NCBI RefSeq assembly: GCF_000337915.1 | Contig: NZ_AOJE01000057.1 | Location: 78,719-142,718, forward strand | Origin: Halorubrum saccharovorum DSM 1137 | GTDB lineage: Archaea > Halobacteriota > Halobacteria > Halobacteriales > Haloferacaceae | Direction of reading: 5' to 3' | Length of the DNA: 64,000 bases | Part shown: positions 1 through 64,000 of the stretch, one piece after another | Layout of the letters: each line of letters opens with the position of its first letter | Numbering within the stretch: the first letter of the stretch is position 1 | The notes under the pieces: generated by a model | Told to the model about the DNA's origin: nothing | Seen by the model: only the letters and a program-made list of their open reading frames with translations | Databases searched by the model: none | Translations under genes and position numbers: made by a program

Positions 1-67
1 CACCCCCAGTTTGGATGGTTTCTCATTACACTCGAAGCCCGATCGGTGACTGCCCCGAGCCAAGCCG

Positions 68-394
68 TAATTACAGGACGGCGTCCGATTTGCGCCCGTT
101 CCTAATCAAATGGCTAATTACACGACGGGATGCGGATTACTGGGGGTTCGTGATTACCGGGATTTTCGGCATCTACCCGCGACGACAACAGCTGTAATTA
201 CAGGACGGCGGCAGGATTGGCACACCCACTCATTAGATGGCTAATTACGGGACGGCTGCGGGGTTCGGGGTGGTCGTAACAACCCATCAACCAGCGGCTC
301 AGACCACCCCTAATTACCAGATAGCGGGCGAATCCAGCCCACCCATATTATCTTATGCGTTTGAGCCTACATTACCACTAATTACGGTACGGCG
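68..394. repeat. Degenerate direct-repeat array (iteron-like)
   Basis: Six direct copies of a 16-base unit close to TAATTACAGGACGGCG begin at 68, 115, 195, 242, 311 and 379. The TAATTAC part is invariant and the GACGGCG part varies. Start-to-start spacings are 47, 80, 47, 69 and 68 bases. A weaker half copy lies near 519. The repeats sit in non-coding sequence. Such arrays are usual at plasmid replication origins or as multi-site operators, but no replication protein is next to it, so the role is open. Confidence 0.7.
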
Positions 395-900
395 GCAGGA
401 TTAACGGGGCCAGGTCATAACCTGAAAGGGTCGAAATCGGGCGTCGATGTTCAGTCACGTCCTCAGATTGATTCATAGAGCCTATACAGCCCTTTCGTCC
501 CATTGTCGATGACCAGCCGAAATTACACAATTAGGGTTCAGGGGAGTTGAAGTTCCAGTGGGTAGTCGCGTGGCGGACGATTCAGGCAGAGCCGAGGGGC
601 CGGCGGCGGAGAGAGGGGGAGGGAGAGAGCGGATAGAGAGAGGACTACCAGATTGTTGATACTGGAGTGGAACCCTGGGGGAGCGCACGGGTGGAGACAG
701 ACTTGGAGCGACTCGAGGCGACGGGGGTCGAGGAGCGTTGGCGGCGGAGTGTGTCTTGGCGAGGTCGGCGACGTCGATGGGCGAGGACTTGGACTGGGTC
801 CAGGGCATCGAGAGGCGGCCGGGCGAATTCGGATGGCTGGCGATGGACGTCGTCTGGCGAGGGGGCGGCATCTCGAGGAGATCGTCTGGCGAGCAGCGCG
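395..900. other. Non-coding stretch, purine-rich tract, no convincing gene
   Basis: Open frames exist on both strands, but they overlap each other and encode low-complexity Arg/Ser/Pro-rich sequence, as expected for high-GC non-coding DNA. A G/A-rich tract lies at about 608-645. I see no gene. This DNA probably replaced the missing part of the transposase to its right. Confidence 0.5.
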
Positions 901-1138
901 GCGAGGGGAGTCGTCTGGTGAGTCCGATCTCCTCAAGAACGCCGGGCATTCCCGAGAGCAAATTCACGGCGACGCGGTAGGATTTGGCCAGCTCGATGCG
1001 GAGTGCATGCACGGTGAGCATCGCCCATTCTGCGAACCCGCCTCCCCCTTCGGGGTCGGCGGGTTCGTCCGGATTAGCGACAACTGATTTAGCCTTAGCC
1101 ACCGTAACACGCGTGAAGAGACGGATTTCGGATGTCAC
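901..1138 (-). pseudogene. IS5-type transposase, N-terminal remnant
   Basis: The first 79 or so codons read like the N-terminus of haloarchaeal IS5-group transposases: a basic start, then a segment with PDEPADPEGGGGFAEWAMLT, then GMPGVLEEIGL. This is the layout of the intact transposase at 45.6 kb, where a similar IGL-type segment precedes PTPSTLCKAFNRL. After the GLTRRLP segment the frame becomes low-complexity sequence with no transposase features, so the DDE catalytic domain is absent. The gene is a 3' truncation. A terminal repeat of the element is still visible upstream at 1186-1208. Confidence 0.6.
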
Positions 1139-1185
1139 ACCGATCTGTCTCTTCGCTTTCTACGGCAATAACGCAGTCGTAGCCG

Positions 1186-1208
1186 TTGCGTCTAGCGAAA
1201 CTACAGAG
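1186..1208 (-). repeat. Left terminal repeat of the truncated IS5-type element
   Basis: Read on the minus strand, this begins GGCTCTGTAGTTTCGCTAGA, about 70 bases ahead of the transposase start. The GGCTCTGT end is shared with the intact element at 45540, which begins GGCTCTGTTGAAATCC. No matching right end was found to the left, consistent with truncation. Confidence 0.5.
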
Positions 1209-1683
1209 CCAAAAATTCTATTTTTATTAGTGGTTCAGAACGATTCGGACAGTTCCTTTGTGGTGACTTCTCTGATAGCCGACTACCGTATTGCAGGGTG
1301 TTGTTCGGTTATCTGGCGAATTACTGGTCCAGTTGTCACAACTCCGACTGGGCGTACGATATGATTTTCTCGCCAAATCACGAATTGAAATGTCAAACTG
1401 ATTTTGTGAGTGTGGTTATTATGCTCGTCTCCAAATCGCATGGAGTGTATTGAATTTATATTAAGTATACAGTATCACTAGATAAGAGGCCTGAGTGCGG
1501 GTGATTCTATTTCGCAGAGGGTTGGAAATTTTGGCTAAAATTCCGGCCATTAGTGGTCTCTGGAAAGATCTATGGCAGATTACAGCCCAATCTAAATAAA
1601 TAACTGAAGATACCCTTCAATCAATTGGAATATGAAGAAAATATTATAATAATTCGGCTCTGACTACTAATTAGAACGATAAC
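1209..1683. other. AT-rich intergenic region, no gene seen
   Basis: About 475 bases, clearly richer in A/T than the neighbours, with no coding frame I would support. It leads into the HNH gene at 1684 and probably holds its promoter (AT-rich stretches near 1590-1660), but no single TATA box stands out. Confidence 0.4.
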
Positions 1684-2199
1684 ATGGAACCAGATGACCC
1701 ACGACAACAGACCCTTCAGATGAATCGTAAAATCTGGGTTTGGGATACAGCCGAAAACCTACGAGAAATGTATTGGGGCAACGGAATGACCCTCAAAGAC
1801 ATCGCAACGAAGGTGGGAGTTTCGATAACAACGGTCCACCGGCGAATGAAAGACCGCAAAGTTCCAACTCGAGGCCCCGGACCATGGACCAGACGCAGTA
1901 CCTTCCGGACGAATACTGATGGCAACGAGGAAGCGTCCGGATCACACAGATCAGTCGACATCCATCAACTAGTTATGGTCGCTGAGCATGGCACCAAAGC
2001 TGTGTACAACCGTGATGTCCATCATCAAACGAAGATTGCGTTCGATAATCGTCCGACTAATCTCGAATTGCTATCGCACAGTGAACACACAACCTTGCAT
2101 AACAGGTTAGAAACCCATCCTGAAAATCAATCAACGCTCTTCAAATTCGCAGCTAATGGGGAAAACAAACCAGATTATTTGGAATCGGCAAACACATAG
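1684..2199 (+). CDS. HTH plus HNH-type endonuclease-like protein
   Basis: 171 residues. The N-terminal half has a helix-turn-helix of the resolvase/AsnC kind (residues about 25-55: MTLKDIATKVGVSITTVHRR). The C-terminal half has a phage-type HNH segment: VHHQTKIAFDNRPTNLELL followed by SHSEHTTLHN. This matches the pattern in small HNH nucleases of a His pair, an Asn in a turn and a closing His. Such proteins are usually stand-alone nicking or homing-type endonucleases carried by mobile DNA. It stands alone in an AT-rich patch and has lower GC than the copper genes, suggesting transfer. Nuclease activity is inferred from the motif only. Confidence 0.7.
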   Translation: MEPDDPRQQTLQMNRKIWVWDTAENLREMYWGNGMTLKDIATKVGVSITTVHRRMKDRKVPTRGPGPWTRRSTFRTNTDGNEEASGSHRSVDIHQLVMVAEHGTKAVYNRDVHHQTKIAFDNRPTNLELLSHSEHTTLHNRLETHPENQSTLFKFAANGENKPDYLESANT

Positions 2200-2621
2200 T
2201 TCTAAAATCAAATTCTACGTTCCCAAGGCTAGAGAGCCGTACTCGTCACGTCCGAGAACGAATCTCCCGTAACCACTATTAGGCACTTGCGGATAAGTCA
2301 GCAAGCGCGATTTACGTGCTGATGTTGTCGATGTGGACTTAGCCGACAATCTGTTTCCATACTTCCGGAGCGCATGCGCCTCCCCGGATCACTCGTGTTG
2401 TGAGTGGTCTGTTTTTTTCTACCGGTGGGAGTGGAGTGTGATTTACCAAGTGATTAAGCATACGGACTGATTCGAGCTGTAGAAGCGCTCAAAGACCGGA
2501 ATTCGGCGTGCGAGGTTTGTGGTGCTGATATAAAAGCTACAATCGCTCCTACGCCAGACTAGCACGAGTCCAGCGGAATCCCCCGGCGTCAGGACGCCGG
2601 AGGGTTCGTGCTGCCAGACGG
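2200..2621. other. Intergenic region with a promoter and a hairpin
   Basis: No gene is supported here. A TATA-like element (GATATAAAAG) lies at about 2527-2537, upstream of the four-gene operon that begins at 2622. One short plus-strand frame at about 2484-2560 encodes a CEVCGAD stretch and then stops. It could be the tail of a lost zinc-finger gene, but it is too short to call. Confidence 0.45.
2583..2600. repeat. Perfect 8-bp stem hairpin in operon leader
   Basis: CCGGCGTC-AG-GACGCCGG is a perfect 8-bp inverted repeat with a two-base centre, 22 bases before the first start codon of the operon. It follows a GGAATCC run. Hairpins of this look occur at the right ends of haloarchaeal IS200/IS605 TnpB elements (omega-RNA end), so it could be an element relic. 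It could equally be an attenuator or operator in the leader RNA. Confidence 0.5.
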
Positions 2622-2849
2622 ATGACAGCAAGCCAGAATACCCGTGTCAGGAGTGATAACTCTGTCTCTCAGAACACCACTCCAGACACCGACCCACAGA
2701 CACACCGAGTCGTACAACTCGCACATCAACTCCGTGAAGCGACCACGAAGTCACAGATACGCCAGCAGGCCCGCCTTGACGAAGGCGCATTCCAGAGAAC
2801 GCGACAGCTCCATCGAACGACGTACCGACGAGGGGGGCGAGCTGCATGA
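2622..2849 (+). CDS. Small hydrophilic protein, first gene of nuclease operon
   Basis: 75 residues. A Thr/Ser/Asn-rich start is followed by a basic helical part (QLAHQLREATTKSQIRQQ) and an Arg-rich tail. I do not recognise the family. Its stop overlaps the next start (ATGA-type overlap at 2846-2849), so it is translationally coupled to the winged-helix gene. The TATA box near 2530 would give an RNA with a leader of some 65 bases containing the hairpin. A DNA-binding or antitoxin-like role would fit the charge and size, but that is a guess. Confidence 0.55.
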   Translation: MTASQNTRVRSDNSVSQNTTPDTDPQTHRVVQLAHQLREATTKSQIRQQARLDEGAFQRTRQLHRTTYRRGGRAA

Positions 2850-3232
2850 CCGCGACACCCAGCGATTCGGCGTCACTTGCCATCCCACTGGATCCTGATA
2901 GTGTATTCGATGCAATCGGGAATAGTCGCCGTCGTCGCGTCCTGTTGTCCTTGTCACGGGCTCCGGGTGAAGTCACTGCTGACGATCTTGCGGTCGAAAT
3001 CGCGGCCATCGAAAACGAACTCGATCCCAGCAATGTCGGGAGCGACGACCGGGTCCCAGTCTATATCGCATTGACTCAACGGCATCTTGAGACTCTCAAT
3101 GAGGCCGGCGCGGTCGACTATGATGACCGTTCGAAGACTGTGACTTCGACGGACGCGACGGAACCGCTCGCCGAATACATTCGTCGACTCCAGACGGCCT
3201 GCTACAAGCCCAAGTCGGAGGAATCCACATGA
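2846..3232 (+). CDS. DUF7344-type winged-helix protein
   Basis: 128 residues. The pattern FDAIGNSRRRRVLLSLSRA, then a helix, then HLETLNEAGAVDYDDRSKTV is the winged-helix layout of haloarchaeal DUF7344 proteins: the first helix carries the Arg run and the C-terminal wing follows the GAVDYD turn. It probably binds DNA as a small regulator. It overlaps the genes on both sides by four bases (ATGA), so all are translated from one RNA. It is the likely regulator or DNA-recognition part of the operon that ends in the PD-(D/E)XK nuclease. Confidence 0.75.
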   Translation: MTATPSDSASLAIPLDPDSVFDAIGNSRRRRVLLSLSRAPGEVTADDLAVEIAAIENELDPSNVGSDDRVPVYIALTQRHLETLNEAGAVDYDDRSKTVTSTDATEPLAEYIRRLQTACYKPKSEEST

Positions 3233-3930
3233 CAGACACCCAAGCGCACGCCCTCGCGACGCTTCGAGACATCGATGGCCGTTTCCACCGGCTCTTTGAG
3301 GCGGTCGATACTGCGGATGAGACAGCAGCCACGCCAGTCCCAGACCCAATCACCACACTCCGACGTGCACGCTCGCAGATCGACGCTGCGCTCTTAGACC
3401 AGCACCGTCGAACAGACGACAACCCACTCCCAGATGGCGGCTCGTGTGTCCTCCAGTGGACTCCAACTACGTCTCCACCGCGGCGGCTCGTTCTTGAGCC
3501 CGACGGCGACGGCGATAGCTGGACGCGGCGTGAACTCGAGTGGACAGGCGCCGGGTGGCGCAACTGTCGTCGCGACACCATCCGTGATGTTGCGATCAGC
3601 GCCCCCGCGGAACCACGCTACCCAGACCCCGTCGATCCGCCAACACTCGACACGCTTCTCGCCTTGATTCGCGGCACCTGGACGAATCCGGACCCGGATG
3701 TTTTCGTCTTCGATACGGCCGGGATGACTGAACAGGGCGTCCTCGTAGCTGTTGACGGCGAACTCCGGTATCGAGACGCTGATAGCCACCAGTGGTACAC
3801 CGTCACCGACGAAGCGGAACTCTCTCATCATCTGCAGCAACAGGGGCAGCCGGTCGTCCAGTCGCTCTCGGAGACGTCGCTGACGCGCCACCACTTCACC
3901 CCCAGCCCACTCACCAATGACGGGGAATGA
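3229..3930 (+). CDS. Unknown protein, third gene of nuclease operon
   Basis: 233 residues, soluble, acidic, no membrane segment or signal. The N-terminal 60 residues look helical (TLRDIDGRFHRLFEAVDTAD and following). A middle part is rich in Trp and Arg (WTRRELEWTGAGWRNCRRD), and the C-terminal half reads like a mixed alpha/beta domain with VFVFDTAG and ELRYRDADSHQWYTV. I do not recognise a family. It shares ATGA with the gene before it and overlaps the nuclease gene by 14 bases, so it belongs to the same functional unit. Confidence 0.7.
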   Translation: MTDTQAHALATLRDIDGRFHRLFEAVDTADETAATPVPDPITTLRRARSQIDAALLDQHRRTDDNPLPDGGSCVLQWTPTTSPPRRLVLEPDGDGDSWTRRELEWTGAGWRNCRRDTIRDVAISAPAEPRYPDPVDPPTLDTLLALIRGTWTNPDPDVFVFDTAGMTEQGVLVAVDGELRYRDADSHQWYTVTDEAELSHHLQQQGQPVVQSLSETSLTRHHFTPSPLTNDGE

Positions 3931-4966
3931 ATCCCCACTCCCGGATGGGTACGCCGACCACCTCCGCTTGCTGACGGAGACAATCGAGGCACTCCGTGGA
4001 ACGCTCAAAGCCGACCACACACTGTCGACCGACCAGCGACTGTTCGCACGCCGGCTGCTGTACTTGGCGAACGAACCGATCACGGAAGCCGTCCGCCTGC
4101 TCCCCGACCCAGCCGAAGAAGATGATTCGGTGGATAGCCAGCCCGCTGGTTCGACGGTGGAGTATCCGGAGGCAATCACGACCATCGAACAGCAACTGTC
4201 GTGGCTAATCTGTTCACTCCGAACTGGAGAGCCGGCAGCCCACCACTACGACGAAGCACCCACTGAGAAGTTCACAACAGCCCTCGAGTACGCGACAGCC
4301 CTTCGAGACATTCTGTCATCGGTTCCGGAAGATAGTCCGGTTCTCGCCGACAGAGAGGACATCAACCTTGACAACGTTGACCCGCACGTCGGGGGGCGTG
4401 GGAATGGTGATGGGCGGTGGCTCGAGTATCAACTTGAGCGTGCACTCGGACGCTGGGGATACCGTGCAGCGACACGCCAACACCTATATAGTATGGAGAT
4501 TGATGTAGTCGCCAGACGGAGGGAGAAACAGCAGCAGCCCAGCGACTGGATTGTCGCCCAGTGTAAAAACTGGACAGACGACCCAATCACCCCGACGGCT
4601 CTCTTCCGGTTGTGTACGGTGGCGTTCGCTTGTCGTGCGATGCCAGTGCTCTGTCACACGACCGAGCTGACGCCTCGAACCGAGAAACTGGCGCGCGAAC
4701 TCGAAGTGCGCGTGCTTGAGCTACCAGACTTAGAGCGTGCAGAGCTGCCTGCCCCACAGATTGCCAAACCAACGATGGAATTCCGAGAATGGGAGCCACA
4801 GTACCGCGCTCGCGAGCATCGTGGCATGTTCCCGTTGATGTTCCGCAGCGAGCCAGGGAAACGCTTCAGCTACGTCCCCGGGTTCAAGCCAGTCGGCAAC
4901 GACGCCGACTACGAACCGATCGAGAATGATCGGGATGACGATGCGCATCCCGCTGCTGGTCATTAA
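3917..4966 (+). CDS. PD-(D/E)XK (Mrr-like) restriction-type nuclease
   Basis: 349 residues. The nuclease core lies at about 168-235: GRWLEYQLERALGRWGYRA (Glu170), then SMEIDVVARR (Asp196), then IVAQCKNW (Gln215-Cys-Lys217). Glu, Asp and QxK in this order are the active-site signature of Mrr-type type IV restriction enzymes and related PD-(D/E)XK nucleases. The first 165 residues are helical and may be a recognition or oligomerisation part. The C-terminus has a YRAREHRGMFPLMFRS segment without a known match. It is the last gene of the operon. A defence role is inferred from family and context. Confidence 0.75.
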   Translation: MTGNESPLPDGYADHLRLLTETIEALRGTLKADHTLSTDQRLFARRLLYLANEPITEAVRLLPDPAEEDDSVDSQPAGSTVEYPEAITTIEQQLSWLICSLRTGEPAAHHYDEAPTEKFTTALEYATALRDILSSVPEDSPVLADREDINLDNVDPHVGGRGNGDGRWLEYQLERALGRWGYRAATRQHLYSMEIDVVARRREKQQQPSDWIVAQCKNWTDDPITPTALFRLCTVAFACRAMPVLCHTTELTPRTEKLARELEVRVLELPDLERAELPAPQIAKPTMEFREWEPQYRAREHRGMFPLMFRSEPGKRFSYVPGFKPVGNDADYEPIENDRDDDAHPAAGH

Positions 4967-5105
4967 CTCTCTACAGGATTGGACACCGAGTGTCGAATTA
5001 TACTTCTACTGGCCAGGAGCGAAATTCTCTGAAATATCCTTCGGAGATCTGCGCATATCCATCTGCGAAAATCGTATTATCGTCCGCCGACAGATATTGG
5101 TACGG

Positions 5106-5561
5106 ATGCCCGTTCCGGTTGACGAACTCACGAGTGACGATCGGTTCCCGATCAAGCCGGACACGAACGAGTACCACGTTCTCGGCTTCCTTGTCGCACA
5201 CCGCGAATACGGCTTCACCCGACGCGAAATCGCAAATCGAACAGCCCTCAACAAAACCGCCGTGTCGAACACGATGGATCGTCTCTTCGAGCACGGGCTT
5301 ATCGAACGAGTAGACAACGTCTATTACGTTGATCCAAGCCGAGCCAGTGAGCTAAAGCGACGGCTCGAATCGCTCGATTCACTCGTTCAATTCTTCGAGT
5401 CAGCACCCGACGACAGCTACGCCGAGAAGGGCTGGGAACAGGAACTCCCGACCTTCGATCCAGATGGAAAAGCAGATGCCCCGGAGGGGAACTCCGAAAC
5501 GGCAGAAGCACAAGCAGAAGCCCTCATCGCTGATATCGAAGATTGTCGTAGAACGGAATAA
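5106..5561 (+). CDS. MarR-like winged-helix regulator (antitoxin-like)
   Basis: 152 residues from the ATG at 5106. The longer frame starting at 4926 overlaps the nuclease gene and has no domain in its extra part. YHVLGFLVAHREYGFTRREI, then ALNKTAVSNTMDRLFEHGLI and ERVDNVYYVD give a MarR-type winged helix. The C-terminal third is an acidic Glu/Ala-rich tail. Close relatives in haloarchaea often sit in front of a PemK/MazF-type toxin gene (from memory of the family). Here the next thing downstream is the edge of a TnpB element, 15 bases after the stop, so any partner may have been displaced. Confidence 0.7.
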   Translation: MPVPVDELTSDDRFPIKPDTNEYHVLGFLVAHREYGFTRREIANRTALNKTAVSNTMDRLFEHGLIERVDNVYYVDPSRASELKRRLESLDSLVQFFESAPDDSYAEKGWEQELPTFDPDGKADAPEGNSETAEAQAEALIADIEDCRRTE

Positions 5562-5590
5562 CCTCGCTTCCGTGTGTGAACTACCCCACC

Positions 5591-6814
5591 CTACCGCTCG
5601 CCTGACGGCTCGCGCTTGAGGGTGGGGCTTCCTGTTTCCACGACGCGCTTTGCAGATACGGGTGTATCCACAGGGAGCGCAGTCTCCACAGGCGTTGATT
5701 CGGAGTGTCCCACTCCTACATCTTGTAGACCGCGAGAAAGGATGTTCCACGCCGCGTTCGCGTCCCTGTCCGCCTCGAACCCACACGCCGGACACGAGTG
5801 TTCGCGCACCCACAGCGGCTTCTCCGTCTTGACGCCGCAGGACGCACACTCCTTCGTCGTATCTTTCGGATCAACTGCGACGAAGTGCGTTCCTTCGCGC
5901 TCGCACTTGTATTCGAGCATCCGCAGGAACGTCCCCCACGCCGCTCCTGCCCGGTTGCGCGAGTTGCCCGGCAGCTCGACCAAGCCCTTCGCGTCCAAGT
6001 CCTCAACCGCCACGAGGTCGTACTCGCAGGCGTAGTAGTTCGACAACTTGTGAAGGAAGTCCCGACGCTTCCGCTTGAGGTCGGCGTGGCATTCGGCAAC
6101 AACCCGGCGTTGTTTCCCCCAATTCGCAGACCCGTGTTCCTTCCGCGAGAGGTCGCGTTGGGCGCGTTCGAGTCGCTCACGTTCCTCCCTAAAGTCGGGG
6201 CTCTCGATAGCGTACCCGTCGGTGTCGTGAGCGTACGTGAGAATCCCCACGTCGATGCCGACGACCCGCTCGGGATTCTGCGGCTTCTCTGGTGTATCCT
6301 CGTCCACGTCGATGCCGAACGTGGCATACCACTCGCCCGTGGGTTCTCGCTTGACCGCGACCTGTTTGATGGTCGCGTTCTCAGGGATGTCGCGGTGGAG
6401 GTGAATCGGAATCTCACCGATCTTGCTCAACCACAACGTAGGCCGACCACTCGTATTCTTGAGTTCGAAGCCGGACTGGTTGTAGGTGAGCGACCGATAC
6501 TCCCGAGGTGGTTTCCACTTGAGCAGTCCCACGGCGCGTCCATTCTCCTTCTGTGCTTTGAGCGTGGAGAGGTTGTCGTAGACGCGCTTGACGACCATCT
6601 GGAGAACTTTCGAGTGGACATCTCCGAGGTCGTCCCACCACGATTTGAGGTCGGGGAGCTGCCCCTGCACCTCGTAGCGGGCGGGAATGCCATCTTCCTC
6701 GTTGAGCAGGTAGAGGACGTGGTTTTAGAGTTGCCTACAAGTATCGACGTGAGACAGAAGCTCCTCTTCGAGGGGTTCTGGCGGGTCGAGTCGATACTTG
6801 TAGTTGTATTGCAT
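5591..6814 (-). pseudogene. tnpB: TnpB RNA-guided nuclease gene with in-frame stop
   Basis: The full reading frame starts at 6814 (MQYNYKYRLDPPEP) and runs 407 codons, but codon 30 is TAA (6725-6727), where relatives have Tyr in a QLYNHVLY-type segment. Downstream of it everything is preserved: RuvC motif I GIDVGILTY, the VAVEDLD motif with its Glu, the zinc finger CASCG...CPACG, and DANAAWN with the last catalytic Asp. An internal ATG at 6670 could give a 359-residue protein lacking the first part of the wedge domain. The simplest reading is a dead or damaged nuclease. Confidence 0.85.
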
Positions 6815-6817
6815 GGC

Positions 6818-6964
6818 CTATTCGTCTGGGTCGGGGTCGGAGACGCGGACGACTTTCACGTCGGCCCCGCGCCAGCGTTTCGGGACGATGACGTGGGCAC
6901 TATTCCCCGACGGTTTTGCGGTTCCGTCGAGGACTTCTTCGCCTTCGATTTCAAATCTATCCAT
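6818..6964 (-). CDS. DUF2080 transposase-associated protein
   Basis: 48 residues (starts MDRFEIEGEEVLDGTAKPSG, ends SDPDPDE), too short for most gene finders. The sequence, with a middle part SAHVIVPKRWRGADVKVV, is the DUF2080 family, an AbrB-like small protein that precedes tnpB in many haloarchaeal elements. Its stop lies three bases before the tnpB start, so the two are co-transcribed. Its role in transposition or guide-RNA control is not established. Confidence 0.8.
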   Translation of the reverse strand: MDRFEIEGEEVLDGTAKPSGNSAHVIVPKRWRGADVKVVRVSDPDPDE

Positions 6965-7137
6965 CACCGATGTATAGACTTTGGATAAACATAAGAATGG
7001 CGGTGGGCCTGTGAGCCGGGCGGTGAACGTGTTTGAGAACCGTGCGGCGCTGTATCCCCTCCCTACTGCGCTACTCGGTCGCTTCGCTCCCTACGTTGCT
7101 CCTTGAGGAAGGGGACTTAGCGCCTAATTCCAGTTAA

Positions 7138-7390
7138 ATTCCGCGTCCATGTCTCAGTTCCGGCTTTCCAAGACCATACAGGGGAGTTCGTCGTCGCCGC
7201 CGGTGAGCGTGAAATAGAGTGCCGTACTGCCTTAGTGGAGGCCAGTGATTTCGCCAATTCAACGGACGCCGTTGAGGGCAGGCGTGTCCTGGACGACCGA
7301 CGCGATCCGGTCGTTCAGCTGGGACACGCTAAGGACCTCTCTCGCATCGGGTTCGACTGCCTGTCGTTCAGCATCCGGTGCGTCCGCCAT
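7138..7390 (-). pseudogene. xseA: Exonuclease VII large subunit (xseA), 5' remnant
   Basis: The minus strand from ATG at 7390 reads MADAPDAERQAVEPDA, then VLSVSQLNDRIASVVQDTPA, LNGVR, stop, IGEITGLH, stop, GSTALYFTLTGGDDELPCMV, then another stop. This is the N-terminal OB-fold of haloarchaeal XseA, still readable in a single frame but broken by three stop codons. The rest of the gene is absent: homology ends where the TnpB element begins (about 7132). The gene is therefore long dead. Confidence 0.8.
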
Positions 7391-7465
7391 CTCCGTTGCC
7401 TAACTTCTGAACAGGAACCTCAAAAAGCTACGTTCGAGTGCCGGGGTGGGCTGCGTTACGCAGGC

Positions 7466-7633
7466 CTACAGGTCGCGGGGCTGGACCGTCTTCCGGTCGT
7501 TGGCCTCGGCACGCTCTGCGGCGTCGTCGAGCAGTTCGGCGACCTCTTCGTTGAGGGCGTCGTAGAAATCTGCCGAGACGTTGTGGTCCGAGAGTGCGTC
7601 CTTCACGGCTGCTTTGACGATGAGGTCAGACAT
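7466..7633 (-). CDS. DUF1931-type small histone-fold protein
   Basis: 55 residues, starting MSDLIVKAAVKDALSDHNVS and ending EANDRKTVQPRDL. This is the single histone-fold pattern of the archaeal DUF1931 family: a first helix ending in the NVSADFY turn, a long acidic helix EEVAELLDDAAERAE, then the KTVQPRDL closing helix. It is probably a small DNA-binding or chromatin protein. A TATA box at 7660-7669 (TATATGG on the coding strand) lies about 27 bases upstream of the ATG, so the mRNA should be leaderless. The gene is intact although the neighbouring xseA is decayed. Confidence 0.8.
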   Translation of the reverse strand: MSDLIVKAAVKDALSDHNVSADFYDALNEEVAELLDDAAERAEANDRKTVQPRDL

Positions 7634-7659
7634 TCCATCGCGGACTTCTCTTGTCCACC

Positions 7660-7669
7660 ATATAAAGGT
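7660..7669 (-). promoter_or_regulatory. TATA box for the histone-fold gene
   Basis: Reverse strand CCTTTATATG, centred about 30 bases before the ATG at 7633. This is the spacing of a haloarchaeal leaderless promoter. Confidence 0.6.
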
Positions 7670-7767
7670 TCGAAGTTCTCACGTAGTCTTCCTCGCCAGT
7701 CACGCCGAATTCGCCTCTGAGTACCAGAGAGAACATATGCCACCCCTCAAAAATAGGCAACAGGCAG

Positions 7768-8064
7768 ATGCACGATCTGACTGGGTTCCAGCGGGATATC
7801 TTGTACGTAACCACCGGGCTCGAGGAACCACATGGCCTCGCAATCAAGGATGAACTCGACGACTATTACGAGCAGGAGATCAATCATGGCCGCCTCTATC
7901 CGAATCTCGACGATCTCGTCAACAAAGGACTGCTGGAGAAGGGCGAACTCGACAAGCGGACGAACGTGTACACAGTCACGCAACGCGGATTGCGGGAAAT
8001 CGAGGCGCGACGTGAGTGGGAAAGTCAGTATTTAGAAGATGTGAACGCACCCACTACGTCGTAG
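7768..8064 (+). CDS. PadR-family transcriptional regulator
   Basis: 98 residues. LTGFQRDILYVTTGLEEPHG, then IKDELDDYY, then INHGRLYPNLDDLVNKGLLE and KRTNVYTVTQRGLREIEAR follow the PadR winged-helix pattern, with the G(R/K)LYPNLDDLV recognition helix and the wing ending in the VTxRG motif. PadR proteins repress neighbouring genes and respond to small ligands or stress. It has no close partner: the Doc/Fic-like gene starts 53 bases downstream behind its own TATA box. Confidence 0.9.
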   Translation: MHDLTGFQRDILYVTTGLEEPHGLAIKDELDDYYEQEINHGRLYPNLDDLVNKGLLEKGELDKRTNVYTVTQRGLREIEARREWESQYLEDVNAPTTS

Positions 8065-8067
8065 AAT

Positions 8068-8078
8068 CATTATAAAAG
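8068..8078 (+). promoter_or_regulatory. TATA box for the Fic-like gene
   Basis: CATTATAAAAG lies about 45 bases ahead of the ATG at 8118, giving a predicted short leader of roughly 20 bases. Confidence 0.55.
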
Positions 8079-8117
8079 CGGGACTGCTTTACCCACTTCC
8101 CACGAATCCACAGTAAG

Positions 8118-9005
8118 ATGGCTCGGCTCGTCTTCTATCACCACCCCCAGGCCGAGAATTTCTCCCTCAAATTTAGCTCGGCATCGGTGGCAGAAATCCT
8201 GTCTCAGCGAGAGCAATCCGACGAGTCGACAAAGCTCATCGGGTATCCCTTTGAAACACCGGTCTATGTGCTCTATGAAGGCGAGTCAGAGATCGAATCT
8301 GCCCAAGACATCGACTTCGATCAGGAATGGCTGAGCGACCGTATTCGTGACCTCCCCCGTGCTGGGCAGGTTGTCGCATTCCGATTAGTAGAGTTGCTCG
8401 AAGCCGCGGTCGATGTTCGCGATGAGGATGAGTTCCGGCTCTACAAGGAGTTCGAACCACAAAAGATCCAGCAGGCACTCGATCACGTCTCCTGGGGAGC
8501 ACCACTTCCGACCGTCGCTGGAGAGGTGATGTCGAATTTGATCCTACGACATTCCCTCCCGAATGCGAATCATCGAACTGGCATCGCGATGCTGCAGTTC
8601 TGTATTGAGAGTGTGGAGCCGGATTTTGAGATGCCACGAACGCACGTCGACGACGATACCTGGCGAGAGTGGGTTGATCCTTATATTGTTGATTCTAAGC
8701 GGCTCATCACGGTCCGCCGGAACAACCTCCGTTTCAAGCAACTCGAAGAGCTGAACGTCGACCTCGTCGAACGGAAAGACGGAATCCAAATCCGATTAGC
8801 CGAGTTCGAGCTGGATATGCACTGGCGAGAAGCCCTCTCAGAGTACGCTGAGCAGCACGAATCCCACTGTACGGACTTTGCACAGTCAGTTCTCGAACGA
8901 GCAGAGCGGGACGATCTGCTCGACCGTCAAGGACCAACGAAACAAGAGTTCATCACGTATCTGGAGGACGGACTGGTCGAACGGGACTTCAGAGAAATGT
9001 TCTGA
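8118..9005 (+). CDS. Doc/Fic-like domain protein
   Basis: 295 residues. The segment RHSLPNANHRTGIAMLQF (about residues 150-167) corresponds to the Fic/Doc active-site motif HxFx(D/N)ANKRT. It keeps the His, the Asn-Ala-Asn and the Arg, but the Phe is Leu and the Lys is His. An upstream helical region and a long C-terminal helical part (LRFKQLEELNVDLVERKDG and following) complete it. Fic proteins transfer AMP or phosphate to target proteins, and Doc is the toxin of a toxin-antitoxin pair. With two changes in the motif, the activity cannot be assumed. The only possible small partner is the 34-residue frame on the other strand just behind it. Confidence 0.65.
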   Translation: MARLVFYHHPQAENFSLKFSSASVAEILSQREQSDESTKLIGYPFETPVYVLYEGESEIESAQDIDFDQEWLSDRIRDLPRAGQVVAFRLVELLEAAVDVRDEDEFRLYKEFEPQKIQQALDHVSWGAPLPTVAGEVMSNLILRHSLPNANHRTGIAMLQFCIESVEPDFEMPRTHVDDDTWREWVDPYIVDSKRLITVRRNNLRFKQLEELNVDLVERKDGIQIRLAEFELDMHWREALSEYAEQHESHCTDFAQSVLERAERDDLLDRQGPTKQEFITYLEDGLVERDFREMF

Positions 9006-9110
9006 TCAGTCGCGAAGCTCGGCGACTGACTGACCAACCTCACGGACGTGTTCACTTCGCTCGAGGTCGAGTTCCTCGGCGAGGTAGTCAACCGTCTCTT
9101 CGAGGCTCAT
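9006..9110 (-). CDS. Possible 34-residue microprotein
   Basis: Starts MSLEETVDYLAEELDLERSE and ends EVGQSVAELRD. It is acidic, helical, and has haloarchaeal codon choice. Its stop directly abuts the stop of the Fic-like gene (tail to tail). A good TATA box (9132-9142, TTTATACCGC on the coding strand) sits 25 bases upstream of the ATG, matching a leaderless promoter, which is the main reason to list it. I do not recognise it. It could be an antitoxin or regulator of the Fic-like protein. Confidence 0.5.
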   Translation of the reverse strand: MSLEETVDYLAEELDLERSEHVREVGQSVAELRD

Positions 9111-9131
9111 ATTGGAAAGAAGTCCGTCAAG

Positions 9132-9142
9132 CGGTATAAACC
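9132..9142 (-). promoter_or_regulatory. TATA box for the microprotein
   Basis: Coding-strand AGGTTTATACC about 25 bases before the ATG at 9110. Confidence 0.5.
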
Positions 9143-9325
9143 TAGTGCTGACGCAGCAATGTAGCCCATCAGACGAGCGTCTGTGTATACCGAACTATGC
9201 ACCCTTCGGGAAAACTGTGGAACCGGTGACCACGTAGCGATACCCACCGAAATTACGCAGTGTCGCCATTTGCTGTCCACCAACCGAACTCAATTGAAAG
9301 AAGCACCGAAGCGATCGGGAGCGTT

Positions 9326-11434
9326 TCAGTCTGCAGGTTGTGCGTCAGTCGCTGGTGTCCCGCCCGGAAGCTCGGGAATGGACAAGTCCACGCGGCGGAG
9401 CAGCTGAGCGTTGATGGCAACGATGACCGTACTCAGTGACATCAGGAGCGCGCCCACGGCGGGAGACAGCAGAATCCCGACCGGTGCCAACACGCCTGCT
9501 GCAAGCGGAATCGCGAACACGTTGTAGCCGGCCGCCCAGACGATGTTCTCCTGCATCTTCCGGTAGCTCGCCTTACTGAGCTTCACCAGCCGGGCGACGT
9601 CCATCGGGTTGTTCTGGACGAGGATGACGTCGGCCGACTGGACCGCAACGTCGGTGCCGCTCCCGATCGCAATGCCGACGTCGGCTCGTGTCAGCGCCGG
9701 CGCGTCGTTCACACCATCGCCGACCATCCCCACGAGCTTGCTCTGGTCCTGGAGTTCCTGTACTTTCTCGTCTTTGTCTTCGGGGAGGACCTCCGCGAAC
9801 ACCGTGTCGATGCCCAGTTCGTCGGCGACGGCGTTGGCGACGTCTTGGGAGTCCCCAGTCAGCATCGCCACCTCGATGCCCAGATCGTGGAGGGCGTCAA
9901 CGACGCGGAAACTCTCTTCACGGATTACGTCGGCCATCGCGAACGCGGCGATCAGCTCTCCGTCACGAACGAGATACACCACTGTCTGGGCGTTCTGTCC
10001 CGCCTCGTCAGCGAAACGCTGGAGATGGGCGGGGATCTTGCTATCGAGCTGGGTCAACAGGTTCGGCCCGCCGACGTACACCTCGTTTCCGTCGACGGTC
10101 GCCCGGACCCCTCGTCCTTTGATCGCCTCGAAGTCGGTCGCGTCAGGCGCGGTGAGGTCCTGATCGTTGGCGGCCTCGCGGATAGCTCGAGCGATCATGT
10201 GTTCGGAGTCGCTCTCGACACCCGCCGCCAGCGTGAGTGCGTCGTCCTCGTCGACGCCGTCGACGGTCGCCATATCGACGACGCCGTGTTCGCCTTCGGT
10301 GAGCGTCCCCGTCTTGTCGAAAATGATGGCGTCCAGATTTCGTGCCTCTTCCATCGCAATCCGGTCGCGGACGAGCATTCCGTTGCGAGCCGCGAGTGAC
10401 GTATTGATGGCGACAACCAGCGGGATGGCAAGCCCGAGCGCGTGCGGGCAGGCGATGACGAGTACCGTGACGACACGCTCGATGACAGTCGCGTTGAACG
10501 AGACCGCGATGGTCCACGCGATTGCTGTCACGACTGCTGCCCCGAGGGCAACGTAGAACAGCCAGCCAGCCGCTCTGTCGGCCAGCACCTGCGTTTTGGA
10601 CTTGCTCTGTTGGGCTTCCTCGACGAGTCGCATGATACCTGCGAGTGTCGTCTCCTCGCCCGTTGCACCGACACGTATGCGGAGACTGCCGTCGCCGTTG
10701 ATCGTCCCGCCGATGACCTCATCCCCGGGTTTCTTAGAAACTGGTTTCGACTCGCCCGTGATCATCGACTCCTCGACGTCCGAATCACCCTCTTCAACGA
10801 TGCCGTCAGCAGGAACACTCGCGCCCGGTCGAACGAGTACGAGGTCGCCCTCGGAGAGTTCACTCACCGGGACTTCCTCGGTGTCACCGTCGTCGCTGAT
10901 CCGCTCGGCGGTATCGGGCATCAGCTTCGCCAGCTCGTCGACCGCGCTCGAGGCACGTCGTACGGACCGCATTTCGATCCAGTGGCCCAGCAGCATGATG
11001 TCGATCAGCGTCACGAGCTCCCAGAAGAACGCCGACTGTGTCGGGAAGACCACGCTCGCGAGGCTGTAGACAAATGCGACCGTGATCGCCATCGAGATGA
11101 GCGTCATCATTCCCGGCGACCGGTCTTTCAGCTCCGGGACCGCCATCTGGAGGAACGGCACCCCACCGTACGCGAAGACGATGACCGCGAAGGCGGGGTT
11201 AATCCACTCGCTACCCGGGAACGCGGGAACGGAGAACCCGAGCCACTCCTGTAGCATTTCGCTGTACAGGAGGACCGGAATCGACAGGAGCGTCGAGACG
11301 AAGAAGCGCCGCCGGAACATTTGCTCGTGGCCTTCGTGCATCCCACCGTGGTCGTCGTGTCCGTCGTGCCCATCATGCTGACTGTGTGGGCCGTGGTCTG
11401 CTTCGTCGGCCTCCCTTTGGGATTTATCGTCCAT
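9326..11434 (-). CDS. copB: CopB-type copper P1B-ATPase (CPH motif)
   Basis: 702 residues from ATG at 11434. The longer frame upstream has no domain. The N-terminus is a His/Asp/Gly-rich metal-binding tail ([20 protein letters not shown]) in place of an HMA domain. Then come eight predicted membrane segments, the MITGES actuator motif, CPH in transmembrane helix 6 (ACPHALGLA, Cys329), the phosphorylation site DKTGT (Asp373) and [13 protein letters not shown] ATPases of the CopB group export Cu(II) or Ag. It is monocistronic or read after the small membrane protein upstream, and it starts the metal island. Metal choice is inferred from the motif. Confidence 0.95.
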
Positions 11435-11550
11435 TACCGAGCAATTGAACCGAGGATGCTTCAACGTGGGGGCTACTGTGAGTTGACACGCCCTCTGAAC
11501 AGGCTGGCATCTACCGAACATTCGCGAGACTGATGTGGTCGGGGATGATC

Positions 11551-11946
11551 CTACGTCTCCTTGTGGCGGTCTCTGTAAGTTTTTGCCCCCAGAAAAACGT
11601 ATACTGCGCCGATAACTCGTACACCTGTCGTGAATTGCTCGTTCCATTCGATAGCATCTGGGCGCTCATAGAGGACCGTGGAAGCAAACTTGCGATACAG
11701 GTCGGGAAACATGAGGACAGCTGCACCGAACGCCCCGGTGAGATTCATCATCCACGCATACAATCGGCTACCAAGTAGGGAGATCACGACTATCAGAATT
11801 CCTTCTGATCGTATAGCTGGGTTTACCCATTTCCTTAGGGTGCCTTCACTGGGATTAGTGATCGCATGTTTCTCAAAGAGCGCAACTATCTTGTCCGGGA
11901 ACAATGTAGTAACAGCTCCGAGGACGCCGATAAGTATCCGTATCAT
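11551..11946 (-). CDS. Small membrane protein of unknown function
   Basis: 131 residues. Hydrophobic segments at about 1-18, 45-60 and 65-82, plus a C-terminal one ([14 protein letters not shown]), suggest three or four membrane helices. The sequence around [20 protein letters not shown] looks like a haloarchaeal-specific conserved membrane family, but I cannot name it. It lies 116 bases upstream of copB on the same strand, so it may share its transcript, though the gap is large enough for a separate promoter. Confidence 0.7.
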
Positions 11947-12065
11947 ACGCTACGGTACGACCTATTCGGATTTAATATTCTCCACAAATCTACACGTCCG
12001 AGAACGGAGCCGGAACGCAGTATTCAGAAGTCCAATTATACAGAATAGACGAAGATGCAGAGTTA

Positions 12066-14846
12066 CTACGTGAGTAGCTGTCTAAGGACGTAGTGGAGGA
12101 TGCCGCCGTGTTCGATATAGGTCACGGCGGCCGGCGTACCGACCTGTGCCGTGACCGGGAACTCGACAGTCGAACCGTCCTCGCGCTCGGCGATAACTGT
12201 CAATTCATCTACCACGTCGAGACCGTCATCGAGACCGTGAATTGTGAAGACCTCCGACCCGTCCAGTCCGAGAGATTCCCATGAGTCGCCGTCATCGAAC
12301 TGTAAGGGGAGAACACCCATCCCGACGAGGTTGTCGCGGTAGATGCGCTCGTAACTCTCGCCGATGGTTGCGCGGACACCGAGTAGGTCCGTTCCTTTCG
12401 CTGCCCAGTCACGACTCGACCCGGTTCCGAGCTCCTCGCCCGCCATCACGATGAGTGGGGTGCCCTCCTCGCGGTAGCGCTGGCTGGCTTCGAACACGGT
12501 CGTCTGCTCGTCGGTTGGGTGGTGGATCGTATAGCCACCCTCGATATTGTCGAGCATCTCATTCTCGATGCGGACGTTGGCGAACGTCCCTCGCATCATC
12601 ACCTCGTGGTTGCCCCGGCGCGCGCCGTACGTGTTGAACTCGTGGGGCTCGACGCCGTGATTGAGCAGCCACTGGCCGGCAGGGAGGTCAGATCCGAATG
12701 GGCCAGCAGGGCTGATGTGGTCGGTCGTAACGGTATCGCCGAGCGTCAGCAGGCAGCGTGCGTCCTCGATATCGGCGACGCCGGGTTTCTTGAGGGGAAA
12801 GTCTTGGAAGAACGGCGGCTCTCGGATGTACGTCGAGTCGTCGTCCCACTCGTAGACGTCACCACTTGGCGCGTCGAGAGCAGCCCACCGCTCGTCACCC
12901 TCGTACACGGAGGCATACTTCTCCTCGAACATCTCCGGGGAGACGTTCTCGTGGATTGCTGCCTGCACGTCGGCTGCGTCCGGCCAGATGTCCGCCAGAT
13001 AGACTGGGTCACCCTCAGCGTCAGTGCCCAGCGGCTCGTTCTCGAGGTCGATGTCCATCCGCCCTGCGAGCCCGTAGGCGACCACAAGCGGTGGGCTCGC
13101 GAGGTAGTTCGCTCGGACTTTCGGGTGAATACGCGCCTCGAAATTGCGGTTCCCCGAGAGGACACTCGTCGTCCAGAGGTCGTGGTCGTCGATCGCCTGC
13201 TCGATGGAGTCCGGAAGTGGTCCGGCGTTACCGATACAGGTGGTACAACCGTAGCCAACGACGGCATACCCGAGCTCTTCGAGATACGGAAGCAGCCCTG
13301 ATTCTTCGAGATACTGCGTGACGACGCGGCTGCCCGGTGCGAGGCTCGTCTTGACGTACGGCGGGACGTCCAGGCCTTTTTCGACGGCGTTCTGGGCGAG
13401 CAGACCAGCGGCGATCATCACCGACGGGTTTGAGGTGTTCGTACAGCTCGTGATGGCACTAACCAGGACATCACCGTGACCGATTTCGACCGTTTCACCG
13501 TCGAGGTCGACCTCAACGCGTTTGGTTAACGGGTGCAGTTCGGACTCGGCCTCGACTTGAGCGCCGCCATCAGTCTCTGCGTCGGCTACACCCCCCTCAC
13601 CGAGCCACCGCTGCAAGGCCTCTTCATCGACATCGTTGAGGTCGTGCTTGAACTCCCCGTGGAGAAGTCCTCGGAAGCTCTGTTTTACGTCCCCCATCGG
13701 GATTCGGTCCTGTGGTCGCTTGTGTCCGGCCAGACTCGGTTCGACAGTTGAGAGATCGAACTCGACGACCTCGGTGTACTCCGGTTCCTGTTTCCCGAAC
13801 AGGCCTTGGGATTCGAGGTACTCGCGGACGAGGTCGATGTGTTCAGGGTCGCGCCCGGTGAGTTCGAGATACTCGAGCGTCTGATCGTCGACCGGGAACA
13901 TACTGATCGTCGACCCCTGTTCGGGTGCCATATTAGCGATCGTTGCCCGGTCCGGGACAGTAAGGTTCTGTACACCGGGCCCGAAGAATTCGACGAACCG
14001 GTCGACGACGCCGACCTCGCGGAGTTGTTCGGTGATGTGAAGCACGAGATCCGTTGCCGTCGCGCCTTCGGGTAACTCGCCTTCGAGACGAACGCCGACC
14101 ACCTCGGGGAGTTTCATCGTAATCGGTTGGCCGAGCATCGCTGCTTCCGCTTCGATACCCCCGACGCCCCAGCCGACGACACCGATACCGCCGATCATCG
14201 GGGTGTGGCTGTCCGTGCCGACGAGTGTGTCCGGCAGAAGCCAGTTCTCGTCATCTTGTTCGCGGGCGTGAACGACACGGCCGAGATGTTCGAGATTTAC
14301 CTGATGAACGATCCCGGTTCCCGGCGGGACGACGTTGAAGTCCTCGAAGGCGTTTTGCGCCCACTTGATCGCGCGATACCGCTCGGCGTTGCGCTCGTAC
14401 TCCAGTTCGACGTTCTTCTCGTAGGCGTCCTCGGAGTCGAAGTAGTCGACTTGGACGCTGTGGTCGATCACGAGATCAATAGGGATCTCCGGTTGGACCA
14501 GAGTGGGGTCGCGGTCTTTGCGATCGACTTCGGAGCGGAGGGCTGCTAGGTCGACCACTGCGGGCACGCCGGTAAGGTCCTGTAGGACCACCCGTGACGG
14601 AGAGAACGGCACCTCTGCGTCCGGAACGTCCGGCTCCCAGCCAGCAGCATTTCTGACGTCTGACGCGGTGATGGTTTCGCCGTCGACGTTTCGGAGCACC
14701 GATTCGAGGAGGATACGGATACTCACCGGGAGCGTGTCGAGTTCACAGAGTCCATGTTCTTCGAGTGCTCGAAGGTCAGCCATCTTGTACGTCGTCCCGT
14801 CGACGTCAAGTTCGCGGACGGCATCGAACGGGAGTGTGTCAGTCAT
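12066..14846 (-). CDS. acnA: Aconitate hydratase AcnA
   Basis: 926 residues, the normal length of AcnA-type aconitases. The three cluster-binding cysteines are present: AITSCTNTS (Cys468) and YGCTTCIGNAG (Cys534, Cys537). The DSHTPMIGG active-site segment near residue 210, the NYLASPPLVVAYALAG-like segment around 600 (NYLASPPLVVAYGLAG) and the swivelling-domain motif GSSRDWAAKG near 815 are also present. It converts citrate to isocitrate in the TCA cycle with a [4Fe-4S] cluster. It stands alone among copper genes, and copper destroys such clusters, so a plasmid spare copy may be useful in this setting (inference). A haloarchaeal chromosome normally has its own aconitase. Confidence 0.97.
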   Translation of the reverse strand: MTDTLPFDAVRELDVDGTTYKMADLRALEEHGLCELDTLPVSIRILLESVLRNVDGETITASDVRNAAGWEPDVPDAEVPFSPSRVVLQDLTGVPAVVDLAALRSEVDRKDRDPTLVQPEIPIDLVIDHSVQVDYFDSEDAYEKNVELEYERNAERYRAIKWAQNAFEDFNVVPPGTGIVHQVNLEHLGRVVHAREQDDENWLLPDTLVGTDSHTPMIGGIGVVGWGVGGIEAEAAMLGQPITMKLPEVVGVRLEGELPEGATATDLVLHITEQLREVGVVDRFVEFFGPGVQNLTVPDRATIANMAPEQGSTISMFPVDDQTLEYLELTGRDPEHIDLVREYLESQGLFGKQEPEYTEVVEFDLSTVEPSLAGHKRPQDRIPMGDVKQSFRGLLHGEFKHDLNDVDEEALQRWLGEGGVADAETDGGAQVEAESELHPLTKRVEVDLDGETVEIGHGDVLVSAITSCTNTSNPSVMIAAGLLAQNAVEKGLDVPPYVKTSLAPGSRVVTQYLEESGLLPYLEELGYAVVGYGCTTCIGNAGPLPDSIEQAIDDHDLWTTSVLSGNRNFEARIHPKVRANYLASPPLVVAYGLAGRMDIDLENEPLGTDAEGDPVYLADIWPDAADVQAAIHENVSPEMFEEKYASVYEGDERWAALDAPSGDVYEWDDDSTYIREPPFFQDFPLKKPGVADIEDARCLLTLGDTVTTDHISPAGPFGSDLPAGQWLLNHGVEPHEFNTYGARRGNHEVMMRGTFANVRIENEMLDNIEGGYTIHHPTDEQTTVFEASQRYREEGTPLIVMAGEELGTGSSRDWAAKGTDLLGVRATIGESYERIYRDNLVGMGVLPLQFDDGDSWESLGLDGSEVFTIHGLDDGLDVVDELTVIAEREDGSTVEFPVTAQVGTPAAVTYIEHGGILHYVLRQLLT

Positions 14847-14942
14847 AGTATCTGAATATGTGCTCGGGAGCGATATTAATCTCCCTCCGAATTCATTCCG
14901 ATGGGAATCGGGATCCTGAATACTGTGACGGCGTTTCAGAAC

Positions 14943-15218
14943 TCACCGAATGAAAGACCAGAGGAGGACGGCAAACCCACACGCCAACGCAGCGGATTCG
15001 GCAACATGCACCTGCGTGAGCGTTAATGCTGTGAGCTGGTAGAGAAAACCTTCTATGAGGACACCGAGCGTCATGAACCCGAAGCCGATCGTTGCGTCAC
15101 GTAGGTATCGAGTCCGTTCCTGACGATACGCGCGAAAGCTGATCGCTGTCGTCGCCATACCCAAGAAGAGGAGAAAGACACGGACTCCAATTAGCGTGAC
15201 TTCCCATCCAGTAGTCAC
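14943..15218 (-). CDS. Small membrane protein (DUF7521-like), second copy
   Basis: 91 residues with three predicted membrane helices. It is a diverged sister of the gene just upstream: both start with a hydrophobic helix and have a TxISFRAYR/TYQAYRGYR-type motif, a GFxFxxxGxxIEG segment and a final helix. Three bases separate the two genes, so they are one operon with the winged-helix regulator. The function is unknown. The tandem pair next to a regulator and a divergent halocyanin recurs in haloarchaea as far as I recall. Confidence 0.75.
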   Translation of the reverse strand: MTTGWEVTLIGVRVFLLFLGMATTAISFRAYRQERTRYLRDATIGFGFMTLGVLIEGFLYQLTALTLTQVHVAESAALACGFAVLLWSFIR

Positions 15219-15221
15219 GAT

Positions 15222-15515
15222 TCATCGCCCCCCCTGTGTTGGCTGGGACATTTGTCCGTGTAGCGAATAAAGGATAATGAGCATACCTGCCGCGACAAGT
15301 GTAGTCTGGATGGTCCCAGCAACGAAGATGGACAACCCAACCACGTCGAAGAGAATGCCTTCGATTACGGACCCGACGCTGATGAATAGGAATCCGATAG
15401 CGACGTACAGCATTGGTTCGCTACCGTAGACCCTGTATCCACGATACGCTTGATACGTTATCGACAGCCCTAGTCCGACTGCGATGAGCTTTGCAATGAC
15501 GAGTGCGGTGTGCAT
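15222..15515 (-). CDS. Small membrane protein (DUF7521-like), first copy
   Basis: 97 residues, three membrane helices (about 5-20, 35-60 and 65-85), with GYRVYGSEPMLYVAIGFLFI and SVGSVIEGILFDV. It appears to belong to the family now numbered DUF7521. It follows the regulator by two bases and precedes its paralogue by three, giving a three-gene operon. The role is unknown. Coupling to a regulator that faces a cupredoxin gene suggests sensing or electron transfer at the membrane. Confidence 0.8.
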   Translation of the reverse strand: MHTALVIAKLIAVGLGLSITYQAYRGYRVYGSEPMLYVAIGFLFISVGSVIEGILFDVVGLSIFVAGTIQTTLVAAGMLIILYSLHGQMSQPTQGGR

Positions 15516-15517
15516 GG

Positions 15518-15883
15518 TTAGGTGTCTCGGATGTCGCCCCAGATACGCGAGAACCGCTGCGCGGCGTCCTCACGAACGTCCATCTTGATGTCGATCGTTC
15601 CATCTTCGATGTCGACATCGACGTGGTCAACGTTTGCTTCGTACACGCTATGATGGCTCCCGTCAGTCTCAATCTGTGTTTGTTCGACGAGCAGATCATT
15701 AGCGACCATATCTTCGACCCGGCGGTAAATCGTTGAGAGGGCAACGTCGCATTCCTCGCTCAGTTCCTTCGCTGAGAGGGGGTCCCGGCTCGTCGCGGCC
15801 AGAATCTGACGAACCCGTTCCTCCCCGAGGAGGTCTAATAGCTCGTCAGCGCGATGGTCCGTGGACACAGCTGTTCCTCGCAA
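15518..15883 (-). CDS. ArsR-like winged-helix regulator
   Basis: 121 residues. DELLDLLGEERVRQILAATS, then DPLSAKELSEECDVALSTIY and RRVEDMVANDLLVEQ form an ArsR/TrmB-like helix-turn-helix with wing. The C-terminal half (VYEANVDHVDVDIEDGTIDI) is a short beta-rich acidic domain. A GTG at 15868 is an alternative start. It is the first gene of the operon with two membrane proteins and is divergent from a halocyanin gene. The intergenic region holds a perfect palindrome (15922-15942) that is its likely operator. Confidence 0.85.
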   Translation of the reverse strand: MRGTAVSTDHRADELLDLLGEERVRQILAATSRDPLSAKELSEECDVALSTIYRRVEDMVANDLLVEQTQIETDGSHHSVYEANVDHVDVDIEDGTIDIKMDVREDAAQRFSRIWGDIRDT

Positions 15884-15921
15884 TACAAGTTAATGCCCTG
15901 CCGAAACGTATGTAACGACCA

Positions 15922-15942
15922 GTTTTGCGTCGCACGCAAAAC
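15922..15942. promoter_or_regulatory. Perfect palindromic operator between regulator and halocyanin
   Basis: GTTTTGCGT-CGC-ACGCAAAAC is a 9-bp inverted repeat with a 3-bp centre, placed midway between the start of the winged-helix gene (15883) and the halocyanin ATG (16000). Position and symmetry fit a dimeric winged-helix binding site controlling both directions. Confidence 0.75.
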
Positions 15943-15999
15943 AGCTCACCCGTCTATTTTCCCACCCCTCGTATTCTCACCTGTGAGGTGACCTACGCT

Positions 16000-16668
16000 A
16001 TGACAACCAATTCAGGACTCACCCGGCGGCGAGTGCTCCAGTTAACTGGTGGTACAGCGGTTATTGGACTCGCAGGATGTACTGGATCGGAATCAGACGG
16101 CAGTGATAGTGGGGCCGAAAGCACTGCGGGATCTACCGAAGACGGAGGCGGGTCGGGGCATGACGAAGGAGAGAACAGTAGCGAAGGAGAATCGGGGCAT
16201 GACGACGAGGAAGGTCACGATGAAGCCGTCGAGGAACCGAGCGATACAGCTGAGGTGGCGATGGTCACCGAAGACGGAGGATATCACTTCGAACCGCACG
16301 TCGTCCGCGTCAATGTCGGTGGGACGGTAACGTGGACTAACGAGAGCGGCAGTCACTCCGCGACGGCCTACCATCCAGACAACGACCAACCCCAGCTCGT
16401 TCCCGATGGTGCTGCAGCATGGGATAGTGGTCTCCGCTCGGAGGAAGGAGCGACGTTCGAGCACACTTTCGAGACCGAGGGCGTCTACCACTACTACTGT
16501 ACGCCCCACGAGACGGTCGGTATGCTCGGGAGCGTCATCGTCGGCGACCCAGATCCACATGAACAGATCGCGCTCGAAGAGCCACCCGAGGAGAAACCAG
16601 ATACTGTCCGAGAGAAGCTCACCGAACTGAACGGAATGGTTTCGAGTGCACTTGGCGATGACCACTAA
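16000..16668 (+). CDS. Halocyanin (type-1 copper lipoprotein)
   Basis: 222 residues from ATG at 16000. The N-terminus is a Tat signal with lipobox (TRRRVLQLTGGTAVIGLAGC), so it is a membrane-anchored lipoprotein. A long acidic/His linker (residues about 30-85) follows. The cupredoxin domain has the copper ligands His119 (GSHSATAYH), Cys167, His170 and Met175 (YYCTPHETVGM). After the domain comes a helical tail of about 40 residues. It probably carries electrons at the outer face of the membrane. Its promoter region contains the 15922-15942 palindrome shared with the divergent regulator. Confidence 0.92.
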   Translation: MTTNSGLTRRRVLQLTGGTAVIGLAGCTGSESDGSDSGAESTAGSTEDGGGSGHDEGENSSEGESGHDDEEGHDEAVEEPSDTAEVAMVTEDGGYHFEPHVVRVNVGGTVTWTNESGSHSATAYHPDNDQPQLVPDGAAAWDSGLRSEEGATFEHTFETEGVYHYYCTPHETVGMLGSVIVGDPDPHEQIALEEPPEEKPDTVREKLTELNGMVSSALGDDH

Positions 16669-16724
16669 TTGCTGACGAACGCTCCCGGCATCTTTTCTAT
16701 CGCTGCCGGACGCGGTTTAAGGAG

Positions 16725-17258
16725 TCATACCAGTAGGTTATACATAGCGTGTGCTATTGCGAGGGTAAGATACCCTCCCAAAAGGAAGAGAAGAGTTCTT
16801 CGAGGCAGTGATGGCAGGCCAATCGTGTCGGATCCGTGAATACGCTCACCGAGGGCATACACGAACCGACCGGCTACCAATGCGAATGGAAGATACACGA
16901 GTAGTATCGGGACAACCATCGCATCGAATCTGGCGGTGGCTTCAAGCCGGGACAAGTATTCGAGTTTGAAGATTAGTTCCAGCCCCCCAACAGTGATCCC
17001 GGATGCGGCGGTCGCCAAGATCCCCTCCGTTTTCGAGAGTAGTTGGCTTCGCCAGTAGCTCCAGAAATAGAAGACTACGATCAACGGAAGCAGTCGGACG
17101 AACGTTTCCTCGATAAAACCGACAAGAAGTATTCCGGTGCGAGAGGTCGTAGCCGGTAGGAGTACAAGCTCAACCTGATACGCGATCCAGACACCGACAC
17201 CTGTCACTACAGCACTGATCGCCACAAGTGCGAAGAGAGAGCGGTACCTGGTGGACAC
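16725..17258 (-). CDS. PrsW/CPBP-like intramembrane protease candidate
   Basis: 177 residues, five or six membrane helices. Motifs inside the helices are FIEETFVRLLPL (Glu-Glu pair then Arg), GGLELIFKLEYL and a final AHAMYNLL. Paired acidic residues followed by a distant His in the last helix is the pattern of CPBP/PrsW-type membrane glutamic or metalloproteases. The assignment is by motif only. It sits alone between the halocyanin and the exported Lon-like protein. Those two are exported and could be substrates or partners, but nothing links them directly. Confidence 0.6.
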   Translation of the reverse strand: MSTRYRSLFALVAISAVVTGVGVWIAYQVELVLLPATTSRTGILLVGFIEETFVRLLPLIVVFYFWSYWRSQLLSKTEGILATAASGITVGGLELIFKLEYLSRLEATARFDAMVVPILLVYLPFALVAGRFVYALGERIHGSDTIGLPSLPRRTLLFLLGGYLTLAIAHAMYNLLV

Positions 17259-17414
17259 GGCTGACTAATTGGGGATGCGTCAAGATAGTCGTGTGGAATC
17301 TAACACGGGAATACTCGTTTTTGCGCCGAATTTCTGACCGACACCATTCTTATATATTCACAATCGTTACCAAGTAACATAGTACCATCACTACCCACGA
17401 AACACTCCCAGAGT

Positions 17415-18173
17415 ATGCCACCTACCGAACGAGAGACAACGTCCGCATCCACGTCTGACTCAAGTGACGACATCGTCTCTCGCATCGAGCGAGACCTCCT
17501 TTCGCGGAGAGAATTTCTTGCCGGACTGGGTCTCGGATCGATAGGCGGTGCCGGTGGAGCAGTCGCTCTCACGCGGTCAGATACCGATTTCCAGTCACTA
17601 GCGACACTGGCAGGCGGGGCGGCCTCTCTCCCGGACACACAGTTCCATCTTCCGGCAGTGGATGCAGCTAACTCGGGTCTCATTATCGCGACCAATTTCG
17701 AGTTTTCTGATGGCAACGGTGAGCTGTTTGTCAATCTGAACGGTATCGAGATCCGCCACGACCTCCAGCGTGCACTGGATGAGGCGAGACAAACTGCTAC
17801 CCGTCTTACTGGTCGTTCACTTGGAGATACGGCTACGCACGTATCATTCGTCTCACCTGAGACGGGCACTCTTACACTCCGTGGAAAAAGCTGGGAAGCC
17901 GGCCTTACGGTTGCTTTTATTGCCAGTCTTCGCCAGCAGTCGCTGTCGTCTGAAACCCTCATCACTGGAATCGTTGCCGACGATGGCAAGCTGCTCCCGG
18001 TTGGCGGAATCAAAGCAAAGGCCCGGAGTGCCCGGGCGTTCGGAGCGACCGAATTGATTGTTCCCAGCGATACCGATTCAGATGTAACTATCGAGGGATT
18101 ACGCGTGACACCCGTTGAATCGATCTCAGACGCACTTAGCCACTTGGCACAAACTCAACGTTCGGAGCAGTGA
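17415..18173 (+). CDS. Tat-exported Lon-like (S16) serine protease domain
   Basis: 252 residues. A twin-arginine signal (SRREFLAGLGLGSIGGAGGA, about 30-50) follows a Ser/Thr-rich start. The C-terminal part is a Lon proteolytic domain: RGKSWEAGLTVAFIASL with Ser159, TGIVADDGKLLPVGGIKAKA with Lys200, then FGATELIVP. The spacing from Ser159 to Lys200 equals that of the Ser-Lys dyad in bacterial Lon, so catalysis is plausible. There is no AAA+ ATPase domain, so it would act without unfolding power, outside the cell or at the membrane. An exported Lon domain is unusual. No operon partner. Confidence 0.75.
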   Translation: MPPTERETTSASTSDSSDDIVSRIERDLLSRREFLAGLGLGSIGGAGGAVALTRSDTDFQSLATLAGGAASLPDTQFHLPAVDAANSGLIIATNFEFSDGNGELFVNLNGIEIRHDLQRALDEARQTATRLTGRSLGDTATHVSFVSPETGTLTLRGKSWEAGLTVAFIASLRQQSLSSETLITGIVADDGKLLPVGGIKAKARSARAFGATELIVPSDTDSDVTIEGLRVTPVESISDALSHLAQTQRSEQ

Positions 18174-18227
18174 AGGCGAGATACGCTACGATGGGGCGTC
18201 GCTCGCCTTCTGTCGTGACGTGATAGC

Positions 18228-18425
18228 TTACGTAGAGGCGTCGTACCCGGCGTCTTCGACCACAGTCACGAGGTCATCTGATTCAGCTGTTCCTTCGACT
18301 GTCGCGGATTCCGAGTCCCGATCCGCAGTCGCCGATGTGACTCCGTCGACTTCTTTGAGTGCTTCCTCTACAGTTTGCTCACAGTGTTCACAGGTCATTC
18401 CTTCGACCGAGATGGTCTGACTCAT
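18228..18425 (-). CDS. copZ: CopZ-like HMA copper chaperone
   Basis: 65 residues, one heavy-metal-associated domain with the EGMTCEHCEQTV metal site (CxxC) and the usual closing GYDA. An ATG two codons upstream (18431) is an alternative start. It would bind Cu(I) in the cytoplasm and pass it to the ATPase. It is divergent from the AsnC-TRASH regulator, with 130 bases between them, and close to copA, so it belongs to that copper-export set. Confidence 0.9.
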   Translation of the reverse strand: MSQTISVEGMTCEHCEQTVEEALKEVDGVTSATADRDSESATVEGTAESDDLVTVVEDAGYDAST

Positions 18426-18505
18426 ATCCATACATGATTAGGGCCCCCTATTCTATGTGCTTTTCTGCTTAGAATCCAAAGTCATTCTGAGTTCAAAATC
18501 GCACT

Positions 18506-18524
18506 CTCAAAGGTTTATTTTGAG
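18506..18524. promoter_or_regulatory. Inverted repeat over the promoter of the copper regulator
   Basis: CTCAAA-GGTTTAT-TTTGAG, a 6-bp perfect inverted repeat whose centre is the TATA-like element TTTATTTT, about 40 bases ahead of the ATG at 18560. Protein bound here would block the promoter, so it is a candidate autoregulatory site of the AsnC-TRASH regulator. Confidence 0.5.
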
Positions 18525-18559
18525 AAACAATAATGTATCCTGCGGTGCGACGCTATTGT

Positions 18560-19150
18560 ATGCGCAACCTAGACGAAACAGATCTGGAGATTCTCTCGTT
18601 ACTAGCCGAAAACGCCCGTCGTCCATTTAGCGCCATCGGCGAAGAAGTTGATTTGTCCGGGCCAGCTGTTTCCGATCGAGTCCAACGATTACAGGAAGCA
18701 GATATTATCAACAATTTCACGATCGATGTAAACCGGGCGCACCTTCGGGCCGGTGTTCCAGTATTCATTCAAACAGAAATCGAACCGGAATCACTCGAGG
18801 AGGCCCGTACGCGAGTCCGGGAATCGGACGGCATCGAACACGTCTTCACGACCTCAGAAGGCGATCTCTGGTTCTATGCCCGCGTTGAGGCACAGAACGT
18901 CCGTCAGTGGGTAGACAGTCTGTTTGATGGGCTTGGGATGTCTGGATATTCAGTCACCTTGATCGACGAAGCTGAATGGACGCCTTCGATCGACGGCGTC
19001 GAATTTGCTCTCACCTGCACTGAATGTAACAATACCGTCGACAATGAAGGTGAGACGACGCGCATCGATGGCGAGATCTATCACTTCTGTTGCCCATCTT
19101 GTCTCGCACGGTTTGAAGACCGCTATCAGCGGCTCGAAGAGGGTGTATAG
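18560..19150 (+). CDS. AsnC/Lrp-type regulator with C-terminal TRASH domain
   Basis: 196 residues from ATG at 18560. It begins with an AsnC-type helix-turn-helix (LDETDLEILSLLAENARRPF then VDLSGPAVSDRVQRL). The middle is a ligand-type domain, and the end is a TRASH domain (FALTCTECNNTV, then YHFCCPSCLARFEDRY) with paired cysteines for metal. AsnC-TRASH proteins are established archaeal copper sensors that control CopA-type ATPases (CopT-like in Sulfolobus, similar genes in Halobacterium). It lies between the HMA chaperone and copA, the expected arrangement. Confidence 0.92.
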   Translation: MRNLDETDLEILSLLAENARRPFSAIGEEVDLSGPAVSDRVQRLQEADIINNFTIDVNRAHLRAGVPVFIQTEIEPESLEEARTRVRESDGIEHVFTTSEGDLWFYARVEAQNVRQWVDSLFDGLGMSGYSVTLIDEAEWTPSIDGVEFALTCTECNNTVDNEGETTRIDGEIYHFCCPSCLARFEDRYQRLEEGV

Positions 19151-19238
19151 TACGCTCTTTGGATTCCAAATTTTCTTGGTGTCAATAACCACCTTCTCGA
19201 AACAGTAAACCGCCTAAACATAGACCCCGTATAGTAAG

Positions 19239-21851
19239 ATGAGCATGACAAGCCGAACAACCCATCTCGATATTACGGGGATGTCCTGTGCCAACTGTTC
19301 AGGAACGATCCAGGACACCCTTGAATCCCTTGACGGGGTATCGAAGGCGGATGCGAACTTCGCCACCGACGAGGGATCCGTGACCTACGATCCCGATGAG
19401 GTATCACTCCAGGAAATCTATGAAGCGATCGATGAGGCGGGCTACGGCATAGTCTCGGAGACGGTGTCTATTGCCATCTCCGATATGACGTGTGCCAATT
19501 GCGCCGAGACCAACAAAACTGCTCTCGAGAATACACCGGGTGTCGTCACCGCCGAAGTCAACTACGCGACTGACGAAGCGCAGGTCACCTACAATCCGGC
19601 AGAGGTGTCTCTCAATACGCTGTATGATGCTATTGAGGACGCTGGCTACTCGCCCGTCCGCGAAGATGGTGATGACGACGAGTCGGGCCAAGACGCACGA
19701 GATGCCGCACGACAGGCTGAGACCCAAAAGCAACTCAGACTGACCCTCTTTGGGGCAGTGTTGTCGGCTCCGTTGCTCTTCTTCCTCATCGACAAATTTC
19801 TGCTCGGTGGCGCGATCGTCCCTGATGCCGTCTTCGGCGTTGAAATCGGGTGGCTCGAGTTCCTCCTCGCCACACCGGTGCAGGCGATCCTCGGCTGGCC
19901 GTTCTATAAGAACTCGTACAAGGCGATCGTGAAAAACGGCCGCGCCAATATGGACGTGTTAATCGCAATCGGTTCAACAACCGCCTATCTCTACTCCGTG
20001 GCAGTCCTGTCTGAACTCATTGCAGGTGGGCTCTACTTCGACACGGCAGCGCTCATCCTCGTGTTCATTACGCTCGGTAACTACCTCGAAGCTCGGTCGA
20101 AGGGGCAAGCGGGCGAGGCCCTCCGGAAGCTCCTCGAAATGGAAGCCGAGACGGCGACCATTATCCGCGAGGACGGCAGTGAAGAAGAAGTTCCGCTCGA
20201 AGAAGTCACAACGGGTGACCGGATGAAAATCCGTCCGGGTGAAAAGGTTCCCACAGACGGCGTCGTTGTCGACGGTCAGTCCGCCGTCGACGAGTCGATG
20301 GTCACTGGTGAATCCGTCCCTGTAGAGAAGGAAGAGGGCGATGAGGTCGTCGGCTCGACGATTAACGAGAACGGCGTCCTTGTCGTGGAGGCGACAAAGG
20401 TCGGAGAAGATACGGCTCTTCAACAGATCGTTCAGACTGTCAAGGAGGCGCAGTCGCGCCAGCCCGACATCCAGAACCTCGCGGACCGTATCTCCGCGTA
20501 CTTCGTGCCTGCGGTCATCGCGAACGCTCTCCTCTGGGGCATTGTTTGGTTCCTGTTCCCGGAGGTACTGGCTGGCTTCGTCGACTGGCTCCCGCTGTGG
20601 GGTCAGGTCGCTGGCGGCCCGGCCCCGGTCGGTGGGACCGTTTCCGTCTTCGAGTTCGCGATTATTGTCTTCGCGTCCTCGATCCTCATCGCCTGTCCCT
20701 GTGCGCTGGGGCTGGCGACGCCCGCAGCCACGATGGTCGGGACGACGATTGGTGCCCAGAACGGCGTCCTGTTCAAGGGCGGTGACATCCTCGAACGCGC
20801 AAAAGACGTCGACACGGTCGTCTTCGACAAGACGGGCACCCTCACGGAGGGTGAAATGGAATTGACCGATGTGGTCGTCTTCGATAGCGATGGAAATGCA
20901 GTGACTGACGGTGGCGAGCCGACGCCAGATGGTGGACAGATCAGCACTCGTGAGCGCCTCTCCGAGGACAACGTGCTGCGGCTGGCGGCGATAGCAGAAA
21001 GCGGAAGCGAACACCCGCTCGCGCGGGCAATCGTCGACGGGGCTGAAGAACGCGGGCTGGACGTGACTGAGCCCGACGACTTCGAGAACGTTCCTGGTCA
21101 CGGGATCAAAGCGGTTGTTGGTGACAACGAGGTACTGGTCGGCAACCGCAAGTTGCTGCGAGACAACGACATCGACCCGTCACCCGCCGAGGAGACGATG
21201 GAACGCCTCGAAAACGAGGGGAAGACGGCGATGCTTGTCGCTTCCGAGGGCAAACTGGTTGGTGTAGTGGCTGACGCCGACACAATCAAAGAGAGCTCCA
21301 AGCAGGCCGTTACAGCCCTCCAAGAGCGGGGCGTCGACGTAATGATGATTACGGGCGACAACGAGCGAACTGCTCGTGCGGTCGCCAAACAGGTGGGTAT
21401 CGACCCGGAGAATGTCCGAGCAGGGGTCCTTCCCGAAGACAAGTCTAACGCGGTCGACAGTATTCAAGACGAGGGCCGTCAGGCGATGATGGTCGGAGAC
21501 GGCGTCAACGACGCCCCCGCGCTCGCGGTCGCGCACGTGGGGACAGCCATCGGCTCCGGCACGGACGTGGCCATCGAGGCTGCAGACCTTACGCTGATGC
21601 GCGACGACCCGCTCGACGTGGTGAAGGCGATCCGAATCTCGGACGCGACACTCCAGAAGATCAAGCAGAACCTCGTGTGGGCGCTCGGATACAATACCGC
21701 GATGATTCCCCTCGCGTCGCTCGGGCTGCTCCAGCCGGTGCTCGCTGCAGCAGCAATGGCGTTCTCGTCGGTGTCGGTGCTGACGAACAGCCTGTTGTTC
21801 CGGCGGTACACCCCCGATCACGACTACAAGCTCTTCGGGTTCCTTCGCTAA
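19239..21851 (+). CDS. copA: CopA copper-exporting P1B-ATPase
   Basis: 870 residues. Two N-terminal HMA domains (MSCANC with Cys17/Cys20, and MTCANC with Cys85/Cys88). Then eight membrane helices, MVTGESVPV, the CPC metal site ([12 protein letters not shown], Cys486), DKTGT (Asp530), a HPLARAIV nucleotide-binding segment (SEHPLA) and [13 protein letters not shown] with two HMA domains marks a Cu(I) exporter. It follows the AsnC-TRASH sensor, which should control it. A small winged-helix gene and a DUF63 gene follow closely. Confidence 0.97.
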
Positions 21852-21868
21852 CCGTCGCCTCTATCTCA

Positions 21869-22093
21869 ATGTCGAATATTTCCCGCCAAACGGTTCGGAG
21901 GTACCTCGTCGAGACAGCCAGTAGCGAACCGACGTACCTCCGGGCTCACGAGATCGCCGGTGATCTTGACGGCTCTCCGAGGGCTGTCGCGCAATACCTC
22001 AGCCAACTTCAGGACGACCTCTCACTCGTCTCACTCGAACAGTGGGGGCGCTCTAAGAGCACGACGTGGCGCTTGGAGGTGAACGAGTCGTGA
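21869..22093 (+). CDS. DUF7123-like small winged-helix protein
   Basis: 74 residues from ATG at 21869. The longer frame overlaps copA and is not used. RQTVRRYLVETASSEPTYLR, then AHEIAGDLDGSPRAVAQYLS and SLVSLEQWGRSKSTTWRLEV look like a compact winged helix of the haloarchaeal DUF7123 type. It starts 17 bases after copA and its TGA overlaps the GTG start of the next gene, so it is coupled to the DUF63 gene. Probably DNA-binding. Target unknown. Confidence 0.75.
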   Translation: MSNISRQTVRRYLVETASSEPTYLRAHEIAGDLDGSPRAVAQYLSQLQDDLSLVSLEQWGRSKSTTWRLEVNES

Positions 22094-23091
22094 GTACTGT
22101 CACGCGACGCGTCGAAACCGCCCTTCCGGAAACAGGCTCACGCGAGTGGTGGGCGCTGTACCTACTTGCTCCGCCCGTCCTCATCGGTGCGGGAATCCTT
22201 GCGTTCCCGGGCCTCGTCTTCGACCAGTTCATTTGGCAGTACCTCTGGGGACCAGTCGTCGCTGACGCTGCCAGTGAGCCAGTCATGCATGAGGGGATTC
22301 GTGCTGTTCGGGGCTACAACGCGGTGAACACCGTAACCTACCTCGCGGCGGTCGTGTACAGCCTCCCCGGACTACGAGTGTATCTCGATCAACTCGACGT
22401 CACGTTTGACGCACGACTGGCCTACGGGTTCGCCCCGATCATTATCGCCGGCGGAGCGATGCGCGCCCTCGAGGACATCGGCCTACTCGGGGACTACGCG
22501 GTGTGGTTCATCACGCCGTCAATCTACTTTGTCGTTACCGCTGTCACCGTCCTCGCGCTCGGCATCGGCGCACTTGCGCGTGATCGGAATACCGGTTCCA
22601 TTCCGTCAACGGTCGGGCTTATCGGGTCGGTGTGGGCTGTCGGTGCTGTCGGGTGGGTGCTTTGGTACGGCCTCTCGACGTCGACCCCGCTCCGTCTGTG
22701 GGTTCCTGTCGCAACGACGGGGATTGCTCTCGGGGCGACCGCGCTCTACTACTGGGGAGCGAGTTTCGTCAATGTCACACACCTTCGACACCCGCTGATT
22801 CTGCTGGCCGTCTTTGGCCAGCTGTGGGACGCTGCACAGAACCTCATCGGTGTGACGTTTCTCGGCTACTCCCCCAAGCTGGTCGTCACGAATCTCGTAT
22901 ACCAGGCGACTGGATTTGCCGGATCGACGTTCGTGCTGAAACTCGTCGTGACTGTCGGCATCGTGTGGTATCTCGCTGATGCGAAAGAGGAGATGAACCA
23001 CACATGGTGGTGGCTTATGACGTTCTTCATCGGAGCGATCGGGCTCCCGATGGGCGTTCGCGGGTCACTTCGGATGCTACTGGGGGCCTAA
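22090..23091 (+). CDS. DUF63 family multi-pass membrane protein
   Basis: 333 residues from a GTG at 22090 that overlaps the stop of the preceding gene (GTGA). At least seven hydrophobic helices. Markers of the archaeal DUF63 family are the RGYNAVNTVTYLAAVVY segment, the GGAMRALEDIGLL motif and the DAAQNLIGVTFLGY segment in the second half. The function of the family is unknown. It probably sits in the same transcript as the small winged-helix gene, possibly reading on from copA. Confidence 0.85.
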   Translation: MSTVTRRVETALPETGSREWWALYLLAPPVLIGAGILAFPGLVFDQFIWQYLWGPVVADAASEPVMHEGIRAVRGYNAVNTVTYLAAVVYSLPGLRVYLDQLDVTFDARLAYGFAPIIIAGGAMRALEDIGLLGDYAVWFITPSIYFVVTAVTVLALGIGALARDRNTGSIPSTVGLIGSVWAVGAVGWVLWYGLSTSTPLRLWVPVATTGIALGATALYYWGASFVNVTHLRHPLILLAVFGQLWDAAQNLIGVTFLGYSPKLVVTNLVYQATGFAGSTFVLKLVVTVGIVWYLADAKEEMNHTWWWLMTFFIGAIGLPMGVRGSLRMLLGA

Positions 23092-23342
23092 CAACGGCCT
23101 CGGCGATGTACCGCGCTTTCTGTTAAGAATCGAAACCGGCCGAACGGTATCTGGGATGGTGGATTGAGGCGTTCACCGCGCGTAGCCTTGCTGGATCACT
23201 CCCGTTTCGAAAGAAAACAGAGTGGAGTGTGGGACCGGCGTGTCCTAGAATAGACAATCCTACCGAAGGCGACTGTGATCACATTCCGGGTTATTAGTAA
23301 CAGGGGTAAAGCGTATGGGAACTACTGTTGTATCGTCTAATA

Positions 23343-23837
23343 ATGCCGCAACCGTGGAATCGTCGTCGGGTGCTTCAACATAGTGGTACAATCGGAATAC
23401 TAGGTCTTACAGGCTGTCTAGGTGGCTCAAGCACGAACTCATGGGATATTGATGACCCAGTAGCAGTGGCATCAGCACAACAATTTAACTCACCAGGATG
23501 TAGCTGTTGCGAGCAGTATGCATCATATCTTCGTGAGAATATCACTGGTGACCTCTCAGAGACCGTACCGGATGATATCCAAGCAGTAAAGCAGGAATAT
23601 GGGATCCCCGAAGACCTCCAGAGCTGTCACACACTCGTCCTCACAGATTACGTCGTAGAAGGACACGTCCCGGTCGAAGTAATCGCCCGGCTTCTCGATG
23701 AAAACCCACCGATAGATGGAGTTGCACTCCCTGGTATGCCATCTGGGACACCGGGGATGGGTGGAGAGAAAGATGGCTCGTTAAGCATATACGCTATTGA
23801 CGGCGATAAAGCCGGAGCTGAGTACACTGAGGTATAG
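23343..23837 (+). CDS. DUF411 copper-binding lipoprotein
   Basis: 164 residues from ATG at 23343. A Tat/lipobox signal (NRRRVLQHSGTIGILGLTGC) comes first. It is followed by the DUF411 domain with GCSCCEQYASYL, SCHTLVLTDYVVEGHVPVEV and GVALPGMPSGTPGMGG, in which Cys, His and Met residues form the metal sites. DUF411 proteins are periplasmic metal-binding proteins of copper-resistance loci in bacteria. The anchor places it outside the membrane. It stands between the copA cluster and the ABC exporter, fitting a copper-scavenging role. Confidence 0.9.
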   Translation: MPQPWNRRRVLQHSGTIGILGLTGCLGGSSTNSWDIDDPVAVASAQQFNSPGCSCCEQYASYLRENITGDLSETVPDDIQAVKQEYGIPEDLQSCHTLVLTDYVVEGHVPVEVIARLLDENPPIDGVALPGMPSGTPGMGGEKDGSLSIYAIDGDKAGAEYTEV

Positions 23838-24164
23838 ATTCAGAGATACAGTAGATCTGCAACTGATGTTCAGACGGCTTCTCTATGGGTTCGGATACAC
23901 CTTCGCGCGTCTCATCTTTTTCAACGCGAAACTTCAACAGCTGTCTTGAAGCGGGTTTGTATCGCGTTCTGGCTTGTTGGTGATCCAATTCAGAAGCTTT
24001 CCCGTGTAAACTGTGAAACAGCTTATAGGAGACAGTATTCAGAAAATCAAGAGGTATCTAACACGTTGAGTCCAGCGTCAGCTCTGTATGCAATCTCTGA
24101 TTATTCACGGGGTTGCTACTGATAGTTTAGATTTGAAACAGTAATCGCAGTAAATGAGGAGCGT
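23838..24164. other. Intergenic, no gene seen
   Basis: 327 bases between the DUF411 gene and the ABC transporter. It is AT-rich near 24000-24160 and probably contains the promoter of the ABC operon. I see no coding frame, strong palindrome or repeat. Confidence 0.4.
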
Positions 24165-24908
24165 GTGTATTCATCTATGGAAGCGCCCACAACCTCCACG
24201 ACAGAGGCTACCACCAGCGAGGTACTCGTCCGTGCTGATGAGATTGAAAAAACGTACGGGTCAAACCTCCCATTTACACGATCGGTTCCCGTCCTCACCG
24301 GTGCCAATCTGGAAATCCGAGCAGGAGAAATCGTCGGAATCGTCGGGGGGAACGGTTCGGGGAAATCCACGCTTATGAACATCCTCGTCGGCGTCCTCAA
24401 GCAGGATTCCGGAGCAGTTGAACGAACAGGGACGGTTGGCTGGTGTCCACAAGAACCACTGCTTTACGACCGCCTGACGGTCACAGAGACGTTCCGCCTG
24501 TTCGGTTCCGGATACGGAATGACCGCCGAAGAAATCGACGAGGCCAAACGCCGATTCGCATCGAAACTCGATTTCGAGCAGTACCTTGACTATCGAATCG
24601 ACCAACTCAGCGGTGGAAACCGACAAAAAATCAATCTCAGTATCGCCCTAATGCATGATCCGGACGTCCTCATGCTAGACGAGCCCTACACCGGGTTCGA
24701 CTGGGAGACATATCTCATCTTCTGGGACCTCGCCGACGAACTTGCTGCCGACGGAACAGCTGTCGTAATGATTTCACACTTGATCGAGGAGCAGAGCCGT
24801 CTCGACCGTATCTACGAGGTTCGTGATGGACACGTCTACGACGTGACTGAGCGGGAAAGTGAGACCGAAGCGACGACCGGTGAACGGAGGAGAAAGGCCG
24901 ATGAATAG
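24165..24908 (+). CDS. ABC transporter ATP-binding protein
   Basis: 247 residues (an ATG four codons later, 24177, is also possible). Walker A is GGNGSGKST, the signature is LSGGNRQKINLSIAL, Walker B is VLMLDEPYTGFD, and a switch His lies in MISHLIEE. It powers the two permease genes that follow: its last codons overlap the first permease start (ATGAATAG at 24901-24908). The layout of one ATPase and two ABC-2 permeases resembles NosF-type or antibiotic-type exporters. Copper-related cargo is only suggested by the neighbours. Confidence 0.93.
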   Translation: MYSSMEAPTTSTTEATTSEVLVRADEIEKTYGSNLPFTRSVPVLTGANLEIRAGEIVGIVGGNGSGKSTLMNILVGVLKQDSGAVERTGTVGWCPQEPLLYDRLTVTETFRLFGSGYGMTAEEIDEAKRRFASKLDFEQYLDYRIDQLSGGNRQKINLSIALMHDPDVLMLDEPYTGFDWETYLIFWDLADELAADGTAVVMISHLIEEQSRLDRIYEVRDGHVYDVTERESETEATTGERRRKADE

Positions 24909-25638
24909 AATTCAAACGGGGATCCGGACGAACGTCTCCACCTTCCTCAGGACCCCCCTGAATGTCGTCTTAGCACTCCTCCTTCCGGTTGTCGTTATCG
25001 AAGGCTGGGGACAAGCGATGGCGGGGTTGCCAACTCTGCCGACAGTTGAGGCGATTCCGATCGATCTGGGTCGCCTCCTCGGAGCGATATTCGGTGTCGC
25101 CATCATCGCCGGCCTGATGGGACTCGCCCAGATGATTAGTGCGCGTGCAGCCGATCGACGACTCGTTCAGACAGGCTATCCACCCCGAACACTGCTTGCG
25201 ACTCGATTAGCGACGCTCGGAGGGGTCACGGTCGTCGTGGCTGCCGTGAACTACGGCGTGCTCTGGCTGACGATTTCACCGGAAGCCCCTGTCCTGACGT
25301 TCGTATTCCTCGTCCTCGCCGGCCTCGTCTATGCGTTTCTCGGTGCGCTCGTCGGTGCACTCCTTCCGCGACTGTTCGAAGGCTCGCTCGTCGTGGTGTT
25401 CCTCGCGATGATGGACGCGTTCCTCAGTGGCGACAGCCCGCTGGCTGCTGACATTCCTGAGTTCGTGGAATACTTCCCGCTCTATCATCCGAAGGAACTC
25501 CTTCAGGAGGCGATGTTCCAAGGTACATATACGACGGGCGACCTCGGCTTCGTTGCCGGATACCTGCTCGTCTTGCTCGTGCTCGTCACCGTAGTGTTCG
25601 GAGTGACGATGCGCACCAGTGGTGGGTGGTCCGCATGA
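24901..25638 (+). CDS. ABC-2-type permease, first subunit
   Basis: 245 residues from ATG at 24901, inside the overlap with the ATPase gene. Six predicted helices, beginning VSTFLRTPLNVVLALLLPVV, with a cytosolic GLAQMISARAADRRLVQTGY segment that resembles the coupling region of ABC-2 permeases. The stop overlaps the next start (ATGA at 25635). It forms a membrane channel with the next gene's product. Confidence 0.85.
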   Translation: MNRIQTGIRTNVSTFLRTPLNVVLALLLPVVVIEGWGQAMAGLPTLPTVEAIPIDLGRLLGAIFGVAIIAGLMGLAQMISARAADRRLVQTGYPPRTLLATRLATLGGVTVVVAAVNYGVLWLTISPEAPVLTFVFLVLAGLVYAFLGALVGALLPRLFEGSLVVVFLAMMDAFLSGDSPLAADIPEFVEYFPLYHPKELLQEAMFQGTYTTGDLGFVAGYLLVLLVLVTVVFGVTMRTSGGWSA

Positions 25639-26387
25639 ACCGTACGACAACGGCGTTCTCGATCGGCATCAAAGAACAGGCGCGTAACTACGTCCTCGTC
25701 GCTCTGCTGGTCGTCTTACCGGTCTCGTTCATCACGTTGGCGTTCGCAGTCACCCAGGATGTCGAGATGCCGGTTCGGACGCTCGTCGACGGTGAGACGG
25801 CGACGGTCATGCGGGGGATGCCTGAGGTCCACGGCGTGATTATGACGCCGATTACGAGTGCTCTCATCGCCGGACTCGCCGGGTTGTTCCTGATGCGAGA
25901 AGCCAAAGACACGGACGGTCGTCTGGCAGTCGCTGGCTATCGTGCATGGCAGGTAATCGCTGCCCGGTTTGGGGTTCTCGCAGCAATTACTCTCATCGTC
26001 ACCGGTGTCTCAGTTGGTGTGATGCTCGTCGATTTCCAGCCCGAGTATCTCTGGTGGTTCGTCGCAGCGATGCTCGTCGTCTCGGTCACGTATGGTCTCA
26101 TCGGGATGCTCGTCGGGGCCGTCTTCAACCGCCTAGCCGGGATGTGGCTGATGCTGATTCTCCCGATGCTCGATATCGGACTGTTTCAGGATCCGCTGTT
26201 TATTCAATCTGAACCTGATTGGTGGATGAAACTCTTTCCGGGCTATTGGCCAGTCCGTGTAATGGTCGATACCGGACTCACAACCGACGTAGATACGGCT
26301 CTCTCGTTGGTGTGGGCTACTGGATATCTTCTCCTCGTAGCCGTGCTCGCAATTGGTGTTTACTACCGAGCCACACAGGCGAGTTGA
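25635..26387 (+). CDS. ABC-2-type permease, second subunit
   Basis: 250 residues from ATG at 25635. Related in layout to the gene before it: an N-terminal helix after IGIKEQARNYVLVALLVVLP, then FLMREAKDTDGRLAVAGYRA matching the LVQTGYPP region of its partner, and six helices. An extracytoplasmic loop holds Met- and Gly-containing sequence (MRGMPEVHGVIMTP). The two probably form a heterodimeric exporter. Confidence 0.85.
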   Translation: MNRTTTAFSIGIKEQARNYVLVALLVVLPVSFITLAFAVTQDVEMPVRTLVDGETATVMRGMPEVHGVIMTPITSALIAGLAGLFLMREAKDTDGRLAVAGYRAWQVIAARFGVLAAITLIVTGVSVGVMLVDFQPEYLWWFVAAMLVVSVTYGLIGMLVGAVFNRLAGMWLMLILPMLDIGLFQDPLFIQSEPDWWMKLFPGYWPVRVMVDTGLTTDVDTALSLVWATGYLLLVAVLAIGVYYRATQAS

Positions 26388-26522
26388 TCACAAGAGAAAT
26401 CAGTCATAAATGGAACAAAACAGGTCACGGGATCGTTCTGAAATCAAAGGTATCGGTGAGGGCGGTATTCTCTAATCCCCGAATCACTTGACCCCGGTGA
26501 GTTCACCCTCTCACGGTGGCAA

Positions 26523-27107
26523 TCAGTTGGAGATGTCCTCATCAGTAGCATCTAATCGCTCACGGCGACGTCTATACTCCTCCTCGTCAATTTCGCCCCT
26601 GGCATAGCGGTTCTGGAGCGTTTTTCTGGCTGAGTCGTCGGTAGCCGATCGAGGAGAATTTTGGTTTCCAAGCCAGTAGAGCCCCCCACCGAGAACGCCC
26701 AGCATTCCGAGTACACCACCAACAGCTGGTAGCCCTCCAACTCCTCCGTTGCGGCCACTCATCATTCCAGAACCACCTCGTCCCATCATTCCACCACCAG
26801 TATTCCCGCTTCTATCGCTGCTTGAGCCGTAGGCGACTGTACCCTGGTCAACAATCGCCTCACTCGATGGGACCTCACCATCCGGGATTGGCCCCTCCTC
26901 TGCCGGTCCGCTAGGACTGCCAACCACTATCCGTCCGACCATCCCAATCGACTTGTGCGGGATACAGTAGTAATCATACGTCCCTGGCGTTTCGAACGTA
27001 TATTCGAAGCTCCCGTCTGAGATCGTCCCACTATCGAATGTGGAAGCGCCCTCCGGAATACGATCAGAGTACGCCGTAGCGGAATGTGCCCCCGCTGCGA
27101 GTTCAAC
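26523..27107 (-). pseudogene. Halocyanin-SHOCT gene, 3' part split off by TnpB element
   Basis: The frame is open from the element edge at 27107. It starts VELAAGAHSATAYSDRIPEG, then has the copper-ligand loop YYCIPHKSIGM, a Gly/Met/Ser-rich linker with GGGMMGRGG, one membrane helix (about residues 105-125 of this part) and a SHOCT domain (LQNRYARGEIDEEEYRRRRE). It has no start of its own. The missing front is at 28516-28683, on the other side of the element. Joined, the frame continues from DPGTTVQ into VELAAGAHS, so this was one gene of about 250 codons. Confidence 0.88.
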
Positions 27108-27200
27108 TGAAGCGGTAGCGCGGAGTCCCCTTCCTCAAGGAGCGACCGAAGGGAGCGAGTAGGGAGGGGAGGAGCGCGTTCGTATCTGTCACAAACACCA

Positions 27201-27214
27201 GCTTATAAATAGCC
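27201..27214 (+). promoter_or_regulatory. TATA box of intact tnpB
   Basis: GCTTATAAATAGCC lies about 25 bases upstream of the GTG start at 27234, a good leaderless promoter. Confidence 0.65.
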
Positions 27215-27233
27215 ACTCATACACATTGAAACT

Positions 27234-28490
27234 GTGGCAGACGACTACGTGCGTCGGACGGCAATCACTCGTCTCTCGGTAGACGCTGAGCAACGCGAGT
27301 TGCTTGAGGAAACCATCTCCGAGTGGAAGCGTGGGTGCCAACTCGCCACGGACATGGCGTGGGGGAAGTGTAACGCCAAGAGCGACGTACAACCCCTCGC
27401 CTACGACGACGTGCGCGAGGAAACCGACCTCGGTAGTCAGCACGCGATTCTCGCCACCCACCAAGCCGCCCAAGCCATCACTGGCTGTCTCGAACGCCGC
27501 TCGAACGGCAAGCAGGTCAGCAAGCCCACGTTCACCGCACCCACGGTAACGTACGACACTCGAACGATGACGCTGTTCGATGACGATACAGTGTCACTCT
27601 CCACGACGGAGAGTCGCGTCCGATGTGAACTTGCCCTCCCTGAAGCCGAGGATGGCTACCAACGGCAGTACCTCGACGCCGACCACTGGAGCGTCACGGA
27701 AAGCACACTCACCGCTCGTGACGGCGACTACTTTTTGCACATCGGCTTCCGCCGACCCAAGACCGACACTGAGCGAGACACCGCCGAGGACGGAACGGTT
27801 CTCGGGGTCGACCTCGGTATTGAAAACCTCGCCGTCACCAGCACAGCACGATTCATCAATGGGCGCGAACTCTCACACAACCTCCGCGAGTTCGAGAAAG
27901 TCCGTGCGGGACTCCAACAGACAGGCACGCGAAGCGCCCACAGAACGCTCGAACAATCAAGTGGACGCGAACTACGATACGTTCGTGACGTGGTTCACCA
28001 AGCGTCGAACGCGATTGTGGATGAAGCACTTCGATACGAGTGCGACGTGATCGCGTTCGAGGACTTGACTGACATCCGCGACCGAACGGGTGCGTCGTGG
28101 GGGCACAAGTGGGCGTTCCGAACGCTGTACGAGCAAGTGGAGTACAAAGCCGAAGCAGTCGGCATCTCTGTGAAGCAAGTGGGGTCGGCGTACACGTCGC
28201 AACGGTGCGCCGAGTGTGGATTCACGGCAGACGAGAATCGCCAAACTCGCACGGACTTCCGGTGTGTGAAGTGCGAATCGGAAGCGAATGCGGATTACAA
28301 TGCGGCGAAGAACATCGGGATGCGGTATGTCCGTCGAGGCCAACAGTCGCCTCGGCGGACGGGCGACAGTCAACTCGCCCTAAAGTCTGGAACGGTGACG
28401 CCAAGTGGCGGATTCACCGCCCACCCGGACGGGTTTGAGGCTGAGTTCACGGACAAGCCCCTCCCTCAACGAGCGAACCCGTCAGGGTGA
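27234..28490 (+). CDS. tnpB: TnpB RNA-guided endonuclease, intact
   Basis: 418 residues with a GTG start behind a TATA box. RuvC residues are Asp193 (GVDLGIEN), Glu276 (IAFEDLTDI) and Asp354 (ANADYNAAKN). The zinc finger is CAECG...CVKC. The N-terminal wedge/REC part is full length, so the nuclease should be active. It differs strongly from the TnpB at 5.6 kb, so the two elements are not recent copies. TnpB cuts DNA guided by an RNA from the element's right end, which keeps the element in place. Here that would select for keeping the broken halocyanin allele. Confidence 0.95.
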   Translation: MADDYVRRTAITRLSVDAEQRELLEETISEWKRGCQLATDMAWGKCNAKSDVQPLAYDDVREETDLGSQHAILATHQAAQAITGCLERRSNGKQVSKPTFTAPTVTYDTRTMTLFDDDTVSLSTTESRVRCELALPEAEDGYQRQYLDADHWSVTESTLTARDGDYFLHIGFRRPKTDTERDTAEDGTVLGVDLGIENLAVTSTARFINGRELSHNLREFEKVRAGLQQTGTRSAHRTLEQSSGRELRYVRDVVHQASNAIVDEALRYECDVIAFEDLTDIRDRTGASWGHKWAFRTLYEQVEYKAEAVGISVKQVGSAYTSQRCAECGFTADENRQTRTDFRCVKCESEANADYNAAKNIGMRYVRRGQQSPRRTGDSQLALKSGTVTPSGGFTAHPDGFEAEFTDKPLPQRANPSG

Positions 28491-28515
28491 GCGAAGTAGG
28501 GTGGGGTTGTTGACA

Positions 28516-28683
28516 TTGAACGGTTGTCCCGGGATCAACACGTAGACCGATTGGGTCGAAATAATTGTTTCCCATCTCCACGATGGGCGTCTCCTGTGCG
28601 TTCGCTGACTGAGCAAAGCCGGTGCCGGCGACCGCGCTGGCACCGACAATGCCTAAGAATTGACGTCGGCTGTGATGTGTCAT
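28516..28683 (-). pseudogene. Halocyanin-SHOCT gene, 5' part
   Basis: From ATG at 28683 it starts with a Tat signal (SRRQFLGIVGASAVAGTGFA, then QSANAQ), followed by IVEMGNNYFDPIGLRVDPGT, the first strands of a cupredoxin domain. The frame then runs into the TnpB element right end. The copper ligands are on the other part (26523-27107). The promoter and signal are intact, so a short secreted stub may still be made. Confidence 0.88.
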
Positions 28684-28910
28684 GTGGTCTGTATCATTCG
28701 TCAGGGGGTAGCTACGCGCGATACTGGTACGAAGACTTCGGACGTGACTCACTCCGAACTTGTCGCTTGTTCCCATTACTACTCATAACCATATGCTGAA
28801 TCGAGCACATCATTTCGATGTAACGGAACGATGCTACCGAACGGTTGGTTTCGATACCCTCGAGTCGATCCGCAGGTGTTCAAACGGGTGAAACGCGGTT
28901 TGGGTAGTGG

Positions 28911-29264
28911 TCACTCTGATTGTTCGAGCTTTTCTCGTCGGGCTTCGAACTCTTCGTCCGTGAGATCGCCACGAGCGTACGCCAGACGGAGCTCTTCCAT
29001 CGCGGGATTATGAGACGTCTGTGTCTCGCTCATCTGCCGAAAGATAAGATATCCACCGCCCAGAAGCGCAAGGAGGAAGATGAGCGGGACGAGCATACCG
29101 ATGAAGGGCCACCAACCACCTGTGGTACCGTACTGGCCCATCATTCCTCCGTATCCCATCATCCCTCCGAACCCCATACCCATTGTGAGCAAGGGAAGGA
29201 GGATGAACGCTCCGAGGACGATGAGCAGTATCGTCGTCGTATCCAGTTGATCCGATGATGCCAT
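28911..29264 (-). CDS. SHOCT-domain membrane protein
   Basis: 117 residues. Two hydrophobic helices (about 10-30 and 52-75) flank a Gly/Met-rich loop (GMGFGGMMGYGGMMGQYG). A C-terminal SHOCT motif (AMEELRLAYARGDLTDEEFE, about 88-112) follows. SHOCT is a short oligomerisation-type segment of unknown exact role. The Met-rich loop could bind copper. It is one of three such proteins within 4 kb (with those at 26.5 and 29.8 kb) and lies six bases from the DUF302 gene on the same strand, so they share a transcript. Confidence 0.85.
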   Translation of the reverse strand: MASSDQLDTTTILLIVLGAFILLPLLTMGMGFGGMMGYGGMMGQYGTTGGWWPFIGMLVPLIFLLALLGGGYLIFRQMSETQTSHNPAMEELRLAYARGDLTDEEFEARREKLEQSE

Positions 29265-29270
29265 CAGAGA

Positions 29271-29687
29271 TCAGGCCTCCGATGCGGATCCGAACTCGTC
29301 AGTTACGGCTGCCAGTACGCGGTCGAATCGTTCGCTGACCTCGGTCGCGACGGAGTCAAGCGCGTCGTTATCAGCGATCCCGACTAACTGTTCCGGGTCG
29401 ACCGCACTCACCACGATGACGCCGTCATCGTTCTCGTAGACGATGACGTTACAGGGCAAGAGCGCACCGAGTTCAGTTTCTACACTCAACCCTTCGTATG
29501 CCAGCGGAGGATTGCACGCACCGAGGATGCGATACTGGCGGAACTCCTCACCGAGTTTCTCCTTGAGCGTCGCCTGAATGTCGATGTCACAGAGAACACC
29601 GAATCCCTCGTCTTTGAGCGCGGCATTCGTTGCGTCGACGACATCGTCGAACTCTCCATCAATCTTGGTTTGTATTGTGTAACTCAT
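29271..29687 (-). CDS. DUF302 family protein
   Basis: 138 residues from ATG at 29687. The DUF302 pattern is clear: KIDGEFDDVVDATNAALKDE, then GVLCDIDIQATLKEKLGEEF, then RILGACNPPLAYEGLSVE and LPCNVIVYENDDGVIVVSAV. The conserved Cys in GACNPP is present and a second Cys is at LPCN. DUF302 proteins are common in metal and sulfur loci with unknown biochemistry. No signal, so it is probably cytosolic. It is the first gene before the SHOCT membrane protein. Confidence 0.9.
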   Translation of the reverse strand: MSYTIQTKIDGEFDDVVDATNAALKDEGFGVLCDIDIQATLKEKLGEEFRQYRILGACNPPLAYEGLSVETELGALLPCNVIVYENDDGVIVVSAVDPEQLVGIADNDALDSVATEVSERFDRVLAAVTDEFGSASEA

Positions 29688-29792
29688 GTAATACTGTATC
29701 CTGTTTACGCACTTAAGCGTTCGGTCCCGTCGCCCCAACTGGCAGACGAGAATTTTTTCTCGACGATGCTCCTTCTATTTCGGTCATGGGCA

Positions 29793-30140
29793 CTACTCGA
29801 GTTGCTTTCGTCGACGTTCGAACTCTTCATCGGAGAGTTCACCGCGAGCGTAACGCTCACGAAGAACCGAAAGCGGCCGACTATCACTCCTCTCAGAATC
29901 TCTGTTGAGGAGTGAGTAGACGAGATAGAGCGGGACGACGATTAGGAGCCCCATCCAAAGGAAGCTCCAGAGGCCCATTCCACCGCTGAAGACCCCCCAA
30001 CCGCCGCTACCCATCATACCGCCGCCGTAGCCTCCACCACCGTGAGCCGCTGCGGTGCCCGTTGCTACAATCAACAGCGGAACCGCTAGTATTGCGATTC
30101 GACGAGTCGTCCGCCCGAGAGTGTTGGTGTAGTGTGTCAT
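29793..30140 (-). CDS. SHOCT-domain membrane protein with Gly/Met-rich loop
   Basis: 115 residues. An N-terminal hydrophobic segment (RRIAILAVPLLIVATGTAAA) looks like a signal or first helix. It is followed by a His/Gly/Met-rich stretch (HGGGGYGGGMMGSGG), a second helix (WMGLLIVVPLYLVYSLL) and a SHOCT domain (LRERYARGELSDEEFERRRK). Same design as its neighbours at 26.5 and 28.9 kb. Probably part of an outer-face copper-handling set. Confidence 0.85.
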   Translation of the reverse strand: MTHYTNTLGRTTRRIAILAVPLLIVATGTAAAHGGGGYGGGMMGSGGWGVFSGGMGLWSFLWMGLLIVVPLYLVYSLLNRDSERSDSRPLSVLRERYARGELSDEEFERRRKQLE

Positions 30141-30203
30141 TGTGATCGTTGAGTCAGTAAGTCGAATATCTATCGTGTCAGACGAGGATCCGAACAGGGA
30201 TCG

Positions 30204-30521
30204 TTAGCAGCCGTACCCCTGTCCGTTCATCCCCGTCGCGGTGTGATTGTCGTCCGCCATATCTTGGGCCATCTCGTCGACGGTCACGCCCATGTGCGCT
30301 TCCATCTCGTCAACGGCATTCGGGCCCATGTAGTCGGTCATGTGACCTTCCATCCAGGCCGCCCAGTCTGCTGCACTACCATCGGCTGGCGTCCCTTCAG
30401 CTGCCGTCTCGTTCCCCTGGATCGGTTCGTCACCGTGTGCGCTAACTACCGGGGCGGCAAACGCGAGTCCGACAATCGCGAGCACCACGAGCAGCCATCG
30501 TCCGAGGTTTCGGTTGGTCAT
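30204..30521 (-). CDS. Secreted Met/His-rich small protein
   Basis: 105 residues from ATG at 30521. A classical Sec-type signal (WLLVVLAIVGLAFAAPVVSA) precedes an acidic mature part with WMEGHMTDYMGPNAVDEMEA and HMGVTVDEMAQDM, and a C-terminal GMNGQGYGC. Met and His residues at 4-7 residue spacing are typical of extracellular copper-binding proteins. I do not recognise a named family. It may capture copper outside the cell. It lies 63 bases downstream of the SHOCT gene's start side and is on the same strand. Confidence 0.7.
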   Translation of the reverse strand: MTNRNLGRWLLVVLAIVGLAFAAPVVSAHGDEPIQGNETAAEGTPADGSAADWAAWMEGHMTDYMGPNAVDEMEAHMGVTVDEMAQDMADDNHTATGMNGQGYGC

Positions 30522-30793
30522 TGTTTTTCGCCTCAAGTAGTCATACGGTGGGTTCGGAGTTATCTTCGTGGGAGTGAACTCAAACAGGAGAGCGTTCAAG
30601 AACGTCTATAACGCCATCTAAACGTTTTCTACTGACGGGATCGTTCATACCTGCCGAATTCGAAAGGATCAGAGGAATGGTGAGAGCAAAGGGGATCCGT
30701 CGAGACTGTTCACCTCATTGCGGCGATCCAGACAATAACCACGGTTCAGGCGGCGAGGGAGGCTCGGGTATTGCTGACCACGAACGAGATGGA

Positions 30794-31498
30794 TCAGTTC
30801 CCTCGGAACTGGTGATACTGCCTCGTGAGTGCCTGACGATGGTAGAGGATTCCAATTGTCATGAGGAACAGAACGGTCGCAATTTCGTAGCCATACGCAC
30901 CAAGCAATAACATCGTTGAAGAACCACTCAGTCCGCCTGCAAGTAGTACGGCAAACAACGGGCTAACGCAGGCAGGGCACGCCACAATCCCGACTATTCC
31001 TCCGACTGCCGACTGCGAGAAATCAAGCAATGCATCATAGACGAGATACGCCAGCGCGAACAGGCCAACCGCTTGGTAAGGAATGAGCGAGACCGTGATC
31101 AGGTTACCTGTATAGACGAAGACCGGACTCCATCCCAAAGATCGACCCCACGTTATTCCGAAGCCGCTTGGTCCAGTGAGTTGCCCGAAATGAGAGGTGC
31201 TCGGTCCAAGTAATCCTGAAAAATAAAACATCACGATGAGATATAGAGCAACGACAAGTGCGGCACCAATACGATACACTCGACGTTTCGTTACAGGTCG
31301 AGTGTGCCAGATCACCCAGACTGAGGCGGTGAACCAAATAAATGGAAGGACGAAATGGGTCCACCGGCTCCCCATATCTCCTGTGAAATATGCGTACACC
31401 AACCCGGCGATCAACTGTGCGGCGAGGAGGAGATTGAGCCACGTGCTTGACTTGAGAACCCGGCTAATGCGATCAGTTTCGAGTGTTGCTTGTGACAT
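30794..31498 (-). CDS. Multi-pass membrane protein with CPAC motif
   Basis: 234 residues with six or seven helices. An intramembrane VGIVACPACVSPLFAVLLAG segment (about residues 168-187) holds a CPxC pair. A second feature is the long loop with GPSTSHFGQLTGPSGFGITW. It resembles haloarchaeal membrane proteins found beside copper and halocyanin genes, but I cannot give a verified name. A CPxC in a helix suggests metal or thiol chemistry (as in DsbD/CcdA-like proteins), which is inference. Confidence 0.7.
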   Translation of the reverse strand: MSQATLETDRISRVLKSSTWLNLLLAAQLIAGLVYAYFTGDMGSRWTHFVLPFIWFTASVWVIWHTRPVTKRRVYRIGAALVVALYLIVMFYFSGLLGPSTSHFGQLTGPSGFGITWGRSLGWSPVFVYTGNLITVSLIPYQAVGLFALAYLVYDALLDFSQSAVGGIVGIVACPACVSPLFAVLLAGGLSGSSTMLLLGAYGYEIATVLFLMTIGILYHRQALTRQYHQFRGN

Positions 31499-31531
31499 GA
31501 TGGGTAGTGTTAGTATGAATTTCTACGTCTG

Positions 31532-32113
31532 TTAGTTCTGCAGGTCATCACTCGGATACACGCGGTAGGTTCGACCCTGTCGTTCCCGATACAGCAGCCC
31601 GCGCTCCTCGAGTGAACTCACGGTCTGGCTCACTTTACTCTTTGAGAACTCAGATCGATCCCGAAGTTCGATCTGCGTGATTCCAGGCGAGTTCAGGACG
31701 GGTTCAAGGACGCGTCGTTCATCATCCGGTAAGAGATCGAGAACGCGCGCTTGCGGATCCGATTCAGGATTGATAGGCGTCGCCGGCGAGGCGTCATCGT
31801 CTATCGATGTAGGCGTTGCCTCCGATACCTGATCGGGGTCGATGTGATCCGCTGAGTCGGTTGTCGAATCGATGAGATTCCCTCGAACCACGTAATAGAT
31901 GCCACCGATACTGCCTGCGACCAGAAGGGTTCCAACCACGTACCAGAGAGGATCTGGACCGTGAATCGCCCCCATAGACGAGTCCATCATCGGCCCCATC
32001 GACTGCTCGATAGCGCGACGCTGTTGATAGGCCCGCCAACTGAGTAGTCCGCCAGCCAAGAGGACGAACCCAAGGAGCACACCAACGACGGTATCCGCTG
32101 GACGTTGGTTCAT
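31532..32113 (-). CDS. Membrane-anchored winged-helix regulator
   Basis: 193 residues from ATG at 32113. Two N-terminal membrane helices (TVVGVLLGFVLLAGGLLSW, and WYVVGTLLVAGSIGGIYYVV) are separated by a Met-containing external loop (QSMGPMMDSSMGAIHGPD). After an acidic linker a MarR-type winged helix follows (LEPVLNSPGITQIELRDRSE, then SKVSQTVSSLEERGLLYRE). This architecture suggests a one-component sensor: an outer Met/His loop reporting metal to an inner DNA-binding domain. Likely targets are the neighbouring permease or membrane-protein genes. Confidence 0.82.
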   Translation of the reverse strand: MNQRPADTVVGVLLGFVLLAGGLLSWRAYQQRRAIEQSMGPMMDSSMGAIHGPDPLWYVVGTLLVAGSIGGIYYVVRGNLIDSTTDSADHIDPDQVSEATPTSIDDDASPATPINPESDPQARVLDLLPDDERRVLEPVLNSPGITQIELRDRSEFSKSKVSQTVSSLEERGLLYRERQGRTYRVYPSDDLQN

Positions 32114-32238
32114 ATGACATCCCCTTGTTTCGATATCTGACTGCTCATACAATCAATTTTGGCGCGACAGGTGTGACAATTGCGGATTGAAGGTGCGATG
32201 ATGAAGTGCTTCACAGCGGATGAACCACAGTACATCTA

Positions 32239-33627
32239 TCAGTGATCGTGATCGTGGTTTGTTATCTGCGGGCTTTGATCAGCAAATTCCGTGGGCTCTT
32301 CCTCGAATGCCCGCTTACAGGTCTTCGAGCAAAAATAGTACGTCGTCCCATCGTGGGACGCACTCGGGCCCTCATCGTCGGTTCGCATCCCGCACACCGG
32401 ATCTCGATACTGACCTGGTGCGCCGAGTCCCCGCCGGTAGACATACAGAAGGAACCCGGAGAGCGCAAAGGCGATAATATTGAGGTAGAACGTGTAGTTG
32501 AGCTCGAAGTACGTCTGTTCAGTCGCCGTCTCGCCGCCCGCCAGATCTGGAACGATACCCAGCGCGTCGAACAGCAGCTCCATGAGGAAGCCGGAGAACG
32601 CCATCGTGACGAAGAAGACGCCGAGGATGTACAGCATCACCTTCCAGCCGTAGTACTTCCGGTAGACGTTCAGGACGGGCACGGTGATGAGGTCGGCGTA
32701 GACGAACGCGATGATCCCGGCGAAGCTGACGCCACCACCCCAGAGCGCGACGGCGAACGGGACGTTGCCCATACTGCCGACGAAACTGAGGACGGCGATG
32801 ATGACGCCCATGACGGCGTTCTCGGCGGTCACGAGCAGGCCGTCGCCCTGAATGAACAGCGTGTTCCACACCCACTGCGGGACGAAGACGATGACGAACC
32901 CAGAAATAAGGAAGCCGGCGACGATGTCTTTCCAGATCATCGACCACTCCTTGCGGTACTGATTCCCGACCTTGTACCAGCCACCCCACGACAGCAACTC
33001 GTCACGCCACCCGCCGCTACTCGACGTCTCCTGGCGATAGGTCTCCATACAGCCCTCCGAGCAGAATTTGAGCGTCTCACCGCCGTCGGTCGTGAGCGTG
33101 TACTCGTCTTTCCCCTCCATCCCGCAGGTGGGATCTTCCGTGACGCCCGCCTGGCGGTCGCGCTCGTTGAGCTTCTCGCGGACTTCGTTAAACAGGTTTT
33201 CGGGAAGCGTGAGGTGGACGATGGCGGCCATGACGGCGATGAGAATCAGGCCGCCGAGCAGTTCCGCGACGAGGAACTCCCAGCCAAGCAGGATGAGAAT
33301 CATCAGCCCTAGTTCGACGATGAGGTTCGTCGACGCGAACATGAACGCGAGGAAGTTCACCGCGTGCGCCCCCTTCTTGAACAGGCCCTTCCCGATGGCG
33401 ACGGCGCCGAAACTACAGCCACTGCTTGCTGCTCCGAACACAGTCGCCTTGGTAAGTCCAGTTAGATCGCCCTCACCCAGCACCTGTGCCATCCGCTCCT
33501 TCGAGACGTAGACCTGGACGAGACTCGTAATCGTGAGGCCCATGATGATCGCCCACGCCGCCGTCCAGAGAAATCCGACACCGATACGAAGGGATTCAAG
33601 AACTCCGTCGATTATCGTCGCCTGCAT
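32239..33627 (-). CDS. ArsP/YraQ-like permease with two YHS/TRASH-like metal modules
   Basis: 462 residues. Two blocks of membrane helices (1-125 and 225-400) have the permease motif GAASSGCSFGAVAIGKGLFK near residue 68 and SFVGSMGNVPFAVALWGGG in the second half, typical of the DUF318/ArsP_1 family. Between the blocks lies a first metal module (DPTCGMEGKD then KFCSEGCMETY) and at the C-terminus a second (DPVCGMRTDD then YFCSKTCKRAF), then an HDHDH tail. ArsP exports organoarsenicals; YraQ relatives act on other metals. Here the metal modules suggest copper or a soft metal. The fusion is unusual. Confidence 0.85.
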   Translation of the reverse strand: MQATIIDGVLESLRIGVGFLWTAAWAIIMGLTITSLVQVYVSKERMAQVLGEGDLTGLTKATVFGAASSGCSFGAVAIGKGLFKKGAHAVNFLAFMFASTNLIVELGLMILILLGWEFLVAELLGGLILIAVMAAIVHLTLPENLFNEVREKLNERDRQAGVTEDPTCGMEGKDEYTLTTDGGETLKFCSEGCMETYRQETSSSGGWRDELLSWGGWYKVGNQYRKEWSMIWKDIVAGFLISGFVIVFVPQWVWNTLFIQGDGLLVTAENAVMGVIIAVLSFVGSMGNVPFAVALWGGGVSFAGIIAFVYADLITVPVLNVYRKYYGWKVMLYILGVFFVTMAFSGFLMELLFDALGIVPDLAGGETATEQTYFELNYTFYLNIIAFALSGFLLYVYRRGLGAPGQYRDPVCGMRTDDEGPSASHDGTTYYFCSKTCKRAFEEEPTEFADQSPQITNHDHDH

Positions 33628-33955
33628 AGGTGTATCATTGTAGGGATCATCTATTGCGGTTTTGGTTAGAATATACTGCCTATGAGGGTATCAGTACTAT
33701 GGCATCGTAACCGTCGGCCATAGATGATCTATCGTGAAGAGGGGAAAACATTGCAAACCTCCACAAGCTCCACGGAATCCGACTTCAGATTCAAAAGGGG
33801 AATCTGATTAAATCACGCCGACGTATTAGAGGCTAATGGGACCAGTAGAGACCGATGATATCCCAAATGAGGGGAACACCACCTGGAAGAACAGCCTTCG
33901 CCGGCCTGCTCGGTTGTCCAGTACGGTAACTGTCACATCCACTTCCTAATTTACG
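33628..33955. other. Intergenic, no gene seen
   Basis: 328 bases between the divergent permease and amidohydrolase genes. It should hold both promoters. I see no gene and no strong palindrome. Confidence 0.4.
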
Positions 33956-35422
33956 ATGGCTGTCGATCTGGCAATCCATGATGCACTCGTTCTCACAGCC
34001 GACGAGCGGAACCGCCTGTACGAGCGCGGCACAGTATGCATCACCGATGGCTGTATCGAAGAAGTCCGACCATCACGTGCAGGAGACGGAGAATTAGAAG
34101 CATCCACCGTTATCGACGGGAACGGGAAACTGGTGATGCCGGGGTTGGTGAACGCCCACACGCACCTGGAGATGACACCGCTCATCGGTGCGTTTAGCGA
34201 ACTCGAGCTGACGGAGATGCTCGGGAGTGGGACGGCCTTGTTTAACAGACTAGGGAACGGCGAATTCGAGTACCTCGTCGAGGCAGGCGTCGAGCTCGCA
34301 GCGCTCAATTTCCTCCTGGGCGGTGTCACGACCGTGAACTCCATGGACGCACGGCCTGCCGCAGGTGCGGAGACGTTCGGGGAAGCAGGGCTCCGCGGAT
34401 TTTTCGGCCCGGCGATCTCGGACCTCTTCTGGGACCAACCAGTCGATCAGCAGTTCGCCCGTGCTCGCGAGTTCGTCGAAACGTACCACGACACGTACGA
34501 CGGCCGAATCAGGGCGACGATCTGCCCGCACGACGACTGGTCGTGTACCCGGCAGCTGTGGGAACGGACCGCATCCCTCGCCGCAGAGTATCCGGACCTG
34601 CTCGTCCACACGCACTTGCTCGAACTCGAGGAGAGTAACACGATGGCACGAGCGAACGGTGGCGAGGACTCGGTAGGATTGCTCGACGACGTTGGACTCC
34701 TGGACGACCGACTGGTCGCTGCTCACTTCCGCCTCGGCGACGAAGAGGACATCCAGCGAACCGCCGAGGCGGACGCGGGTGTTGCGCACTGCCCGTCCGT
34801 CTTCTGTTACTGGAATCCGGACGGGGAGACGCAGTGGACGCCCGTTCCCGAGCTTCGAGCCGCCGGCGTCGACGTCGGAGTAGGGATTGACGACCACTAC
34901 TGGCACGACTCGTACAGCATGTTCGGTGAAGCGCGGCAAGCTCGGCTGGCGGCAAATCTCAAGCGTTCAGCCGGGCAGTTCGACTCGATGGAACTGATAC
35001 GAATGCTCACTATCGAGGGCGCACGCGCGCTGGGGATGGGCGACGAGATCGGCAGTATCGAAGCGGGAAAGCGCGCGGATATTATCCTCCTCGACGTCGA
35101 CAAACCGAAGTTCACGCCACTGACCAACGTTCCCGCACACGTCGTGAACAACGCGGTCCCGGCCGACGTCGAGACAGTGATCGTTGACGGCGACGTCGTC
35201 CTCCGGAATGGTGTGCCCGAGACAATGGACTCGGACGACGTGCGACAGCGAGTAAATCAGGCTGTCGAACGCTTCATGGACGAGACAGGCTGGGAGTTAG
35301 ACATTGGTGGTAGTGAACCGCCGACCAGCATCGAGACTGTACGGGACCTCCCAAAGCGTGGCCCTGCGCGACTCCTGACTCGCCTCGCGATGCAATCCGC
35401 GCGTGATCGGTTCTCCTTCTAA
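33956..35422 (+). CDS. Amidohydrolase (ATZ/TRZ, chlorohydrolase-deaminase group)
   Basis: 488 residues. Metal sites: VNAHTHLEM near residue 65, VHTHLLEL near 217, AAHFRL near 260 and GIDDHYWHD near 309. The order and spacing fit the ATZ/TRZ subfamily (guanine, SAH/methylthioadenosine and triazine deaminases or chlorohydrolases). It ends with the usual GSIEAGKRADIILLDVD and a C-terminal extension of about 70 residues. The substrate cannot be told from sequence. No linked pathway gene is nearby, so its presence in the metal island is unexplained. Confidence 0.85.
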   Translation: MAVDLAIHDALVLTADERNRLYERGTVCITDGCIEEVRPSRAGDGELEASTVIDGNGKLVMPGLVNAHTHLEMTPLIGAFSELELTEMLGSGTALFNRLGNGEFEYLVEAGVELAALNFLLGGVTTVNSMDARPAAGAETFGEAGLRGFFGPAISDLFWDQPVDQQFARAREFVETYHDTYDGRIRATICPHDDWSCTRQLWERTASLAAEYPDLLVHTHLLELEESNTMARANGGEDSVGLLDDVGLLDDRLVAAHFRLGDEEDIQRTAEADAGVAHCPSVFCYWNPDGETQWTPVPELRAAGVDVGVGIDDHYWHDSYSMFGEARQARLAANLKRSAGQFDSMELIRMLTIEGARALGMGDEIGSIEAGKRADIILLDVDKPKFTPLTNVPAHVVNNAVPADVETVIVDGDVVLRNGVPETMDSDDVRQRVNQAVERFMDETGWELDIGGSEPPTSIETVRDLPKRGPARLLTRLAMQSARDRFSF

Positions 35423-35451
35423 GACCCTGCCAGCGTAGGGGTGGTTCCCCC

Positions 35452-35976
35452 TCAGGAATTTCTGTGGGCGCGAACGAACGCACGTCGCAGGACGGTCAGA
35501 AGAACGTACGTCTCGTACTTCTGGGTCTGGCAGTGCTCGCAGGGCTGCATATCCTCGACGATCTCCTCAATAGCGTCGTCGTACTCGTCGGTGAGCGTAG
35601 TGAGCGCGTCCGTGATCTGGGGCTGGGCAGCGTCGATCATCTCCTCGACGGCGGCGTCGGCCGAATCTGGTAGTGAGTACGAGAGGACGATCGTGTTCGC
35701 GTGGTAGTACTTCGTCGTCCCACCACGCCCCTCCTCGAAGCGAACGACGTCGACGAGGCCCGCATCCCGGAGCTCGTTGATGTGATGGCGGACCGTGTTC
35801 TCCGTCCGGTCGATGCCGCGATCGTCGAGGCGTTCGTGGACCTCGGTCGCAGTTAGGGCTTCCTCGGACAGAATGTCGAGGACCATCGCCCGCATCGGCT
35901 CGTCGATGGCGTCCGAAATCCGAGTGTCTCGCACCGCGATGTCGTCGAGACGGTGGTCGGTATCGGAATCACTCAT
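35452..35976 (-). CDS. ArsR-type winged-helix metal sensor with CxxC
   Basis: 174 residues from ATG at 35976; the longer frame upstream has no domain. Winged helix: AIDEPMRAMVLDILSEEALT, then EVHERLDDRGIDRTENTVRH and HINELRDAGLVDVVRF. The C-terminal part is acidic and helical and ends with DMQPCEHCQTQKYETYV, a CxxC that could bind a soft metal. It faces the HMA/ATPase/FmdE-like operon across 201 bases, which contain an inverted repeat (36149-36171) over that operon's start. The likely job is a metal-released repressor. Confidence 0.88.
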   Translation of the reverse strand: MSDSDTDHRLDDIAVRDTRISDAIDEPMRAMVLDILSEEALTATEVHERLDDRGIDRTENTVRHHINELRDAGLVDVVRFEEGRGGTTKYYHANTIVLSYSLPDSADAAVEEMIDAAQPQITDALTTLTDEYDDAIEEIVEDMQPCEHCQTQKYETYVLLTVLRRAFVRAHRNS

Positions 35977-36148
35977 ACGAGGACTGAGCGCGAGCACGCG
36001 GGAAAAGGTAGCGGGGCAGGAGTCGGGTAGGTGTCTGTCGAGGTATCCAGTACAGGATGGACCCGCGATAGCGAAAGCCCTAGACGACCCGTTTGACTGT
36101 TCCAACGACTCGTATCCGAATTCAAACATATCATCTAAAAAATACTTA

Positions 36149-36171
36149 TTGAGGTACGGGCACTATCTCAA
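36149..36171. promoter_or_regulatory. Inverted repeat upstream of the HMA-ATPase operon
   Basis: TTGAGGTA-CGGGCAC-TATCTCAA is an 8-bp inverted repeat with one mismatch, six bases before the ATG at 36178. AT-rich TAAAAAATAC just upstream (about 36135-36145) is the probable TATA box, so the repeat covers the transcription start. It is a good operator candidate for the divergent CxxC regulator. Confidence 0.6.
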
Positions 36172-36177
36172 ACTGTA

Positions 36178-36393
36178 ATGAGCGACACAACCCAATTCCG
36201 CGTCCTCGACTTCGACTGCCCGACCTGCGCGAGTACCGTCGAACGCGCCCTGTCGAACGTCGACGGCGTCCAGCACGTCGAAGTCCACTACGCGACCGGC
36301 CGCGTCGAGATCGAGTACGACGACAGCGTCACTGACCCCGACGCCTTCGCAGAGACCATCGAAAACCAGGGGTACACTCCCCAGCCCGCCTAA
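36178..36393 (+). CDS. HMA-domain metal chaperone
   Basis: 71 residues, one HMA domain with FDCPTCASTVERAL as metal site (CxxC, with FDCPTC rather than the GMTC of copper chaperones) and closing ENQGYTPQPA. FDCPxC-type sites are seen in HMA domains of Zn/Cd/Co-type systems. It precedes the CPG ATPase by four bases, so it is the detached N-terminal metal domain of that pump. Confidence 0.9.
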   Translation: MSDTTQFRVLDFDCPTCASTVERALSNVDGVQHVEVHYATGRVEIEYDDSVTDPDAFAETIENQGYTPQPA

Positions 36394-36397
36394 CACT

Positions 36398-38317
36398 ATG
36401 AACAAACAATCGATCACGCAGTACTACCGGAACCACCGGAAGGCCATCGTCACGGCGACGAGCGGCCTGCTGTACGGCGGTGGCTGGAGTCTCGGCTACC
36501 TCACGAGTTTCGAGATGGCAAGCGCCGCCATCCTCGTCCTCGCGACGGTCGTGGGTGGCTACGACATCGCCAAGACCGCTTACCACGAGGTCACCAACCG
36601 GACGCTCGGCATCAAGACGCTGGTGACGCTGGCCGCCATCGGTGCTATCGTCATCGGGGAGTACTGGGAAGCCGCCGCCGTCGTCTTCCTGTTCAGCCTT
36701 GGCAGCTACCTCGAAGGCCGGACGATGCGGAAGACCCGGACGGCACTTCAGGAGCTACTGGAGATGACGCCCGACACGGCGACCGTCCGTCGCGACGGGA
36801 CACTCCAAGAGGTCTCCGCCCGCGATGTCGAAGAGGGCGAAGTCGTCGTCGTAAAGCCGGGCGGGAAGATCCCGGTCGACGGAACCGTCGTCGACGGCGA
36901 GAGCGCAGTCAACCAGGCGCCGGTCACCGGCGAGAGCGCGCCCGTCCACAAGGCCGACAGCGACGAGGTGTACGCCGGGACGGTCAACCAGGAGGGTGCG
37001 CTAGAAATCCGGACGACGGGAGCGGGATCGGATACGACTCTCGAACGGATCATCCGTCGCGTCGAGGAGGCCCAGGAGGCTCAGTCGCCCACGGAGAGTC
37101 TCATCGACCGGTTCGCGAAGTACTACACGCCGGCCGTCATTGCCCTGGCTATCGGCGCGTACGCGGTCACGCAGAACGCGATCCTGTCGCTGACGCTGCT
37201 GGTCATCGGCTGTCCGGGCGCGCTGGTCATCGGGCCACCGGTCAGCATCGTCTCGGCCATCGGTAACGCCGCCCGGTCGGGCGTGCTGATGAAGGGCGGC
37301 GAACACCTCGAACGCGCCGGCAAGATCGATCTCGTCGCCTTCGACAAGACGGGGACGCTCACGAAGGGCGAGACCACCGTCTCCGACATCGAGGGGTTCG
37401 GCGTCGCCGCCGCCGACGTCCTCTCGCTCGCAGCGACCGCCGAGAAGAAGAGCGAACACCACCTCGCGGACGCCATCGTCGACATGGCCCGCGAACGCCA
37501 GACGGCTGCGACGGACGGTGGAGCGACGGTCGCCCAAGCGGACGATACGGACGTGGGGCGCAGGTCGGTCCCCGATCCCGACGACTTCGACGTGGTCGCC
37601 GGCAAGGGCGTCATCGCCCATGCCGATGGCCAGGAAGTCGTCGTCGGCAACCGCGCGCTGCTGGACGACCGCGACGTCGATGTCCCCGATCGGGTCGCCG
37701 ACTACGTCCGCGAGCGTGAGGGGCGCGGCGAGACAGTCGTCCACGTCGTTCGGGACGGGGACATCATCGGCGCGATTGCGATGCGGGACGAGCTCCGGGA
37801 GGCCGCTCCTGGGGTCGTCGCGGCGCTCCAAGACGCTGGCATCGAGACGGTGATGCTCACCGGCGACAACGAGCGGACGGCCGCTGCCGTTGCCGAGGAG
37901 GTCGGTATCGACGAGTACCGTGCCGAACTCCTCCCTGAGGACAAGCAGTCCGTCATCGAGGGCTACCAGGCCGACGGCCACGTCGTCGCGATGGTCGGCG
38001 ACGGCATCAACGACGCGCCATCGCTGGCGACCGCCGACGTCGGCATCGCGATGGGTGCTGCGGGGACGGACACCGCCATCGAGACGGCTGACATGGCGTT
38101 GATGGCCGACGATCTCGAACGGATCCCGTACGCGGTCAAACTCAGCAAGGCGACGCGCTGGAACGTCCTCGAGAACGTCGGGCTCGCGGTGCTGACCGTA
38201 ACCGTCCTCCTCGCGGGCGTGCTCACCAGCTACGTCACTCTCGCGTCGGGAATGCTGGTCCACGAGGCCAGCGTCCTCCTCGTCATCCTCAACGGGATGC
38301 GACTGCTCCGCTACTGA
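36398..38317 (+). CDS. P1B-type metal ATPase with CPG motif
   Basis: 639 residues, no N-terminal HMA (supplied by the gene before). Actuator motif PVTGESAPV, metal site GCPGALVIGPPVS (Cys272; CPG instead of CPC/CPH/SPC), DKTGT (Asp316), SEHHLADAI in the nucleotide domain and GDGINDAPSL. CPG variants form a separate group related to the Zn/Cd/Pb pumps, with poorly known substrates. The six- to eight-helix layout is normal. The operon of HMA, ATPase and FmdE-like protein faces the CxxC regulator. GC content is higher than in the copA region, suggesting separate acquisition. Confidence 0.92.
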   Translation: MNKQSITQYYRNHRKAIVTATSGLLYGGGWSLGYLTSFEMASAAILVLATVVGGYDIAKTAYHEVTNRTLGIKTLVTLAAIGAIVIGEYWEAAAVVFLFSLGSYLEGRTMRKTRTALQELLEMTPDTATVRRDGTLQEVSARDVEEGEVVVVKPGGKIPVDGTVVDGESAVNQAPVTGESAPVHKADSDEVYAGTVNQEGALEIRTTGAGSDTTLERIIRRVEEAQEAQSPTESLIDRFAKYYTPAVIALAIGAYAVTQNAILSLTLLVIGCPGALVIGPPVSIVSAIGNAARSGVLMKGGEHLERAGKIDLVAFDKTGTLTKGETTVSDIEGFGVAAADVLSLAATAEKKSEHHLADAIVDMARERQTAATDGGATVAQADDTDVGRRSVPDPDDFDVVAGKGVIAHADGQEVVVGNRALLDDRDVDVPDRVADYVREREGRGETVVHVVRDGDIIGAIAMRDELREAAPGVVAALQDAGIETVMLTGDNERTAAAVAEEVGIDEYRAELLPEDKQSVIEGYQADGHVVAMVGDGINDAPSLATADVGIAMGAAGTDTAIETADMALMADDLERIPYAVKLSKATRWNVLENVGLAVLTVTVLLAGVLTSYVTLASGMLVHEASVLLVILNGMRLLRY

Positions 38318-38345
38318 CCACGAGACACGATCACAACCACAACTC

Positions 38346-38999
38346 ATGACATCGAATTCGACTGCGACTGACACGACCCAGACGAGAACCAATTGGCAGG
38401 TCGACTACGACGTCGACCCGATCGAAATCCGCGACCCCGTCGCGGAGGCCCTCGGCGTCCTCGAACCGGGCGAGCCGTTCGTCGTCACCTATCGGGACGC
38501 GGTGAAAGAAGCGGGCCACTCCTGTCCGACAGCCTCGGGCGCCTACCGGATCGCCCAGCTCGGGCTCGACCCCCTGTATCCCGACGGCTATCCAGTCCGG
38601 AGCGAAATCGAGGTCCAGACGGCCGGCCCGCAGGACGATGCCGCGTACGGCGTGATGAGCCGCATCATCTCGTACGTGACTGGCGCGACCGGCGATGACG
38701 GATTCAGCGGGCTCGCCGGCGGCCATGGCGGCCGCCGCGACCTCCTCGTCTTCGACGCGTTCGACCCGGACACGGCGGACCCGACGTTCCGGTTCCGGCG
38801 AACCGACACGGACGAGACCGTCGAAGTGGCCTACCACGTCAGCGACGTTCCTGGCGGTGGACCCGCGATCGGGAACCTCCAGGGGATTCTCGACGGATCG
38901 GCAAGCGACCAGCAACGGGAGGCCTTTGCTGACGCCTGGCACCGCCGGGTACAGGTCGTCCTCAGCGACGACTCGCTGTTCACCGTCGACGCGGTGTGA
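38346..38999 (+). CDS. FmdE-like metal-binding protein
   Basis: 217 residues. The central part KEAGHSCPTASGAYRIAQLG, then DPLYPDGYPVRSEIEV, and later YGVMSRIISYVTGATGDDGF match FmdE/GyrI-like domains, in which His and Cys bind a metal. FmdE was named from formylmethanofuran dehydrogenase operons, but this stand-alone version occurs in non-methanogens and its reaction is unknown. It follows the CPG ATPase by 28 bases in the same operon, so a role in delivery or trapping of the same metal is likely. Confidence 0.8.
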   Translation: MTSNSTATDTTQTRTNWQVDYDVDPIEIRDPVAEALGVLEPGEPFVVTYRDAVKEAGHSCPTASGAYRIAQLGLDPLYPDGYPVRSEIEVQTAGPQDDAAYGVMSRIISYVTGATGDDGFSGLAGGHGGRRDLLVFDAFDPDTADPTFRFRRTDTDETVEVAYHVSDVPGGGPAIGNLQGILDGSASDQQREAFADAWHRRVQVVLSDDSLFTVDAV

Positions 39000-39035
39000 A
39001 CGCGACGGTCTACCCCTCACACTCGAAATATGTTA

Positions 39036-40271
39036 CTACGGTATACTATCGATCTCCTCGAGCGCCTCAGTAGCGACATCACCGAGTTCTCCGGCCTCGA
39101 TATGTGAATACCGCTCTCTCACCATCTCCTCCGAATTGTCGAGATACCGGGCGGCAACCGTGTATCCGAATGCTCGAACGAGAACTTCACCCATTCCACG
39201 CCGGCCGCCGTGTGGAGCAAGGTAATCGTGTTTCGGATGGTCGATGTCTATCTCTGCAGCTTCTGAGAGCCGTTGGAGAATCGATCGTGTGCCGTCCGTC
39301 GTAATCGAGGGCGGTCGAATATCCTCATCGAGCGCCAGGAGGAGGTCGCGAGCGTACTCCCCACGGCGTTCGGCGATTGCCTCCGTATGTTCCCCTCGGT
39401 CGGCGAGCTCATCTTGGACGAGCCCTGCGAGCGTCCGCTGGTCAAACGTGGGAAACACCGGCCAGCGCTCCGTCGGTGGGTCCATCAGTTTTCGGTAGCT
39501 CCGCAGCGGCGAGATTACCGGATCGGGGAGACTGGCGGCGTCCCACTGCTGTTTCTTCCGGTAGACGTCCATACTCCCATCGTCGAGGGAGAGGTCCTCC
39601 CAGCGGACGCCGCGCCGGCGCGGGTCGTTTGGATCTCGGAGGAGTTCGCCAACGCGGACGGCGGTGTACGCGAGGACGAACACCAGAGCCCGGTCACGAG
39701 CCGCCTTCAGCGCCGCGTAGCGTGCTCGCTGCTTGTCGAGGGGATCAGTATCCTCCGGGAGTGTCGTGAATGCCTCGACGGCGTCGCGGGCCCGTTCGTC
39801 GGCGTGGCGGGTGAGGGCGTGGCGCTGTTCGGACGTCCAGGCCTGCTGGTCACCGGGCTTGCGGCCGTCATCCTCGGGCAGCGGCGCCATCGCACTGGCC
39901 CGCTGCGCGTAGTGGGCCTCAAGATATCCCTCGTTGACACACCACCCACACCACGCAGAGATATAGCGGTAATAGGTTTGTACCGTGTTCTGCTTGAGTC
40001 CCCGATCTCCCCCGAGATGCCGAGCGTACTCCCGGAACACGCGTTCGTCGAGATCGTCAAAGGTGGGCTCCCGGTCGACGTCGTCGGGGACGATCCCGGT
40101 CCAGTCGTCGTCGCCGCGGTCGCCGGCGGCCCACTCGGCGAACCGCTCGAGCTCGCGGGCTGCGTTTCGTCGATAGTTCCCACCGTCGCCACCGCGACCC
40201 TTCCCCTTGTCCTGGAGATACCGTTCGAAGGAGCTCGCGAGTGACCGATCGGCGCGTTCTCGGGGTGTCAT
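39036..40271 (-). CDS. Tyrosine recombinase (integrase/Xer-type)
   Basis: 411 residues. An N-terminal SAM-like DNA-binding part (FREYARHLGGDRGLKQNTVQ) precedes a catalytic domain with Arg in AYTAVRVGELL, APHGGRRGMGEVL (HxxR box, with His-Gly-Gly-Arg) and the nucleophile Tyr388 (RERYSHIEA). It is longer than XerC/D by an insert of some 80 residues. No tRNA or att-like duplication is visible near it, so it may resolve plasmid multimers or invert DNA rather than integrate at tRNA. It overlaps the upstream gene by four bases (ATGA). Confidence 0.92.
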   Translation of the reverse strand: MTPRERADRSLASSFERYLQDKGKGRGGDGGNYRRNAARELERFAEWAAGDRGDDDWTGIVPDDVDREPTFDDLDERVFREYARHLGGDRGLKQNTVQTYYRYISAWCGWCVNEGYLEAHYAQRASAMAPLPEDDGRKPGDQQAWTSEQRHALTRHADERARDAVEAFTTLPEDTDPLDKQRARYAALKAARDRALVFVLAYTAVRVGELLRDPNDPRRRGVRWEDLSLDDGSMDVYRKKQQWDAASLPDPVISPLRSYRKLMDPPTERWPVFPTFDQRTLAGLVQDELADRGEHTEAIAERRGEYARDLLLALDEDIRPPSITTDGTRSILQRLSEAAEIDIDHPKHDYLAPHGGRRGMGEVLVRAFGYTVAARYLDNSEEMVRERYSHIEAGELGDVATEALEEIDSIP

Positions 40272-40726
40272 GGTTCCTCGTTCGCGTACTGGTAGGTCGG
40301 ACGGACGTCCTCAAGGAGCTCTTCGACGATTTCCCAGAGAATCAGGGAGGGAGTCTCGTGTTCGAAGGTGATCCCCCAGCGGTCCTCCGTATCGGCGACT
40401 GAGTACTGGAAATGCGTCCGTCCCAGATCGGGATGGTCTTCGTCCTGGTGCCAGCCGGCGTGAAAGCCCGTGTTCGGATCGGTGTAATTGATACGGAACC
40501 AATCATGTGGCTCCTGCCGGTACCACTTGATGGACAGTTCCGGCGACTCAGGCCCTGTCGAAGGGTCGAGACGGGCTGGATCAAACCGTGCCCGCAGCTG
40601 TTTGGCCTCGATATCATCAGGAACGAACTCGACTGTCGTGATCTGTGGCACACGGTCGAGGACGTCCCGCTTTAGCTGGGCGTAGAAGTTTGCGTTCGGG
40701 TCACCACCGGGATGCGGGACCGACAT
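40268..40726 (-). CDS. Unknown protein coupled to recombinase
   Basis: 152 residues, soluble and acidic. Features: VPQITTVEFVPDDIEAKQLR, then LSIKWYRQEPHDWFRINYTD and a DEDHPDLGRTHFQYSV stretch with several Trp/Tyr/His. I have seen this kind of protein beside DUF7342-type winged-helix genes in haloarchaea, possibly a toxin-like partner, but the function is unknown. It lies three bases after the regulator gene and shares ATGA with the recombinase, so the three are one operon. Confidence 0.75.
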   Translation of the reverse strand: MSVPHPGGDPNANFYAQLKRDVLDRVPQITTVEFVPDDIEAKQLRARFDPARLDPSTGPESPELSIKWYRQEPHDWFRINYTDPNTGFHAGWHQDEDHPDLGRTHFQYSVADTEDRWGITFEHETPSLILWEIVEELLEDVRPTYQYANEEP

Positions 40727-40729
40727 CCG

Positions 40730-41269
40730 TCAGCTACTGGCCTCGGCAGGCTCTGTTGTCGGAGCGAGGAAGTCCCATTCTCGGATGGCGAACCCAACGA
40801 TCTGGATACGCCGCTGAAGATGCTCCCACTCACGGGCAATCTCACGGCGACTATCTTCCTCCTCAGCGTCAAGGGACTCGTCAGCGAGCGTCCCGCGAAG
40901 CTGGTTCGGTGACTCAACGCCGAATTCGTCCTCCCAGTCGCGAATCTGCGTCTTCATATCGGCGAGACGGTCCGTGAGCTCCTCGACAGTGTGGCCGCTG
41001 TCTCGAAGACGCATCGCCTCCTGCATCGCTTGGCGGCGATAATCAGGGTAATACGTCGTGTGAGTACCGCTTTCGTCACGATGGAGGATGCCATCGTCGA
41101 CGAGCCGTTCGAGGACGCGTTTGGTCGGCTCGTGTGACCAGCCCGCTTCGGAAGCGATCCAGTTGGCTGTCCGCGGCTCCGACAGCTGCCGAGCAACCAT
41201 CCGCACGCGGTCTTCACCCGTGGTCTGGCGTTCCATCAGACCCTCGGAGTTCGATTCATCTTCGGTCAT
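40730..41269 (-). CDS. DUF7342-like winged-helix protein
   Basis: 179 residues from ATG at 41269; a later ATG (MERQTTGED) is an alternative. Winged helix: QLSEPRTANWIASEAGWSHE, then TKRVLERLVDDGILHRDESG and THTTYYPDYRR. A coiled-coil-prone helix follows (LRDSGHTVEELTDRLADMKT), ending with a hydrophobic patch (IVGFAIREWDFLAP). It is the first gene of the recombinase operon and probably regulates it. An antitoxin role towards the next gene is possible. Confidence 0.8.
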   Translation of the reverse strand: MTEDESNSEGLMERQTTGEDRVRMVARQLSEPRTANWIASEAGWSHEPTKRVLERLVDDGILHRDESGTHTTYYPDYRRQAMQEAMRLRDSGHTVEELTDRLADMKTQIRDWEDEFGVESPNQLRGTLADESLDAEEEDSRREIAREWEHLQRRIQIVGFAIREWDFLAPTTEPAEASS

Positions 41270-41810
41270 ACAACATCGTTCGGGCTTTGTCTTAATATAG
41301 GTTGAGGCCATTAGTTCTATATCGAATCGACTTCTTCGCCATCGCCCCGATCTCAGCTGTGGGTAGCCAGAGTAAACACGGAGCCCGGTCTTGGCGGCTC
41401 TACCCTGGGGGAAGCGCCGTTCTGAGCCGGTTGCAGCATTCGTGCTTCACCGACGGCGGCGGGGTACTTCAAAGTGGTCGTGATTACCAGCGTAATCAGT
41501 ATCACTTTAGAATTCAGAGGTATCGATAGATTTCGGAGTGTAGGTGCCTCAGATGACCGATTACCGTACAATAGAATGATTATATATCCTATAGCGCTAT
41601 ACAGAAACTTGGCCGGGGGAAGTTGAGACTACAGCGGGTTTAGCGGGTGTGAGATGCGTGATTTCGACTGAATCGGTGCGCAGATATCGGTTGGATGATG
41701 CCTCCGAGATCGGTTTCATGTCGGTCATCGAACTATTTCGGGAAATGACCGAAGTTCGCAAGAGCGCTGCCGCTCACGAGTCGGGGCACCCTCTGAGTCT
41801 CAGATGGTCG
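41270..41810. other. Intergenic region with an interrupted palindrome
   Basis: About 540 bases between the recombinase operon and the IS4-type transposase. No coding frame is supported. It holds the palindrome listed at 41471-41508 and probably one end of the IS4 element, which I could not define. Confidence 0.4.
41471..41508. repeat. 38-bp interrupted palindrome
   Basis: Outer arms AAAGTG (41471-41476) and CACTTT (41503-41508) and inner arms TGATTAC (41481-41487) and GTAATCA (41492-41498) are perfect inverted repeats around a CAGC centre. Two nested arms suggest paired binding sites for a recombinase or regulator. It lies about 200 bases upstream of the recombinase operon. Confidence 0.6.
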
Positions 41811-43481
41811 CTACCCGATCCCTGTCTCCTGCCGGAGCAATGTCAGCGTGTTCTGCGCCGTTACAACGGGTTCACGATCGTACACACCACCATTCTCACA
41901 CTGAAACAGCATATCGATCCCGCGCCAGATCGAATACAGGAGACACGCAAACGCGAAATAAAAGAATCGCAGCACGAAATCTTTCGACGTTGTCGCTGCC
42001 ATGAACCGCTTGATCGACTTGTAGCCTCGCTCAATGTCCCAGCGTTTCCCATATTCTGTGATGGCGCTGGGGTCGCCGTTGGTCATAAACACGGCGTACT
42101 GCCCGTGATCCGTCCGGTCTGAGTTCTTCTTTCGACGGTACTGGAGCGTCGTCTCGTGCCACTCGTTGTTGCCCAGATGGAGTTTGCGGTCGGTGACGTA
42201 GCGGTCTTGGTCGCGCTGAAGCAATCGTTTGGCCTGAGCTTTCTCGCTGGTGTGCATCCGCTTTGGCACAACATACGTGACGCCCCGGTCGGCTATCGCT
42301 TCGAGAATATGCTGGCTGTCGAACTCCCGGTCCATGAACACGCGGTCAACGTCGACAAGCCCCATTGCCGAATCGAGGAGATCCTCGACGATCTCTAGGC
42401 GGGTGTCACCCTTCCGGATGGGACGTGCGTCGAGAACCAGTGGTACGGAATCACCGACGAGCTGGACGGTCGCCCACTGATAGGCGTACTCGGCGGTCTT
42501 CTCTTTCGTGCCGATAATCTTGTCTTCGTGGCCCGTCCGGTCACCGGTGAACGGGTCGGCTTCCGTCGTGTCGATAGCGATACAGCTACGCTGGTACAGG
42601 CTTCGCATCTGGGCCGTCCGATTGACGAGTCGCTGGGCAGCCTCGCGATACATCTCACGGATGCGCTCGATAGACAGGGATCGTATCTGGTCTCGATGAT
42701 TATGGCCGAGAGGCGTCCGCTCGCGTGTCGTGTCGTAGCGGAAGCTGCGGGCGCCCTCATTGGCAGCGAGGTTCTCTTGAAGGCCGAGATACGTTTGAAG
42801 ATTCCAAAACGCGTTCTCGTGGATAGCACAACCACTCGCGCGGTCGAGCGAAAACACCGGATAGACGAGGTGGCTGACGTGAGTTGTGAGCTGTTGTTTG
42901 CGCTCGAACGCAGATGGGCCGGTCGTCTCGTCGTCATCGGTCTGGCGACGCGGAATTGTACGCGGCGGGGTGCGTGGAACCGAGACCCCAGCGTCGGACG
43001 CCTTGAAGAGGATCGTCCGCGCGGCAGTTTCGATACACTCGCGGAGGTCGGAGGTGAACCGATAGTGCCAACTCCGCCAGAGCGTCGACTGGTCGGGCAC
43101 AGTCTCGAACCCGAGGCGACGGCGGAGAGAGGGTCGGTCTCCCAGATACGAGCAGAGTGCCGTTTCGTGGTCCCACCCGTAGAGTTCCTTGAGGAGAAAC
43201 CCCCGGAATAGCGCCTTCATCTCGTAGGTCGTACTCCCAGCGTAGCGATCGTGAGCGTCGAATTCGACGTAGGCTAGTGGCCAGTGAGCGACGAACGCTT
43301 CGATAGAGTCGTGGGCGTCGTGGTCAAACCAGACGGTCGCGAGGACCCGGACATCTTCAGCAAGGCCGGTTGTTGAACTCCGGTCGTAGAGGGGCGTCGC
43401 ACGATAGGCTGGCCAGTCGTAGTAGGACGTCTGGGCGATGCGACGGTACACAGCACGTCGAGAGGATCGTGTCGGTGTCAT
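41811..43481 (-). CDS. IS4-family transposase
   Basis: 556 residues. Catalytic residues are Asp in CIAIDTTEADPF, Asp in VFMDREFDSQHI and Glu in the closing segment YGKRWDIERGYKSIKRFM. That segment fits the IS4 signature Y-x2-R-x3-E-x6-K exactly. The N-terminal DUF772-like part (YEMKALFRGFLLKELYGWDH) recognises the ends. The gene is uninterrupted and of full length, so the element may be active. I could not find its terminal inverted repeats by eye. Confidence 0.85.
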   Translation of the reverse strand: MTPTRSSRRAVYRRIAQTSYYDWPAYRATPLYDRSSTTGLAEDVRVLATVWFDHDAHDSIEAFVAHWPLAYVEFDAHDRYAGSTTYEMKALFRGFLLKELYGWDHETALCSYLGDRPSLRRRLGFETVPDQSTLWRSWHYRFTSDLRECIETAARTILFKASDAGVSVPRTPPRTIPRRQTDDDETTGPSAFERKQQLTTHVSHLVYPVFSLDRASGCAIHENAFWNLQTYLGLQENLAANEGARSFRYDTTRERTPLGHNHRDQIRSLSIERIREMYREAAQRLVNRTAQMRSLYQRSCIAIDTTEADPFTGDRTGHEDKIIGTKEKTAEYAYQWATVQLVGDSVPLVLDARPIRKGDTRLEIVEDLLDSAMGLVDVDRVFMDREFDSQHILEAIADRGVTYVVPKRMHTSEKAQAKRLLQRDQDRYVTDRKLHLGNNEWHETTLQYRRKKNSDRTDHGQYAVFMTNGDPSAITEYGKRWDIERGYKSIKRFMAATTSKDFVLRFFYFAFACLLYSIWRGIDMLFQCENGGVYDREPVVTAQNTLTLLRQETGIG

Positions 43482-43612
43482 CGGACAGCGCTACTGTAAC
43501 CGACGACAAAAGCTACTTTGGTGAAACACCCACTCGACAGTGCTCAATACAGCACCTGCGTGGATTGACGCACAACCCGGCCAGTAAAGTGTAGTGTGAG
43601 CGAACGACCACT

Positions 43613-43957
43613 ATGCGACGGTCTATTCGGTACGCCCTCTCGACGGTTGTCGGTCTGGGAGTGATGACGCCGGTGGTAATTGTCGGTGGCAGTAGCCTCA
43701 GCGTCCTCGTAGCGATTCCGTTCATATACGGGGCGACAACAGAGCTCATGCTCGACAATCTCACAAAATTTCAACAAACTATGCGTGGCGAGTCACGGAA
43801 GATAGGGATGATTGGCGCCGGTATCAGCGCTGGAAGCACAACCGGCCTGCTACAACAGTCAGTCGCAGTAGGAATTGTGGGATTCGGGCTATTCATTTTC
43901 GGCATAGCGCTGACCATCGCAGATCCTGTAATCGTTGTAGACCCTGACAGTCAGTAG
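43613..43957 (+). CDS. Small membrane protein next to an IS end relic
   Basis: 114 residues, four hydrophobic stretches (about 5-25, 28-45, 62-78 and 82-105), giving a compact membrane protein. I do not recognise it. Its stop is some 60 bases before a relic of the IS5-type right end (44019-44066), the same arrangement as the small membrane gene at 44744-44944. Confidence 0.55.
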   Translation: MRRSIRYALSTVVGLGVMTPVVIVGGSSLSVLVAIPFIYGATTELMLDNLTKFQQTMRGESRKIGMIGAGISAGSTTGLLQQSVAVGIVGFGLFIFGIALTIADPVIVVDPDSQ

Positions 43958-44018
43958 ACCGGTACGGCTCGCGGTAACGAGCTGTATTGAGTGTTAAATA
44001 CGCACCTTCCAACAACCA

Positions 44019-44066
44019 GTTGTTTCAGGCAAGAACCTATCTGAAGAAGAGGATTTCGACAGAGCC
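44019..44066 (+). repeat. Relic of the IS5-type element right end (1)
   Basis: Reads GTTGTTTCAGGCAAGAACCT ... GGATTTCGACAGAGCC and matches the right end of the intact element (46941-46989: AACTGTTTCAGGCAAGAATA ... GGATTTCAACAGAGCC) with few differences. No transposase gene lies to its left within range. Confidence 0.75.
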
Positions 44067-44139
44067 GAGCGTCATAAATCCAAACCGTTTTGATTGGGTA
44101 ATTCATCCTCTTATTTAACCGGCTGTTATAATCTCGCTT

Positions 44140-44649
44140 ATGAACCAATTCCAAATTCTTCCGGGAAATTGTGTGGTACATGATAACCATATCGAGATCG
44201 AAAGTAACAAAATCACTAGAGCTAAGCGTCTCCTGAAAAATAGCTATACACTACAAATAATTCTGTCAACAACAGCTCTCTATCTGATATTGTCTATTGT
44301 TTTTAATTCTAGTATATTTATCCGAGAAGTCGCGGTAAATGGCTTAGTTAGCGGTGTACTTTTAGGAGTCTTATTATTATCAGGAAAATACATTTACAAT
44401 AGGTATTTTGGAGTCTCTGACAAAACTAAAATTGAGCTTGGAACAATCCAACAGATCATCTTATCCAAATCAAATAAGATCGGTCACCCACACATGATCA
44501 TACAGTATCAGGAGAATGACTCTGAAAAACTCCGAGTAGTTCAATTGATGCCGACGTGGTCTAAGAGTGAAACAGGTACTCTATCAGATGTTGAAGATAT
44601 TTTAGTCCAAAATGGGTTGAATGTGAAATATCGTGAGGATCTTGAGTAA
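44140..44649 (+). CDS. Membrane protein of unknown function, AT-rich
   Basis: 169 residues. A soluble start of about 30 residues is followed by two or three helices (LQIILSTTALYLILSIVFNS, and VSGVLLGVLLLSGKYIYNR), then a beta-rich cytosolic part (MIIQYQENDSEKLRVVQLMP). Codon use is much richer in A/T than in the surrounding genes, a sign of foreign origin. It lies between two right-end relics of the IS5-type element. Function unknown. Confidence 0.6.
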   Translation: MNQFQILPGNCVVHDNHIEIESNKITRAKRLLKNSYTLQIILSTTALYLILSIVFNSSIFIREVAVNGLVSGVLLGVLLLSGKYIYNRYFGVSDKTKIELGTIQQIILSKSNKIGHPHMIIQYQENDSEKLRVVQLMPTWSKSETGTLSDVEDILVQNGLNVKYREDLE

Positions 44650-44743
44650 CTTTTTTTGACTTCAGCCGCGCAACCCCGGAAGTATCGACTGTAAATCGTT
44701 CAGTACAGGGAACGTATTTCCTATTGAAGTCAGTAATTGAAGT

Positions 44744-44944
44744 ATGAACGAGGTCCTCCGTTTCGACTTGGAGAATCCGTGGGTATACCTATTCACGAAC
44801 ATTGTTGTCTGGGTCGTAGTCGTTAGTACCATCCAAACGGTTCTCTTCGACGGTGAGTTGACTGGTGCGGTCATCAGGGGAACTGGCGGCGGTTTCGTTT
44901 GTGGAATTACGATGCTCTATCTCAGGAAAAAGGACTGGTTCTGA
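44744..44944 (+). CDS. Very small two-helix membrane protein
   Basis: 66 residues with two helices (VYLFTNIVVWVVVVSTIQTV, and AVIRGTGGGFVCGITMLYL) and a basic end (RKKDWF). It resembles small membrane proteins of prophage or plasmid DNA. Not recognised. It ends 30 bases before a second right-end relic (44975-45025). Confidence 0.5.
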   Translation: MNEVLRFDLENPWVYLFTNIVVWVVVVSTIQTVLFDGELTGAVIRGTGGGFVCGITMLYLRKKDWF

Positions 44945-44974
44945 CACATTCGGTCAATACGCAGTTCTCATTGA

Positions 44975-45025
44975 CAGGCTGTTTCAGACGATAATGTGTC
45001 TGAAGAAGAAGAGTTTAACAAAGCC
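44975..45025 (+). repeat. Relic of the IS5-type element right end (2)
   Basis: Reads CAGGCTGTTTCAGACGATAA ... GAGTTTAACAAAGCC. It keeps the GTTTCAG...TCTGAAGAAGA...AACAnAGCC pattern of the other copies, but is more diverged than the one at 44019. Confidence 0.65.
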
Positions 45026-45032
45026 ACAGAGC

Positions 45033-45524
45033 CTATTCTTCCTCTCTGGATGTCCGGAACGATTCTTTGAGCGCGTTTCGAAGAATGCTGTTATCTAATT
45101 CATGTTCTTCAATCCCCTTACTGGTTGCTCGGAATCCGATTCCCTCGTCGTTCAGAAAAGCAACAATGAGTGGGTAAAGTTCCTGACCCCTTTCTGTGTC
45201 CTGAATCTCATCTGGCACCTCTATCATATCATACGATACTTCACCGTTCTCGACTTTTTCTGGGTCTAGGCCAATCCACGTGGCTATCGCTTGATCGTCC
45301 TCGTTAGTATAGTGGCGGATAACTTGGTAGAAATCGAATGGATCTTCCGGACGTATACCGCGCTGAACGATAGATTCTGTCTCCTCGTATCCTCGTTCGC
45401 GTATTTTCTTGTCGAGATCTGCGAATTTTGTGGTATCGTAGACCCTCTCCAAGAGCATATCTCGTTTCTGCCCAACCACCTGCTGCCTCGAATTTCCACG
45501 ACCGTTTTCGTTATCCTTGCTCAT
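45033..45524 (-). CDS. Unknown soluble protein
   Basis: 163 residues, charged, no membrane segment. TKFADLDKKIRERGYEETES, IRHYTNEDDQAIATWIGLDP and a C-terminal EEHELDNSILRNALKESFRT give a mostly helical protein. I do not recognise it. It ends next to a right-end relic and starts 15 bases before the intact IS5-type element, so its upstream control region may have been separated by the insertion. Confidence 0.55.
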   Translation of the reverse strand: MSKDNENGRGNSRQQVVGQKRDMLLERVYDTTKFADLDKKIRERGYEETESIVQRGIRPEDPFDFYQVIRHYTNEDDQAIATWIGLDPEKVENGEVSYDMIEVPDEIQDTERGQELYPLIVAFLNDEGIGFRATSKGIEEHELDNSILRNALKESFRTSREEE

Positions 45525-45591
45525 TTTGTATTGCTATTCGGCTCTGTTGAAATCCTCAGAGAGTTACAGGTTCGTCCTGTAATTCGACGAG

Positions 45592-46413
45592 ATGAGCACC
45601 CTCCCAAAGTCACAGTTACTCCGATTTACAGAGAAGGCGATCAATCTGGCACGCCGAGCGGTTTCTCGATACTCTTCAAAATTCTCCAAACATCGTTATA
45701 CACTCCCACAGCACGTTGTTCTGCTGTGCCTCAAAGTTCGGAAGAATACGACCTATCGTGGCCTGCTTGACGAGTTGATCGAGATGCCACGCATCCGTCG
45801 TGTTCTTGGCTTAGTCGAACTTCCCACGCCATCAACGCTCTGTAAAGCGTTCAATCGGCTTGATATGGCCGTATGGCGTGTCTTATTGACCCTCTCAGCG
45901 ACGCTACTTCCGACAAGTGGCGTCGTTGGAGTCGATGCGTCAGGATTCGATCGTAGTCACGCCTCGAAACACTACACGAAACGAGCCGAACTCACGATTC
46001 AGCAACTCAAAGTGACTCTACTGGCCGATACGAGGGTGAACGCAATTATCGATTTACACGTGACGACGACACGAAAACACGATAGCCAGATTGCTCCGTC
46101 GTTGATCAAGCGCAATCTCGAGCATATTGACGTCCTGCTCGGTGACAAAGGGTACGACGACCAGAAAATCAGACGACTTGCCCGTCAACACGACGTTCGT
46201 CCACTGATTAAGCACCGTGAGTTTACATCGCTCCACAAGGCATGGAACGCACGCTTAGAGGCTAATCTCTACGGCCAACGAAGTCAATCCGAAACCGTCA
46301 ATTCAACACTCAAGCGGAAGTACGGTGCGTTCGTCCGCTCACGACGATGGTGGAAGCAATTCCGTGAGCTCACCATCGCCTGTCTCATTCACAATCTTGA
46401 CCGATCACTCTGA
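45592..46413 (+). CDS. IS5-type DDE transposase
   Basis: 273 residues, 52 bases inside the left end. Markers are LPTPSTLCKAFNRLDMAVWR, the first Asp in VVGVDASGFDRSHASKHYTK, the second in VLLGDKGYDDQKIRRLAR and the Glu in RSQSETVNSTLKRKYG. The gene is intact and ends SLIHNLDRSL-like (CLIHNLDRSL). With perfect ends and target duplication the element is probably active. Its N-terminal layout resembles the fragment at 901-1138. Confidence 0.92.
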   Translation: MSTLPKSQLLRFTEKAINLARRAVSRYSSKFSKHRYTLPQHVVLLCLKVRKNTTYRGLLDELIEMPRIRRVLGLVELPTPSTLCKAFNRLDMAVWRVLLTLSATLLPTSGVVGVDASGFDRSHASKHYTKRAELTIQQLKVTLLADTRVNAIIDLHVTTTRKHDSQIAPSLIKRNLEHIDVLLGDKGYDDQKIRRLARQHDVRPLIKHREFTSLHKAWNARLEANLYGQRSQSETVNSTLKRKYGAFVRSRRWWKQFRELTIACLIHNLDRSL

Positions 46414-46453
46414 CCGGTCAAGATAGTTTCCACACACTGTTCAGTCCAGACTA

Positions 46454-46855
46454 TTATCGGACAGTCACGAGACCCGCGAGAACGAGTAATGCACTATACG
46501 AAATCCCTAACAGCGGGGTGCTGAGACTGGAGGTCGAATCAATTGTGAGCCAGAGCGCAGTACCCAAGCAACTGAGCGCGACGAGTGAGCTGAAGATTTC
46601 GATACGACGTGGCTTGGCAGTCCCAGTACGGAATCGGCTATACAGAGCGTGTCCAAGCACAGCGATAGGGAAGACGCCTGCGACCACGACCGCGAAATGA
46701 ACTGCAACCACGCCTGCCATGTTGAGTGCTGGTATAATGTCTCTCATAAGTGTCCCAAGAGCGTATACTCCGAGCAACCCCACCAAGAGAACCGCAAGGG
46801 AACGTTCGACGCTACTGGCCGACGGACGCGGGAAGCGGGAAACCGTCTTACCCAT
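46454..46855 (-). CDS. Passenger membrane protein inside the IS5-type element
   Basis: 133 residues from ATG at 46855; the frame is open to a TTG at 46942, within the right end, and an ATG at 46882 is another choice. Four hydrophobic helices: SLAVLLVGLLGVYALGTL, GVVAVHFAVVVAGVFPIAVL, FSSLVALSCLGTALWLT, and LGISYSALLVLAGLVTV. No transposition role is known for such a protein. It faces the transposase gene tail to tail. Either a passenger carried as cargo or a chance capture. The family is not recognised. Confidence 0.6.
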   Translation of the reverse strand: MGKTVSRFPRPSASSVERSLAVLLVGLLGVYALGTLMRDIIPALNMAGVVAVHFAVVVAGVFPIAVLGHALYSRFRTGTAKPRRIEIFSSLVALSCLGTALWLTIDSTSSLSTPLLGISYSALLVLAGLVTVR

Positions 46856-46997
46856 GCTAAACTCTCTCGTCCAAAGCGTCATAAAGTCACCGTCAAGAAG
46901 CCGAGATACTCTATTGAATAGTTCGCAGTCCTCATCGGCCAACTGTTTCAGGCAAGAATATACCTAATGAATAGGATTTCAACAGAGCCTGCTATTC

Positions 46998-47475
46998 TAA
47001 AATTACAAGTGGTAGATACTAAATTGGTCCCCGTATCTGCTACGCTCGCAGACCAGTATACAACTCTACCGGATAGACGTGCGGTCGGCACGCAGACATA
47101 CTGAACGGGTGACTCACCCCCTACTGACGTCGAAGAGAAGGAATGCATCGGTTCCACCTTCTGAAGCTGTGACCATATACATTGAGATAGTTGGTCTCAT
47201 CTTCAGTTGGCCGAGCGCTGTCGATGGCGAGTCCCGCCCAGTCTGTCGCCATTCCCTAGAGGCAATTGGTATGGCTACTACAGGTGCTTTAGCAACTACG
47301 TCCAAGAACACGGAATCACAGACCATACTGCGAACCCCCCAGAGCGTCGACCCCTTCAAGATGACCACTATTGACGCCGCTCGGTCTCGAGATTAAGTAG
47401 AACCAGGTGGGGCCCCGTGACATCCAAGAGTCAGTGCAGGCCAGAATTTTTGCCCCTCTTTCAGAGTAGCCATTA
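46998..47475. other. Intergenic, no convincing gene
   Basis: About 480 bases after the IS5-type element. Overlapping short frames on both strands have no recognisable features and no promoter. I call none of them. Confidence 0.4.
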
Positions 47476-47476
47476 T

Positions 47477-48010
47477 CTGTTCCAGACATCTGTAACGTGA
47501 ATCTGTATCAGTGGACTAGGGAGGCCTTCTGGAGTATAGACCCACCATTCGCTACTTATAGATGTCCAGCACACATCAATTCCAGATAGGAGACTGTAGT
47601 ATGTGTCTGTAACAGATGTCTGTTCCTGAGATCAACTGAGACTACCTCCTACTGCACCCGTACGAGACTCAGCCTCAAACTTCTGTTATAGAGATCTATA
47701 ACAAAAACCTGTGTCAAGTATCTGTAACAGATACCTGTAACAGATATATCCCAGTTAGTCGCCCCAGACACACCCTCCAGATCGAACACCCCTTCAGTAC
47801 AGCCACCGGTTCCAGACAAACAAAACAGATAGGGATTACAGACGACTACTACAGACACTATTTTGGCGCACCACTCTACTCGCTATGATTGCGTCTTTAC
47901 AGCTGATATCCCTGTATCTTCACTACCACGCCACCAAGTACAGTTGGTTATTACAGATATCCGTTACAGATTATTGCCCCGAGTGTCTGACACAGATATA
48001 TGTAACAGGC
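47477..48010. repeat. Palindromic iteron array upstream of the partition genes
   Basis: Many full or partial copies of a 13-base palindromic unit ATCTGTAACAGAT. The clearest are at 47605-47618 (TCTGTAACAGAT), 47720-47733 and 47733-47746 (two in a row), and 47951-47972 and 47988-48008 (partial, with TTACAGATATCCGTTACAGA and CAGATATATGTAACAG). Degenerate ones are at 47478-47512 and 47682-47702. The array has no genes of its own, is AT-rich, and ends seven bases before the ParA start. It fits a plasmid centromere (parS) and/or operator bound by the partition DNA-binding partner. Confidence 0.8.
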
Positions 48011-48016
48011 GTTCAA

Positions 48017-49021
48017 ATGAGTGTGTGTATGATAACGACGGTCATCTATGCTGAGTCCGGGGGGACATACAAAACGACCATGACGGCGAATCTCGCGGTC
48101 GCGCTCAAGCGGATGGGGCTTGACGTCCTTGTGATGGACTTAGACCCACAGACAGGCAACCTCACCTCACTCTTCGACGTCGGAGAGAACCGTGGGGACC
48201 CGGATGCAGACAATCTCGTAAAGCACATTCTGGAAATGCCTGATGGCAACTTCGACGACCTCATCGAAACCTCTGAGGAGGGCGTCGACATCATTCCGAG
48301 CCACGATATGCTGGGGGACTTCACCTCCAATCTCGAACAGAAAATCTCCTACGAAACGGGGATGAAGGGGATCTCTCGGGACGAGTACCCCCGCTTCGAG
48401 CTCCTATACAATCTCCTCTGGGAGCGAGAGCAGTTGAACGAAAAGTACGACGCGGTCCTCATCGATCCTAACGCGCGCGCTGAAGACCTCCTTTACAATG
48501 CTATCTACGCGCTTCGAACACTGGTGGCGCCAGTTAAGCCGGCTGGGAAGGGGAGTCTCAGCCTCGATGGTCTCGAGGAGATGGTCGGAAACATGGAAAC
48601 TGCGCTGGACATCGAAATCGGGCTTTCGTGCGTGGTTCCATCCGGAGTCGGGCAGACGAACGCCCACAAGCAGTATCGCGATCAGTTCGAAAATACGGAC
48701 GCCTTCGCAACGCCAGTCTCTATCGGGTCACGAGAGAGTCTGATGGACGCTATGTGGGAAGCCCGTGGCTCTGCGTTCAAAGTAGTCGAAGAGCGGTGGA
48801 AGACATACGAGGAGGACGGTGAAATGATCACAGAGAAGGGGCCACGTAGAGTGCCCGACCGTGAGCTCGAGACCCTGAAGAAGCTATGGCAGCTGGCGGG
48901 GTTCATTGCGACGGAGACGTTCGACGTCGACATCAACGATGAACTCGTCCTGGACATCGACGACTACGGGACCGAGACGGTGCGGTTCGACCTCACGACT
49001 GAACCGGAGGTGGCTGACTAA
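48017..49021 (+). CDS. parA: ParA-type plasmid partition ATPase
   Basis: 334 residues from ATG at 48017; ATG at 48029 is equally possible. The deviant Walker A site reads YAESGGTYKTTMTANLAVAL with Lys19. The first, signature Lys of KGGxxKTT is replaced by Ser. Walker A' has DVLVMDLDPQTGNLTSLF and the later AVLIDPNARAEDLLYN. It is longer than typical ParA, with a C-terminal extension. It moves plasmid copies apart by cycling on the nucleoid. It is followed with a one-base overlap by the likely partner gene and preceded by the repeat array. Confidence 0.92.
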   Translation: MSVCMITTVIYAESGGTYKTTMTANLAVALKRMGLDVLVMDLDPQTGNLTSLFDVGENRGDPDADNLVKHILEMPDGNFDDLIETSEEGVDIIPSHDMLGDFTSNLEQKISYETGMKGISRDEYPRFELLYNLLWEREQLNEKYDAVLIDPNARAEDLLYNAIYALRTLVAPVKPAGKGSLSLDGLEEMVGNMETALDIEIGLSCVVPSGVGQTNAHKQYRDQFENTDAFATPVSIGSRESLMDAMWEARGSAFKVVEERWKTYEEDGEMITEKGPRRVPDRELETLKKLWQLAGFIATETFDVDINDELVLDIDDYGTETVRFDLTTEPEVAD

Positions 49022-49527
49022 TGGGGGGCGATTCATTCAAATCCGGGTCAGGGAACCTCAACTTCGGAGACAGCGAGGAGGAAAAAGCAGATGACGAAGC
49101 AGAGGAAACCGGTGACGTCGCGAACGAAGAAGCAGATGATCAGGAACCCGAGGCAGCCACCTCTGCCGAAGTAGACGAACGCCGGACCTCCCCAGGAGCG
49201 AAGGATGCGGACAGTACCGGCGAAGAGAGCACGACGACCACCTCGACGGCCAGCGATACCGGAGCACACCAGACGGGTGGCCATCAGTATCCGTACTTCG
49301 TGCGTCGGAGTAACGTCGGGGACGAACGAGACAACCGGCTCGAACTGTTCGCTCGCGATGAAGTCGTCTCCCGAGAAGCGGAGTTTCGCAGCCAACTCGC
49401 TTCGGAGCTAGGGACCGATGATATCGCGAAGACGGACGCCCGTGAGTATGCGCTTCTCGCTGCGTTCGACAACGTGGAAGACGTTGCAGAACTCATGAGA
49501 GGAGACGGGTACGGCGAACTCGATTAG
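49021..49527 (+). CDS. Partition partner protein (ParB-like role)
   Basis: 168 residues. The first 90 are disordered and very acidic (EEEKADDEAEETGDVANEEA and a Thr-rich run). A short C-terminal domain has HQYPYFVRRSNVGDERDNRL, then FRSQLASELGTDDIAKTDAR and EYALLAAFDNVEDVAELMRG. I see no ParB nuclease or HTH signature. Overlap with parA (A of TAATG shared) and small size mark it as the centromere-binding adaptor, as in other archaeal partition operons with a non-ParB partner. Confidence 0.75.
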   Translation: MGGDSFKSGSGNLNFGDSEEEKADDEAEETGDVANEEADDQEPEAATSAEVDERRTSPGAKDADSTGEESTTTTSTASDTGAHQTGGHQYPYFVRRSNVGDERDNRLELFARDEVVSREAEFRSQLASELGTDDIAKTDAREYALLAAFDNVEDVAELMRGDGYGELD

Positions 49528-49714
49528 CGGCTGTTTTCGTTCCCTCACTCTAGAACCGTTGAGGTTTCACTCTCCGTCCCCCAAGGTGGCGCATACTCGA
49601 TGGGAGACTTCGACGGCGTTTGATATATACAGACGAGTCATTCAGTAGGAGAGTTCTGAGTGGTGGAACTCAGCCAGAGCCGCTCTACCCAGTCCTCTAG
49701 TAAGGCTTTTAACG

Positions 49715-49734
49715 GTTACCGGATTATTGGTAAC
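49715..49734. promoter_or_regulatory. Operator palindrome at a leaderless promoter
   Basis: GTTACC-GGATTATT-GGTAAC is a perfect 6-bp inverted repeat, six bases ahead of the ATG at 49741 and just downstream of a TATA-like CTTTTAA. A repressor here would cover the transcription start. The product of the gene it precedes is the natural candidate. Confidence 0.6.
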
Positions 49735-49740
49735 TGCCAG

Positions 49741-50415
49741 ATGTACGAGGTTCTCGACGACACGGCGGCGCAAATCATCCTCGCTATCGAGAGTGGTGAC
49801 TCCATCCGTCGTGTCGCCCAACACCTCCACACGCCGTACGAGACGGTGAGACAGGCCGTTAACCGACTCGAAGACGCAGGCTACGTCACCTATGACGACG
49901 GCCTCTCAGTCGTCGATGACCACGTGAGAGACGCAGCACGAGAGCTCGTCGCTGCCAGCGCCGGCGTCAGTCCACCATCCATCGAGGAAGCCTACGTCAT
50001 CCCACAGTTCGGTGACTGGCCGTTCGCATTTACACGGATCGACGCCGTCTACGTGTGGACCCAAGGCGGCTACCAAGTTGGTCGCGAGCCCGACGACTAT
50101 CCGCTGTTCCTTGCTGTTCGTGAGCAAGACGTCGACGCCTGGGAGACGTTTTTCGAGTCGTTCGGCCTCCCTACCGCATTTGACCGACAGCCCCGAGACG
50201 AGTTGGACGGACCGCTACAGATCGTCCTCGAGCCACGCGCGTCCCTCGATATCGAGCACGTCGAAGGGTACCCGGTGATCCCGAGAGCAGAGACAATCGA
50301 GTATATGCGCGAGAACTACGCCCAGTTCCAGTCGGGGCTGGCGATGCTCGACCGGATGTACGAAGACCTCGACCTCGGCGTCACGTACCGGGAGACGGAA
50401 CGGGCCCAAAGGTAG
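49741..50415 (+). CDS. Winged-helix protein with C-terminal unknown domain
   Basis: 224 residues from ATG at 49741. MYEVLDDTAAQIILAIESGD, then RRVAQHLHTPYETVRQAVNR and LEDAGYVTYDDGLSVVDD form a winged helix. The rest is a domain of about 140 residues with FGDWPFAFTRIDAVYVWTQG and DYPLFLAVREQDVDAWETFF, which may be a ligand or nucleotidyltransferase-like fold. I cannot name it. It looks like a plasmid-encoded regulator. The palindrome at its start suggests autoregulation. Confidence 0.75.
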   Translation: MYEVLDDTAAQIILAIESGDSIRRVAQHLHTPYETVRQAVNRLEDAGYVTYDDGLSVVDDHVRDAARELVAASAGVSPPSIEEAYVIPQFGDWPFAFTRIDAVYVWTQGGYQVGREPDDYPLFLAVREQDVDAWETFFESFGLPTAFDRQPRDELDGPLQIVLEPRASLDIEHVEGYPVIPRAETIEYMRENYAQFQSGLAMLDRMYEDLDLGVTYRETERAQR

Positions 50416-50529
50416 GCTTCAACGGTAGAAGTGACGCGCTCATCGAATCGCTCGAGTAATTCCTTAAGAGGGCCACGAGTCCGTTCTTGTCGGTAGCTAT
50501 GCTTTCTCAGCGTTCAAGAGTGGAAGGAG

Positions 50530-53379
50530 TCACGCACGGTATGTTCGGACCATCTCTCTGAGATCGGATTTGCTGAGATGGGTGATCCTGCGTCGGTTAC
50601 CATCATCGGTGTAGAAAATCGAAGCAGAGACCGACCGATCCGGATATTGGTCGGCAACGACGTGGTAATAAATACTGAGCTGTTTCTCGTATTCGTCTTC
50701 GGCGTGGGTGGTGAGGTCAGTTTTGTAGTCGATGATATCGACCTGGTCAGGCGTAATATGGAGCAAGTCGATGATCCCACCGATCGTCACCTCCTTGTCA
50801 TCGACAGTCAACGGAAGGAACGCATCGATTTCGGCTTTCTTCTCGCCATCGAGTGAATCTAAGAACTTCTTCACATTCTCTTTATCAGTGTTGCCGTCGG
50901 TGTCGACAGCCTCCTCGAGCACATACCTCTCTGCGAACTCGTGAACTTCCGACCCAAATTCCATCCCTCGACCACCGGTGTCTCCTTCGAACACGGCATC
51001 GTCGATGAACGTATGCGGGGAGTAGCTTGCTGGCCCATCAGGATCCGGAATGTCAACGGTAAACGGTGAAGACTCGTTGTCTACTGCGCTGAAGGACGAC
51101 AGATCTGGATCGACTGTTTCGATATTAACGGGGAGTTCGTCGAGGAACACATTTGGATTCTCACCGCCGGTTAGAATGACGTGGCTCTCAGCACGCGTAA
51201 TAGCCACGTAGAGCAGTCGGCGTTCCTCATCGTAGTTCTGGGAGAGACACTTATTGAGAACGTCTGTCTGCCAGTTGTCGTAGACGTGTGGGACATCGTG
51301 AGCCTCCTCAGAGTACACCTTTCTCTGTCGGAGTCCGATTGGGTCTGTGTACGCGATATCGCTCCCGCTGCCACTGGTTGATGGGAACTTGTTCGTGTTC
51401 ATATTCGCGAGGATGACAATCGGATATTCGAGCCCTTTCGTTGCGTGGATGGTCTGAACAGTCACCGCATTCGTCCCCGCACCAGCGTCTACCTCGTGGG
51501 TACTACCATCTTCGATCGCCGCTTCGATGAACTGAATCAGTTCTCCACGGGTGAATGTTGTCGTCCCATAGACGGACTGGACCGTGTCAAGGACGACATC
51601 CGCAGTTGGGCCACTCCGGTCGTACCGATCGAACACGCGACGGGCGACACCCCCGAATGTCTCCATCTCTCGGAGCTCTTCGCGGAAGGCAACCATCGCG
51701 TCAGGGTATGCGTCGCGGTCGATGATCGCTTTCACCTCGTCGATTGTGTACCCGGCCTCCTCTAAGACGAGCGCCCAGCCGCGATCGGCGTTACGTTCGA
51801 GGATCCGAAGCCACGCTAACAGTAGCTTTGCGGCGTCCGTTCGGAACACCTCAATGCCACCTTCATACGCCATCGGGAGGTCGTACGCGTTCGCCGTGTC
51901 GAGTAGGTCCCGGCCGAAATCGCGAGTCCGGGTCAAAACGGCGATATCGCCGTATTTCGGCGCGCGGTACTCGCCGTCATCACCCTCAACGGCGTAGTCA
52001 TCATTGTCGACGATGTCGTCGATTTTCGCGAGAATCGCCTCGTGTTCATCCTCACTCGTGAGCGCCTCGATACGGCTCTCGTCATGGTCTGTGTCCGCCT
52101 TCAACCGTGTGACCGCCTCGGAGATTGCCTCAACATCGAGTAACTCACTGTTCGTCGCACGAGCCGTCAGCGCCTGTGTCGAGAACCGTAGGATAGATTG
52201 GGTCGACCGGTAGTTCCGTGTCAGTTGTTTGCTGGCAGCTGTCGTCGTCGGGAATGTGACGCGATCTGCGTCCCGATTCAGCTCTTCGGCGAACCGGTCG
52301 AGTCGCTCGTCGAACTCTCGGATGTTGTCGACGTCGGCGTATTGGAAGCTGTAGATGCTTTGCTTCCAGTCACCGACCACACAGATATTCTCTGTGCCGG
52401 CCAGAAGAAGCATGAGTTTGAACTGGATCTCACTAGAGTCCTGGAACTCGTCAACCATCACATACTCGTAGCCCAGTCGATCTCGAAGATCGTGGTCTTC
52501 ACACAGAAGGACGAACGCAAACAGCTGAAGGAACCCGAAGTTCAGGTAGTTCCGTCGAAGCGCAAACTCAAGGTAGGCGTGATACACATCGTGGACGAAC
52601 TGCTTGAGTGCTGTTCGATCGTCCTCGAAAACGCGTCCAGCGACATCCGCTGGAATCTGTTTGCCGTTCCCGCGAAGCTCCCATCTCTCAGGTGCCTCTG
52701 GGAGGTAGGTCTTCTCTTTCCCATATTTGCTGAGCTTCGACCGGAGCTTCGACTGCTTGCTGCCACCGTTTCGAGGTTGATTTATATCGGCGAACAGCGT
52801 CTCGAACGCAGCAAAGTCACCGTCGAGGTGTGACTCACCGTCGCGGTACCAGCCGGTTGCGGTGGGAAACACACCCTTCGCAGATAGCTCTTTGATGAGA
52901 TTGAGTAGTTCTGTCGTCTCCGAAATCGCTGTGAAGAACTCGTTGTACTCAGGGTGCGAGTCGATGAACTGGCCGATGAACTCTCGAAACAGCGCCTGTT
53001 CGATGATGTCGTCTTCGATGATCCGCGTTGAGCCGGTGATCGTCTCCTCCACGCCGAGATATGTCGGAGCATCATGGCCGTGTTCGTCGAGGATATCATG
53101 CGCCAACGAGTGGAACGTCTGGATTGGGGCGTTCGAGAGCTCCCGCATTCCGTACTCGCTGTTCCGCACAATCCGGTCGCGCATCTCCTCGGCAGCGTTG
53201 TTCGTGAATGTGACCAACAAGACGTCGGACGGAGCAATCCCATCCTGTTCGACGATATTCGCGTATCGGCGGGTGACGGTGAAGGTCTTCCCAGTGCCAG
53301 CGCCCGCATCGACGAGGTACAGGCCCTCGATCGCGTTAATGAGTTCGCGCTGTTCCGGATTCGGTTCGATGTCGCTCAT
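50530..53379 (-). CDS. UvrD/AddA-like helicase-nuclease
   Basis: 949 residues. SF1 helicase motifs: Q/Walker A NPEQRELINAIEG ... VDAGAGTGKTFT (about 7-34), motif Ia LLVTFTNNAAEEM, motif II YVMVDEFQDSS (about residue 315), motif III VVGDWKQSIYSFQ, motif IV QLTRNYRST, motif V QTIHATKGLEY, motif VI LLYVAITRAESH. The C-terminus has a RecB-type nuclease (GRGMEFGSEVHEFAERYV, then VDIIDYKTDL). Together with the next gene (ATGA overlap) it forms an AddAB-like pair for processing DNA ends, either for recombination or as a defence system. Confidence 0.9.
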   Translation of the reverse strand: MSDIEPNPEQRELINAIEGLYLVDAGAGTGKTFTVTRRYANIVEQDGIAPSDVLLVTFTNNAAEEMRDRIVRNSEYGMRELSNAPIQTFHSLAHDILDEHGHDAPTYLGVEETITGSTRIIEDDIIEQALFREFIGQFIDSHPEYNEFFTAISETTELLNLIKELSAKGVFPTATGWYRDGESHLDGDFAAFETLFADINQPRNGGSKQSKLRSKLSKYGKEKTYLPEAPERWELRGNGKQIPADVAGRVFEDDRTALKQFVHDVYHAYLEFALRRNYLNFGFLQLFAFVLLCEDHDLRDRLGYEYVMVDEFQDSSEIQFKLMLLLAGTENICVVGDWKQSIYSFQYADVDNIREFDERLDRFAEELNRDADRVTFPTTTAASKQLTRNYRSTQSILRFSTQALTARATNSELLDVEAISEAVTRLKADTDHDESRIEALTSEDEHEAILAKIDDIVDNDDYAVEGDDGEYRAPKYGDIAVLTRTRDFGRDLLDTANAYDLPMAYEGGIEVFRTDAAKLLLAWLRILERNADRGWALVLEEAGYTIDEVKAIIDRDAYPDAMVAFREELREMETFGGVARRVFDRYDRSGPTADVVLDTVQSVYGTTTFTRGELIQFIEAAIEDGSTHEVDAGAGTNAVTVQTIHATKGLEYPIVILANMNTNKFPSTSGSGSDIAYTDPIGLRQRKVYSEEAHDVPHVYDNWQTDVLNKCLSQNYDEERRLLYVAITRAESHVILTGGENPNVFLDELPVNIETVDPDLSSFSAVDNESSPFTVDIPDPDGPASYSPHTFIDDAVFEGDTGGRGMEFGSEVHEFAERYVLEEAVDTDGNTDKENVKKFLDSLDGEKKAEIDAFLPLTVDDKEVTIGGIIDLLHITPDQVDIIDYKTDLTTHAEDEYEKQLSIYYHVVADQYPDRSVSASIFYTDDGNRRRITHLSKSDLREMVRTYRA

Positions 53380-55961
53380 TGTTCACCCTCCAAGAGCAAA
53401 TCACGATTATCCACCCGCCGGTAATTCGGCTCGCCGGCAAGTCCCTCAATGGGAAACGGCTCGTCACCTGTACGACGTCGGTTGAGCTCTGTCAGTCGCT
53501 CCTCAACAAACGACTCAAACGCATCCAAGTCAGGTTTAAAGAACGCACCTTTCTGTTGGCGGGCGATTTCCCGCATAACCTGTTTGCTCCCCGTCTTTAC
53601 GTACTTGTACTCTCCAATCTCTGCCTCGAGTCGTTCAATCATCGTCCGGCCGAACTCTGACTCGATGAGTTCGTCGCTGTCAGTTGTCTCAACGAGTGGT
53701 GCGGCATCGAAGAGAGCAGCGTACGTCTGATAGTCGATCTTCGAGAGAATCTTCTGGCACTTGTTCGCCCCCTCCTCACGAAGGTACTCGAAGAACTCCT
53801 CTGTTCGGACGTGATCTGTGAGAGATCCGGGATAGTACGTCACCGTCGTCAGCGCGTCGTCGAGATCGATGTCACCGGCGATGGCGTCGTCGACGAGTTC
53901 AGTGACGTAGAAGAACGTGAACGAGAGCTGTTGAGCGGGCGTTTGTGAGCGCCAGTAGGTGAGATATAGCAATGCTTGGAAATCCGGTTCGTCGGATGGT
54001 TCGTCAATCGCGGCGTCTTGGACAATTGAATTGGCGTCGTTCTCACTCCCGCTTTTGTAATCCAGCAGCTCGGTTTGCGACTGGACAAGGTCGATCATTC
54101 CGTTGATACCACGATCCTCATCAACAAACCGGCGTTCAGTTACCGGCGACGCGATATCGTACCCGAAGTAGTCGGCAATCGCGTTCTCAGTACTGCTGGA
54201 GGGCGTGAGGAACGCTCCGTCTTTCGGGGGGTTGTCGTCGAGGTACGAGACGATTGTTTCGAGGCTTAGACGGTACTCAGTCCGGCGAGTCTGTTCATCA
54301 ACGGAGCGGATCAGCGGACGGACTTCATCAAGCATGAGGTCAACGACTTCTGTCAGCGCCGCGTCGTCGACGACCGCAGGATGGGTGACATAGAACTCCG
54401 CAAAGTCATGGAACAGGTTGCCTTCGGTGAGATACTCTTTCTCTGGGCCATCGACGATCCGGCTGAAGTAGTAGTCTCGGGGTGAGTTCACGTAGGTGTT
54501 GAGACTCGACTTACTGATCGTCTCGACTGGGTCAGGAGACACGTCAACTGACTCTGTGTTGAATACAGCCCCATAATGTGGTTCAGATCGGAGTTGATGG
54601 GTGGTAGACGGCAGTTCTGAGAAACGATCGTATTCTCGTTCAAGGAGCTCTTCGAAGTACAGACACGGGGTAACCGGCGATCCGCCGGTTGCATCCTGAA
54701 CGAGATAGTGTTGTTGGCTCCCGCTCTGTAACAGCAACTGGAAGCTCTTGAGATTCCGCGTGAACTGAGCATCCTGATCAACCCATGGACGACGCGGTGC
54801 CGAGTGAGTCCACCGATCATCAAGGCCAAGATAGAAGACAACCTCACGACCGACGTATGATGCCGACTTCGCGTCGGCGAGCAGGACGCCTTCGTTATCC
54901 CGATCAACAGGGACCTCATACGTCTGTAGATAGAACGACAGCTCGTCGAGGCGCGCCTCCGTAACAGGCTCGTCGGCGATACCAAGCTCATTTAGCTCCG
55001 CTCGAAAGGCATCAAGCGTGTCGTCGGCACGGTGTTCGAACGCCGAGAGCGCGTCCGAAAACGTGTACTCCTGAATCTCGTGACAGAAGTCGATCAGCCA
55101 CGAAAGGTCACCATCATCGAGTTCGTGGAGCCGCTTGTCCGCCTCACGGTCGGTAACATCGCAGTCAAAAGCTGTCAGTAGCGACCGAATTTCGCTGATC
55201 CGGGTGTCAGTTCCTCGGTGGGCAGTCCGGAGGAGATGAAGGAACAAGCGGTGTTCGCTGCGATCAGTAAAGCCTGGTCCGCCGAAAAATGGGATGTCTG
55301 CTGCCTCGAATGCGGACTCAATGAGCGGCGAGTACTCGCTTTCCTGATCGAGGACAATCCCGACGTTTTCGGCGTTTGTCTCGGTGACCGCATTCACCAC
55401 CGTTTCGATGATCGCTGTCGGTGAATCATGGATCCGAAACGGGGGCAGCTCAAACTCTGTGTCGGCAAAGAGACTGACCGTATCGTACTCAGTAGGCAGA
55501 TACGCTCGTTCGAGTTGCGTGAGCATCTCCGGCTCGACAACGACCACATCGAGATCCGAATCGATAGTGTCGTTCGTGAGCTTCATCGAGGCCGTCTCAA
55601 GGTCACCGATTCTCTCAACTGCGCGTTCGGTGGCCTCGTCGATGTAGGCGTCGTACTCGAAAATAGCCTCGTGAGATCCTTGGTGTTCCCAACACTGGAG
55701 GATATTCCCGACTGCGTAGGCACATCGTTTCCACGAAATATCTTCATTTGCGATCATGCCGAGAAACGCGAGGCGGTCCTCAGATTCTTGCCGGCGACCG
55801 ACCGCAAGGCGACGTGGGGGTATAGCAAACGGACCGAGGTGTGACCGATCAAGCTGGCGGTTGAGGGCACTCGCGAGCGGTCCGTCTGGAGTAATCACCC
55901 GGTCGTACGATTTGACTTCGTCGTAGAGTTGACGGGATGATTTTGCGCGGGGAAATGGCAC
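53376..55961 (-). CDS. AddB-like nuclease subunit
   Basis: 861 residues, first gene of the pair and overlapping the helicase start by four bases. The first 500 residues resemble an inactive helicase fold of the AddB type: ITPDGPLASALNRQLDRSHL, TNAENVGIVLDQESEYSPLI and REVVFYLGLDDRWTHS. From about 530 a RecB-type nuclease is seen: ISKSSLNTYVNSPRDYYFSR, GNLFHDFAEFYV, INGMIDLVQSQTELLDYKSG (motif D...DYK). I see no intact Walker A. It is the likely second nuclease/Chi-type scanning subunit. Not a standard haloarchaeal chromosomal gene in my memory. Confidence 0.8.
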   Translation of the reverse strand: MPFPRAKSSRQLYDEVKSYDRVITPDGPLASALNRQLDRSHLGPFAIPPRRLAVGRRQESEDRLAFLGMIANEDISWKRCAYAVGNILQCWEHQGSHEAIFEYDAYIDEATERAVERIGDLETASMKLTNDTIDSDLDVVVVEPEMLTQLERAYLPTEYDTVSLFADTEFELPPFRIHDSPTAIIETVVNAVTETNAENVGIVLDQESEYSPLIESAFEAADIPFFGGPGFTDRSEHRLFLHLLRTAHRGTDTRISEIRSLLTAFDCDVTDREADKRLHELDDGDLSWLIDFCHEIQEYTFSDALSAFEHRADDTLDAFRAELNELGIADEPVTEARLDELSFYLQTYEVPVDRDNEGVLLADAKSASYVGREVVFYLGLDDRWTHSAPRRPWVDQDAQFTRNLKSFQLLLQSGSQQHYLVQDATGGSPVTPCLYFEELLEREYDRFSELPSTTHQLRSEPHYGAVFNTESVDVSPDPVETISKSSLNTYVNSPRDYYFSRIVDGPEKEYLTEGNLFHDFAEFYVTHPAVVDDAALTEVVDLMLDEVRPLIRSVDEQTRRTEYRLSLETIVSYLDDNPPKDGAFLTPSSSTENAIADYFGYDIASPVTERRFVDEDRGINGMIDLVQSQTELLDYKSGSENDANSIVQDAAIDEPSDEPDFQALLYLTYWRSQTPAQQLSFTFFYVTELVDDAIAGDIDLDDALTTVTYYPGSLTDHVRTEEFFEYLREEGANKCQKILSKIDYQTYAALFDAAPLVETTDSDELIESEFGRTMIERLEAEIGEYKYVKTGSKQVMREIARQQKGAFFKPDLDAFESFVEERLTELNRRRTGDEPFPIEGLAGEPNYRRVDNRDLLLEGEQ

Positions 55962-56359
55962 AACACGTGGAGTCGGCGGTATCGGTTAAATCTTTGTTAC
56001 GATCTCATCCACTCTGAGTATCTGTGATTCCCTCGGGTTCTCACATAGAAATCGCTCCTCGAAATGGTAGTGATCGCTAACAATCTGGCTCCTTTGAGAA
56101 CCGTTGATCGGGTTAATGGGACCGAGTTCTGGATCACTCGAGGTAGTATATAAATAGCAGAGGTTTGAGAAATAATTCGAAAAGGGCTTCCTTCTCAACA
56201 CAGTTGGGATGAGCTGGCCCGTGCTGAAGAAATCATAAAGGCAATCGTTCTGTTGAAAACCTCTGTAAATGTCACAGATGATGTCTTGGATATAGCGCGC
56301 GTATCTCACAAGGAAGCGCTTCGGAAAACCACCTGATCAGTTCGGTCAGTACAGGTGAT
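55962..56359. other. Intergenic, no convincing gene
   Basis: About 400 AT-richer bases. A 107-codon minus frame has no features. A 48-codon plus-strand tail at about 56190-56335 (WDELARAEEIIKAIVLLKTS) looks protein-like but has no start, and may be the end of a lost gene. Otherwise only the promoter of the nuclease/helicase operon is expected here. Confidence 0.4.
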
Positions 56360-57031
56360 TCAGTTTCCGTTCGTTTGGGTCCAGTTGATCACCTCAACCT
56401 CATCGTGAGACTCTAAACCAGTTTCAACGCCCTGATGGTGACCCTTCCCTATGACAATACAGGCGGAATCTACAGTGTTAGCTTCACTAAGTATCTCATC
56501 GACCATTCTCTTTTCTCGCTCCTCGTTAATTTGGTAAAGCATAGCGAACAGCAGGATTACACCAATAAGTAGCAACAATAGCCCCGAAAGAAGTACTCCA
56601 CCGATAGAAGGGAACAATCGCCAAAATATCGTCGGAATCAAAATGATTGTTCCCCAATTCAGCAGACCATATGATATTGGGTGTTCATCGATTGGAGTTG
56701 CTGAATAAAACGTGTCTATCTCTTGGATTGTTGCGCCATGTTGGTCAGCAACTTTTCGCATTATAACTCTGTCTTGGCCAAATTCTCCACGGGTGGCGAT
56801 AGCCACAATCCTCCCGATGAATCTCATAACGATGAACAAATGAATGAACGCTACAAAGGCAATCAACGGGGCTAATGGGGCAATTCGGATAGTACGTCTG
56901 AGTGTTTCTACCGTGTCTGATTCACCCCCTTCACCAAAAACGACTTCGGGAGACTCAACGTGCTGGTTGATCGCATTAACGCGCTTGGTGACGTTGTCGA
57001 TATGTTTTCCTGACGAGATATACACTTGCAT
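56360..57031 (-). CDS. Membrane protein with a TraB-like tail
   Basis: 223 residues. Hydrophobic helices at about 50-75 (APLAPLIAFVAFIHLFIVMR) and three from about 120 to 165 (WGTIILIPTIFWRLF, and GVLLSGLLLLLIGVILLF). The C-terminal DSACIVIGKGHHQGVETGLE resembles the VVGxGHxxG segment of TraB/PrgY proteins. The family is uncertain. It starts 180 bases from a right-end relic of the IS5-type element and points away from it, the same geometry as the passenger gene in the intact element. Confidence 0.55.
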   Translation of the reverse strand: MQVYISSGKHIDNVTKRVNAINQHVESPEVVFGEGGESDTVETLRRTIRIAPLAPLIAFVAFIHLFIVMRFIGRIVAIATRGEFGQDRVIMRKVADQHGATIQEIDTFYSATPIDEHPISYGLLNWGTIILIPTIFWRLFPSIGGVLLSGLLLLLIGVILLFAMLYQINEEREKRMVDEILSEANTVDSACIVIGKGHHQGVETGLESHDEVEVINWTQTNGN

Positions 57032-57210
57032 ATACGTTGCTGAGTCGGGCTAAGACGAAATAAGATGCTGGGTGGGGGGATATAACTGACCAAGCTGCCG
57101 CCCAGCTCCGATCAGCTCCCTATCTAACAGTCACGCTGTGTACTTTCACGCCCGAATCAAACCGCCGCTCTATGGCACATTGACTAGTTGACGATATACA
57201 ACTCTCATCG

Positions 57211-57262
57211 CAAGGCTATTTTAGACGGAGATTTGTCTGAATAATATTATTTCAATAGAGCC
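57211..57262 (+). repeat. Relic of the IS5-type element right end (3)
   Basis: Reads CAAGGCTATTTTAGACGGAG ... TTATTTCAATAGAGCC, sharing TTTnAGACG...TGTCTGAA...ATTTCAAnAGAGCC with the copies at 44019, 44975 and 46941. It ends just upstream of the KAP-type gene. Confidence 0.65.
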
Positions 57263-57296
57263 GATTTTTTGTAATTGGAGTACGGATTAATTGTTA

Positions 57297-60200
57297 ATGT
57301 CCGAATCTGGTGAAGATCAGATGTATCTTATTGATAAGCCGATTGATTCTGAAGACGAGGACAGTTTCGGCCATATCGAGTATGTTGATACTCTTTCTGA
57401 GGTGATTCGGAATGTTGATCCGCCGTGGCATATCGGAATATTCGGCGAGTGGGGTTCAGGTAAGAGTTCAATAATTAATCTACTCTACAACCGGATCAGA
57501 AGTGATCAGCAATTTGATGATGTGGTCTGTGTTGAATTTGACGCTTGGGCCCATGCTGAAGACTCAATTCGTACAGAATTGCTTTTAGAACTAGATCAGA
57601 GGATTGGAGAGGAAATCAATGCTGAAGATAACGGAGTATTGGGAGAAGAGGAGATTACAGGTCGTCTGTACGACGTGGAAGAAGATGAGTCGATTACTAA
57701 AAGTAGTAACCCGTCGGAAATTATCAGGGATTTCTGGAACGATAGCCCGATACTTTCAATCTCATTCGTTTCACTGGGTATAGTTGCGCTACTGCTGGAA
57801 TACTTTGGACATTCGGCAGCCGCTTCTCTGGTTGCGACCGGTTTGCTTCTGCCGGTCTTGGGATATGTCTTGAAGCAGCTTGATACCGTCACTCGGACTG
57901 TCCAGCGGAAGTTCCTATATCCTCGAAAAGAATGGTCTGGCGCTCACAAGAACATCTTTGACTCAATTATTCAAGAAGTAGATGCTGAGAAAGTAGTAAT
58001 TAGCGTTGACAACCTAGATCGGTGTGAAAGTAGCACAGTATATGATGTATTGGTATCGCTAAAGACGTTTCTTGAGGATGATCGATGCGTATACTTGATT
58101 CCCTGTGATGATGAGGCGTTGGAGAGCCACCTGAAAGCGGTTAACGATGAGGAGTTTTTCGGGGAAACCAGAACCGAAAGAGAATTTCTAAGGAAATTCT
58201 TCCAGACTCACATCCGCATTCCTACGTTCCAGAAAGACGACGTAGAGAATTACGCACATAGAAAGAATGGAGAATTAACTGAACCGATAGACCCAGAGGC
58301 AATTGATATAATTATCAATGCCTACTTTGAGAATCCCCGAAGAATAAAACACGCGATCAATCGGCTCGTTACCCTCCGCAGTATTGCTCGTGAACGGGAA
58401 CAAGAAGGAATTCTTGGTAATAATCGAGTCACTCAAAATTTGCCATTCCTTGCTAAGGTCTCGATATTGGAAGAAGATTTCCCAGATTTTTATAGGAAAC
58501 TTGAGGACGATCCATACCTCCTAAATGATATCAATGACTATCTAAACGGCGAATCAAGGAGTAATAGAGTAGAAGAAATTCTAGAATCAGAGTCTCGTGG
58601 AGAGTCGCGGCTAGAAGCGTTTCTTGACTCAACACAGCGTGTGACTGTCGAGAACGTTAGACCGTTCCTAAATCTCTCTGAGCAGTCATATTCCGGAGGG
58701 TTAGAAGACTTCGACGATATAATGAGGTTCTTGAAAACTGGGCAGACATCAAAACTCTTGAATCGTATCGAGAGTATCCGAGACAGGGGAGAGTCTTTTA
58801 CCCAATATACCGATGCGATCGATGAAGAACTTCGTGGCTATCGGTCCACCAATAGGGACCAGCCTATGTACGCAATAACCAATTCTTTAGTTACAATCTT
58901 TGAACAACTGAGTGAAGAGGAGCAGCAGAGTATTGCGCCTGTCGTCGGGAGATACGTTGCTAATAGCCCTGATCAGAATTTTCTGAGGTTTCTTGAGCCA
59001 GACTTGCTGTTCCCTGTTATGCTTCAGATGTACGAGTACCAGTCTAAGGCTTTGTTTGAAGAATATGCAAAGAAAGTCAAGGACAACGACGGACTTAACG
59101 AAGATATTCTTTCTGCCTTCGTGAAACATGCGGAAAGTGTTCCCAACACAGCAGTCAGTGAATTATCTGAGAAGATTAGTAATCTCCGGGACAATGATTT
59201 AGTGGAAGCTATTCAGCTATTACGTCAGTCAAAAGGTTCTATTGAGAATTTGGTTACATCTGAAATAATATCAGTTTCAACTACAGTAGTTGAGATAGAC
59301 TCTGAGAAGCACGAATTTATTCAAACCGCATCATATGGTCAATTTGATAAAGTAGCTGGAGTAGAGGAACGAAGCAAATACGTCAAAAAACTGCTGGAAC
59401 TCTATGATGGATACAGGAACAACCAACATGAACAAATCAACCGAGATCTGGCCAGAAATCTCACTAACTTGAATCCAGAAGTTACTGAGGCAGCCGCAAT
59501 TGAGAGTTTTGAGTCGATAAGAGAAATACTCAATTCTTTGAATAATGAGATGGTTGAATTAGTGGAAGTTAATATACATTTTTATGATTCGTTGCCAGAA
59601 GAGCGTCAGTCTGACTTCAGAGAATGGATTAGTTCAATATATGGACAATGGAATCCTCAGAATATACAACAAATACTTAAGAAGATGATTGAGCGAGAGG
59701 TTCCTACCTTTGAGACTGAGAAAGAGATAGATAAACTGTTCTCTCGGATTCCAAGGCAGATCAACGATCAATCATTCATATCTGAAACGATAATCCCAGA
59801 GATCCCGAGCGAGTACGATCAAAAGATAGTGGACAAGACGAGAGAGCTTATCAGATCAAACAACAACAATCAGCAGGAAATTGGTCTGAGGATTATTGAA
59901 GAACACATCAATAGATTAAAATTAGATTTGGGTACTATTATTGATGCGTGTGGTCATTCTGCCAGAAATGAGCGAAACTCCAATCGTAAGCGCAATCTGT
60001 TAAAGCCAATTGCTGTTCATTTCTCCAAATTGGGCGCCCCCAATCAAGAAAAATACATTGATGAACTCGATAACCTACTAAATGGTGATACAGGAGACTA
60101 TAAATTGTATAGAGAACTCTGGGAAGAGTTTGAAAGTGATACTGATGAAGACCGTAAAAGTGCGGTGGCGGGTGATATTTTGGAAGATTTAACGAACAGG

Positions 60201-60554
60201 TTAGATAACAGTAATCCAGACCAGATCAATCCAGTTATCAAGGTTCTACAGTCGATACCGGAGAGCATTGAGAGAAGTCAAGGGCGCAACTTTATTGAAA
60301 GGCTGAGTGACCGCTTAACTGATCAGAACCTACGAGATAGTCGGAAGCAGACGGTTGTCGAACAGTTATCTGGCTTCACTACATTTTATGATAAAGAAGA
60401 ACAAGTTCTTGATCGGCTTGAGGCGATGTTGAATTCAAGTAGTAATGAATCTCTCAAAGAAGAGTCAGAGAAGTTACTAGATCAGATTGAGCAAGTTGGA
60501 AATGTTGATGAAGAGAGAATTAACGATTTTATGAAGGCCCATTTGACTAGCTAA
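57297..60554 (+). CDS. KAP-family P-loop NTPase, very large and AT-rich
   Basis: 1085 residues from ATG at 57297; a TTG two codons earlier is less likely. Walker A is FGEWGSGKSS (Gly50 to Ser58), the membrane segments characteristic of KAP lie at about 145-185 (SISFVSLGIVALLLEYFG, and AASLVATGLLLPVLGYVL), and Walker B is VVISVDNLDRCE near residue 240. The 650-residue C-terminal part is helical, repeat-like and unknown. KAP NTPases are membrane-associated ATPases, several of which are linked to phage defence. GC content is far below the neighbours, so it is a recent import. Confidence 0.85.
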   Translation: MSESGEDQMYLIDKPIDSEDEDSFGHIEYVDTLSEVIRNVDPPWHIGIFGEWGSGKSSIINLLYNRIRSDQQFDDVVCVEFDAWAHAEDSIRTELLLELDQRIGEEINAEDNGVLGEEEITGRLYDVEEDESITKSSNPSEIIRDFWNDSPILSISFVSLGIVALLLEYFGHSAAASLVATGLLLPVLGYVLKQLDTVTRTVQRKFLYPRKEWSGAHKNIFDSIIQEVDAEKVVISVDNLDRCESSTVYDVLVSLKTFLEDDRCVYLIPCDDEALESHLKAVNDEEFFGETRTEREFLRKFFQTHIRIPTFQKDDVENYAHRKNGELTEPIDPEAIDIIINAYFENPRRIKHAINRLVTLRSIAREREQEGILGNNRVTQNLPFLAKVSILEEDFPDFYRKLEDDPYLLNDINDYLNGESRSNRVEEILESESRGESRLEAFLDSTQRVTVENVRPFLNLSEQSYSGGLEDFDDIMRFLKTGQTSKLLNRIESIRDRGESFTQYTDAIDEELRGYRSTNRDQPMYAITNSLVTIFEQLSEEEQQSIAPVVGRYVANSPDQNFLRFLEPDLLFPVMLQMYEYQSKALFEEYAKKVKDNDGLNEDILSAFVKHAESVPNTAVSELSEKISNLRDNDLVEAIQLLRQSKGSIENLVTSEIISVSTTVVEIDSEKHEFIQTASYGQFDKVAGVEERSKYVKKLLELYDGYRNNQHEQINRDLARNLTNLNPEVTEAAAIESFESIREILNSLNNEMVELVEVNIHFYDSLPEERQSDFREWISSIYGQWNPQNIQQILKKMIEREVPTFETEKEIDKLFSRIPRQINDQSFISETIIPEIPSEYDQKIVDKTRELIRSNNNNQQEIGLRIIEEHINRLKLDLGTIIDACGHSARNERNSNRKRNLLKPIAVHFSKLGAPNQEKYIDELDNLLNGDTGDYKLYRELWEEFESDTDEDRKSAVAGDILEDLTNRLDNSNPDQINPVIKVLQSIPESIERSQGRNFIERLSDRLTDQNLRDSRKQTVVEQLSGFTTFYDKEEQVLDRLEAMLNSSSNESLKEESEKLLDQIEQVGNVDEERINDFMKAHLTS

Positions 60555-60967
60555 GGCGAGAGAGAACGAACGACCTACGAAGCGGTCGGCGCGCCCAGAA
60601 GCAGGCCATCGGCCCGCGACCAACCCGTGGAAATGGAGGAGAGTCGAGCAAGTATTTGAAGGAGTTCGCACTAGAACATCGCCATAGCGCCGGCAATAAT
60701 CCCGTTCTGATCACCTCCATCTTCCACGAAACAACCATCCTACAAGCAGCCAAGTTCTCACTTTTAACCCAGACATAACACTAAACCCTTAGTAAATATT
60801 TTATGATGCCCTGGCTCGTACTCCAACCGGGTGATCGGCTGTAGTGCCACGTTTCGGGCTTGCGGCCCCTATCTCGACATGTAGTCCGCCCAAACTCGTG
60901 ACTGCCCACAATCTGTAGAGTCGCTATCTCATATCGAGACGATGCGTGTCACGCTCCGTCGTTTTCG
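60555..60967. other. Intergenic, no gene seen
   Basis: About 410 bases between the ends of the KAP-type gene and the UDG-like gene (converging). Short frames are shadows only. AT-rich near 60780-60810. No terminator hairpin is clear. Confidence 0.4.
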
Positions 60968-61780
60968 CTACTGGCGTTCGAGCACTTCAAGCGCCTTGCT
61001 GAGTCGCGAGATGTACTCGTCAGGTGGGAACCGCCACCAGACCTGCCCACTCATGTGAGCCAGCGGGAGTACGTGGGTATTGACCGGTTCGGAGATACGG
61101 TGGAGTATCCCGTGGATGGCCATGATACTCTCTGGGTCGGCGTCCGTCTCCATGACGGGCTCCGGCGTGGTCGAGCGTCGGAGTGCCGGCCACGCATTTC
61201 CGCCGAAGGTGATCACAAGATCCGGATCCAACGCCCGGAGTTCTTGCTTGAGGAGGTGTTGATACGAGGCGCGCTCGGCGGCAACTCCGAAGCCGTCGAC
61301 GCGGTACTTCACGACGTCGCCGAGGTAGAAGTCTCGATAGAACTGCCCGGATTCGACGTACTGGTGCCAGCCGTTCGGGAGCGAAATGAGATCGTGACGG
61401 GCGAGCGTCCCGAAAAAACGCTCTGCGAAATCGGCGTTTCGCCCGGTCAGCCAGCTCTTGGCAAACTCGCGGTAGACGCCGATCTGGTCGCGAGCCGAAC
61501 ATTCGCCGGCGAGTGGGTTCTGCGGACGCAGTTCCGACAAGTGACGTTCATGGAGGTTCCCTGGATCCTGAACGAGGAGGACGATGTCCGGATCGTCAGT
61601 CTCCCAGTCGTAGTAGAACGTGTATGAGAGCCGCCGGCTGACCTCCTCTCGGGTAGGAAAGCCTGTATCTGAGAGAACCGTCTCAACGCTACCGATGGCC
61701 GTCTGCTGTAGCTCTCGGAGTGTCGGCTCCGTTGGCTCGTCGATCTCCGAGAGGAGCTTGCGAGCGGTCGTTTCGTCCAT
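60968..61780 (-). CDS. Uracil-DNA glycosylase superfamily protein, divergent
   Basis: 270 residues. IVLLVQDPGNLHERHLSELR (about 65-85) corresponds to UDG motif 1 (GQDP); the family Gly is Val here. DPDLVITFGGNAWPALRRST is the middle strand with its GGNA turn, and VLPLAHMSGQVWW takes the place of the HPS leucine loop. It would remove uracil or a similar base, or serve only as a binding fold. It is divergent from the methyltransferase gene, with 143 bases between, so the two could be one defence module. Confidence 0.7.
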   Translation of the reverse strand: MDETTARKLLSEIDEPTEPTLRELQQTAIGSVETVLSDTGFPTREEVSRRLSYTFYYDWETDDPDIVLLVQDPGNLHERHLSELRPQNPLAGECSARDQIGVYREFAKSWLTGRNADFAERFFGTLARHDLISLPNGWHQYVESGQFYRDFYLGDVVKYRVDGFGVAAERASYQHLLKQELRALDPDLVITFGGNAWPALRRSTTPEPVMETDADPESIMAIHGILHRISEPVNTHVLPLAHMSGQVWWRFPPDEYISRLSKALEVLERQ

Positions 61781-61841
61781 CGTCTCTGTGTGGTATATAG
61801 CGGGCTAATTGATAGTTCAGGTTGTCCAATTAGGATAAATC

Positions 61842-61858
61842 TGGCTCCGTTGAAATCA
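61842..61858 (+). repeat. Isolated left-end-like repeat of the IS5-type element
   Basis: TGGCTCCGTTGAAATCA differs by one base from the GGCTCTGTTGAAATC left end at 45540. No transposase follows, so this is a relic or solo end. It lies between the UDG-like and methyltransferase genes. Confidence 0.5.
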
Positions 61859-61923
61859 TTAACATTGGGACATTAGCGGAGGATTCCCATACTTTCATAC
61901 AAGTAACGGGTGTCCCAATATGT

Positions 61924-64000
61924 ATGTCAGTCCAGCAGATTACTGCGAAGGACATCGCAGGCTGGGATTCCCTCCAAGATATCGCCGATTCCTTCGCGAA
62001 ACGCGGTCTGAAACCGCGTCCAAACCTCGGGGAAAGCAACGAACTTGTCCTTCAACTCGCCGATGACGAATTCGTCGTACTCGTCAACGCGGGCCCCGGT
62101 GAGACGGCGACGGATTTCAAGCCGGACAACCGATCTCGACACACGAATCTCGTCGCCACCAACGACTTCGAGGAGTTCACCTTCCTCACGCGGATGCGAA
62201 GCTGGGAAGGCCAGCAGCACGGGCGGATCAAGCACCAGAAGATCTCGTTTACCAAAGAGCAGTTCACGAGTGACAGCGGCGAGAAGAACACAGTTCTGAA
62301 GAAGCTCAACTCTATCGAGTACGGCTCTTCTGCTGCGATTTACGATACGCTCTACGACACCCAACAGGTCGTCAAGGAATTCTACGAGGAGTTCGAGGAA
62401 CTCCGGACGAACCTCGTTCAGGAAGTGTCCGGGATCCCCGACGATCGCGGCGACGCGAAGCAGCGCTACGTCCAGGTCATCCTCGACCGGATGATCTTCC
62501 TGTATTTCATTCAGGAGAAGCGCCTGTTGGACCGGAATCCGGATTACCTCCACGAGCAGCCCGGCGACGTCGTCGACGACGGCGAGGACCGGTACGAGAA
62601 CTTCTACCGGCCGCTGTTCTTCGATTACCTCGCGGAGGACAAGCAGAACCCCGACTTCGGGAGCCTGCCGTACCTGAACGGCGGGCTGTTCGCGAAGAAC
62701 CCCGTCGAGGAGGAGTTCCCGGACGCGAAGCTTGGAGAGTCCACCGAGGAGACGAACGAGCTCTTCGACGACGTCTTGGATTTCCTGTCGGGGTGGAACT
62801 GGAACGTCGACGAGCGGCTCGACATCGTCGACCCGAAGAACCTCTCGCCCGCAATACTGGGTCACATCTTCGAGCAGACGGTCAACCAGAAGGAGATGGG
62901 CGCGTACTACACGCCCGAAGAGATTACCGGCTTCATGTCCCGCGGGACAGTCCACCCGTACCTACTTGATCAGCTCAACGACGCTGTTGATACCGAATAC
63001 GACGAAATTGACGACGTATTCGGATTCCCTGATGTAGAAGCCGGCAGTGGTGAACAGGCGGTTGCGGATGGCGGAACGATGACCCGTCAAGTCCCCACTG
63101 AGAACGTGGAGACAAACCATGTCGAAACGCTGTACCACGATATTCTGAAAGAAGCGCATATTCTTGATCCGGCAGTTGGTAGTGGTGCGTTCCTACTCGC
63201 TGTACAGGACGTGCTGGTGGACATCTACATACAGTGTATTGAGTACTTCCAGCAACTTGGACAGGAAGGCAAAGGCTGGGAGCTGGACTCTCGCACCCGG
63301 GACGAGCTGGAGGAAATCAACGAAGGGCAGGGCGGGGCGTCACTGTACGCGAAGCGCACAGTGATCCTGAACAACCTGTACGGAGTGGATATCGATGGAG
63401 GCGCGGTCGAAATCTGTAAGCTCCGCCTCTGGTTGTCGATGGTTGCAGACATCGAAGATGAACCCAACGAAGTCGAACCCCTCCCAAACATCGACTTCAA
63501 CATCCGCCAAGGGAACTCACTCATCGGGTTTACTGACATCCACGAAATCGCCAACGATCAGGGTGACGCGTCATTGACGAATTACGGGGGTGGCATCGGT
63601 GAGAGCGTCGAGGAACTGTATGACGACGTAATCAAGCCAGTCAAACGACACCGCCAGGCGGAATCCTCTTTGGAGGCCGCGAATGCCCGAAAAATCGCGG
63701 AATCCCGTATTCAAGAGCACGGTGAGAAACTCGATAATAAAATTCTAACGCAATTCCAGGAGGCTGGTGTTGACGACCTCACCATCGACGGGGTCCGAGA
63801 GTACTCTCCGTTCCACTGGGTACTAGAGTTCGCCTCCGTCTATGCTGACGGTGGATTCGATGTGCTAATCGGCAATCCACCATGGGATCAACTCCGGGCC
63901 AGCCGTGATGATTTCTTTCCACGGTACGACGAGCGGTTTCGGACACGCCCCCCATCAGAGAAGGACAAAATTGAGGAGGAACTTCTCGAACAGGAGGCAG
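61924..64000 (+). CDS. Eco57I-type adenine-specific methyltransferase (partial, 3' end outside window)
   Basis: The reading frame from ATG at 61924 (MSVQQITAKDIAGWDSLQDI) is open for 692 codons to the end of the window. Class I N6-adenine methylase marks: MGAYYTPEEITGFMSR (about 325-340), SAM-binding motif I ILDPAVGSGAFLL (Asp415), NLYGVDIDGGAVEICKLRLW and the catalytic motif IV IGNPPWDQL (Asn651). The first 320 residues are a separate domain, with MIFLYFIQEKRLLD as a conserved helix. This architecture occurs in type IIG restriction-modification enzymes and in methylases of BREX/DISARM-type systems. The rest of the system lies to the right. Confidence 0.9.
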   Translation, partial: MSVQQITAKDIAGWDSLQDIADSFAKRGLKPRPNLGESNELVLQLADDEFVVLVNAGPGETATDFKPDNRSRHTNLVATNDFEEFTFLTRMRSWEGQQHGRIKHQKISFTKEQFTSDSGEKNTVLKKLNSIEYGSSAAIYDTLYDTQQVVKEFYEEFEELRTNLVQEVSGIPDDRGDAKQRYVQVILDRMIFLYFIQEKRLLDRNPDYLHEQPGDVVDDGEDRYENFYRPLFFDYLAEDKQNPDFGSLPYLNGGLFAKNPVEEEFPDAKLGESTEETNELFDDVLDFLSGWNWNVDERLDIVDPKNLSPAILGHIFEQTVNQKEMGAYYTPEEITGFMSRGTVHPYLLDQLNDAVDTEYDEIDDVFGFPDVEAGSGEQAVADGGTMTRQVPTENVETNHVETLYHDILKEAHILDPAVGSGAFLLAVQDVLVDIYIQCIEYFQQLGQEGKGWELDSRTRDELEEINEGQGGASLYAKRTVILNNLYGVDIDGGAVEICKLRLWLSMVADIEDEPNEVEPLPNIDFNIRQGNSLIGFTDIHEIANDQGDASLTNYGGGIGESVEELYDDVIKPVKRHRQAESSLEAANARKIAESRIQEHGEKLDNKILTQFQEAGVDDLTIDGVREYSPFHWVLEFASVYADGGFDVLIGNPPWDQLRASRDDFFPRYDERFRTRPPSEKDKIEEELLEQEA

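Follow-up and report, generated by a model that had tools for sequence, protein, structure and literature searches.

The window and its elements

The window analyzed here is a stretch of 64,000 nt of Halorubrum saccharovorum DSM 1137 (NZ_AOJE01000057.1), with positions counted from its first letter. It carries a complete IS5-type transposon (ISHla2/ISHxa2-like) with a single cargo gene at 45540..46989 (+ strand, 1,450 bp), which has 16-bp terminal repeats at each end and is flanked by a perfect 8-bp target duplication, TGCTATTC (left copy 45532..45539, right copy 46990..46997; no strand assigned). The left end, type LA (45540..45609, + strand), consists of the terminal repeat GGCTCTGTTGAAATCC and a conserved subterminal part; its nhmmer E-value of 3.2e-21 was obtained with a profile that contains this very end (the LA cluster holds 53 ends). 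The transposase gene (45592..46413, + strand) encodes a 273-aa IS5 family protein of the DDE type (PF01609, 1.2e-16; NF033579, 2e-62). Directly after its stop lies a conserved box (46414..46426, + strand, consensus about CGGTCAATACAG), recognized by eye across related loci, beyond which divergence starts; it forms the left border of the cargo slot. The cargo gene, held together with the transposase inside the element's ends (46454..46942, - strand), is a 162-aa ORF with four predicted transmembrane (TM) segments and of no known family (no match in Pfam or NCBIfam). Because this ORF begins within the right end, the true start is probably internal. Among 52 genomes of the same genus the protein was matched in three: the window genome, one at 99% and one partially (64%, 42 residues). 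The right end, type RA (46921..46989, - strand), was detected at E 2.9e-19, a partly circular value since the profile includes this end.

An 8-bp target duplication is a feature of the ISH1 group of the IS5 family, and the window element has one; the group was compared by duplication length only. The transposase scored 211 bits against the IS5 family model NF033579 (cut-off 140). It contains the Y(2)R(3)E(6)K signature (YGQRSQSETVNSTLK, residue 227), a DDE-type feature of the IS5 family. The same motif is described as a hallmark of the IS4 family (PMC2266710), and it is therefore not IS5-specific. An IS6 (archaeal IS6-like) identity was rejected, as no IS6 model was among the seven NCBIfam matches of the protein and IS5 was above its cut-off. 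Nor is the element a composite transposon: it has one transposase between two ends, not two full flanking IS copies. Two IS5-like elements named in RefSeq, ISHla2 (Halorubrum lacusprofundi pHLAC01) and ISHxa2 (Halopiger xanaduensis), have transposases 90.8% and 92.3% identical to that of the window, respectively. Copies of ISHla2 (1,193 bp) likewise have an ORF in the slot, with two TM segments, but the annotation inspected names the transposase only and labels the passenger as hypothetical.

The right end of about 60-68 bp is present in four window copies, with outermost bases at 44066, 45025, 46989, and 57262; the nhmmer profile was built from 37 ends of duplication-bearing elements, including the one at 46989. 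The sequence-only reading had noted that each right end adjoins a different membrane gene, that the encoded proteins look unrelated, and that one copy alone keeps a transposase. These observations held up: the four ends were detected at E 2.9e-19 to 6e-11, the neighboring proteins have 3 (43613), 1 (44744), 4 (46454), and 3 (56360) TM segments by the hydropathy rule, the best BLASTP E-value for any pair among five window proteins was 0.11, and the single transposase gene (45592-46413) belongs to the element at 45540-46989.

Decayed element 1 has an RA end at 43998..44066 (- strand, E 2.4e-17), no intact left end, a weak remnant of the inner left-end box at 43532-43553 (E 0.5), and a probable cargo gene of 114 aa with three TM segments (43613..43957, + strand). 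The fifth membrane gene of the region (44140-44649, 169 aa) lies between the ends at 44066 and 45025, in a former cargo segment (44067..44723, + strand) that is 94% identical to the DNA behind the transposase at locus L077 and 92.5% identical to L090 over 588 bp; the homology starts one base past the right end at 44066. Decayed element 2 consists of an RA end at 44957..45025 (- strand, E 7.1e-16), a weak box remnant at 44697-44717 (E 0.32), and a 66-aa cargo gene with one TM segment by the hydropathy rule (44744..44944, + strand), whose region is homologous to L077 and L090 in inverted order. Decayed element 3 ends with RA at 57195..57262 (- strand, E 6e-11) and contains a probable cargo gene of 223 aa with three TM segments (56360..57031, - strand), a remnant of the left-end inner box (56340-56363, E 0.007), and a degraded left-type end of the B12/B9 class (56249..56309, + strand, E 2.4e-6); no duplication with one mismatch or fewer was found between the ends 56249-56309 and 57262. 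In no end pair did the right ends at 44066, 45025, or 57262 show a duplication with at most one mismatch. Apart from the copy at 46989, the window copies are relics, decayed and lacking intact left ends.

Target duplications and spread of the ends

The missing left ends and duplications at three of the four window copies fit an alternative explanation, in which ordinary IS copies lie by chance beside unrelated membrane genes that are host DNA outside the mobile unit. We regard this as extremely improbable, and for complete elements it is refuted: dozens of elements have perfect 8-bp duplications outside the cargo, and an identical element with its cargo is found at different sites in two organisms. 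The second organism is Halolamina sp. CBA1230, in which plasmid pCBA1230-02 carries the same 1,450 bp, 100% identical, at a different site with the duplication ACATCCTC. The ends themselves are not chance matches, since a 15-bp end pattern (up to two mismatches) hit the 3.42-Mb genome at 58 sites, a number that includes some duplicates created by scaffold joins, and the reversed pattern hit none. Of 292 genomes in the class, 194 contain the exact 17-bp end and none its reversed control.

Perfect 8-bp duplications were found in 48 of 132 end pairs of a first sample (the window, 27 own-genome stretches and 80 related transposase loci; flank-shifted control, 0) and in 31 of 91 end pairs of a second, partly overlapping one (control, 0). 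These rates are not population estimates, because the 80 loci were the best 80 of 237 relatives, the second sample comprised first-listed end sites, and some genomes were common to both samples. The sequence-only reading had named two findings that would together refute it: a lack of left ends and duplications in the other copies, and the absence of a preference for membrane genes. Within the window the first is real for three of four copies (weak remnants only), with the copy at 46989 retaining both its left end at 45540 and TGCTATTC; beyond the window it does not hold, given the duplications of the two samples.

Elements with 8-bp duplications were collected (91 elements; 78 perfect, 13 with one mismatch), and since they were chosen by duplications with at most one mismatch, the duplication is not independent evidence inside this collection. 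Ends of the family are interchangeable, since duplications also bracket other combinations, namely LA+B12 (four elements), LA+L' (two), RA+RA (one), L'+L' (one), and RA+RA2 (two); the LA+B12 elements L110 and L147 are near relatives. At six loci the duplication surrounds a left end lying further out, on the upstream side of the transposase; four of these loci (L074, L079, L090, and L104) retain, inside the unit, the left end that belongs to the transposase itself. Read from these sequences, the duplications show that the element inserts as a unit including its cargo, making 8-bp target duplications, and the elements appear to move cargo genes within and between species.

In G065, perfect duplications were found in only 2 of 21 end pairs, with two mismatches in three. 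None of its three ISHla2 copies has a matching duplication; two of them have one flank in common, which suggests recombination. Phage records searched for the transposase gave no match; in viral contigs the 17-mer was present in seven stretches.

Transposase-less cassettes

In the 91-element collection, 58 elements have a transposase (at least 500 bp matching) and 33 do not, and the transposase-less relatives postulated from the sequence alone do exist, with duplications. An ORF of at least 50 aa is present in 29 of the 33, which sets them apart from MITEs as short, non-coding elements; of the four lacking one, three measure 124-125 bp and the other 327 bp. With IS-type inverted repeats, a passenger gene and a target duplication but no transposase, they have the make-up of mobile insertion cassettes, where other transposases inside the cassettes were sought with one IS6 query and one further IS5 query. 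Locus L167 retains a transposase fragment. One genome contains a 462-bp transposase-less element twice, at different sites and with identical sequence, and one of the copies has a perfect duplication. Three cassettes were matched in 52, 52, and 51 of the 52 genomes of the genus, respectively; among the matches listed, nearly all cover the ends and few cover the cargo.

The transposase-less derivatives share ends with the transposase elements, have duplications of the same length and occur as identical copies at different sites, which makes it probable that the same transposase moves them in trans. Alternatively, the cassettes, and above all the B12+B9 class, might be moved by another enzyme, either an archaeal IS6 transposase or one of another IS5 group with similar repeats. 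All 12 B12+B9 elements lack the transposase, Table 5 of PMC6807381 lists IS6 elements of archaea that have GG ends and duplicate 8 bp of target, and IS6-family transposases with a similar terminal repeat were found at L099 and L143 (the one at L143 adjoins the GGCTCTGTTGAAAT end of the unit) and could also act. We consider this alternative unlikely, as four duplication-bearing elements combine an LA transposase with a B12 end, and RA ends are common to transposase elements and cassettes.

MITEs of Haloquadratum walsbyi resemble these cassettes in being transposase-free, with terminal repeats and duplications, and are said to depend on a transposase supplied in trans; they differ in that four of five families described are non-coding, one ISH2-type family having an ORF (PMC3119063). 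TIMEs, miniature elements derived from Tn3, are similar as short non-autonomous ends that mobilize DNA segments, but are described as bacterial, of the Tn3 family, and with 5-6 bp duplications (PMC4133298).

Cargo turnover and membrane bias

In the 57 elements with a near full-length transposase, the slot from transposase stop to right end measures 206-2451 bp (median 710, none below 150) and is never empty. The 86 elements with a main cargo hold 80 cargo families. Unrelated cargo behind near-identical transposases bears out the exchange proposed in the sequence-only reading: 25 of 31 pairs with transposase DNA at least 93% identical have no cargo match. The converse was seen for L079/L206, with transposases at 72.8% and yet a common cargo at 89.6% over 462 bp. 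Between loci L103 and L206, identity is 97.4% as far as the transposase stop and 98.3% over the final 60 bp, but 28% over the adjoining 50 bp. The cargo is thus shown to turn over much faster than the mobility parts. Identical main cargo occurs in four pairs, at least two of which are probably one copy counted twice. Locus L064 was not counted as a swap: its transposase DNA is identical at 822/822 bases and its sequence differs 48 bp past the stop, but its tail and the head of L256 resemble an inverted-repeat pair and carry matching halves of the duplication ATAATTTC, so that insertion of another IS into the same element is the likelier explanation.

Capture without swapping, by a single wrong-end pick-up per element and many independent captures in diverging lineages, would account for right ends of a foreign class in L088, L110, L131, and L147, and for the pairs L102/L139 and L088/L201, which differ in both cargo and right end (63 and 48% over the last 60 bp, respectively). 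It explains poorly the pairs L103/L206, L102/L108, and L102/L112, in which both flanks are kept at 92-98% identity while the cargo is replaced, and we find it the less probable account, if a plausible one. Sharp borders at the same two places across different elements, and a left box GGTCAATACAG that by eye partly resembles, in the same orientation, the border on the inner side of the right end (GATCAGTTCGCAG), could also point to a dedicated, integron-like cassette exchange at the post-stop box and a matching motif in the right end. Ordinary recombination explains the same borders, and such a dedicated system seems quite improbable.

Our preferred reading, to which we give a probability of about 0.8, is a widespread haloarchaeal family of cargo-carrying IS5-type transposons with interchangeable passengers and derivatives probably moved in trans, so that the sequence-only interpretation proves largely correct. 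The fixed parts are the left end with the 273-aa DDE transposase, the short post-stop box, and the right end, and the slot between box and right end holds one or a few passenger genes. Cargo may turn over in two ways: the transposase may pair any two outward-facing family ends and so take the DNA between neighboring elements, and copies may swap cargo by homologous recombination within their conserved left and right portions. Our literature search found no published account of cargo exchange in the ISHla2/ISHxa2-like family.

Among known systems the family comes closest to two bacterial kinds, the IS231/MIC231 cassettes and the transporter ISs. In Bacillus cereus, MIC231 and modular IS231 likewise include transposase-less units with IS ends, duplications and passengers. 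IS231 is described as an IS4 family element with extra DNA between left end and transposase, and mobilization in trans is reported for these cassettes (PMC3913671; PMC2266710); in the haloarchaeal family the slot is mostly between transposase and right end, the cargo families are many, with a membrane/lipoprotein bias, and trans movement is deduced. Transporter ISs are IS copies with passenger genes unrelated to transposition (PMC3129680), as are the window element and others here, but in the haloarchaeal family the slot is filled in 57/57 elements and cargo is exchanged between copies.

The second refuting finding named beforehand, the absence of a preference for membrane genes, was contradicted by the data. 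Membrane, lipoprotein or Tat-signal proteins make up 51 of 86 main cargo genes (the other 35 are of the soluble class), against 19.4 expected for length-matched neighboring genes (SD 3.9, maximum 35 in 2,000 draws), where cargo is the longest ORF, membrane type follows the hydropathy rule and some calls are wrong. At L102 an antisense ORF was picked instead of a thioredoxin gene. The proportion was 7/10 in the own genome, 23/38 in the transposase-selected set and 21/38 in the end-selected set. These comparisons show that the cargo is biased to membrane proteins and lipoproteins. A neutral or mutational origin, with short hydrophobic genes tolerated or easily captured to no benefit, would agree with the weaker bias of longer cargo (at least 100 aa: 32/57 vs. 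15.3, SD 3.3, maximum 30). The bias survives length matching and family merging (48/80 vs. 18.0, SD 3.7, maximum 31 in 5,000 draws), and one of the cargoes, a PGF-CTERM protein, is similar to a transposon passenger published as virus-induced; the neutral origin is in our view somewhat unlikely. The published gene, Hlac_3088 of Halorubrum lacusprofundi, is described as a virus-induced PGF-TERM surface protein and passenger of a transposon (PMC10544981). From this description and the rough position, we infer that it is the 233-aa PGF-CTERM protein carried in G065 by a 1,804-bp end-bounded unit with a family transposase (no matching duplication).

The bias may, speculatively, reflect a repeated usefulness of such accessory surface genes against changing viruses or brines. 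A bolder and tentative idea, which we hold to be doubtful, is that haloarchaea share a transposable pool of cell-envelope genes, in which a widespread IS5-type module with a standard slot and transposase-less cassettes with interchangeable ends repeatedly exchange small membrane proteins and lipoproteins, many of these proteins altering how the cell surface is met by viruses or neighbors; if true, this pool would do by transposition in archaea what the integron cassette pool does in bacteria. The patchy distribution of genes for small membrane proteins and lipoproteins would be easier to explain by a transposon family that carries and exchanges them among genera of haloarchaea, and passenger exchange, already described for the IS231 cassettes of Bacillus, would extend to archaea on a wide scale. 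The family offers a practical handle, in that a gene between two such ends is likely mobile cargo, and for orphan proteins it points to surface roles that can be tested, for example virus exclusion. Of 10 chosen cargo proteins, eight gave nothing against the PADLOC defence families, a histidine kinase cargo matched PDC-M43B marginally (0.0095), and the L241 cargo matched PDC-S31 (8.7e-15, about 50 residues).

A complete element and probable old cargo in the window

The window's IS5-type transposase (45592-46413) belongs to a unit of 1,450 bp (45540-46989) that is bounded on both sides by the terminal repeat GGCTCTGTTGAAATCC and, outside this, by the target duplication TGCTATTC. The slot between transposase stop and right end holds an opposite-strand gene for a protein with four predicted transmembrane segments (TM), which matched no known family. 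All 1,450 bp are identical on plasmid pCBA1230-02 of Halolamina sp. CBA1230, where the duplication is ACATCCTC. Two fetched loci, L064 and L256, carry the same transposase and cargo, each with half of the duplication ATAATTTC; this suggests a third site of the element, probably interrupted there by another IS.

The three further right ends named in the sequence-only reading are real. Left ends and duplications were found for 45540-46989 and not for these three, which had no partner with a duplication at up to one mismatch in the end-pair search and are accompanied only by faint traces of the inner left box and a single degraded end; they look like relics. The stretch 44067-44723, in which a membrane gene of 169 aa lies, shares 94% identity with the DNA behind the transposase of locus L077, the homology beginning one base past the right end at 44066, and the region of a 66-aa gene corresponds to parts of L077 and L090 with the order inverted. 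We interpret this area as accumulated old cargo. Next to the first relic, at 41811-43481, is a second, longer transposase (556 aa, PF01609 and DUF772) that may have truncated the relic. At 50530-55961, a gene for a UvrD-type helicase with a PD-(D/E)XK nuclease lies next to a second PD-(D/E)XK protein gene, which we take to resemble an AddAB-like pair.

Ends, duplications and transposase-less units

A transposase scan gave 237 relatives. In 77 of the best 80 of these, a left end lies at most 120 bp upstream of the transposase (misses: L080, L096, and L143). The first sample comprised these 80 loci, the window, and 27 stretches of its own genome (a few of them overlapping). Among 132 end pairs spaced 100-4500 bp, a perfect 8-bp duplication was found in 48 and one with a single mismatch in 4, vs. 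0 and 1 in a control in which the right flank was moved by 4 bp; removal of one exact duplicate left 51 elements. Of 292 genomes in the window's class, presumably Halobacteria, 194 contain the exact 17-mer end (reversed control, 0), as do seven IMG/VR viral stretches (L247-L253). The second sample, having some genomes in common with the first, consisted of 100 regions at the first-listed 17-mer places (a few contig-start ones omitted), the transposase playing no part in the choice. Of its 91 pairs, 31 had a perfect duplication and 9 a single-mismatch one (control, 0 of either kind), which yielded 40 elements, 19 of them with at least 500 bp of transposase. We concluded that this cargo-carrying IS5-type family is real and widespread, its architecture and duplications being established at the level of sequence.

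In the window's own genome a 15-bp end pattern (up to two mismatches) occurs at 58 sites (reversed control, 0). Transposase-less units of one gene apiece are bracketed by perfect duplications at, for instance, C25:7707-8075, C57:63727-64203, and C57:64325-64697 (C, contig), and by duplications with one mismatch at C62:22999-24241 and C50:7627-8891. Such units would be moved in trans. At C57:63630-65329, two cassettes, each with its own perfect duplication, are nested inside an older lipoprotein cassette. C57 is a scaffold, and two of the copies on it, whose ends occur twice next to single N letters, are partly products of the assembly. Scaffold joins with ends doubled around a single N were seen at C57:15100-16807, C57:156235-158041, C56:89, and C28:38557. 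By eye, the duplication halves AGAAATCG pair C57:156235 with C56:89 and the halves GTTCTATC pair C28:38557 with C57:158041, which suggests that the true joins differ from those of the scaffold.

Simple clustering of the ends gave LA (53, beside the transposase), the right ends RA (37), RA2 (17 plus 3), and RA3 (6), and L' (13 plus 4), B12 (18), B9 (13), and a few other classes. The pairings among 91 elements were LA+RA (20), LA+RA2 (15 with transposase, 1 without), L'+RA (13, none with transposase), B12+B9 (12, 0/12 with transposase), LA+RA3 (6), LA+B12 (4), and rarer ones. The ends seem exchangeable, as duplications also enclose pairs of different classes. In L074, L079, L080, L090, L104, and L143, the duplication couples the right end to an outer left end situated upstream of the transposase, whose own left end is retained inside in 4 of the 6. 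The B12+B9 class (e.g., L040:8630-10329, L044:16872-18168, L049:7627-8891, L202, L239, L240, and L241) has no autonomous partner of its own among the fetched regions. IS6-family transposases lie inside the units L143:2244-5620 and L099; the left end of the former (GGCTCTGTTGAAATGGCGG) resembles those of IS6 elements, and a perfect 8-bp duplication pairs it with a right end of IS5 type. Three ORF-less elements that have the same terminal repeat and 8-bp duplications measure 124-125 bp (L135:5780-5904, L154:4859-4983, and L162:5164-5287), and one further genome (G063) has three end pairs of that spacing.

Turnover of the cargo

The cargo slot was measured in 57 elements with a near full-length transposase, one being the copy at C57:156325, which is scaffolded and lacks a duplication in place. 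The right end lies 206-2451 bp beyond the stop (median 710, 0 under 150), and the longest downstream ORF converges on the transposase in 38 elements, runs parallel to it in 17, and is absent in 2. By eye, a box (consensus about CGGTCAATACAG) directly follows the transposase stop and is present inside L' ends too; sequences part ways beyond it. The left GGTCAATACAG and inner right GATCAGTTCGCAG slot borders of many elements appear partly alike in the same orientation, and in L070 the left box recurs at short intervals (both by eye).

The proposal that these elements swap cargo holds up well. No cargo DNA match was found in 25 of 31 element pairs whose transposases share at least 93% DNA identity (pairs not independent, as elements recur), and at least two of the 6 matching pairs are probably one copy fetched twice. 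L103 and L206 share 97.4% identity up to the transposase stop, 98.3% over the last 60 bp, and 28% over the adjoining 50 bp; the corresponding values are 93.6, 91.7, and 30% for L102/L112 and 95.9, 91.7, and 50% for L102/L108. The right end differs too in L102/L139 (94.5% to the stop, 63.3% over the last 60 bp) and L088/L201 (97.9 and 48.3%). Conversely, divergent transposases have cargo in common: L079/L206 (transposase 72.8%, cargo 89.6% over 462 bp), L080/L108 (80.0%; 87.6% over 209 bp), and L090/L143 (73.4%; 69.8% over 616 bp). The own genome has two more transposase elements (proteins 91 and 92% identical), whose slots are occupied by other genes, one for a membrane protein and one for a Tat-type lipoprotein. 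Three cassettes found matches in 52/52, 52/52, and 51/52 same-genus genomes, among the matches listed nearly all to the ends and few to cargo. Cargo turnover is evident from the sequences; we infer the route of exchange.

The nearest known kinds are, from the parts of the sources consulted, MIC231 cassettes and modular IS231 elements (PMC3913671, PMC2266710). Transporter ISs are mentioned in part of PMC3129680, and four of five Haloquadratum MITE families are given as non-coding in the portion seen of PMC3119063. The terms cargo, passenger, and haloarchaea do not occur in a 2024 review of prokaryotic MITEs (PMC10969869; term search), and the parts examined of PMC8563766 give IS counts and nothing on passengers. 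Listings of openly accessible literature showed no account of cargo exchange in this family, and its novelty is provisional.

Membrane bias and other cargo

Apart from the transposase, 86 of 91 elements contain an ORF of 50 aa or more, the longest being TM2+ in 34, lipoprotein-like in 11, TM1 in 5, Tat in 1, and soluble in 35. The suspected preference for membrane genes was borne out against length-matched neighbouring genes (948 called): 51/86 non-soluble vs. 19.4 expected (SD 3.9, maximum 35 in 2,000 draws), and 48 of 80 families after merging of homologous cargo vs. 18.0 (SD 3.7, maximum 31 in 5,000 draws). Cargo of at least 100 aa gave 32/57 vs. 15.3 (SD 3.3, maximum 30). The non-soluble share was 7/10 in the own genome, 23/38 in transposase-selected and 21/38 in end-selected elements, and 35/57 with and 16/29 without transposase. 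A selective reason for this bias is presumed.

In G065, a genome in few contigs that we take to be Halorubrum lacusprofundi, 21 end pairs gave 2 perfect duplications and 3 with 2 mismatches (control lowest, 3). Three 1,193-bp ISHla2 copies (99.9-100% identical, 2-TM ORF in the slot) had matching duplications in 0/3, two having one flank in common; of two identical copies of a 462-bp cassette, one has the duplication GTTTCGTG. An end-bounded 1,804-bp unit, in which a matching duplication is absent, encodes a transposase of the family together with a PGF-CTERM protein of 233 aa. In the part seen of PMC10544981, a PGF-TERM gene of this species is a transposon passenger whose expression exceeds that of the S-layer at one time point during virus infection, and its protein is proposed to hinder virus attachment; the 233-aa cargo would be that gene.

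Part of the cargo is not of membrane, lipoprotein, or Tat kind. In Natrialba aegyptia the ilvD cargo is an additional copy of that gene, with 74% identity to the other one. Of 27 chosen cargo proteins, 9 did not match Pfam above a cut-off and 18 did: DUF7387 with HicA toxin, bile acid:sodium symporter family, BrkB, 7TM histidine kinase, metallo-beta-lactamase fold, two GNATs, luciferase-like, RDD, AsnC-type HTH, redoxin, IlvD, thioredoxin, O-methyltransferase, maltose acetyltransferase, SnoaL, and alpha/beta hydrolase.

Follow-up and report, generated by a model that had tools for sequence, protein, structure and literature searches.

The window, a stretch of 64,000 nucleotides from Halorubrum saccharovorum DSM 1137, contains an insertion sequence (IS) that encloses, in addition to a transposase gene, a gene for a small membrane protein unrelated to transposition. 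This raises the question of whether such a passenger was trapped once at this locus or is a regular component of a family of mobile elements. We conclude that the window element is very probably an autonomous member of a haloarchaeal, ISHla2/ISHxa2-like IS5 system of single-gene cargo elements. The features of the locus are collected in Table 1.

Table 1. Coordinates of the cargo-bearing element and of the neighbouring cargo blocks in the window
Feature	Position	Strand	Description or evidence
Left-truncated transposase-less cassette	43527..44066	+	~95% identical to complete TIR+TSD cassette L234
114-aa membrane-protein gene of truncated cassette	43613-43957		
Right end of truncated cassette	44021-44066		TIR with 1 mismatch
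Second cargo block	44067..45026	+	169-aa gene match to L073/L091/L111
169-aa membrane-protein gene	44140-44649		also cargo of transposase-bearing L073/L091/L111
66-aa membrane-protein gene	44744-44944		
Decayed right end of second block	44951-45026		
Target-site duplication (TSD), left copy TGCTATTC	45532..45539	.	sequence; single copy in G115 empty site
IS5-family element with cargo	45540-46989		1450 bp; 17-bp TIRs and 8-bp TSD
Left terminal inverted repeat (TIR) GGCTCTGTTGAAATCCT	45540..45556	+	TIR comparison
IS5-family DDE transposase, 273 aa (relatives annotated ISHla2, ISHxa2)	45592..46413	+	NCBIfam NF033579, Pfam DDE_Tnp_1
Cargo-slot border on transposase side, CGGTCAAGATAG.. (family consensus CGGTCAATACAG)	46414..46427	+	homology to sister elements stops here
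Cargo gene, 133-aa four-helix membrane protein	46454..46855	-	hydropathy, homolog alignment, dN/dS
Right-end module ("end A", ~65 bp), common to family elements and cassettes	46925..46989	-	
Right terminal inverted repeat	46973..46989	-	17 bp, pairs with left TIR
Target-site duplication, right copy TGCTATTC	46990..46997	.	sequence

The window element and its passenger

The transposase matches the NCBIfam model NF033579 (transpos_IS5_2) with 211 bits (E=2e-62, cut-off 140) as well as DDE_Tnp_1, and its closest named relatives are those of ISHla2 from H. lacusprofundi and ISHxa2 from Halopiger xanaduensis, at about 91-92% amino acid identity. Membership of IS4 or its IS231 subgroup was rejected, as the best curated match is to IS5 and the IS4 model scores below its own cut-off. 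Transposase matches were found in 104 of 171 genomes of the same taxonomic family, and a search of phage records and viral contigs returned no relatives. The TIRs are 100% complementary over 17 bp; a preliminary description of the locus had rightly called them perfect but had made them one base pair too short, at 16 bp. Its 8-bp duplication is present on both sides, and with the profile match, the TIRs and the TSD its reading of the locus as an intact IS5-type element is borne out, both marks of the family (an IS5-type DDE transposase, and matching TIRs with a short target duplication) being found here. At up to three mismatches, the 16-bp TIR sequence occurs six times in the window, compared with 0.52 expected occurrences. 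A composite transposon was dismissed, there being one transposase, a single pair of TIRs and no two complete flanking IS copies.

Only 7 bp separate the insertion from the start of the downstream gene on the minus strand (45033-45524), so that it probably lies in the promoter region of that gene. When we searched with the joined flanks, an uninterrupted target with one TGCTATTC was retrieved from another Halorubrum genome (G115, locus L240), the joined flanks being 96% identical. A complete, identical 1450-bp element with a 100% identical transposase, the same cargo and a different TSD, ACATCCTC, resides in plasmid pCBA1230-02 of Halolamina sp. CBA1230 (L072/L219), and Halorubrum trapanicum DSM 12287 (L039) has the right end plus the cargo, 100% identical over 537 bp, in a third location. 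The latter contig departs from the window element directly after the cargo stop (L039:3490-3583) and ends 93 bp later; the unlike sequence is perhaps another IS. Because there are a second insertion with its own TSD, a third site and an empty site, the element evidently transposes whole, cargo included, as had been proposed for the entire 1450 bp. It has an unrelated passenger inside its TIRs together with a transposase, and the passenger transposes with it, which agrees with the earlier suggestion of a transporter IS (tIS); the copies at L072 and L039 carry the same gene.

The passenger protein displays about four hydrophobic segments and had no match in Pfam, NCBIfam or PADLOC. The four-helix gene first noted on the opposite strand is real, but the longer start then assigned to it is not preferred: because the homolog at L195 has a stop in the upstream extension and homologs align from M30, the gene most likely starts at ATG 46855 (133 aa), and the 162-aa frame from TTG 46942 was rejected. 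The frame is under purifying selection, for which the preliminary description had proposed a check. In comparison with a Haloquadratum homolog (L040/L194, 88%, where the adjacent DNA that would place it inside or outside an element reads N), dN/dS is 0.35 (p=0.001), with 20 synonymous differences over 113 sites and 21 nonsynonymous differences over 310; two further copies give 0.32-0.39. The gene thus looks functional, or was so until recently, although homologs that are not part of any element may account for most of this selection. More diverged homologs (L197-L202, about 42-50% identity) show no such ends within the fetched flanks, which is consistent with an origin of the passenger as an ordinary haloarchaeal gene. 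We also observed that the 100% identical copy in Halolamina (NZ_CP054589.1, 186520-186918; L219) corresponds to no gene listed in the PLSDB table, so that small membrane genes of this type may be widely missed in annotation.

Cargo turnover and transposase-less cassettes

A comparison of relatives sharing these ends, also proposed in the preliminary description, revealed that nearly all of them bear a gene in the corresponding slot, usually a different one. Among the fetched loci, about 99 elements have paired ends; 44 of these have a TSD with 0-1 mismatch and are 1.18-3.28 kb long, while about half lack a matching duplication as a result of decay, nesting or mis-pairing. Between similar transposases and the right end, we found 74 cargo regions or clusters without mutual DNA match. 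These encode small membrane proteins, lipobox proteins and pilin-like proteins as well as soluble ones, for example cytochrome P450, TrmO, RibD-like and HD proteins and a PAS histidine kinase. TSD-verified transposase-bearing elements nearly always have an ORF in the cargo slot, and the shortest TSD-verified elements still have membrane ORFs of 55-68 aa; some cargo regions, such as those of L177/L178 and L223, hold no convincing gene, and a related outgroup element of 937 bp (about 45% amino acid identity) has no cargo. In the family itself, cargo is the rule and not the exception.

The same cargo was shared by 36 of 36 element pairs with a transposase DNA identity of at least 97%, by 2 of 13 pairs at 95-97%, by 1 of 26 at 93-95% and by 1 of 226 at 90-93%, counts that describe the family and do not constitute a test, the pairs not being independent. 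This drop below 97% indicates that cargo is replaced faster than the transposase diverges, with a switch beyond 3-5% transposase difference. The exact structure of L025 and L026 is less certain, because inside both a single N lies between duplicated overlaps of about 89 bp, the mark of a scaffold joint, and these draft copies need care. The cargo element at L133 has itself received an insertion: a related IS sits inside it, flanked by a perfect duplication of its own, GTTGAAAC.

The ends are not confined to transposase-bearing elements. At up to one mismatch, the end sequence was present in all 53 Halorubrum genomes, with 1211 ends in total and none for a reversed-pattern control. The genome of origin contains TIR pairs that lack a transposase, have 8-bp duplications (0-2 mismatches) and enclose single genes; two such cassettes are inserted inside a third. 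In 20 sampled loci of other Halorubrum genomes we identified 13 TIR pairs with a duplication at 0-1 mismatch, none with a transposase and 10 with a predicted membrane-protein ORF. In another genus, L195:557-2073 likewise has TIRs, the duplication ATGCACGT and no transposase, and encloses three membrane-protein genes, among which is the homolog of the window cargo. With IS ends and a TSD around a gene and no transposase, these relatives have the make-up of mobile insertion cassettes (MICs), presumably mobilised in trans by the cognate transposase. At L210:4431-6130, a 1700-bp cassette with a lipoprotein gene contains two small complete cassettes of 477 and 373 bp, each with a perfect duplication and a small membrane gene.

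Acquisition of cargo

Beside the window element, positions 43527-45026 form an island of two cargo blocks, each closed by a right-end module. Elsewhere, several elements retain what look like remnants of former ends. In L103, a right end with two mismatches is found 79 bp past the transposase, followed by about 700 bp of cargo and an outer second end, to which a perfect duplication belongs. In L091 and L111, the 169-aa cargo is followed by a cassette in inverted orientation whose inner end has decayed; these elements use the far end of that cassette. Because such elements keep decayed internal ends before added cargo, they suggest capture by end-skipping, and together with the island in the window they look like stages of this process between neighbours. 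Opposite the shared right module, the cassette end looks like a left end fused to CGGTCAATACAG, the motif of the transposase tail. Loss of a transposase segment would produce this structure, and we infer that cassettes arise in this manner.

In the mechanism we propose, the transposase moves DNA between two copies of the ends GGCTCTGTTGAAATCC..., creating an 8-bp duplication. Autonomous units are built of a left end, the transposase, the cargo and a right end, in this order, and cassettes of end, gene and end, with movement presumably in trans. Where elements are adjacent or nested, transposition most likely picks the more distant end and thereby gains new cargo; the skipped inner end then decays, and loss of the transposase segment yields a cassette. 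This capture mechanism is testable, since elements with a decayed inner end can be seen that look like its intermediates.

Cargo might instead be exchanged by homologous or site-specific recombination at the shared borders, i.e., the CGGTCAATACAG border and the right-end module, without recourse to alternative ends. Sister elements indeed lose their homology at most a few bases from the transposase stop and regain it at the right module, the two borders are similar to each other in inverted orientation, strongly so in the 67-70% subgroup, and the 66-aa cassette is inverted in L091/L111 relative to the window. Outside that subgroup, however, most border repeats do not exceed the 95% level of shuffled sequences, and the rank of an element's own border pair is near chance (mean 0.52), for which reason the border repeat was rejected as a general recombination site. 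The retained internal ends also indicate end-skipping. We therefore regard exchange at the borders as doubtful, although the border motifs could conceivably have some role in recombination.

Function of the cargo and comparison with known systems

The cargo of the family is strongly biased toward membrane and lipid-anchored proteins. A transmembrane segment or lipobox was predicted for 42 of 59 cargo ORFs (71%) and for 93 of 591 flanking ORFs (16%; p=1e-18), and after applying a codon-position filter for gene-likeness, for 34 of 45 and 60 of 284, respectively (p=2e-12). ORFs of 50-220 aa were considered, and the same hydropathy and lipobox rules were applied to cargo and flanking DNA; these are simple and crude, and an annotated control would be better. 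Our initial control consisted of random segments, but because these cut genes and could thereby favour the cargo, it was redone with complete ORFs and the gene-likeness filter. PADLOC returned a single match (MkoB) among all 66 cargo proteins; the bulk of the cargo thus does not consist of known defence genes.

These data bear on why the genes are carried. The preliminary description had left open whether the passenger is helpful or trapped, and a trapped one-off is at odds with the finding that almost all relatives carry a gene, mostly for a membrane or exported protein. Neutral hitch-hiking on a larger scale, in which short genes are trapped by chance and the bias reflects tolerated or common short genes in IS-rich islands, would fit the many unrelated cargo families, their occurrence in both orientations and the degraded or unconvincing part of the cargo (L177, L223). 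Yet size-matched ORFs of the same islands encode membrane proteins or lipoproteins far less often, most comparable cargo pairs have a dN/dS of 0.14-0.45, and certain cargo families recur in different vehicles; we consider this explanation rather unlikely. That the membrane protein serves the element itself, for instance by regulating or targeting transposition, is highly improbable: the near-constant presence of an ORF in the slot of TSD-verified transposase-bearing elements speaks for it, but the cargo varies between elements and is not conserved, transposase-less cassettes bear the same types of genes, and the diverged homologs of the window cargo lie at loci without such ends in the fetched flanks.

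We infer instead that small envelope-protein cargo persists owing to an occasional benefit to host or element. An anti-virus role can be offered purely as a hypothesis. In its most far-reaching form, this reading would amount to a distributed, integron-like cassette economy, in which hundreds of single-gene units travel between haloarchaeal genomes by means of one IS5 transposase family and selection has specialised them for small envelope proteins, so that the cell surface is varied, for instance in defence against haloviruses; in this full form we deem it unlikely.

Passengers unrelated to transposition are known from tIS, which, like mobile insertion cassettes, are a named kind of element (PMC3129680). 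The haloarchaeal elements include such passengers too, but whereas tIS are known as isolated members, here an entire subgroup carries passengers, and the cargo turns over rapidly. Passenger-carrying ISs are usually seen as occasional curiosities; in this case a whole archaeal IS subgroup, together with non-autonomous cassettes, appears to shuffle single genes across genera, mostly for membrane and lipid-anchored proteins, and the element behaves like a swappable gene-delivery cassette. Shuffling of this kind would let haloarchaea acquire and lose surface genes directly, and it would account for many orphan small membrane proteins on haloarchaeal plasmids. The ISHla2 locus likewise has a small annotated ORF after its transposase, and the literature searched, in which subscription journals were thinly covered, contained no description of a passenger role for ISHla2/ISHxa2 or of the cargo of the family.

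Two haloarchaeal cases are similar in description. Hlac_3088, the passenger of a Halorubrum lacusprofundi transposon, is predicted to be a surface protein and has been proposed as an obstacle to virus attachment (PMC10544981); the transposon, with transposase Hlac_3078, is treated there as a single case. HqIRS32, an ISH2-type MITE of Haloquadratum, is a transposase-free element with TIRs and one ORF, and the only coding MITE described in that species (PMC3119063). Integron gene cassettes depend on an integrase and attC, in place of which TIRs and 8-bp duplications mark the haloarchaeal units.

In design, IS231/MIC231 comes nearest; it also combines passenger-bearing ISs with mobile insertion cassettes. 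IS231 of Bacillus cereus comprises modular IS copies of the IS4 family with extra DNA and passenger genes, a modularity that a 2008 survey had so far not seen in other IS families (PMC2266710), and MIC231 cassettes occur beside them (PMC2266710; MIC231 is also cited in PMC6542083). The two systems differ in IS family and host (IS4 in Bacillus cereus, IS5 in archaea), in the place of the cargo, which lies between the left end and the transposase in IS231 and between the transposase and the right end in the haloarchaeal family, and in its nature, with resistance, virulence and metabolism on one side and a preference for small membrane proteins and lipoproteins on the other. The window element is thus an instance of a widespread single-gene cargo system that resembles IS231/MIC231 in its working but belongs to the IS5 family and to archaea and favours cargo for the cell envelope.
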